Below, piece after piece: positions 1 through 27,246 of a DNA stretch of 27,246 bases. Numbering within the stretch: position 1 is the first letter of the stretch; each line of letters starts with the position of its first letter. Source of the DNA: Lachnospiraceae bacterium UBA4317 (GTDB taxonomy: Bacteria > Bacillota_A > Clostridia > Lachnospirales > Lachnospiraceae); the NCBI GenBank assembly GCA_002394525.1, contig DGUF01000183.1, positions 11,567 through 38,812 on the forward strand, in the 5' to 3' direction. A program made the position numbers and the translations under genes. The notes under the pieces are model-generated. The model made no database searches and was not told where the DNA came from. It was given only the letters and a program-made list of their open reading frames with translations.

Positions 1-29
1 GTCACACCTGTCCCCCTGTCACACCATAT

Positions 30-59
30 TTGGACTTTCCGACAGACATCGTTTATAAT
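30..59 (+). promoter_or_regulatory. Sigma-A type promoter for the helD-like gene
   Basis: A -35 like TTGGAC (30-35) and a consensus -10 TATAAT (54-59) are separated by 18 bp. They lie about 70 bp before the best supported start of the helicase gene, leaving a short leader. Called from sequence match only. Confidence 0.6.
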
Positions 60-126
60 AAGTAAACCTGTTTTGAATCATAGCACAGGAAACGATCACC
101 AATTTCCAGTGAGAAGGGAGCTTTCT

Positions 127-2448
127 TTGAAGGACACAAGAGACGTATCTTCTGAGAATACGATTTTCGCGCAGGAGCAGGAGCACCTGTCCGCAACATA
201 TAAGAAACTGAAGGATATGGAGGCCGACCTGGAGGACAGGATCAGTGCCATCGCGGAAAAGGCTGCGGCAGAGAAGCTGGACATCCGGGAGAATCTGGCC
301 CTCAATTTCGACGGGGACGCGGAGTCCATGGAAACCTATATCGAGTTCGAGGTCATGAACCATTCCATCGACCAGTACAATATCGACCGGGACTCCTCCA
401 CCGAGAAGCTCAGCCGGGTAAAGCGCCTCCTCAAGGCCCCCTACTTTGCCAAGGTGCAGCTCCGCTACGAGCCCGATGAGGAGCCGGAGGAATACTATAT
501 CGGCAGCACCGGCGTCTCGGAGAACGCGATGGAGCCTCTGGTGATCGACTGGCGGTCCCCGGTCGCGGAGACCTACTACAACCAGGACAACGGCCGGACC
601 TTCTACACCGTGGAGGGGAGGCGGATCGATGTCGACCTCCTGCTGCGGCGCCAGTACGAGCTGGAGGAGGACCGGCTGCAGGGATATTTTGACACACAGA
701 TCGCGCTGGAGGACCCCCTCCTGATCCGATCCCTGACCCGGCAGCGCAGCGACAAGATGCAGGCCATCACGGCAACGATCCAGAAGGAACAGAACGCCGT
801 CGTCCGCCATGAAAATGTCCCCGTCCTTCTGGTAAACGGCATCGCCGGCAGCGGCAAGACCAGCGTCCTGCTGCAGCGCATCGCCTGGCTCTTCTACCGC
901 CAGCGCGACACGCTCCGCCCCGACGAGGTCGTTCTGATGACGCTCAATCCCATCTTCCGCCGCTATATCGACCAGGTCCTGCCGGACATGGGCGAGATGA
1001 ACCCCGTCTCCCTGACCTGGAACGATTTTCTGGCCATGGCCGGCGTCTCGGGCCACAGGCTCTCCAGCCAGGCCGGTGCCTCCGGGACCCTCCTGGAAAG
1101 TCTGCAGCAGATGGAGGACCGGCTCCCCTCTCTGCAGCTGGAGCCGGACGACCTTCGTCCCATCCACCAGAAAAGCCTACAGGTCCTCAGCCCCAGCCGG
1201 ATAGCGGATGTGCTCGCGGCCTATGAAAATATCCCCACTGGCGAGCGTCTGATCCAGATCGCCATCGATGATCTGAAGGAGCTGGCAAAGCACGAGATCC
1301 GCCGCAGGGAACGCGACGAAGAGCGGGAGGACGGCGAGGACTCCGCCGACATGCGCGCCGACAGGTCCCCCTCCTCCGAGGCCCGGGCCGAGGACAACCG
1401 CATCCAGAACCAGTACGGCGGGGCCTTCTACGCGATCAACACCTGCCAGTGGCTGGATATCGACCGCATCGGCTGCCGCCTTCTGGGCAAAAAAAGGCTC
1501 AGCGCCATCGAGTGGCTCTATCTGCGCATGCTCCTCACCGGGCAGAAGGACGTGCGGACCAAATATGTCATGGTCGACGAGGTCCAGGACTACACTCCCG
1601 CCCAGCTGCTGGTCCTGAAAAAATACTTCCCCCGCGCCCGCTTCATGCTGCTGGGCGACGAATTCCAGGCCATCCGCGAGGGCACATCCTCCTTTGCGCA
1701 GATCCACGAGCTCTTTGGCGGGACCGGTGCGGCCGTGCCCGGACAAAAAGCCGGAAAGGGGCCCGTGACGGAGCTGTCCCTGATGACCAGCTACCGGTCC
1801 TCGCCGGAGATCACCGCCCTGTTCGCGGCCCTTCTGCCCCCTGAAAAACAGATCCTCGTCTCCTCCGTCCAGCCCTCCGGGACCAGACCGGCCTTCCACG
1901 CCTGCGGGGACAGGGAGGAATACAAAAAGACCCTGGTCCGGACCATACAGGAAGCCGGACAGGAGGAGGGCCTGACCGCAGTCATCTGTGCCGGCACCCG
2001 CAAAATGGAAAAGACGGCGGCCCTGCTGGCGGAGGCCATGGGGGATCCCGCCATTGCGGACTCCGGAAATCAGCCCGCCGGGAAAGGGGACTCCGGAAGC
2101 CAGGGATCCGGAAGCCAGGCCGCCGGAAATCGGGACTTCGGAAGCCAGGGATCCGGGAAACGGGACTCCGCGGCATCGCCGCAGTCCCCTGCCGCCTGTC
2201 CCGTCCCCGTGCTGCGGTCCGGCGACAGCCTGCCGGAAAAGGGCGTCTTTCTCATCACCCTGGCCCACGCCAAAGGCCTGGAGTTCGACAGCGTGATCCT
2301 GCCCGACGCGGATCCCGCCACCTACCCGGACACCCCCCTCGCCCGTCACCGGCTCTACACCGCGCTCTCCCGCGCGACCCGCCGCCTGACCGTCCTTTCC
2401 AATGGGAAGCTGACTTCCCTGTTCGGAGATGCTCTGCCGGAGGACTGA
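127..2448 (+). CDS. helD: HelD-like superfamily 1 helicase / RNA polymerase recycling ATPase
   Basis: SF1A (UvrD/Rep-like) ATPase of the HelD family, which in Firmicutes binds RNA polymerase and frees stalled complexes in the cytoplasm. An N-terminal charged coiled coil (about residues 10-50) and the WRSP region precede the Walker A GIAGSGKTS near residue 240. Further motifs are Walker B VDEVQDY near 485, LLGDEFQA, SYRSSPE, the motif V stretch with HAKGLEFDSV, and motif VI YTALSRATRRL near 745. The start chosen is TTG at 127, with AGAAGGGAG seven bases upstream. The longer open frame from TTG 73 lacks a ribosome site, and an in-frame GTG at 109 is less well placed. Odd: a Gly/Ser repeat linker encoded by imperfect CCGGAA-containing repeats (2057-2170) lies before motif V. 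Length, about 773 aa, is normal for the family. Family assignment is firm; the cellular role is inferred from it. Confidence 0.88.
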   Translation: MKDTRDVSSENTIFAQEQEHLSATYKKLKDMEADLEDRISAIAEKAAAEKLDIRENLALNFDGDAESMETYIEFEVMNHSIDQYNIDRDSSTEKLSRVKRLLKAPYFAKVQLRYEPDEEPEEYYIGSTGVSENAMEPLVIDWRSPVAETYYNQDNGRTFYTVEGRRIDVDLLLRRQYELEEDRLQGYFDTQIALEDPLLIRSLTRQRSDKMQAITATIQKEQNAVVRHENVPVLLVNGIAGSGKTSVLLQRIAWLFYRQRDTLRPDEVVLMTLNPIFRRYIDQVLPDMGEMNPVSLTWNDFLAMAGVSGHRLSSQAGASGTLLESLQQMEDRLPSLQLEPDDLRPIHQKSLQVLSPSRIADVLAAYENIPTGERLIQIAIDDLKELAKHEIRRRERDEEREDGEDSADMRADRSPSSEARAEDNRIQNQYGGAFYAINTCQWLDIDRIGCRLLGKKRLSAIEWLYLRMLLTGQKDVRTKYVMVDEVQDYTPAQLLVLKKYFPRARFMLLGDEFQAIREGTSSFAQIHELFGGTGAAVPGQKAGKGPVTELSLMTSYRSSPEITALFAALLPPEKQILVSSVQPSGTRPAFHACGDREEYKKTLVRTIQEAGQEEGLTAVICAGTRKMEKTAALLAEAMGDPAIADSGNQPAGKGDSGSQGSGSQAAGNRDFGSQGSGKRDSAASPQSPAACPVPVLRSGDSLPEKGVFLITLAHAKGLEFDSVILPDADPATYPDTPLARHRLYTALSRATRRLTVLSNGKLTSLFGDALPED

Positions 2449-2465
2449 GTCCCTACTCAAGACCG

Positions 2466-2661
2466 CCCGCGAGGATTTCGCGGCGAAGCGAGTTTCCTTT
2501 TTAGGTGCGCATCGAAAATGAAGCCGCGAACACACTTGTGAAGCAGGTGTGTTGCGCACAGCATAGCGTATTGAGAATGCGCAGCTTTAACAGTGCTCGC
2601 ATTGTTATCGCCGCGCGCAACGTTATGAGTTCAAGCCCTTCGAGGGGGCGTGAGCTGTAAC
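2466..2661. repeat. Hairpin-rich intergenic repeat, family A copy 1
   Basis: This fills most of the 279-bp gap between helD and mnmA. It contains a short stem around 2467-2483 (CCGCGA/TCGCGG), a stem AACACAC/GTGTGTT (about 2529-2553), the small stem GCGTATT-gag-AATGCGC (2566-2582), and a weak hairpin ending in GCTGTAAC (2623-2661). Blocks 2566-2588, 2604-2626 and 2636-2661 match 13075-13155 closely, so this is a dispersed repeat and not a unique leader. A short minus-strand open frame here (2501-2689) is judged spurious. No canonical U-tract terminator was seen. Confidence 0.75.
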
Positions 2662-2727
2662 GTCCAAGTGATTCGTCCCCCTGACTCACAGGAAAAAGGA
2701 CAGCACACAGGAGGTCTCATCGATATT

Positions 2728-3954
2728 ATGAAAAGAGTACTTGTCGGCCTGTCCGGAGGTGTGGACAGCGCCGTTGCGGCATACCTGCTGCAGAAAGAAG
2801 GATATGAAGTCTGCGGTGTGACCCTCCGCACCTGGGATGCGGGAGACGGCTCCGAGAGCCGCTGCTGCGAGATTGACGACGCCCGCCGCATCGCTCAGAA
2901 GCTCGGCATCCGCTACTATACTCTCAACTGCGTGGAGGAATTTTCCAAAAAGGTCGTGGATCCTTTTGTAAACAGCTACCTCAGCGGCCGGACGCCCAAC
3001 CCCTGCATCGAATGCAACCGCTTCCTCAAGTGGGAAAAAATGCTCTACGCGGCAAAGGTCATGGAAGCGGACTGCGTCGCCACCGGCCACTACGCCCACG
3101 TCGTCCGCCTGGATAACGGCCGATACACGGTCAAAAAGGCCCTGCATGCCGCCAAGGACCAGACCTACATGCTCTACAGGCTCAGCCAGGACCAGCTCGC
3201 CGCGACCCTCATGCCCCTGGGGGACTACACCAAGCAGGAGGTCCGCAGGATCGCGGAGGAGATCGGCCTGTCCGTGGCCCAAAAGCCCGATTCCCAGGAG
3301 ATCTGCTTCGTGACGGACGGACACTACGCAGACTTTATCGAAGACTATGTGGAAAAAAGAAATGCCCGGATCCTGTCCGCAGATCCTGCGCAGGCAGGCG
3401 GGATCTCCCCGGCGCAGCAGACAGACGGAATCTCCCCGGCGCAGCAGGCTGACCGGGAGAGCGGAGACGCCCCCGCAGCGCCCGCCGGCCGGCCGGCGGA
3501 TCTGTCAGACGGCATCCTCATGAAGGTTCCCGGCCCCGGCAACTACATCGACGAGGCCGGCAATGTCCTGGGCCGCCACAAGGGCATCACCCACTACACC
3601 ATCGGCCAGCGCAAGGGCCTGGGCATCGCCCTGGGCCGCCACATCTACGTCAAGGAGATCCACGCCGACACCGGTGACATCGTCCTCTCCGACGAGCCCG
3701 CCCTCTTCAGCGACATGGTCCTCTGCCGCGACGCCAATTTTCTCTCCATTCCCGGCCTGGCTCCCGGCGACCGGCTGCGCTGCCGCGCCAAGGTCCGCTA
3801 CCACCACCCGGCCTCGGACGCCGTCCTGGAAATGCAGACGGACGGCACCGTCTCCATCCGCTTTGATGCCCCTGTCCGCGCTGCCGCCCCCGGCCAGTCC
3901 GCCGTCTTCTACGACGAGAATGACTGCGTGATCGGCGGCGGGATCATTGTCTGA
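2728..3954 (+). CDS. mnmA: tRNA-specific 2-thiouridylase MnmA
   Basis: Installs the 2-thio group on wobble U34 of Glu, Gln and Lys tRNAs, using sulfur relayed from a cysteine desulfurase. The PP-loop GLSGGVDSAVAAYLL is at residues 6-20. The catalytic cysteine pair is visible: Cys96 in the motif ending ECNRFLKW and Cys193 in SQEICFVTDG. The conserved HYTIGQRKGLGI follows in the second half. The ATG at 2728 gives the canonical N-terminus MKRVLVGLSGG; an AGGAGG lies at 2709-2714, about 13 bases away, which is rather long. At 408 aa the protein is about 40 aa longer than usual. The extra sequence (about residues 213-260) is an Ala/Gln/Pro-rich insert containing two copies of GISPAQQ, placed between the catalytic-cysteine domain and the central domain. 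Function is confident; the insert is probably a tolerated surface loop. Confidence 0.96.
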   Translation: MKRVLVGLSGGVDSAVAAYLLQKEGYEVCGVTLRTWDAGDGSESRCCEIDDARRIAQKLGIRYYTLNCVEEFSKKVVDPFVNSYLSGRTPNPCIECNRFLKWEKMLYAAKVMEADCVATGHYAHVVRLDNGRYTVKKALHAAKDQTYMLYRLSQDQLAATLMPLGDYTKQEVRRIAEEIGLSVAQKPDSQEICFVTDGHYADFIEDYVEKRNARILSADPAQAGGISPAQQTDGISPAQQADRESGDAPAAPAGRPADLSDGILMKVPGPGNYIDEAGNVLGRHKGITHYTIGQRKGLGIALGRHIYVKEIHADTGDIVLSDEPALFSDMVLCRDANFLSIPGLAPGDRLRCRAKVRYHHPASDAVLEMQTDGTVSIRFDAPVRAAAPGQSAVFYDENDCVIGGGIIV

Positions 3955-3960
3955 AAATAA

Positions 3961-4020
3961 AAAACCGGCTGCAGAGCCTCTCCCTCTCACTCAGGGAAGG
4001 CTTCTGCAGCCGGTTTTATT
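3961..4020. terminator. Intrinsic terminator, probably bidirectional
   Basis: A long stem AAAACCGGCTGCAG / CTGCAGCCGGTTTT, extended by AGCCT/AGGCT, closes a loop of about 20 bases. TTTTATT follows on the + strand and an A-run precedes it, which becomes a U-run on the minus strand. It starts six bases after the mnmA stop and also faces the end of the minus-strand thiamine operon. Confidence 0.9.
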
Positions 4021-4057
4021 CTGATTATTCCGGGGCTGTCATGTTCCGTTTTGTCCT

Positions 4058-4127
4058 GCTCCGGGAGCTTCCTGTTCCGGGGCCGGGGACTCCGGCCCTG
4101 TTATGCTCCGGAACTTTCCTGTTCCGG
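4058..4127. repeat. Two 23-bp imperfect direct repeats downstream of the thiamine operon
   Basis: Copies at 4058-4080 and 4105-4127 share GCTCCGG at the left and CCTGTTCCGG at the right and differ at only a few central bases. More TTCCGG/CTCCGG words flank them. The 200-bp gap between the terminator and the substrate-binding protein stop otherwise holds nothing recognisable. Confidence 0.55.
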
Positions 4128-4223
4128 TGTTGTCTGGCTCCGTTGCCTTCCCCGGCTGCTCTCAGCCCGGGAAGGGCGGCAGAAAGTCCCCGGCCTGCAT
4201 GTCCAAAAAGGCTGGCCATCGGC

Positions 4224-5420
4224 TCAGGGCATAAACTCTGTCGTCATGACTTCGGAGACATCCGGCACCCTGTCGATCAGCTTATGCTCCTTCATCCACT
4301 CGATGTTCTCCTTCCAGTTCTCCTCCGTCTGGGACATAAAGGGCGCATCCGCCGTCTCCATCCTGGGCAGCAGGACCTCGGCGCTCTTGGCCTCGACAGT
4401 GGGGGACAGGGGGAAGTTCTCCTCGCTCTGGTTGCCCAACAGGATATTCAGGACTCCCTCCGTATCCGCCTGGAAATCGTCAAAGCCCTTTCCGCAGGCG
4501 CGTAGGAAGGCGCGCAGGGTCTCGGGCTCCTCCTCGATCATCTGATCATTGGCCAGGAAGACAAGCTCATAGAAATTTGGCATGCCATAGTCGGTCAGCT
4601 GGAACCAGGAGACATCAAAGCCCTCTTCCTCCATCTGGGGAACCTCGTGGTTGACAAGGCATCCGATCGTGGCATCGACCTGGCCGGTCGTCATGGAGCT
4701 CATCAGATCAAAACCGACATTCTGCAGGTTCACGCTCTTGGGATCCTCCCCTACATTCTCCATGATCGCCTCGACCATGGCCTCGGAGAGGGCGGTCCCG
4801 CCGTAGCCGACGGTCTTGCCGACAAAGTCTTTGGGGCTGTTAACATTCTTCTCCTTGAGCGAGAGAATCACATTCAGAGGTGTCTGGCACACGGCGCCGA
4901 TGGACTTGATCCCCGCCCCCTGGTTGACCACGGCCTGGATCGTATCCTGCTGGTAGAAGAGACCGATCTCGGCGCGGCCGGCGGCGACCAGGGCGATCGC
5001 GTCGTTGTCATTTGCGGGGAAGCGGATCTTCACATCCAGCCCCTCCTCCTCAAAATAGCCCTTTTCGATGGCATCATAGAGAAAGGCATGGATCGCGTTG
5101 GGATACCAGTCGAGGACCACGTTCATCTCGCGAAGCTCTTTGTCCTCACCTGCAGCCGCCTCATCCTTCTCGCCGGCGGCCTGGCTTTCCCCTGCGTCCT
5201 GCGCACCGGCGGCCTCAGCAGCTGTATCCCCGGCGGCAGCGCCCTGCCCGGCAGCTCCCTGTCCGGCTGCCCCGGAGGAAGCCCCCGCGGAGCTGCCCGA
5301 TCCGCCGCAGCCAGCGGCTGATACCGCGAGCACTGCCGCGGCCAGCAGGGCCGCCGCGCGGCGGATCATCTTTCCGGGTCTCATTTTAGTCTTAAAAGTA
5401 TTTATTTCAAAAATGTGCAT
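4224..5420 (-). CDS. ABC transporter substrate-binding lipoprotein, thiamine precursor (NMT1/THI5-like)
   Basis: Predicted extracellular lipoprotein that captures a pyrimidine thiamine precursor (HMP or formylaminopyrimidine type) for the permease encoded just upstream. The signal peptide has a basic start and an Ala/Leu core, and the lipobox ends SAAGC with Cys38. A 50-residue Gly/Ala/Ser/Glu-rich linker follows. The mature domain opens with LDWYPNAIHAFLYDA, the hallmark NMT1/THI5 motif, and has the family's KGYFEEEGLDV and VGYGG segments. The start ATG at 5420 has AGGAG eight bases upstream; Met13 or Met18 could serve instead. It is last in the operon, separated from the permease by 98 bp. 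Ligand identity is inferred from the TPP riboswitch and tenA, not from binding residues. Confidence 0.9.
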   Translation of the reverse strand: MHIFEINTFKTKMRPGKMIRRAAALLAAAVLAVSAAGCGGSGSSAGASSGAAGQGAAGQGAAAGDTAAEAAGAQDAGESQAAGEKDEAAAGEDKELREMNVVLDWYPNAIHAFLYDAIEKGYFEEEGLDVKIRFPANDNDAIALVAAGRAEIGLFYQQDTIQAVVNQGAGIKSIGAVCQTPLNVILSLKEKNVNSPKDFVGKTVGYGGTALSEAMVEAIMENVGEDPKSVNLQNVGFDLMSSMTTGQVDATIGCLVNHEVPQMEEEGFDVSWFQLTDYGMPNFYELVFLANDQMIEEEPETLRAFLRACGKGFDDFQADTEGVLNILLGNQSEENFPLSPTVEAKSAEVLLPRMETADAPFMSQTEENWKENIEWMKEHKLIDRVPDVSEVMTTEFMP

Positions 5421-5457
5421 TTTACTATCTCCTCGTCTATGAATAAGGCTGGAACCA

Positions 5458-5474
5458 GCCGGCCTTCTGCCGGC
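5458..5474. other. Small GC-rich intercistronic stem-loop
   Basis: GCCGGC-cttct-GCCGGC sits in the 98-bp gap between the permease stop and the binding-protein ribosome site. Such stems can protect the 3' part of an operon mRNA and raise expression of the binding protein; that role is inference. No U-tract follows. Confidence 0.45.
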
Positions 5475-5518
5475 CGGCCCGTCTGAATCCGTCCGGTGCA
5501 GAAGCCGGTCTTTCTCTC

Positions 5519-6403
5519 TCAATCCGAATTGCGCCAGTGGAGGAAGTGTCTCTCCAGAAGTCCCACAACGATCACCAGCAGCTCGGCCGCGATACTCAGC
5601 AGGAGGATGGGCGCGAAGACGCCTGCCCCGTCCAGCTGGGTCATCATTCTCCGGGAAAAATAGCCGAGGCCGCTCTGGGCCCCCAGCCATTCGCCGATCG
5701 CGGCGCCGATCACGGAGAGGGGGACCGCCATTTTCAGGGCGGAAAAGAAATAGGGCAGGACTGCGGGGATCTTCAGCTTGACGAAGACCTGGGCAGGTGT
5801 CGCCCCGTAAGTGTCCATCAGCTCCTTCATCTCCACCGGGATCGACCGGAAGCCGTCAAAAACCGTGACGACGACCGGAAAAAAGGTGAACAGTACCGTG
5901 ACCAGGACCCTGCTCCAGATGGAATAGCCGAACCAGAGCACAAAAAGCGGCGCCAGGGCCGTCGTCGGGATCGTCTGGGACGCGATGATCAGCGGGTACA
6001 GGGCCTGGCGGGCGACGGGACTGAGGTCCATCAATATGGCCAGCCCCAGACCCAGGACGATGGAGATCACAAGTCCGATCCCCACGACCTGCATCGTGGC
6101 CGGCAGGTGGGCGCCGAAGAGGGGCCCTCTCAGTTCCCAGAGCTTCTGGACCACCTGGACCGGGGTCGGCAGGATATAGGCCGCATTCATCCTGAGCGCG
6201 GCGGCCTGCCAGAGAAAGAGAAAGACACAGACCAGCAGGGCAGCAGGAAGAGAGGAATCTCTGCGTCCCGCCGGTCCCCCGGCTGCGTTTTTACGTTTTT
6301 TTCCGTTTGTTTTGCTGTTTCCGGATGCTTCTGCGGTTGTTTCTGTCAGTTCTCCGACCTTTCCAAGTGCTTTTTCAGCAACATATTTATCCTGTCTGCT
6401 CAT
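5519..6403 (-). CDS. ABC transporter permease, thiamine precursor uptake (ThiX-like)
   Basis: Integral membrane subunit of the precursor importer. After a hydrophilic N-terminal tail of about 48 residues there are about six membrane segments, starting with LPAALLVCVFLFLWQAAAL. The family cytoplasmic coupling loop (EAA-type) is visible as YGATPAQVFVKLKIPAVLPY. The start ATG overlaps the stop of the ATPase gene by four bases (ATGA) and has GGAGG seven bases upstream, so translation is probably coupled. Length (294 aa) is slightly above the usual 250-260, because of the tail. It is third in the tenA operon. The substrate comes from operon context. Confidence 0.9.
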   Translation of the reverse strand: MSRQDKYVAEKALGKVGELTETTAEASGNSKTNGKKRKNAAGGPAGRRDSSLPAALLVCVFLFLWQAAALRMNAAYILPTPVQVVQKLWELRGPLFGAHLPATMQVVGIGLVISIVLGLGLAILMDLSPVARQALYPLIIASQTIPTTALAPLFVLWFGYSIWSRVLVTVLFTFFPVVVTVFDGFRSIPVEMKELMDTYGATPAQVFVKLKIPAVLPYFFSALKMAVPLSVIGAAIGEWLGAQSGLGYFSRRMMTQLDGAGVFAPILLLSIAAELLVIVVGLLERHFLHWRNSD

Positions 6404-7278
6404 TTTCCCGCCTCCCGGAAGAGTCTGATCAGTTCCTCCTTGAGCGCCAGTGCTTCCGGCGCCGCCAGAGAGGCTTCCGTCCTGGGCCGGCCCAGCGGCA
6501 CTCTGTATTCCCGGAGCGACCGGATCGGGCTCTGCTCCACGGCCAGAATACGGGTGGAGAGAAAGATTGCCTCCTCCACATCATGGGTGATGAAGAGCAC
6601 GGTCTTCTGCTCCTTTTCCCACTGGTCCAGGAGCCACTCGCGCATGGACAGGCGGGTCAGGTAGTCCAGCGCTGAAAAGGGCTCATCCAAAAGCAGCAGG
6701 TCCGCCCCTGTCATCAGGGTCCGGGCAAAGGAAGCCCTCTGCCGCATGCCGCCCGACAGCTCCCTGGGAAGCTTGTCTCCCCAGCCGGCCAGTCCGACCT
6801 CCCGCAGAGCCTCCTCCGCCCGGTCATTCATCTCCCTTTCGCCAAGCCCGCCCTGCAGCTCCAGCGGCAGGCGGACATTTTCCGCAACGGTTCTCCAGGG
6901 CAGGAGCAGGTCCTGCTGGGGCATATAACCGCATCGATTATTTTGGGAAAAGATCTCGATCCTGCCGGAGACGGGCTCATTGAGCCGGTTCAGGAGCCGG
7001 AAGATCGTGCTCTTTCCGCAGCCGGAGGGCCCGATCAGGGAGACGAACTCCCCCCGGCGGACTGAGAAGTCCAGGTTCTCGATCAGCGTCAGATCCTCTC
7101 CCGGGTAGGAGAAGGTCACATTCCGGAAGACCGCGGCAGGATTCTGCTCCTCCGCATCCGGAACGGTCTCTCTTCCGGATACGGTTTCTCTTCCGGATTC
7201 GATATCTATTCCGGTACCAGCACCTCTTCCGGCTCCCGCGTTTTTATCAAATGTATTGTCAACTGTCTCCGCGATCAT
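6400..7278 (-). CDS. ABC transporter ATP-binding protein, thiamine precursor uptake (ThiZ-like)
   Basis: ATPase of the importer, of the SsuB/TauB/ThiZ type. Visible motifs in order are Walker A GPSGCGKST, Q-loop YMPQQDLLLPW, signature LSGGMRQRASFARTL, Walker B LLLLDEPFSALD and H-loop FITHDVEEA. About 45 residues precede the ATPase fold. They include a duplicated SGRETV, encoded by a short TTCCGG-containing tandem repeat (about 7150-7230), and are not expected to be catalytic. The start overlaps the tenA stop by ATGA, and the stop overlaps the permease start the same way. Confidence 0.92.
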   Translation of the reverse strand: MIAETVDNTFDKNAGAGRGAGTGIDIESGRETVSGRETVPDAEEQNPAAVFRNVTFSYPGEDLTLIENLDFSVRRGEFVSLIGPSGCGKSTIFRLLNRLNEPVSGRIEIFSQNNRCGYMPQQDLLLPWRTVAENVRLPLELQGGLGEREMNDRAEEALREVGLAGWGDKLPRELSGGMRQRASFARTLMTGADLLLLDEPFSALDYLTRLSMREWLLDQWEKEQKTVLFITHDVEEAIFLSTRILAVEQSPIRSLREYRVPLGRPRTEASLAAPEALALKEELIRLFREAGK

Positions 7279-7988
7279 TTTCTCATCTCCCAGGCCATAT
7301 CCCAGAAGGCCGCCTCGTAGCGGGAGCAGTTGATAAAGATCTCATCCAGATGCTTCTTCTGTTCTTCCGTATATCCCGCCGTCAGCTTCTCTGTCAGGCG
7401 GATAATATCCAGATTTGCCTTGTGATATTCCTCGCAGGCATATCCCTGCACCCACTCGCCGTAAAAAGGATGGCTCTCAGCCTCCGGAAACTCAGCCTTG
7501 ATCTGCCTCGCGATCACTTCATAGCTCAGCGCGCAGGAGAGGATCGCGACAGCCGCCTCGGCCGCCCCGCCCTCATAGGCTTCCCGGATCATATAAGAGG
7601 TGTAGGACAGATTGTCCAGGGACGGCACTGTTGCGGCCGCCTCCTGCTCGGAAATTCCCAGCCTTTTCATATAGCCCCGATGAATGTCCATCTCCCCGTC
7701 CATGATCTGCCGCAGCATGGCCGCGTTATAAGCCATGGCGTCCAGGTCTTTCGCCTTGGCCGCGCCGATCGCGAAAACACGGGCGTAGTCGATCAGATAG
7801 ACATAGTCCTGAAGCATGTAAAAAATAAATTTTTCAGGTTCCAGGCTCCCGTCCGCGATCCCGCGGACAAAGGGGTGGCTGTGGTACCCCTCCCAGATTT
7901 CCTCGGCTGCCCTCAGCAGCCGCTCGGTCATCGGATGCCCGGCGCCTTCGCCGAAGGTATATCCGGCGATCGTCAATGCTGTGTCCAT
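7275..7988 (-). CDS. tenA: TenA-family aminopyrimidine aminohydrolase / thiaminase II
   Basis: TenA hydrolyses aminomethyl-aminopyrimidine, a breakdown product of thiamine, to HMP for thiamine salvage in the cytoplasm. The family features FYMLQDYVYL (Asp61), the candidate nucleophile Cys152 in AILSCALSYE, and a late RYEAAFWDMAWE with the conserved Glu are all visible. The protein is all-helical and 237 aa long. About 17 residues precede the usual start (MTERLLRAA). The longer ATG at 7988 is chosen because AAAGGAG lies eight bases upstream. It is the first gene after the TPP riboswitch and overlaps the ATPase gene. The pairing with an importer fits uptake and processing of thiamine fragments. 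Confidence 0.93.
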   Translation of the reverse strand: MDTALTIAGYTFGEGAGHPMTERLLRAAEEIWEGYHSHPFVRGIADGSLEPEKFIFYMLQDYVYLIDYARVFAIGAAKAKDLDAMAYNAAMLRQIMDGEMDIHRGYMKRLGISEQEAAATVPSLDNLSYTSYMIREAYEGGAAEAAVAILSCALSYEVIARQIKAEFPEAESHPFYGEWVQGYACEEYHKANLDIIRLTEKLTAGYTEEQKKHLDEIFINCSRYEAAFWDMAWEMRK

Positions 7989-8007
7989 GGTTTTTCTCCT
8001 TTCTTCC

Positions 8008-8030
8008 GCGTCTGCCGGACCGGCAGACGC
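8008..8030. other. Perfect 10-bp stem-loop just upstream of the tenA ribosome site
   Basis: GCGTCTGCCG and CGGCAGACGC flank a three-base centre. It ends about eight bases before the Shine-Dalgarno of tenA, on the far side of the riboswitch terminator. It has no U-tract on the minus strand and may be a 5' mRNA stabiliser. Confidence 0.5.
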
Positions 8031-8114
8031 TCAACCAGACTGTGTACAGCACTCGTTTTGTTACGCGACAGAAGGTGGTGCCCCCAATCTGCCGCAGGTC
8101 AGGCCACAGGTTTA

Positions 8115-8151
8115 TAAGAAAATAGAGGAGATCCCTTTCGGGATCTCCTCT
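8115..8151 (-). terminator. Intrinsic terminator in the TPP riboswitch leader
   Basis: Read on the minus strand, a perfect 12-bp stem AGAGGAGATCCC / GGGATCTCCTCT with a GAAA tetraloop is followed by ATTTTCTT. It lies about 130 bases downstream of the aptamer and before tenA, as expected for the expression platform of a transcription-terminating riboswitch. The competing antiterminator was not worked out. Confidence 0.85.
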
Positions 8152-8281
8152 GAAAAATCATAGCCCGCCGCAGGCGGCTGCCCATCATGGCAATGCAGCC
8201 CTCTGCACGATGTGTCCGTAAGAGAAGCGCTCAAATAAGCGATGTATCCTCCTGCCAGGACTGTCCAAACTATGCTTCCTG

Positions 8282-8376
8282 ATGATCCCTTCGTTGGCAT
8301 TATCCAAATCAGGTTATGCGGGTTACGGCGGTTCAGCCGACTCTCAGCCTGCTCAGGCAAGCACCCCGTGGTCTGT
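8282..8376 (-). ncRNA. TPP (THI-box) riboswitch aptamer
   Basis: Read on the minus strand, the aptamer has GGGGTGC, then GCTGAGAG in the pyrimidine-sensing arm. The strongly conserved CTGATTTGGATAATGCC and the closing GAAGGGAT follow. These match the TPP riboswitch core almost base for base. It lies between a good promoter and a terminator ahead of tenA and the importer genes, so the operon should be shut off when TPP is plentiful. Confidence 0.96.
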
Positions 8377-8384
8377 GATTCCTT

Positions 8385-8413
8385 ATGATAAGTGTCTTCT
8401 GTTCATTTGTCAA
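8385..8413 (-). promoter_or_regulatory. Promoter of the tenA-importer operon
   Basis: Read on the minus strand: consensus -35 TTGACA (8408-8413), exactly 17 bp, then -10 TATCAT (8385-8390). Transcription would start about ten bases before the riboswitch aptamer. Confidence 0.85.
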
Positions 8414-8441
8414 TATATGCGGTCTTCGGCTGCCGGCATTG

Positions 8442-9833
8442 TCATTCCACCGCCAGCAGCGCTTCCCGGATCTCCCTGGTCAGTTCCTTCTGCTCATCCT
8501 CGCTCAGATATTTTGAGGCGCGGATCACGCAGGTTCCCTCCCTTTCATAGGAGCCGTTTTCCATGACGCTTCCGTCAAAGAATGCCAGATATTCCATCCG
8601 TTTTTCCGCATCCTCCTTCGAGGCGAAGACCTCCACGGCTCCTCCGCCGGCTGTCCCGATCATCACGACATCGATCGGGCCCTCGTCCGGCTTTTCCGCA
8701 GCGATCTCAGCGGCCGCTGCTGTAGCGCCGGTGGCCGAGGTTGCAGACTCTTGCGCGGCCGTTGCACCGATGGCCGAGGATGCAGGCTCTTCTGCAGCTA
8801 CTGCCGTCGCATCGGTTGCTGAGGTTGCAGACTCTTCCGCGGCCGCTGCCGTCGCATCGGTTGCTGAGGTTGCAGACTCTTCCGCGGCCGCTGCCGTCGC
8901 ATCGGTTGCAGAGGATACAGACTCTTCCGCGGTCGCTGCCGTCGCACCGGTGACCGAGGTTGCAGATTCTTCCGCGGCCTCTGCCGTCGCACCGGTGACC
9001 GAGGTTGCAGATTCTTCCGCGGCCGCTGCCGCCGCACTGGTATCCGCTGTCTCTGCACCAGCTTCCGTTGCCCCGGCGCCGGCCTGGTCCTGTCCCTTTT
9101 CCTCATCCCGGAAGGCTTCCCCGGGAAGGAGGTCACGGCTTACTCGGGAATCCAGGAAATAGACACATCCGGTATAGCCGCCATTTTTTCCCAGCAGGCC
9201 GTTGGGATCGTCCCCGGTGGTCACGGTCCCGGTCTGGACGACCGTGCTGATCTTTTTCAGCCGTTCCCTGACAAAAGAATCCGGGGGTGCCGTGATATTT
9301 TTGAGCATCTGGACACTGTTCTCATAGGCTGTGCATTTTTCCTCAACCTTTTTAAGTGCCTCCGAGTAATCGGGGACGTCCGGCGTCTCAGGGATCTCCG
9401 CCCGTGCTTCCTCCACGGCCGCAGCTGCCGCTTCGGCCTCCTGCTGCCGGACCAGGATCTCCTTCCTGCTCAGACTGTCGGTGGCAGACATCATTTCAAG
9501 AGGATCGATCTGGGCGGGGATCTCCACCAGAAGCTTCTCCGCCTCCTCCCTGGCGCTTTTCAGTTCCTTTAACGTCCCGGAATCATAGGCTTTCTGTCCG
9601 CTGTCGATATCCGTCTGCGCCCGGTCAAGGACCTTCTGCAATTCTTCATTGGCGGACGCGGTCGCCGCCGCAGCTTTATTGTAGGGAGCGATTTCCTCAT
9701 TATACTGCCGGGCGACGGCATTGTAGGATTCGACTGCTGCGTCTGCCGCCTTTCTCGCACTCCAGATTGAATAGCCAAAGCCTGCAATGACGATCACCGC
9801 GATCACTGCTGCGATTCCGATCAGTTTTTTCAT
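8442..9833 (-). CDS. Membrane-anchored coiled-coil protein with Ser/Ala/Thr tandem repeats, unknown function
   Basis: Not recognised as a named family. One N-terminal membrane segment (about residues 3-20, IGIAAVIAVIVIAGFGYSIW) anchors a long Glu/Ala/Lys-rich coiled-coil region, probably outside the cell. A compact segment containing TGCVYFLDSRVS follows. A low-complexity region of about seven 15-residue repeats rich in AAAEESATSATDAT comes next. A conserved-looking C-terminal domain then contains MIGTAGGGAVEVF, YLAFFDGSV and GTCVIRAS. The start ATG at 9833 gives MKKLIG and has GGAG 11 bases upstream; a GTG nine codons earlier is possible but lacks a ribosome site. It is monocistronic, divergent from the beta-helix gene. 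The repeat looks like a spacer holding the C-terminal domain away from the membrane. Confidence 0.8.
   Translation of the reverse strand: MKKLIGIAAVIAVIVIAGFGYSIWSARKAADAAVESYNAVARQYNEEIAPYNKAAAATASANEELQKVLDRAQTDIDSGQKAYDSGTLKELKSAREEAEKLLVEIPAQIDPLEMMSATDSLSRKEILVRQQEAEAAAAAVEEARAEIPETPDVPDYSEALKKVEEKCTAYENSVQMLKNITAPPDSFVRERLKKISTVVQTGTVTTGDDPNGLLGKNGGYTGCVYFLDSRVSRDLLPGEAFRDEEKGQDQAGAGATEAGAETADTSAAAAAAEESATSVTGATAEAAEESATSVTGATAATAEESVSSATDATAAAAEESATSATDATAAAAEESATSATDATAVAAEEPASSAIGATAAQESATSATGATAAAAEIAAEKPDEGPIDVVMIGTAGGGAVEVFASKEDAEKRMEYLAFFDGSVMENGSYEREGTCVIRASKYLSEDEQKELTREIREALLAVE
8711..9060. repeat. In-frame 45-bp tandem repeat (minisatellite-like)
   Basis: About seven units. 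8836-8880 and 8881-8925 differ at only a few bases; 8791-8835, 8926-8970 and 8971-9015 are close relatives; the ends (8711-8790 and 9016-9060) are degenerate. All units keep the reading frame of the membrane-anchored protein. The high identity of neighbouring units suggests recent slippage or unequal exchange. Confidence 0.9.
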
Positions 9834-9915
9834 TTTTCTTAAATCTCCATTTTGATCCACTGTCAGTTGTCTGTTCGCCTGGTTTTTTCCCGGGTTTAGC
9901 GGCCGGCGGCCTCAC

Positions 9916-9943
9916 TTGCCTAATCCGTTATAAAATGTATAAT
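9916..9943 (+). promoter_or_regulatory. AT-rich divergent promoter region
   Basis: On the + strand, TTGCCT (9916-9921) and TATAAT (9938-9943) are spaced 16 bp, upstream of the beta-helix gene. The very AT-rich block 9927-9961 also carries TATTAT/TATACA on the minus strand and could serve the opposite gene. The 259-bp gap 9861-10119 holds nothing else recognised. Confidence 0.5.
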
Positions 9944-10119
9944 TAATTGTATAATATTAATCTGACAGCACGGGGCGGCCGGTTTTCGCAAAAACTTTCC
10001 GCCTGAGGTACAGCACAGCTGCTCCTCATTTTACAGGAAAGAGCCGCATCTGCGCAACCGCCGTCATTTGATCAGGATTTTTCCGCCTCCCCATCGAGAT
10101 CCACCAGAAAAGGAGACAT

Positions 10120-11469
10120 ATGAGACATCACAGTGCATCCGACATGAAGTACCGACACCCGCAGCAAAGAGGGTTCCTGCGCCGTTTTTTTTACAGCGCC
10201 GCCCTTCTCTTTTCCCTCCTGGCGATCATAAGCGGCGCCGGAGGGTCCTCTCTCTGTGGAAGCTGTACTCTCCCTGCTCTGTTTTGTGTCCGGGCGGAGG
10301 CCTCTCCCCCCTGGAAATATGATTACCGGCTGAGGGGGGACGATGCTTTCCAGGCTCATGCGCGCCAGATCATTGAGACCGGCGTCACGGCCCCGTCCGG
10401 CCAGGGCGAGACCTACTACGCGGGTCCGTCGGATGATGTCCAGGGCATGATCAACATGCTGGGACCGGGCGACACGCTCTATCTGCGCGGCGGTGTCTAC
10501 AGCCGCAAGATCCGCCTCTATGGCGGAGTGCAGGGGCGGGAGGACGCCTATATCACGATCGCCGCCATGCCCGGCGAAGAGGTGATCTTTGACGGCTCCG
10601 GGCTCAACGGCCACGACCAGGACCAGGACGGTCCCTCCATGTTCTGGCTCTACGGCTGCGGCTACGTGCAGCTCACCGGCTTCGAGGTCCGCAACGCGCA
10701 CGGCCGGGACGCCAGCGCCATCCTGCTGGAGCCGGGGACCCACCATGTCGTCGTGAGCGACCTGACGATCCAGAATATCACGACCCCCAGTCCCAAAAGC
10801 GAGGACCACTGTGCCAACGCTATCCTGCTGATGGGCCGCGGCAGCTCCACGATCTCCAACGTTCTCCTCTACCGCAACTATATCCATGACTGCAAGACCG
10901 GCTGGTCCGAGGCGATCTCCGTCGCCGCCAATGTCGCGAATGTCAATGTCGTCGGCAACCGCCTGGACAACACCGGGAACATTGCCATCTGTTTTGCCGG
11001 AAACTACGGGAACGCCCCGTCCTCCGTCGACCGTCCGGTCCACGGCCTGGTCTACGGAAACGTCATCACCAACTGCCACTGCGGCTATGACACCGGTTTC
11101 GCCATCTACGCGGACGGGACCCAGGATGTGGATTTCATCTGCAATACAGTAAAGGACTGCGACGGCGGGGTCGAAGCGGGCGCGGAACAGGGCGGCCACT
11201 CGACGCACAGCATCCTGATCGCCAACAACCTTCTGACCGGCTGCGCCGAAGCCGCTGTGGGGATCGGGACCCCGGGCGGGGGCGGACATGTCCATTCCGT
11301 CACAGTCTACGGCAACCGCTACAGAAATGTGGGATGGCTGAGCGGCGGAGCTTCGATCCTCCGGTTCGGATCCAGCGATGTCAGCACCTACGACAACTAT
11401 TACATCGAGGATGATTCGGAGATGGATCTGCCTGTCTTCGAGACCTATGACAGCCCCGCCCTTCACTGA
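10120..11469 (+). CDS. Secreted right-handed parallel beta-helix protein, polysaccharide-lyase-like
   Basis: Exported protein with a basic N-terminus, a hydrophobic signal segment near residues 28-40 and a likely cleavage site near the Ala-rich VRAEASP. The mature part begins with GETYYAGPSDD and GDTLYLRGGVY, typical of the start of DUF1565 / PL9-type beta-helix domains. About ten coils rich in Asn, Gly and Val follow (for example VSDLTIQNIT, VLLYRNYIHDC, VNVVGNRLDN, LIANNLLTGC, VTVYGNRYRN). The asparagine ladder is visible. AAAAGGAG precedes the ATG by four bases. A catalytic Lys or Ca site cannot be pinned by eye, so substrate and enzymatic activity are unknown; pectate or other uronate polymers are candidates. 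It stands alone, facing the MGMT-like gene. Confidence 0.85.
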   Translation: MRHHSASDMKYRHPQQRGFLRRFFYSAALLFSLLAIISGAGGSSLCGSCTLPALFCVRAEASPPWKYDYRLRGDDAFQAHARQIIETGVTAPSGQGETYYAGPSDDVQGMINMLGPGDTLYLRGGVYSRKIRLYGGVQGREDAYITIAAMPGEEVIFDGSGLNGHDQDQDGPSMFWLYGCGYVQLTGFEVRNAHGRDASAILLEPGTHHVVVSDLTIQNITTPSPKSEDHCANAILLMGRGSSTISNVLLYRNYIHDCKTGWSEAISVAANVANVNVVGNRLDNTGNIAICFAGNYGNAPSSVDRPVHGLVYGNVITNCHCGYDTGFAIYADGTQDVDFICNTVKDCDGGVEAGAEQGGHSTHSILIANNLLTGCAEAAVGIGTPGGGGHVHSVTVYGNRYRNVGWLSGGASILRFGSSDVSTYDNYYIEDDSEMDLPVFETYDSPALH

Positions 11470-11517
11470 TCCGCCCCGGGATCCGTCACATACGGGCGAG
11501 GTAGCCTGTAGTCACTC

Positions 11518-11664
11518 CTCCGCAGCATGCCGGAGCGCGTAAGTGCGCAGGCATCGCGAACGGATAATTCGCGGAGGCGATTATCTGTTCGCATCACAGG
11601 ATGCTTGTGCTCCGTCACAAGCATCCAGAGGAAAAAATCCTATATCGAAAGGATTTTTTCCTCT
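11518..11664. repeat. Array of four hairpins; includes repeat family B copy 1
   Basis: H1 is an outer stem CTCCGC/GCGGAG (11518-11576) with inner ATGCC/GGCAT. H2 is a 14-bp imperfect stem (11556-11569 with 11579-11592) that competes with H1. H3 is a perfect 11-bp stem GGATGCTTGTG/CACAAGCATCC (11599-11626). H4 is a perfect 15-bp stem (11627-11664) containing AAAAAATCC/GGATTTTTT. The segment 11520-11548 matches 26960-26987. H2 to H4 overlap the 3' end of the MGMT-like coding frame. Between convergent genes the array could act as a bidirectional 3' processing or termination block. Confidence 0.85.
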
Positions 11665-11985
11665 TTCCCACTGGTATTTTTTCAGATCCACCCGGCCGTC
11701 CGGGCAGGGGATCCCCTCTGCCTCCAGCAGCTCAATCTGCCGGTTTCCGCCCCCGAAGGCAAAGGCGGAGGAGACCTCCCCGAACCGGTTCACGACGCGG
11801 AAACACGGGATCCGGTCCGGGTCAGGGTTTACATGCAGAGCATATCCGACGACCCTGGACCAGTGCCGGTTGCCGGCCAGGGCCGCGATCTGACCGTAGG
11901 TGGCGACTTTGCCGGGAGGGATCTGCGCGACCACCTCATAGATTTTTTCAAAGGAATTCTTTTTGTTTTCCATAGTTTTTTTCAC
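11581..11985 (-). CDS. MGMT-like (Ogt/ATL superfamily) DNA alkyl-damage protein with hairpin-encoded tail
   Basis: Small single-domain member of the O6-alkylguanine-DNA alkyltransferase family. The conserved helix-turn-helix part reads IPPGKVATYGQIAALAG, and RVVGYALHVNPDPD leads to the active-site motif IPCFRVVN. The acceptor Cys is present, but the usual PCHRV histidine is Phe. The domain ends normally with DLKKYQWE. It is then extended by about 27 residues encoded entirely by the hairpin array, stopping inside hairpin H2. The GTG at 11985 is preferred because GGAG lies six bases upstream. ATG starts at 11973, 11991, 11997 and 12072 in the same frame have poorer sites. It is divergent from the esterase gene. 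Repair activity is likely but unproven because of the His-to-Phe change. Confidence 0.83.
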   Translation of the reverse strand: MKKTMENKKNSFEKIYEVVAQIPPGKVATYGQIAALAGNRHWSRVVGYALHVNPDPDRIPCFRVVNRFGEVSSAFAFGGGNRQIELLEAEGIPCPDGRVDLKKYQWERGKNPFDIGFFPLDACDGAQASCDANR

Positions 11986-12074
11986 GGGCATCTCCATAAA
12001 ACCAGGGGATCCAATCGCGATCCTGTCTCCCCGTGTCCGGAAAAAGCTTATCACTTCACAAGGAAAGAACATAA

Positions 12075-12845
12075 ATGATCATAAAAAGGGACATCCTATT
12101 CACACCCACCGCAACCAGCAGGACCCTGCACATCTATCTGCCTGAATCTTATTATACAGGCGATGAACTCTACCCGGTCATGTACTTTTTTGACGGACAT
12201 AACCTCTTTGAGGACGCGGACGCGACCTTCGGCAAAAGCTGGGGGCTGAAGCAGTTTCTCGAGAAGTGGCCGAAGGACATGATCATCGTCGGGATCGAAT
12301 GCAGCCACGAGGGCAATGACCGGCTCCGGGAATACTGCCCCTACACCTTCCACGGCAACTTCTGGGGAGGCACCCTGGAGGGCACCGGACGGGAAACTCT
12401 CCAGTGGATCGTCTCCGAGCTCAAGCCGGTGATCGATCATGAATACCGGACCTGGCCGCACAGGGAGGCGACCGGTATAGCCGGCTCCAGCATGGGCGGA
12501 CTGATGTCCCTGTACGGAGCTGTCTGCTTCAATGACTGGTTCTCCAAGGCCGCCTGTGTCTCCAGTACGATCTCTCCCTGCATGACACCCCTGCGGCGCG
12601 ATATCAGAAAAAGCCAGATCGACCCGGACACCCGGATCTACCTGTCCTTCGGCACGGAGGAGGCCTTCCGCCGGGATCCCCAAGACCCTCTCAAGAGCCT
12701 GACTGCCCGCCAGAACCTGACCATACAGGACGATCTGGAAAAGCGCGGGGTCATAACAGACTTTTACTGTCAGATCGGAGGCCGGCACAGCGAGGCAAGC
12801 TGGGAACAGCAGATCCCCCGCTTTATGAACTTCCTCTGGATGTGA
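12075..12845 (+). CDS. Alpha/beta hydrolase, putative esterase (esterase D / enterochelin esterase-like)
   Basis: Cytoplasmic serine hydrolase of the PF00756 type; no signal peptide. The strands TLHIYLPESYY and YPVMYFFDGHNLF come first, and the nucleophile elbow GIAGSSMGGLMSLYGA places Ser near residue 139. The acid is probably in LSFGTEE near residue 195. The catalytic His lies in GGRHSEASW near residue 236. AAGGAAAG precedes the ATG. Length (256 aa) fits the family. Substrate unknown; such enzymes act on carbohydrate esters, siderophore esters or S-formylglutathione. It ends at a strong terminator. Confidence 0.9.
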   Translation: MIIKRDILFTPTATSRTLHIYLPESYYTGDELYPVMYFFDGHNLFEDADATFGKSWGLKQFLEKWPKDMIIVGIECSHEGNDRLREYCPYTFHGNFWGGTLEGTGRETLQWIVSELKPVIDHEYRTWPHREATGIAGSSMGGLMSLYGAVCFNDWFSKAACVSSTISPCMTPLRRDIRKSQIDPDTRIYLSFGTEEAFRRDPQDPLKSLTARQNLTIQDDLEKRGVITDFYCQIGGRHSEASWEQQIPRFMNFLWM

Positions 12846-12901
12846 CCTCCGGTATACAGGAGCAGGGTCTCTGATCAGGCCCTTTTTCCTGCAGATAAGC
12901 C

Positions 12902-12947
12902 GAAAACGTAACTGCCTCCTTCGCGGAACAGTTACGTTTTCTTTTTT
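12902..12947 (+). terminator. Intrinsic terminator after the esterase gene
   Basis: Stem AAAACGTAACTG / CAGTTACGTTTT with a loop of about 12 bases, followed by CTTTTTTC. It lies about 60 bases after the esterase stop. Confidence 0.92.
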
Positions 12948-13011
12948 CTCTCCCGTTCACGTCCCCCTCAAAGAGAATGGACAGGGTTACAGTTCAGACC
13001 CACCTGAAACG

Positions 13012-13155
13012 CGAGGTGTTTTGCGCACGCTCCTTGCGCAAAACCCGAGTTTTACGGCGCGCGGCGCTCGCAAAGCGTATTGACAATGCGAAGCTTTGTT
13101 ATCGCCGCGCGCAAAGTTACATGTACACGCCCTTCGAGGGGGCGTGTACAGTAAC
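13012..13155. repeat. Triple-hairpin intergenic repeat, family A copy 2
   Basis: Three consecutive stems: GTTTTGCGCA/TGCGCAAAAC (13018-13044); GCGCGCGGCG/CGCCGCGCGC (13057-13112) with inner GCAAAG/CTTTGT; and a 16-bp stem with one bulge, GTTAC..TGTACACGCCC with GGGCGTGTACA..GTAAC (13116-13155). Blocks match 2566-2661 nearly base for base, apart from changes in the outer arms of the last stem. It fills most of the 334-bp gap between the convergent esterase and asparagine-synthase-like genes, with only the esterase terminator beside it. Confidence 0.87.
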
Positions 13156-13179
13156 TGGACGGGAATTTTCATGCCCTGT

Positions 13180-14718
13180 TCAGGCAAAATATTCATCGTA
13201 CCAGACCAGGAAGGTATAGATCGTCCACACCTTCCGCCACAGGTCCGAATTTCCTCCGATGTATTCATCGAAAATGGCCTGGACTCTGTCCACATGGAAA
13301 AACCTGGCGCAGCTCTCGCCGGCAAGGCGCCTTCTGACATCCCCGTTCCAGCGTTCATCCGCCATCCAGATCCTGATCGGGACGACAAAGCCCAGCTTTT
13401 TGCGGAAGGCGATCTCCTCCGGGAGCACTTTGGCTGCTGCCGTCCTGAAGGCCACCTTGTTCTGCTCCTCATTTACCTTGAATCGGGAGGGAATGCGGGA
13501 AGCTATATCAAAAATCCTGCGGTCCGTCAGGGGCATCCGGATCTCCAGGCCGGCTGCGGCCCCCATCTTATCCACGTTCAGATAGATATCACCCTCAAGC
13601 CAGATCTGAATATCCACATCGGACATCTTTGACAGCGGATCCAGCCCCTCTGTCTCCTCGTAAATATCCCGGACCAGATTGATCGGCAGGTTCTCCGGAT
13701 CATATCTCTTCAGGATGTATTCCTTTTCATCCTCTTTCATGATATTGGTATTGCCGACGTAGAAGTTCTTCAGGTTCTCACCATACCGCTCAGCATTGCG
13801 GTACATATTGTAGCCGCCGAAAAACTCATCCGATCCCTCTCCCGAGTAGCAGATCTTTGTGTGCTTTGCCGTCTCGCGGCAGCCGATCGCGAAGGCGATC
13901 GCCGAGGCATCGCCCAGTGGCTGCTCCATGTTCTTCATCACATAGGGAACGATGGCGAAATACTCCTCCGGCGTGATCCTGCAGCGGTTGAAGCTCCGGC
14001 CCAGCAGGTCGGCCGTCTGTCTGGCCAGCCCCGACTCGTCAAACCGCTCTTCATCGTATCCGACGGAGTCCGCCGCCTGCACATCGGACATGGCCAGCAC
14101 ATAGGAGGAGTCCACGCCGCCGGACAGGAAGGACTCCGCGTATTCGTCCGCCTCCTTTACCTCCGGCATGATCCCCGCGAGCGTTTCATGGATCTCGTCC
14201 GCCCAGTCCTCCAGGGACCGGCTCTCATCCGGGGCAAAGGCAGGGGTGAAGTACCGCGTGACCGAGATCTCAGAGCCCTTCCGGACAAGATATCTGCCCG
14301 GCATCAGCTTTTTGATTCCCTTGAAGAAGGTGTCTTCTCCGGCACAGTAGGTCAGGCTCAGATAGATCTGCAGCAGGTCCTCGTTCAGTTCCTTGTGATA
14401 AGCGGGATCCTCCAGAATGTCCCTGATCATCGTGCCGTACAGAAAAGTCCCGTTCTCTGTCATACAATAGTAAAAAGGCTTGGTCCCGAACGGATCTCTA
14501 AGACAGAAGAGTTCCTCCTTTTCACTGTCCCAGAGGGCCAGGGCAAACATCCCGTGCAGATGCATTCCCATCTCATGCCCCCATGCCTTATAGGCTTCCT
14601 GCAGGATCCTGATCTCCCTCTCTTCCCGGGAAAGCCTGTCCGCATCCCTGATCCCCAGTTCTTCGCTGAGCGCTCTCCAGTTTCTGATATGTCCCCTGTA
14701 TGTCCTGATCTCAATCAT
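13180..14718 (-). CDS. Asparagine synthase-like protein lacking the glutaminase nucleophile
   Basis: Amide-forming ATP pyrophosphatase of the AsnB family. The synthetase domain is intact, with PP-loop SFLSGGVDSSYVLAM, the second ATP-site motif YSGEGSDEFFGGYNMYR, and GLEIRMPLTDRRIFD. The N-terminal Ntn glutaminase domain starts only at the position equivalent to about residue 70 of E. coli AsnB. The essential N-terminal MCG cysteine is therefore absent, and the usual NGEIYN is YRGHIRN. The start is real: AAGGA lies seven or eight bases before the ATG at 14718, and no upstream frame restores the missing part. The protein may use free ammonia, or be an amide ligase for another substrate, as in beta-lactam synthetase and lasso-peptide cyclase relatives. 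It follows the HIT gene with a 187-bp gap. Confidence 0.88.
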   Translation of the reverse strand: MIEIRTYRGHIRNWRALSEELGIRDADRLSREEREIRILQEAYKAWGHEMGMHLHGMFALALWDSEKEELFCLRDPFGTKPFYYCMTENGTFLYGTMIRDILEDPAYHKELNEDLLQIYLSLTYCAGEDTFFKGIKKLMPGRYLVRKGSEISVTRYFTPAFAPDESRSLEDWADEIHETLAGIMPEVKEADEYAESFLSGGVDSSYVLAMSDVQAADSVGYDEERFDESGLARQTADLLGRSFNRCRITPEEYFAIVPYVMKNMEQPLGDASAIAFAIGCRETAKHTKICYSGEGSDEFFGGYNMYRNAERYGENLKNFYVGNTNIMKEDEKEYILKRYDPENLPINLVRDIYEETEGLDPLSKMSDVDIQIWLEGDIYLNVDKMGAAAGLEIRMPLTDRRIFDIASRIPSRFKVNEEQNKVAFRTAAAKVLPEEIAFRKKLGFVVPIRIWMADERWNGDVRRRLAGESCARFFHVDRVQAIFDEYIGGNSDLWRKVWTIYTFLVWYDEYFA

Positions 14719-14874
14719 TTAATAGTCCTTCTGAAGCTGATATATTTCCAATAACTCTGACTTTCTGTTGGTCTCCAATTGCGAAGTTCCCGGAAGCGTC
14801 CGGCTCTCCGCCGCAGATGCCGCGCAGATCCGTCCGGAAACCCGGCCGGCCTGTGAATGAATACAGCATCGGCG

Positions 14875-14891
14875 GCCCGGGCATCCCGGGC
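14875..14891. other. 7-bp GC stem-loop after the HIT gene
   Basis: GCCCGGG-cat-CCCGGGC lies 15 bases past the HIT stop codon. No U-tract follows on the minus strand, so it is more likely a 3'-end stabiliser than a terminator. The rest of the 187-bp gap to the asparagine-synthase-like gene shows only that gene's ribosome site. Confidence 0.45.
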
Positions 14892-14905
14892 TTTTGGAGA
14901 CAGCC

Positions 14906-15313
14906 TTATTTCATGGCGGCGACGATTGCATCCAGTTCCTCGTCCGAAGCCTTGCCGGGCTTCCACAGAATATGCTGCCCGTCTCCCTTATAGCGGGGGA
15001 TCACATGCAGGTGGAAGTGGGGGACCGTCTGGCCCGCAGCCTCCTCATTGTTCTGAACAAGATTGGCCCCGTCCGTGTGAAGCCGTTCCTTCATGCGGAT
15101 CGCCATCTGCTGTCCGATCTTCATCGCCCCTGCCGCCCAGTCCGCGGGGATCTCATAGACATTTGCGAAATGCTCCTTGGGGAGAACCAGGGCGTGTCCC
15201 TTTGTTGCAGGTCCAAGATCCAGGATCACGCGGTATTTTTCATCTTCATATAATGTTCTGGAAGGGATCTCGCCATTCGCGATCTTACAAAAAATGCAGT
15301 TCTGATCTTTCAT
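14906..15313 (-). CDS. HIT family nucleotide-binding hydrolase
   Basis: Histidine-triad protein, HINT/PKCI-like, acting on nucleoside phosphoramidates or dinucleotides in the cytoplasm. It starts CIFCKIANGEIPS, whose Cys-x-x-Cys is typical of zinc-binding bacterial members. It continues with the GHALVLPKEHF core and ends with the catalytic triad motif HFHLHVIP near residue 100. Length (135 aa) is normal. The ATG at 15313 has AAGGAGGA within the upstream 32-bp repeat. The mRNA leader is unusually long and structured. Confidence 0.95.
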   Translation of the reverse strand: MKDQNCIFCKIANGEIPSRTLYEDEKYRVILDLGPATKGHALVLPKEHFANVYEIPADWAAGAMKIGQQMAIRMKERLHTDGANLVQNNEEAAGQTVPHFHLHVIPRYKGDGQHILWKPGKASDEELDAIVAAMK

Positions 15314-15520
15314 ACTTCCTCCTTAGTCGACGCGTCTTACGCGGAGACACCCGAGGAGAAATTCGCATTTAAAAGTCTTTCATATATGGACTTTTAAATT
15401 GGCGATTTCTCCGATGGGATAAACGAAGTTTGCGGCGCGCCGACGCAAACTTCGAGTACGAATAAAACGCTATCGAGCGTTTTATTCGTACTTCCTCCTT
15501 AGTCGACGCGTCTTACGCGG
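15313..15520. repeat. Triple-hairpin element between 32-bp perfect direct repeats in the HIT leader
   Basis: A 32-bp sequence containing the HIT ribosome site occurs identically at 15313-15344 and 15489-15520. Between them lie three strong hairpins. A is 15355-15412, with GGAGAAAT and TTTAAAAGTC arms. B is 15424-15454, with a perfect 11-bp stem CGAAGTTTGCG. C is 15456-15491, with a perfect 16-bp stem GTACGAATAAAACGCT and four-base loop. The repeat unit itself carries a small palindrome CGCGT-ctt-ACGCG. The 32-bp identity points to a recent event. Confidence 0.92.
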
Positions 15521-15536
15521 TGTGCAGGTATATTTC

Positions 15537-15565
15537 ATCTTATCATCGGCACTATTTTGCGTCAA
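15537..15565 (-). promoter_or_regulatory. Promoter of the HIT gene
   Basis: Read on the minus strand: TTGACG (15560-15565), 17 bp, TAAGAT (15537-15542). Transcription would start close to the distal 32-bp repeat, so the hairpin element becomes a leader of more than 200 bases. Confidence 0.72.
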
Positions 15566-15591
15566 CAACCGCCCTTTTGAGATTCCCCTCC

Positions 15592-17193
15592 TCACCTGTA
15601 GACAAACTCCATCCGGCCCAGGCGGACATGGTCCCCCTGGTGCATGGTCCTGCTTTCGTTGGGCCTGAGTCTCTCCCCGTTGATCCAGGTCCCGTTGGTG
15701 CTGTTCAGGTCACGGACTGTCATCTTTCCCTCCCGGTCGGTCGAGAATCTGGCATGCATGCGGCTTATACTGCTGTCATCGAGCACAGCGTCCACATAGT
15801 CCCGCATTTTTCCCACCACACAGGGAAGCTCGGTGAGGCTGATCCGCTCCCCTCTGCAGGCTCCGGTGCCGTAGAGTCCCATGGGCTCCCCCGCATCCGG
15901 CCCCAGCAGGCAGGTCTCTCCGGGCAGGGCCAGGGACCGTCCGGGATCCTGCCCGCCGTCGGGACCTCTTTCCGCGGCCGCGGAAAAACCGGAATCACCT
16001 TGAATACCGGTGTAGGGGCTGTATTCATCCCAGCGGACAGGTGGCTTCCCCATAGTTTCTCCGCTGCCGGTATCAATTCCGGATCTGCCGCCATACAGGC
16101 CTTCTCTTCCGGGATTGGCCTCTCCCTTTCTCTTTTCCCTCCCGGCGTCCCCGCCTCTGCGGCCGGCTTCCCCGGCGCCGGCCCTGCCGCGGATCATCCT
16201 GACCAGCAGGATCAATATCAGGGCCGCGCCCGCAAGGGCCAGAAAGCCCCCTCCGGCCCGGGTCAGGAGCAGGGCCTGTTCCGTCAGGCCCTGGAACCTG
16301 CCCGGCAGGACCAGAAGGCCCCCTGCGCCGACCAGGAGGAGACCGGCGGCCAAAAAGCCATAGAGTCCCGGGATGCCCCTTTCCTCCCCGGTATCCGCCG
16401 GGGTCTCCGTGTCTCTTCCCGGAGAGGGACGATCCTCCCTTCCCTCGCGGCCGACAAAGGCCTCCCCGTATTCCGGCACCTGCCGGTTCCTGCCGTCTGC
16501 CTCATAGAAGGGACCTGTATTGGGTCCGGAACCGGCAGGTCCACGGGCAGGGCCGGAAGAAAATACAGGGCCTTCGGGATCCCCTGCCCGTGTGTCCGCA
16601 AAGCCGGGAAAGGATCCGTGCCTGTGTTTCGCCGTCTCCTGTCCGATCCGGATCCCCAGTTCCTCCAGAACCTCCTCCCTGAGCCTGAAGCCGGGCTTCT
16701 CAGCCAGCATGCAGAGTCTGTAGACAAGCGCCGCCGCTCTCTTGTCTTTTCCATCCACCCTGTCCGCCAGGAAGGTGAACAGCCTCTCCCATCCGCCCTC
16801 CTCCACTTCGCCCGGATAGTAGATAAAGGAGCACTCCTGACCCCTGAAATCCACATATATACAGGGCGGATCCAGGACCATATGGGATGCGTCCAGCAGG
16901 TATTCCGTCAGTGTTTTTTCCAGCCTGAGTAGGTCCTCCAGCAGCTTCTCGATATCCGCCCCCCTGATCGGCCTTCTGTCATAAAGGTCCTCCAGGCTCT
17001 GCCGGGAGGTGATATCGTAATACAGATAATCCCGGTTGTCGATACAGCGGCTGCTGCAGGGGAGAAGGCCCCTGATCTGGTTGGCCGCAAGCATCCGGTA
17101 TTGATAATTGTCCCTCAGCTCCCGGGGACATTCCATGACAAGGTAATTGTGTGATGCGTCGCTGTAAAAAGTTCTTTCCTTCTTCTCCTCCAT
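15592..17193 (-). CDS. FHA-domain membrane protein with DUF6382-like N-terminal domain, tad-locus associated
   Basis: N-terminal cytoplasmic domain of about 165 residues resembling DUF6382 (YLVMECP, GLLPCSSRCIDNRDYLYYDIT, LDPPCIYVDFR). A Gly/Pro-rich linker, two membrane segments (about residues 274-296 and 311-334) and a second disordered linker follow. The C-terminal FHA domain carries SSISRMHARF, VRDLNSTNGTWING and HVRLGRMEFVY, the phosphothreonine-binding core. GGGAGGG lies six bases before the ATG. It is last in the tad operon, 223 bp after the small TadE-like frame. FHA domains read Ser/Thr phosphorylation, so it may couple the pilus to a kinase. The domain name is from memory; the FHA call is firm. 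Confidence 0.87.
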   Translation of the reverse strand: MEEKKERTFYSDASHNYLVMECPRELRDNYQYRMLAANQIRGLLPCSSRCIDNRDYLYYDITSRQSLEDLYDRRPIRGADIEKLLEDLLRLEKTLTEYLLDASHMVLDPPCIYVDFRGQECSFIYYPGEVEEGGWERLFTFLADRVDGKDKRAAALVYRLCMLAEKPGFRLREEVLEELGIRIGQETAKHRHGSFPGFADTRAGDPEGPVFSSGPARGPAGSGPNTGPFYEADGRNRQVPEYGEAFVGREGREDRPSPGRDTETPADTGEERGIPGLYGFLAAGLLLVGAGGLLVLPGRFQGLTEQALLLTRAGGGFLALAGAALILILLVRMIRGRAGAGEAGRRGGDAGREKRKGEANPGREGLYGGRSGIDTGSGETMGKPPVRWDEYSPYTGIQGDSGFSAAAERGPDGGQDPGRSLALPGETCLLGPDAGEPMGLYGTGACRGERISLTELPCVVGKMRDYVDAVLDDSSISRMHARFSTDREGKMTVRDLNSTNGTWINGERLRPNESRTMHQGDHVRLGRMEFVYR

Positions 17194-17203
17194 GTTTTTC
17201 CCT

Positions 17204-17417
17204 CCCCTGCAGCGTCACGGACGTTGCTGTCACAGTCCCTTCGGTATGTGCTTCGGTACTGCGATAACAACTTCCGACAATCGTATTCCGATATTTTCGC
17301 CGTTTCACCCGGCTTTTGCATGAACCCCCATGCAAAAGCCCCTCGAATCCGAAGGCTGTGAATAAAAACTCCCGGACCTCTCTCTCGAAGGACGTGTATC
17401 CGTGCCCCTGCAGCGTC
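17204..17417. repeat. 13-bp direct repeats flanking a 188-bp segment before the FHA gene
   Basis: CCCCTGCAGCGTC occurs at 17204-17216, next to the FHA ribosome site, and at 17405-17417, touching the stop of the TadE-like frame. The segment between carries a perfect 11-bp hairpin GGCTTTTGCAT/ATGCAAAAGCC with an eight-base loop (17311-17340) and a repeated CTTCGGTA word. No U-tract or promoter was recognised. Confidence 0.7.
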
Positions 17418-17896
17418 TAAGGCTCCTCCGCGCCGGACGCAGGTCTGGCCCCTGAGGCAAGGTTCAGGATCCTGCGCACTCTGCGGTAATCCCGGGGCGG
17501 GTCCGTCTTCCTCGCCTTTTTCTCAGCATCCAGCCTCCAGGTCCTTTCCCCGTCAAAAACCGGAAGACCAAAGAGCGGAGGCTCCATCTCCCCGCTGCAC
17601 TTCACCCTGATCTCCCTGCCTGAGGAGGCCGCTGTATCCAGACCGGAGAGCATAAACAGCTTCTCCCCCAGCTGCCTGTGGATCTCCTCCGCGCTGACCC
17701 GGTCTGCCTTCCCCTTCTGAATGCTCTGCCGGTAGCTGAGCACATAGGAGTCCTGGGCCAGCACACACCGGTCATAGAGGTAACAGGCCATATAAATGAT
17801 CATCACCAGGATGCATACGACCACTGGCATGATCAGGGCGGCTTCCACCGTAAAATATGCTCCCGCTCCCGCTTTCGGGCCCGCGGCACAGGCACT
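17417..17896 (-). CDS. Small TadE-like pseudopilin; no ordinary start codon in frame
   Basis: The frame encodes the signature YFTVEAALIMPVVV followed by a long membrane helix, MIIYMACYLYDRC, and a hydrophilic C-terminal region of about 110 residues. This is the layout of tad minor pseudopilins matured by prepilin peptidase. The frame is open far upstream, but only as overlap with the prepilin peptidase gene. Between that gene's stop (17899) and TVEAAL it contains no ATG, GTG or TTG. A GTG at 17895 in a different frame would give a plausible basic N-terminus rich in Arg/Lys and would need a -1 shift before TVE. Options are a sequencing indel, a frameshift, or a non-canonical start. The lower bound given is only where overlap ends. 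Confidence 0.65.
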   Translation of the reverse strand, partial: SACAAGPKAGAGAYFTVEAALIMPVVVCILVMIIYMACYLYDRCVLAQDSYVLSYRQSIQKGKADRVSAEEIHRQLGEKLFMLSGLDTAASSGREIRVKCSGEMEPPLFGLPVFDGERTWRLDAEKKARKTDPPRDYRRVRRILNLASGARPASGAEEP

Positions 17897-17898
17897 GT

Positions 17899-18369
17899 TT
17901 ACCGGCTGGCGGCAAGGACCAGGATCCAGGCCAGGCCCGCAAAGGTGAGAAAGGGCATGCGCGTCTTCCCTTTGACTTTTCCAAGTGCCAGTAACAGGAT
18001 CCCGCAGACACAGGTCAGAGACAGGGAGGCCATGAGCAGGATCCAGGCCGGGCCGGGGCCCAGCATGGCCCCGGCTGCCAGAAAGCAGAGCCCGTCTCCT
18101 GATCCGGCGGCCTCCTTTGCGGCTGCGCAGATGAGGAGCAGCAGGATCCCCGGCAGCATTCCCGCGGCGAACAGGATCATATCCAGGCTGCCGTCCGCCA
18201 GGGCCGGAAGATCCAGAACAGCTGCAGCGGCGCCGGCCAGAGCTGACAGGGGGATGCTGATCCTGCGGACCCGGAGGTCCTGCAGGGCACAAATCCCCAG
18301 ATAGACAGAGAACAGGATCAGGCGGCAGACAGCAGTTGCCGCCATCCCTTCCGGTATGAGTCCAGTCAT
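17899..18369 (-). CDS. Prepilin peptidase, A24 family (TadV/CpaA-like), second copy
   Basis: Small membrane aspartyl protease that removes leader peptides from pilins. About five membrane segments are visible. The two catalytic aspartates are in ALQDLRVRRIS near residue 30 and in GSGDGLCFL near residue 92, the GxGD motif. Length (156 aa) is typical of TadV. AGGAGGG lies 11 bases before the ATG; a TTG at 18376 is the alternative start. It sits between a TadE-like gene and the small TadE-like frame, and a different peptidase is encoded at the head of the same locus. Confidence 0.85.
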   Translation of the reverse strand: MTGLIPEGMAATAVCRLILFSVYLGICALQDLRVRRISIPLSALAGAAAAVLDLPALADGSLDMILFAAGMLPGILLLLICAAAKEAAGSGDGLCFLAAGAMLGPGPAWILLMASLSLTCVCGILLLALGKVKGKTRMPFLTFAGLAWILVLAASR

Positions 18370-18400
18370 TGATCAAGTTTCCCTCCTCTCTCCTGCGGCC

Positions 18401-18423
18401 CCCGGATCAGATGCAGATCCGGG
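18401..18423. other. 8-bp stem-loop between TadE-like and prepilin peptidase genes
   Basis: CCCGGATC / GATCCGGG around a seven-base loop lies just upstream of the peptidase ribosome site, inside the 147-bp gap 18370-18516. No U-tract; possibly an mRNA stability element. Confidence 0.45.
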
Positions 18424-18516
18424 CCCGTCTGTATTGCGGATCTCCTGCCAGTGTCCGCCTGCTTCCGCAATTTTATCAGAGCCGGTCTGTCCCGGCGGAT
18501 CCCCGCGGGTCCTTTG

Positions 18517-19452
18517 TCAGTGGGCACCTCCGCATTTGGGGCAGGGGCGCAGGTGCTGCGCCGCCTCCTGCGCGGATTCCTCGTGGGTCGTCCTGGTGAT
18601 CCGCGAGCAGTGAGCCGAGCTGTGAAAGCGGTTTCCGTCCGGCGTGATGAAGACCTTCCCGCTCTTTGACGGATGGCAGTACTCACAGGCATGGTAGATG
18701 GATCCGTCGTTGGCCCTCAGATGGCCCAGGTCCGAGGCATCCACCTCATGGACATGCGGCTTCAGGTAGACGCAGTCCGGGTCCTTGTGATAGACCACCC
18801 CGTTCTCCGCGACGATGACCGATTCCCCACCTGCCTCCTCCCCCGTCCCGCTGTCCGCCGCCCCGGCCCCGCTGCCGATCTCATAGCCGGTCCAGGCATG
18901 CGCGTAATAGGTATTGCGCATGGAAAAATCCGGTCCGCAGATGATGGGGATGAAGGGCCTGGTCCTGTAATCCGCGTGCAGCTCCACAATGCCGCTCTCG
19001 GACAGGATCCGGGACCGCAGAAGGGAAATGCCGGAGCTGCCGCCCCGCAGGCAGGTGTTGTTCATATAGGCGGAGCCCAGATGATTTCTGACCTCCCCCG
19101 CGGCAAAGGCCAGGGACAGAATGTCCCCGCCCGGAATGTCCGGGGCACTCTCCCCGCCCTCTCCAGTTTCCCCCTTCGCGAACTCCCGGTACCAGGCATA
19201 TTCGCAGATTCTGTCCCCTGCCTGCTGCAGGGCCGCGTCGACATTGCTCTGCAGGCGGATCATATCCAGAAGAAAGAGCACATTGAATATAAAAAAGAGA
19301 AAAAGCGGCAATACCAGGGCCGCCTCCACCGTCATGCCGGCCTGCAGTCCTTTTTTCCCGGCAGGACCCGCATCCTTTTTTCTAAAAAGAGCGATGCCTT
19401 TTTGATTCGGCCCCTTTCTGATGTTTTCTGCCCGGAGTAACCTGTTTTCCAT
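18517..19452 (-). CDS. TadE-like protein with two C-terminal Cys/His (zinc-ribbon-like) motifs
   Basis: A pilin-like membrane segment with MTVEAALVLPLFLFFIF begins at residue 40, followed by an extracellular region. The C-terminal third carries two similar modules of pattern Y/F-H-x4-C then C-x2-C. The first runs from VVYHKDPDC to CEYC (about residues 218-260). The second runs from RFHSSAHC to CPKC (about 270-308). These should bind a metal, probably zinc, outside the cell. GGGGAGG lies nine or ten bases before the ATG at 19452; a GTG four codons earlier overlaps the ribosome site. A 19-bp inverted repeat encloses this start. Role: probably minor pilin or adhesive tip of the tad pilus, by family inference. 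Confidence 0.82.
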   Translation of the reverse strand: MENRLLRAENIRKGPNQKGIALFRKKDAGPAGKKGLQAGMTVEAALVLPLFLFFIFNVLFLLDMIRLQSNVDAALQQAGDRICEYAWYREFAKGETGEGGESAPDIPGGDILSLAFAAGEVRNHLGSAYMNNTCLRGGSSGISLLRSRILSESGIVELHADYRTRPFIPIICGPDFSMRNTYYAHAWTGYEIGSGAGAADSGTGEEAGGESVIVAENGVVYHKDPDCVYLKPHVHEVDASDLGHLRANDGSIYHACEYCHPSKSGKVFITPDGNRFHSSAHCSRITRTTHEESAQEAAQHLRPCPKCGGAH

Positions 19453-19488
19453 CGCTGTAATCACCTCCCCAAAAAGGCATCGCTCTTT
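19386..19488 (-). promoter_or_regulatory. Perfect 19-bp inverted repeat enclosing a ribosome site and start codon
   Basis: On the minus strand, AAAGAGCGATGCCTTTTTG (19470-19488) is the exact reverse complement of the arm at 19386-19404. The 65-base loop contains the Shine-Dalgarno GGGGAGG and the ATG of the TadE-like gene. The downstream arm encodes KGIALF. As RNA this is a long stable stem immediately flanking the ribosome site, suited to translational control. Confidence 0.85.
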
Positions 19489-19556
19489 CCGCCGGGTCCC
19501 TGCCGGCCACGGTCCTTTGCGGGCTGCGGGCCGCCTGGTCCTGTCAGTTCCTTCTT

Positions 19557-21053
19557 TCAGTTATATCCCTCGCTCTTGACCAGCTCGAACGAATATCCGA
19601 ACCTGCTCGTGACAGAGGCCGTCATGGAAAAGGCATCCGCGCACCAGTCCATGCAGAACCCGCTGTTGCCCTCCGTCATCCGTATATCCATCTCCATGAT
19701 GTCCATGGTCCGGATACTTTTGACAGAGCTTCCCTCCAGGAACAGGAGTCCCTGCAGGTAATCCGTGTAGAGGAGACCTGTCCCGGCTCCGCTCCCCGCG
19801 ACCGCATCCTCCGGGGCCAGAAGGCCAAGGAAGGAGGTCCGCCAGGTCTCAGGCGTCTTTTGAAGCGGCACCCTCCCCCCGTCAAAGAGGGTGCGCAGGT
19901 CCCGGATGCTCTCCAGGTATGCCCAGGAAAAGAGCAGGACATTTTTGAAGAGCTCCGCCAGCTGGGGGCTGAAGAGGACCAGGGAGACCAGGACCGCCAC
20001 GGCCTGGGCCTGCGCGCCGCGGGCCGTATCGGAAAAAATACTGGCACAGTTGGAGGCCATCCGGATCAGGAAGAGCCTCTCGGCCGTCTTTTCCAGATTT
20101 TCCATATCTGTCTCCCTGCCGCACAGTATGTATTCCAGCTGGTATTTCAGCCTTCCCTTCTCCAGAGGACGGGTGTAGCAGCCGCACTTTTCTCCCAGAT
20201 AGAGGTCAAAAACCGCCTCATCCGCCCGGGGATATCCATGGGAATTGTCCGGACGGAGCCCGTCTCCGTAGTGGATTCCCCTCCCGGACAGGAGATTTGT
20301 GCCAGCCACTGCCTGTGAGATCCCGGACGTATCCCCGAAGATCTGGCGCAGGATGGGAAGCAGGCGGAACTGGTCCATGGCCTCCACGGCCTCCTGCGCA
20401 GTCTCATCTCCCTCCTCTCTTGCTTCTCTGCGCTCCTGTGCTGTGTACTCTTTTTTTGCTTTTTCCTTCGCCTCCCGGATTCCCTCCCGGAGGTCCTCTC
20501 CCGCCTCCTTTCTCTTTTCCTCCCAGACGGCCCCGTCCTCCAGCATGCCCTGCCAGACAGATGTATCCGGCAGGATCTCCGCCAGGACTTCCCCTCCCGG
20601 CGCCGCCGTCATATAGGCAAAGACCTGCTCCCGCAGGGCCTGCGCCCGGTCATCCGCCGCAAAGCGGGCGGCATCCAGTGTCAGGCCGGCCAGGGAGGTC
20701 CCCGTGAAATCCCCCTTCAGGCCGAAACCGGGAGCGGGCTCCGCGGTCAGATTTTTCTCCATATAGGTCTGCAGATGCTGACGCAGGTTTTCCACAGATC
20801 CCGTCCCAGTCCCGTAGGAGGTGTCGATAAAATACAGGTCATACTGGCGGAGGAGTTCGCGGTGGAACTCCCCCAGAACAGAGCGGACCGCAATATTGCC
20901 CGCAGTTTCCGTCTTCATGCGGACCGCGTTGATCCTGGCCCCTTCTACCAGCACCAGGATCAGGGACAGGAGGACCGTGATGGTCAGGGCCAGAAAGACA
21001 GTCAGGTATCCCCCGGCATACAGCTTCTGCTTCGCCCTCTCTTTTTCCTTCAT
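19557..21053 (-). CDS. DUF5702-like TadG-type membrane protein
   Basis: One N-terminal membrane segment (GGYLTVFLALTITVLLSLILVLVEGA, given here only in part as TVFLALTITVLLSLILVL) is followed by a large exported domain of about 450 residues. The transmembrane start, the early REL-LRQYDLYFIDTSYG and the tad location match the DUF5702 family of clostridial tad loci. A charged Glu/Lys/Arg coiled coil is near residues 180-220. The first segment resembles TadG-like proteins that start with a pilin-like helix. GGGGGAGG lies five bases before the ATG, 21 bases after the Flp pilin stop. Its structural role in the pilus is unknown. Confidence 0.8.
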   Translation of the reverse strand: MKEKERAKQKLYAGGYLTVFLALTITVLLSLILVLVEGARINAVRMKTETAGNIAVRSVLGEFHRELLRQYDLYFIDTSYGTGTGSVENLRQHLQTYMEKNLTAEPAPGFGLKGDFTGTSLAGLTLDAARFAADDRAQALREQVFAYMTAAPGGEVLAEILPDTSVWQGMLEDGAVWEEKRKEAGEDLREGIREAKEKAKKEYTAQERREAREEGDETAQEAVEAMDQFRLLPILRQIFGDTSGISQAVAGTNLLSGRGIHYGDGLRPDNSHGYPRADEAVFDLYLGEKCGCYTRPLEKGRLKYQLEYILCGRETDMENLEKTAERLFLIRMASNCASIFSDTARGAQAQAVAVLVSLVLFSPQLAELFKNVLLFSWAYLESIRDLRTLFDGGRVPLQKTPETWRTSFLGLLAPEDAVAGSGAGTGLLYTDYLQGLLFLEGSSVKSIRTMDIMEMDIRMTEGNSGFCMDWCADAFSMTASVTSRFGYSFELVKSEGYN

Positions 21054-21074
21054 CCTGTCCTCCCCCTTTCGCGG

Positions 21075-21278
21075 TCAGACCGCCGGTCCGATCCGGCCGG
21101 CCCGGCCGATGATCTTGTTGCTGTCTGTTGTGATCTTTTTGAATATCTTGTTGACCAGGTCGTTGATCTGCTTTTTGAAGACAATGACCAGGCCGATCAG
21201 GACGACGATGATCAGTATGATCTCCACCGTCCCCATTCCGGATTCATCCCTCCAGAATTCCTTTAAGACTCTACCCAT
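21075..21278 (-). CDS. flp: Flp1-like type IVb major pilin
   Basis: 67-aa prepilin of the Flp1-like family, the main subunit of the tad pilus. A 14-residue charged leader ends in Gly. The processed protein would begin MGTVE, with Glu at position +5, and enters the hydrophobic helix IILIIVVLIGLVIVF. A short basic tail follows. GGAGG is six bases before the ATG. It sits in the usual place after TadC and before the TadE/G genes. The 122-bp gap upstream holds two GCCGGATGTT words and an A/T-rich run but no clear promoter. Confidence 0.92.
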   Translation of the reverse strand: MGRVLKEFWRDESGMGTVEIILIIVVLIGLVIVFKKQINDLVNKIFKKITTDSNKIIGRAGRIGPAV

Positions 21279-21400
21279 ATCCTTCCTCCCTTTCTATGGT
21301 GCTTTTTTGAACAGCTGCCGGCAGAAAAGACCCTCCTTTCTCCAAAAAAACATCCGGCTTCAAAAGTAACATCCGGCAGCAGTGCTTTTGTAACCGGTTC

Positions 21401-23104
21401 TCACATGGCAAAGCTGAAATATGCCGGCACGATAATGATCAGCATCGTGATCCCCAGCATGATCATCATGGGAAAGAGGAGCTTTGTGCCCGCCTCCTCC
21501 CCCAGCTCTCTCGCAAGATTTTTCCTTTCCTCGAAGGCATTCTGCGCCTCCTCCTGCAGTACATCCAGAAGCGTATCATTTCCTCTGCGGAGATTCTGGA
21601 CCAGGAGGCTGCACAGCTTTGTGTACTGGCGCGACCGGCATCTGCGCCCGAAGTGCATGTAGGCTTCGGCCTCAGCCACCCCGCTGTCCAGTTCATTGCA
21701 TACCAGCAGGATCTCCTCTCCCAGATACCGCCCGTTCTCCCTTCTGCCCCGCTTCCTGTCTGCAGGGTCGTTGGTTTGGGCCAGGTAGTCCGCCCCGCAT
21801 TTGTAAAAGATATTCCGGACGCTCATCCCGGCTCCCAGATACAATACGATCCTGCTGATCAGCTGCGGATAGTCGATCGCGAGCTGGCGGCTCCTCTCGA
21901 TGGTCCTCTCGTGGAGTCTGCGGCCCATGATATACCAGGCCGACACACATACCAGCAGGGCCAGCAGCAGAAATCCCGGACTCAGGTCCTCGACCTTTTC
22001 CTCCCAGGAGAGGGCAAGTCCGGCCGCTCCCGACGGGACCACAAAGGTCTGGTCCACGGAGCTCTCCCTCTCAGCCGCCTTCAGGGCCTCCGTGATCTTT
22101 TCTCGCGTCCGGGTCTCCTCATCCCGGACCGGTGCCCGCACTGTAAAGTGCATTTTCTTTTCAAAACGGTAATCGGCATAGGTCAGAAAGACCGTCAGGT
22201 CCACCTGCTCCGCCTGTTCCTCTCCGTAATCGCTGTTAAAGATGCTGCCATCTGTATCCAGGACCGAATAGCGGCTGCTCTCCCAGCCCAGGACAAAGGG
22301 CTCCGCATCCTCCGCCGCGGGCATGCTGAGCGGATACCGGATCTCCGCCGGGTCCCGGTTCTCACCCAGCAGGCAGCCGGGATACTGGTCCAGGATCTCC
22401 TGCGCCCGCGCCTGCGCCTCCTGCCAGGTCAGCTGCCGGGCATGGACCGTGAAGGAATATGTTCCGTAATCCTTCTTTTCCTCCTGTTTTCCTTTTTCTT
22501 CTTTCAGGAAAGAATCTTGTCCGGAGGAAGTTCTCCCGGAGGACACTTCCCCGGGGGATGTTTCCCCGGACTCCTCTTTCCCGGAGGATGCTGCCCCGGA
22601 CGGAAGCAGGGCTTTTGCTCCTGCTCCCTCCTCTTCCCGGACAGGTCTTGCCAGCAGGCTGACCCTCCGGTCCTCCCCTCCGGCGGGGGCCCTCTCTATG
22701 GTCCCGTCCTCCCTCAGAAGGCCGGAGCGCAGGGACGCGAAGTGGAGCGCCCCCGCCAGCGTGATCCCGGCGATGATCAGGAGCAGGAGTTTCTCGGCCC
22801 TTTCTATCCTGTACAGGACTTCCCTGCGGCGGGCTTTCTGGACCGGATACAGAACGGCCAGATCGCTGCGCAGGCCCTCCTCTCCCGGAATGGGAAGCTC
22901 CCGGCCTCCGCGCCGGAGTTTTTCCCGGAATTCATACAGCTTTCTGCACAGAAAGACAGCCATTCTCCTCAGCGGCAGCAGGACGGGGGGATCCCGGGCA
23001 AAGGCCGGCACCTCCTCTCTGCGGGCCAGGACCCCCAGGGCCAAGAAGCCTCCCGCGAGCACAATATATAAGCCGGAATACAGCAGCCCTGTCACCTTGT
23101 TCAT
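21401..23104 (-). CDS. tadC: TadC-like type II/IV secretion inner-membrane protein with large extracytoplasmic domain
   Basis: The C-terminal 180 residues are a TadC-type T2SF domain. They hold the cytoplasmic helices QLAIDYPQLISRIVLYLGAG and FEERKNLARELGEEAGTKLLFPM, then a final membrane segment. Before it lie two membrane segments (about residues 6-27 and 108-126), a Ser/Gly/Glu low-complexity stretch encoded by CCGGA-rich repeats (22505-22620), and a domain of about 150 residues probably outside the membrane. A third membrane segment precedes the T2SF part. Ordinary TadC is about 300 aa, so about 250 residues are additional. GGAGGAG lies six bases before the ATG. It follows tadB by 39 bp. 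Function in pilus assembly is from family and order. Confidence 0.85.
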   Translation of the reverse strand: MNKVTGLLYSGLYIVLAGGFLALGVLARREEVPAFARDPPVLLPLRRMAVFLCRKLYEFREKLRRGGRELPIPGEEGLRSDLAVLYPVQKARRREVLYRIERAEKLLLLIIAGITLAGALHFASLRSGLLREDGTIERAPAGGEDRRVSLLARPVREEEGAGAKALLPSGAASSGKEESGETSPGEVSSGRTSSGQDSFLKEEKGKQEEKKDYGTYSFTVHARQLTWQEAQARAQEILDQYPGCLLGENRDPAEIRYPLSMPAAEDAEPFVLGWESSRYSVLDTDGSIFNSDYGEEQAEQVDLTVFLTYADYRFEKKMHFTVRAPVRDEETRTREKITEALKAAERESSVDQTFVVPSGAAGLALSWEEKVEDLSPGFLLLALLVCVSAWYIMGRRLHERTIERSRQLAIDYPQLISRIVLYLGAGMSVRNIFYKCGADYLAQTNDPADRKRGRRENGRYLGEEILLVCNELDSGVAEAEAYMHFGRRCRSRQYTKLCSLLVQNLRRGNDTLLDVLQEEAQNAFEERKNLARELGEEAGTKLLFPMMIMLGITMLIIIVPAYFSFAM

Positions 23105-23143
23105 ATCAGTCTCCTCCTCTCCCTTCCCCTTTCTTTCGCAGCC

Positions 23144-23929
23144 CTACAGCTCGATCTCCATGATCCTGTCTGAAAGCAGGACTGCCAACAGATAAGCTGC
23201 AAGACAGCCTGTCATAAATACGATCCCTCCCGCATTGTGATAGAGGACATCAAAAAAGCCCTCCGTGGACACGCCCAGATAAAAAATGATAAAAAAGGGC
23301 ACGATATCCATGATCTTCTGCTCAAACCGTCTGCTGCTGAGCAGGATCTCTATCTCTGTGTCGATCTCCATGCGGTCCCGGATCAGGGAAGCCGTCCGGT
23401 TCAGGATCTCCGGCAGGTTTCCGCCGCTCTTTCTGGCTATGGAAAAGACCTCGGCAAACTCCCGGATCTCCTCTATGCGCCAGCGGGCCGCAAAATCCCC
23501 CAGCAGCTTTTCCAGGGAGATCCTGTTTTCAAGGCCCCGCACGATCCTGTCCATCTCCTTTGTGATCATGGCCCGCTCCCCGAACTGGAAGGCCATCTCC
23601 CGCCGGCATTCGGCAAAGGCGTTTTCCGCGGAATATCCCGCCTTGAGCGCCGTGACGATCGCCGCCAGGGCCTCCCGGAACTGGCCGGACAGCTCCCTCT
23701 TGTCCTTTTCTTCCTTTTCTCTGCATCTCCTTTTATAGTAGGGGAGGAGCAGGGGGCACAGAAAGACCGCCGCCAGCGGGGAATCGTAAAAAAGGTAAGC
23801 GACCACGCCGATCAGGACCGCCCCCTCCAGAAGAAACTGCGCGTGGTCCGGAAATCTGATCCGGCTCCAGCGTCCGCCCTTCTGCCCCCCGTCTCTCCGC
23901 TCTCTTTTCCCCTTCATTTTTCCTTTCAT
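23144..23929 (-). CDS. tadB: TadB-like type II secretion F domain protein
   Basis: Inner-membrane platform protein of the tad machine. A basic N-terminus precedes two close membrane segments (LLEGAVLIGVVAYLF and SPLAAVFLCPLLLPYY). The T2SF helices LSGQFREALAAIVTALKAGYS and FAEVFSIARKSGGNLPEIL follow, and two C-terminal membrane segments end it. The ATG at 23929 is chosen because GAGGA precedes it by four or five bases. A TTG at 23980 would add 17 residues that do not look like the family. It is 85 bp after tadA; that gap contains a 15-bp palindrome, GATCCCATTGGGATC (23964-23978). Confidence 0.9.
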   Translation of the reverse strand: MKGKMKGKRERRDGGQKGGRWSRIRFPDHAQFLLEGAVLIGVVAYLFYDSPLAAVFLCPLLLPYYKRRCREKEEKDKRELSGQFREALAAIVTALKAGYSAENAFAECRREMAFQFGERAMITKEMDRIVRGLENRISLEKLLGDFAARWRIEEIREFAEVFSIARKSGGNLPEILNRTASLIRDRMEIDTEIEILLSSRRFEQKIMDIVPFFIIFYLGVSTEGFFDVLYHNAGGIVFMTGCLAAYLLAVLLSDRIMEIEL

Positions 23930-24014
23930 AATTTCCTCGTATCTGTTCAGCACCCCGCGCTGAGATCCCATTGGGATCAATCTGCATACCAGAAAACACT
24001 GCCGGGCATTTTCG

Positions 24015-25250
24015 TCAGAGCGGCGGCCATTTCACTCCCGCCATGGCGAGCTTGCCCCTGGAGGAGAGGGAGTTCTCCGCCTCCCATCTTCCCTGGATCC
24101 GGCCGCCCTGCTCCGCGGTCTCCCGGAAGCGAAAGAGCGGGACCGTCACGATGCGGCCGTCCTCCATCCCGGTGACCTCACAGATCTCCAGAAGCTTCCT
24201 GCTCCGGTCCCGGAGCCTGCCAAGGTGGACGATCACATCGATCGCCGAGGCCAGCTGGCCGCGGATGGCCGGCAGCGGAAGCTCCATCCCCATGAGGATC
24301 ATGGTCTCCAGCCTGGCCAGCATATCGCGGGCGCTGTTGGCGTGCCCCGTACTCAGAGATCCGTCATGTCCTGTATTCATAGCCTGGACCATATCAATGG
24401 CCTCGCTCCCCCTGACCTCTCCGACGATGATCCGGTCCGGCCTCATGCGCAGGGCCGACCGGATCAGGTCCCGTATGCTGATGGGCCGGCAGCCTTCCAC
24501 ATTGGCATTTCTCGCCTCCAGCCTGACCAGATTGTCGATGTGCCTGATCTGCAGCTCGGCGTTGTCCTCGATCGTGATGACCCTCTCATCCGCCGGAATG
24601 AATTCCGACAGGGCATTGAGAAAGGTGGTCTTTCCCGATCCCGTCCCGCCGCTGATAAAGATGTTGTAGCCCGCCAGGACCAGGCAGCGCAGGAAGGAGA
24701 CGATCTCTTCGGAGACCGAGCCCAGGGCCAGCAGGTCCTCCATCAGGATCGGCCGGTCCGGGAAGCGGCGGATCGTGACGATCGGCCCGTTCAGGGCCAC
24801 GGGGGGCAGGACCACGTTGACGCGGTCTCCGTTTGCCAGCCTGGCATCCACGATCGGTGTCGATTCATTGACGACCCTGTTGCAGGCGGAGACGATCTGC
24901 TGCACGACATCCTCCAGCTTCTCCCTGGAGACAAAGGTCCTGTCCGTCCTCAGGATCCTCCCGCCCTGCTCGATAAAGACCGCGTCCGGACCGTTGATCA
25001 TGATCTCGGTGACAGAGGGGTCTTCGATCAGCTCCTGGAGGATGTCCAGTCTGCGGATGGTGTTGAAAAGCTCCAGGCGCATCTGCTTCATCTCGTCCAG
25101 CGACAGCCCCGTTGCCCTCTTCGCGCGGATGATCTCCTCGTCGATCAGGCCCAGGACCTCCTCATCCTCAACGCTTCTGGAAAAATCGATCCCCCGCATG
25201 ATCGCGCCGTGGATCTCATCCCTGACCTCGGTATAGACCTGTGCCGCCAT
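24015..25250 (-). CDS. tadA: Tad pilus assembly ATPase TadA/CpaF
   Basis: Hexameric secretion ATPase that powers pilus assembly at the cytoplasmic face of TadB/TadC. The N-terminal helical region contains EIMINGPDAVFIEQGG. Walker A GGTGSGKTT is near residue 200-207, then the Asp box ITIEDNAELQ, Walker B RIIVGEVRG near 275, and the His box DGSLSTGHANS. Length (411 aa) is typical. The ATG at 25250 has AAGGAG five bases upstream; a GTG 12 codons earlier falls in a tandem repeat and is less likely. It follows the tadZ-like gene by 120 bp. Confidence 0.96.
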   Translation of the reverse strand: MAAQVYTEVRDEIHGAIMRGIDFSRSVEDEEVLGLIDEEIIRAKRATGLSLDEMKQMRLELFNTIRRLDILQELIEDPSVTEIMINGPDAVFIEQGGRILRTDRTFVSREKLEDVVQQIVSACNRVVNESTPIVDARLANGDRVNVVLPPVALNGPIVTIRRFPDRPILMEDLLALGSVSEEIVSFLRCLVLAGYNIFISGGTGSGKTTFLNALSEFIPADERVITIEDNAELQIRHIDNLVRLEARNANVEGCRPISIRDLIRSALRMRPDRIIVGEVRGSEAIDMVQAMNTGHDGSLSTGHANSARDMLARLETMILMGMELPLPAIRGQLASAIDVIVHLGRLRDRSRKLLEICEVTGMEDGRIVTVPLFRFRETAEQGGRIQGRWEAENSLSSRGKLAMAGVKWPPL

Positions 25251-25260
25251 ATCCGCTCCT

Positions 25261-25374
25261 TCCTCCGGCGTCTTCCGCGTCCTCACTTCTTCTCATCCCT
25301 CCGGCTGCAACTTCCCGCGTCTGCACTTCTTCGCATTTCCCGGCCACATCTTCCGCGTCCATACTTCTTGTCAT
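25261..25374. repeat. Three degenerate 36-39 bp tandem repeats before tadA
   Basis: Units at 25261-25296, 25298-25336 and 25337-25374 each contain CTTCC(C)GCGTC followed two or three bases later by ACTTCTT and ending in CAT. On the minus strand each unit begins ATGxxAAGAAGT. The first of these ATGs overlaps the stop of the tadZ-like gene (ATGA). They fill the whole gap and could encode a short out-of-frame peptide overlapping the tadA start. Confidence 0.65.
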
Positions 25375-26429
25375 TCCCCCTGCCAGGCCTCCCCGCTTTC
25401 GGGGAAAGCTCTTTCCGGAAGGCCCTCCCCGCAGAGGAGTCTCCCGCGTATATAGGCCGCGAGTTCTCCCCTGGTCAGGTCCTCCAGCCCGGAGGGGAGC
25501 TCCCGGAAGACCGGAAATCTGCAGTATTCGGTCTTCATCCTGACATCCTCATAATCCATCCTGCGCAGAAGGTCCTCATACTGAAAATATCTGGCCCGGG
25601 AAAAGGGCTCGTCCCGGATGATCGTGTAGACCCTGTCGCAGGTCCTGAGCAGGTCCAGCAGGCCGTCCGTGTGCTCGGTCAGGTCCATGAGCAGGTACTC
25701 GTATTCCGTCACTTTTTCGATCGTCCTGAGCAGACTGCTCCACTGCTCCTTCCTGATGGACCGCAGTTCGATAAAGGATTTCATGGGAGGCAGAAAATAC
25801 ATCCCGCCGGCTGTCTCAGTCATGAGCTCCAGCTGTCCCGCCATCTTCTCCCTGGCGCATTCGTTGTAGTAGATCAGGTCGCTCACGCTTCCCCGGAATT
25901 CTCTGGACAGCATCTTTTCCAGGCCTGAGAAGGCTTCGAAATTCATATACAGGACCTTGTGCCTGCGGGCCAGGATCTGGCCCAGGGTCATTGTGAACGT
26001 CGTCTGCAGGCAGCGGGTCACAGGGGTATAGACCCCGATCCTGATCATGGGCCTGCCGTGCCGCATGGACGCGACGACCGGCTCGTCTCCGATCCCGCAC
26101 CTGAGGCGTATGGCCTGTGCTATGTTTGTGATCGGCTGATATTTGCTGATATTCTCCGGCTCCTCCATCCATTCGTCGCTCTCATTCAGGACCAGAAGCC
26201 TCTCAAAACCGGCCCCGGCGACAGCGCCGTCATACTGGGACTGGGAGATCACGACCAGGGAAGCCCCCTTTACATCCGGATCCTCCAGCAGCTTTTCCGC
26301 CCCTGTATAGAGCCGGATCTCACAGGGAAAGGCGGCCTCCCGGCGCAGGTATTCCACCAGCCTGCCCGCATAGGACAGGTCGCTGTCACAGATCGCGATC
26401 GTTTTTTCTGTTCTCTCCAGGTTATTCAT
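25371..26429 (-). CDS. tadZ: TadZ/CpaE-like localisation protein with degenerate P-loop
   Basis: N-terminal receiver-like domain (KTIAICDSDLSYAGRLVEYL) followed by a MinD/ParA-like domain, as in TadZ/CpaE proteins that place the tad machinery in the cell. The position of the Walker A loop (about residues 135-147) reads YTPVTRCLQTTFT. The usual GKTT/GKTS lysine is replaced by Gln and the Gly-rich start is lost. Later core strands such as YEYLLMDLTEHTDGLL and CDRVYTII remain. AGGAGG lies five bases before the ATG. It is second in the operon, 27 bp after the first prepilin peptidase. ATP hydrolysis is doubtful. Confidence 0.86.
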   Translation of the reverse strand: MNNLERTEKTIAICDSDLSYAGRLVEYLRREAAFPCEIRLYTGAEKLLEDPDVKGASLVVISQSQYDGAVAGAGFERLLVLNESDEWMEEPENISKYQPITNIAQAIRLRCGIGDEPVVASMRHGRPMIRIGVYTPVTRCLQTTFTMTLGQILARRHKVLYMNFEAFSGLEKMLSREFRGSVSDLIYYNECAREKMAGQLELMTETAGGMYFLPPMKSFIELRSIRKEQWSSLLRTIEKVTEYEYLLMDLTEHTDGLLDLLRTCDRVYTIIRDEPFSRARYFQYEDLLRRMDYEDVRMKTEYCRFPVFRELPSGLEDLTRGELAAYIRGRLLCGEGLPERAFPESGEAWQGE

Positions 26430-26456
26430 ACAAACCTCCTATGATACAGGCCTCCC

Positions 26457-26936
26457 CTAATACAGGCCCGCCAGATGCAGGATCACGCCCGCAGCGACAG
26501 GCACTGCGAAGTGGACTGTGCGCGCCCGCCCCCCTGACAGGATCAGACCGGCAAGCCCGCCCGCGGCTCCGATCAGAAAGGAAGCCGCAAAACATCTGAG
26601 ATAAGCCTCGGACGTCATAAAGGCCGAGACCGCCGCAAGCAGCTTGATATCTCCGGCCCCCAGCCCGCCCGCGCTGTAAAAGGGAAAAAGCACAAGCAGG
26701 GTAAAGCCGGCACTGCACAGGACCTCCAGAAGCCCCGTGGATCCGGCCCGGTCCGCCGCAAAGATCAGGCCGGCCACAAGTCCGGGGACCGTGACCGCGT
26801 TATAGACCTTCCCCTTCATCAGGTCTGTCACCGCACAGATCCCGGCAAGGCAGAGCAGAACCATGTCCCCCGGCCGGGACAGGGCGGCGGCAAGGAGAGC
26901 GCCGCCCTGAATGATAGAGCACTCCGGAATCTTCAT
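26457..26936 (-). CDS. tadV: Prepilin peptidase, A24 family (TadV/CpaA-like), first gene of the tad locus
   Basis: Membrane aspartyl protease, about 159 aa. The first catalytic Asp is in AVTDLMKGKVYNAV near residue 38. The second is in the GxGD motif LGAGDIKLLAAV near residue 93. Both are standard for A24 peptidases that cleave Flp-type prepilins. The ATG at 26936 has AAAGGAAGGG five bases upstream. A longer open frame to 27011 is rejected because it runs back through the hairpin repeat. It lies directly downstream of the tad promoter and a structured leader. A second, diverged peptidase is at 17899-18369. Confidence 0.92.
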   Translation of the reverse strand: MKIPECSIIQGGALLAAALSRPGDMVLLCLAGICAVTDLMKGKVYNAVTVPGLVAGLIFAADRAGSTGLLEVLCSAGFTLLVLFPFYSAGGLGAGDIKLLAAVSAFMTSEAYLRCFAASFLIGAAGGLAGLILSGGRARTVHFAVPVAAGVILHLAGLY

Positions 26937-27099
26937 ATGTACCCTTCCTTTCCATTCTTCCGCAGCATGCCGGAGCACGAAGTGCGCCGGCAGACATCCC
27001 GGCCAAAGCATTGGCGCAGCGGAAATCTCTGATCCGCCGCGGACACGGCGGCGGATTTATATCATATTGTTGAATCTTCATAAGCTTCCGGCCTTCCTT
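26927..27099. repeat. Structured tad leader: duplicated initiation region around hairpins, family B copy 2
   Basis: GAATCTTCATA occurs at 26927-26937 (the real start of the first tad gene, read on the minus strand as tATGAAGATTC) and at 27072-27082. In both places a CCTTCCTTT ribosome-site complement follows a few bases away. Between them are an outer stem TTCCGC/GCGGAA (26958-27024) with inner GCCGG/CCGGC, and a 9-bp stem ATCCGCCGC/GCGGCGGAT (27032-27056). 26960-26987 matches 11520-11548. The distal copy could start a small out-of-frame peptide. Confidence 0.75.
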
Positions 27100-27107
27100 T
27101 TTGGAGA

Positions 27108-27136
27108 ATTATAGCTGTCCGGCCAGGCCTTTTCAA
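27108..27136 (-). promoter_or_regulatory. Promoter of the tad operon
   Basis: Read on the minus strand: -35 TTGAAA (27131-27136), 17 bp, perfect -10 TATAAT (27108-27113). It gives a leader of about 165 bases before the first tad gene. The remaining stretch to the window end (27137-27246) is AT-rich and shows no gene; loose TTGACA-like words occur on both strands. Confidence 0.82.
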
Positions 27137-27246
27137 GCCATCTGTATGAAATACTTCACTTTCTACGTTTTGACGAAAAGTATCCCTTTTTTTATCCACA
27201 AGAGCCCTTTTTATGCATTTTTATCAACATTTTACCTGTCAAAACT

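Follow-up and report, generated by a model that had tools for sequence, protein, structure and literature searches.

On the minus strand of the window (the whole stretch of DNA analysed, 27,246 nucleotides) lies a gene for a HIT-domain protein whose 5' leader contains an array of hairpins (Table 1). The array is bracketed by a direct repeat (15309-15344 and 15485-15520; 36 nt, 97% identity, spacing 176), the core of which, from 15313 on, is identical at 32 of 32 positions. The earlier note had described this perfect 32-bp repeat with its Shine-Dalgarno (SD) sequence and three strong stems between its copies, and both are present in the sense of the HIT gene: at 15455-15492 a perfect stem of 17 bp, at 15424-15454 one of 14 nt (93%), and at 15355-15412 a long one of 20 nt (75%) whose 11-bp core is perfect. 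A fourth hairpin, CGCGT-AAG-ACGCG (hp4), had been overlooked; it lies inside the direct repeat, which is therefore more than a copy of the initiation region. The two copies of the repeat differ at one position only, within the start codon of HIT: the proximal copy reads ATG and the distal one ACG, so that the distal SD is followed by no start codon at that place. The sense RNA of the leader has a predicted folding energy of -91.4 kcal/mol, against -56.1 for shuffled sequences (sd 4.1, z -8.5, equalled by 0 of 200 shuffles). The promoter that the note had placed just upstream was recovered as well, and by eye a promoter-like site precedes the HIT gene in nine of the 11 closest relatives (none was seen in L003 and L010); the leader is presumably transcribed. 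Elsewhere in the window, an FHA/DUF6382 protein is encoded at 15592-17193, beside a minus-strand cluster (17417-25286) with TadE-like, DUF5702, T2SSF and T2SSE proteins, and a TPP riboswitch (8269-8378, minus strand, 64.9 bits) has TENA/THI-4 (7275-7988) and NMT1/THI5-like (4224-5420) genes beyond it along the minus strand.

Table 1. Features of the array in front of the HIT gene, and the second copy of the element in the window
Feature	Position	Strand	Evidence
HIT-domain protein gene	14906..15313	-	PF01230, E 2.2e-25
Element, hp1 to hp4, 168 bp	15324..15491	-	Model R1, 180.3 bits (this copy belongs to the R1 training set)
hp1, 16-bp palindromic stem, loop CGAT	15456..15491	-	Stem search, fold and helix 1 of the alignment
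hp2	15424..15454	-	Stem search and covariation
hp2 loop	15436-15444	-	9 nt complementary to 15326-15334
hp3, optional inner stem ATTTAAAAGTC/GACTTTTAAAT	15350..15418	-	Stem search and covariation
hp4, 3' arm in pseudoknot with the hp2 loop	15326..15348	-	Covariation and complementarity tests
Proximal SD of HIT (AGGAGGAA), 3' site copy	15316..15323	-	8/8 match with the 5' copy
Distal SD-like copy (AAGGAGGAA), then GTACG	15492..15500	-	Direct-repeat comparison
Lone hp4 copy, interpreted as the tail of a truncated unit before it	15502..15520	-	21/22 identity to the 3' end of the element
Promoter-like site of HIT	15537..15565	-	TTGACG-17-TAAGAT with TG, 9/12
Second element copy, short-hp3 type	11527..11663	-	Model R1, 82.0 bits, E 1.8e-17 (outside the R1 training set)

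The array recurs at loci other than HIT. A DNA search of the genomes of 12 HIT relatives gave matches at E <= 10 in all of them; in seven (G001 to G005, G008 and G009) the best match is strong, with an E of 3.5e-6 or lower, and a copy at an unrelated locus of G002 is 86% identical over 189 nt (E 6e-56). The 20 stretches that were fetched mostly show the order hp1, hp2, hp3 with or without its inner stem, and hp4, followed by purines that are often SD-like; across copies hp1 is a near-perfect palindrome with the loop CGAT or similar. Exceptions are L104, which lacks hp4, L106, which lacks most of hp1, and L097, in which hp4 is disturbed. Two covariance models were built, R1 from 14 copies, the window copy included, and R2 from 106 matches. 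R1 matched 31 of the 61 genomes of the genus group at E <= 1e-3 (at most 46 candidates scored per genome); it matches G010 and G011, both weak in the DNA search, and in the genus-group search gave no match at E <= 0.001 in G006, G007 and G012. A deeper search with R1 in two genomes returned 71 matches (G044) and 47, a few of them antisense, and eight genomes hold 34 to 71 matches each. At greater distances, matches were obtained in 32 of 299 genomes of the family group (R1, E <= 1e-4, nine candidates scored per genome), in 12 of 295 of the order group (R2, eleven candidates per genome) and in one of the 40 genomes of other HIT loci (R2). Tandem arrays of the element have a period of 142-152 bp. 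Patterns of hp1 gave no match in viral contigs. In G044, stretches with hp3 and hp4 alone adjoin full copies (L180:4518-4577 and 4794-4847; L188:7646-7708), and a Clostridiales-1 RNA (RF01699, 75.8 bits) occupies L090:2954-3134, some 1.1 kb away from an element copy.

A search of named records found 145 HIT orthologues, of which the best 80 were kept; 11 of them share 82-93% protein identity with the HIT protein of the window and come from nine records titled Lachnospiraceae, one Eubacteriales MAG and one isolate titled Sarcina sp. DSM 11001. None of the 80 loci carries the element in the HIT leader (R1, 815 kb, E <= 0.01); the single match, in L001, lies 2.6 kb from the HIT gene, and the scan doubles as a background control. 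The leaders of HIT orthologues and the recurrence of the hairpins in Lachnospiraceae genomes were two of the checks put forward in the earlier note, which had suggested a non-autonomous mobile element; with hairpins that recur by the dozen elsewhere and an element missing from 80 of 80 HIT leaders of relatives, both comparisons bear the suggestion out. A methylguanine methyltransferase-like gene (11581-12072, minus strand), which has a methylguanine-methyltransferase DNA-binding domain, carries the second window copy at its 3' end, and its reading frame continues into the element; at 10072-11466, near this copy, gene calling favoured a plus-strand gene.

The boundaries of the element were examined in 29 pairs of copies that are at least 93% identical (up to 99.2%) at different loci of one genome. 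All 29 pairs have only 1-5 nt in common before hp1, and 26 have 0-5 nt in common after hp4, the other three sharing 8, 8 and 14 nt. The two most alike copies, L150 and L151, have in common a 14-nt 3' flank that includes the start codon and not their 5' flank, an outcome not expected from simple duplication. The ends bear no terminal inverted repeats: the mean best end identity is 6.0 of 18 against 6.3 in shuffles, and among 147 copies none reaches 14 of 18, the best being 9. Within one copy, the 8 nt in front of hp1 and the 8 nt that follow hp4 agree at 4.75 of 8 positions on average, against 3.99 in shuffles (0 of 2000 as high; 118 non-tandem copies); agreement at 7-8 of 8 is seen in 22 of these 118 copies, where shuffles give 4.3 on average and 12 at most. 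The shared flank, of 8-9 bp, is commonly the SD, and the site copies are imperfect in most copies; the excess is weaker in G044 taken alone (24 of 2000 shuffles as high), and the flanks of the second window copy match at 4 of 8, that is, without a site copy. L089 has AGGAGGGAAGTAT on both sides of the element where the related site of G007 has a single SD, a comparison between species at about 77% identity in which the intergenic stretches are too diverged for an exact junction. A comparison of the flanks of 120 copies with 275 kb of G007 placed the two flanks together in a single stretch for six copies, which come from four places; the clearest site was obtained for a G002 copy, and the same 275 kb contained no clean empty site for a G005 copy. 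No empty site was found at the level of strains, the comparison with G007 being between species.

These comparisons also bear on the 32-bp repeat, which the earlier note had put down to a duplication of the initiation region. Upstream of 10 of 147 copies there is a second occurrence of the final 22 nt of the element, with at least 18 of 22 positions matching; six of these copies are in tandem arrays, the tail stands by itself upstream of the window copy (21 of 22), L185 and L197, and L256 has a 3' half. From this tail-only recurrence together with the tandem cases, the preferred reading of the repeat of the window is a copy of the SD together with the hp4 tail that an earlier unit left behind. 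About 19 bp of the repeat are thus element sequence and the site copy proper would amount to some 8-9 bp around the SD, which is at odds with a 32-bp target duplication; the element itself measures 168 bp from hp1 to hp4, not the 144 bp given in the earlier note.

The position of the element relative to genes was recorded in two sets of copies. In the wider draws (37 best-scoring copies from 36 genomes, taken from the family- and order-level draws and the genomes of other HIT loci, with L234, L238 and the G005 copy L282 left out here and in later counts), a start codon with an ORF of at least 50 codons lies within 31 nt in 32 copies and 9-13 nt past the element end in 26; among the five counted misses, L281 and L291 have an SD and an ATG by eye. 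In the genus-level draw with the window (106 independent loci, genes from a crude codon-usage caller), the downstream gene has the same sense as the element in 80 of 103 cases (p 1.5e-8) and is antisense in 23; both neighbours have the same sense in 59 and the opposite one in 15. Here the start is 8-12 nt away in 22 of 80, and many copies lie at a long distance from any start codon. A scan of 30 of the 31 downstream proteins prepared (that of L243 being left out) assigned Pfam families to 27 of them at E <= 1e-8, nearly all different; no common function emerged among the 30 proteins scanned against Pfam. The genes include those for S-adenosylmethionine synthetase, phenylalanyl- and arginyl-tRNA synthetases, glutamine synthetase, phosphofructokinase and adenylosuccinate lyase. 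The place next to the SD may stem from a choice of target or from the survival of harmless insertions, the latter being plausible because the SD is retained. According to the gene caller, the upstream gene ends 6 nt inside the element in 12 of 120 copies (L107, L100 and L168 among them), its stop codon being supplied by the GAGTGA of hp1. By eye, one frame is free of stops from the hp1 GTG onward in L154 and L099 and could give small ORFs such as have been reported for large BOX elements.

Conservation of the fold was assessed in an alignment of 106 distinct copies, which was fitted to the model and is hence biased towards the model fold: 95.4% of its cells are paired, where shuffles give 74.6% and sliding the partners never more than 48.0%. 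Changes on both sides were found in 49 of 60 pairs, a number reached by 0 of 500 shuffles, and in 15 of the 16 pairs of helix 1 (hp1). In addition, the hp2 loop and the 3' arm of hp4 are complementary, a pairing that lies outside the covariance model. The longest complement between the two averages 7.57 nt, against 6.18 when arms are exchanged between copies (maximum 6.71 of 500; 94 unique). With tighter windows the values are 7.66 against 6.04 shuffled (maximum 6.52) for the 106 copies and 8.39 against 6.44 for 28 copies of the wider, family-level draw, with 0 of 1000 shuffles as high in either case, and two control strands gave no excess complementarity. Four aligned pseudoknot pairs, whose columns also belong to hp2 and hp4, are paired in 82.6% of cells, the value being 77.8% for shuffles (0 of 500) and 26-51% for slid partners, and two of five measures taken on them are not above the shuffles (159 and 112 of 500). 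The shuffles in all these tests leave the kinship between copies in place. In the window the pseudoknot is a match of 9 nt with one G-U pair. The four hairpins and the pseudoknot between the hp2 loop and hp4 show compensatory change.

Candidate mobilisers were scored by the presence of protein families in draft genomes of unstated completeness, where an absence is weak evidence. Y1 is missing from two of eight high-copy genomes, G042 and G044, the latter with 71 matches, and gave nine and eight matches in G006 and G012, both without a match to the model. RVT_1 is missing from five of 13 high-copy genomes (G044, G001, G056, G155 and G121, all drafts), and among 14 high-copy drafts IS256 is missing from 11, DDE_Tnp_1 from four and IS110 from six. 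None of the five tracks copy number in these drafts, and all were set aside; the high-copy drafts that lack RVT_1 also tell against a retroposed, RT-mediated element. Autonomous copies, split into two halves by a gene, were looked for in the fetched loci; the one candidate pair, in L190, is 138 bp apart and has no gene-sized insert.

We therefore propose, with a probability of roughly 0.8, that the array in front of the HIT gene is one member of a Lachnospiraceae repeat family that is non-autonomous, dispersed and apparently mobile, its units of about 115-170 bp having four hairpins and a pseudoknot. The mobility of the family is well supported and is the best reading because of the dispersal of the copies, their shared boundaries and their variable sites; the interpretation given in the earlier note is, as a whole, partly supported. 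The element would insert at purine-rich sites, very often the SD of a gene, probably by a process that duplicates the site and leaves a copy of 8-9 bp on each side. The SD would thereby stay in place before the start codon, and insertion would be tolerated even ahead of housekeeping genes. At the HIT gene, the element would have entered the 5' leader beside the tail of an older unit, perhaps by a recent transposition, giving rise to the 32-bp repeat. The compensatory change in the element exceeds what an ordinary MITE needs and counts against this explanation.

Other explanations have to be weighed against it. A purely local event, in which a tandem duplication was followed by the growth of hairpins through template switching, would account for the occurrence of a 32-bp direct repeat and a perfect hairpin at one place; the same element stands at unrelated loci of other genomes, and the G002 copy described above rules out a duplication at HIT only, so that we give this alternative practically no weight. 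More room is left, on our estimate, for spread by recombination between SD-like ends, a tentative variant of the preferred reading with which its odds overlap: a circle or fragment made up of an SD and hp1 to hp4 would recombine with the SD of a gene, with no transposase involved. SD-like sequence on both flanks, the resemblance of the first bases of hp1 to a start region, the tandem arrays and the L150/L151 pair with its common 3' flank would suit such a route; homology is below 10 bp in most copies and the flank similarity is specific to each copy, which speak against it.

A regulatory reading starts from the RNA. The family could be first of all a class of cis-regulatory leader RNAs in which the pseudoknot by the SD would control translation and the copies would form a regulon; the conserved pseudoknot adjoining the SD and the wider-draw copies that end 9-13 nt before a start codon favour it. 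However, the downstream proteins have no common theme, the HIT leaders of relatives are without the element, and at genus level the copies often stand far from the start, with nearly a quarter antisense, so that we consider this reading unlikely. The RNA may nevertheless have a regulatory role, because its fold is so strongly conserved. The decoy ribosome site suggested in the earlier note would be the distal SD, after which ACG stands in place of a start codon. Mobility and regulation might also be combined, in a doubtful scheme, as a transposing pseudoknotted RNA that inserts at SDs in gene orientation, copies the SD so that the gene survives and puts a single post-transcriptional control point in charge of dozens of unrelated genes, some of them essential, perhaps via a structured RNA or single-stranded DNA intermediate. 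The control point would then be, as an equally speculative part of that scheme, a ligand, a protein or a small RNA that recognises the fold.

The repeat family is absent from Rfam. At the gathering threshold, none of the 4227 families of Rfam 15 matches the element, the TPP riboswitch being the only match in the window; the microRNA-type matches found below threshold on the element (window stretch and seven loci) are chance matches. No such family is named in titles and abstract openings of the literature searched, a coverage that takes in a minority of subscription papers and no bioRxiv preprints. A structured repeat outside Rfam reaches tens of copies in some genomes of the Lachnospiraceae, which are major gut and rumen bacteria. 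If mobile, it makes the core genes of related species differ in their translation-initiation regions and can mislead the annotation of start sites; if its RNA acts, the copies amount to a ready-made regulon. The family combines traits in an unusual way, and this combination, a conserved pseudoknot and a position abutting the SD with no terminal inverted repeats, makes the mobilising mechanism a testable question.

Among known systems, REP/REPIN elements are dispersed palindromes of high copy number associated with RAYT (Y1) transposases. The Lachnospiraceae family resembles them in its dispersed palindromes and high copy number and differs in its longer unit with four hairpins and in the lack of Y1 in G044 and G042. 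Some riboswitches are pseudoknot leader RNAs, and here too a pseudoknot stands beside the SD within a leader; unlike riboswitches, the family has variable sites, no common downstream function and no Rfam match. With MITEs, as their features are given in the text of PMC3049150, it shares a short, non-autonomous, highly paired and dispersed sequence, flanked in part of the copies by short and mostly imperfect copies of the site, whereas it has no terminal inverted repeats and shows compensatory change throughout the RNA fold. We file it among dispersed non-autonomous repeats, the closest kind being BOX of Streptococcus pneumoniae, a small interspersed modular repeat with more than 100 copies per genome and predicted RNA stem-loops, almost absent from most related species, with modules in tandem and, as reported there, boxA, boxB and boxC modules and terminal inverted repeats (PMC3049150); the word pseudoknot does not occur in the main text of that paper. 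On the text of this one source, the two have in common a small interspersed modular build, stem-loops, tandem units, many copies and a near absence from most related species, whereas the Lachnospiraceae family lacks the terminal inverted repeats of BOX, has a pseudoknot and often abuts an SD.
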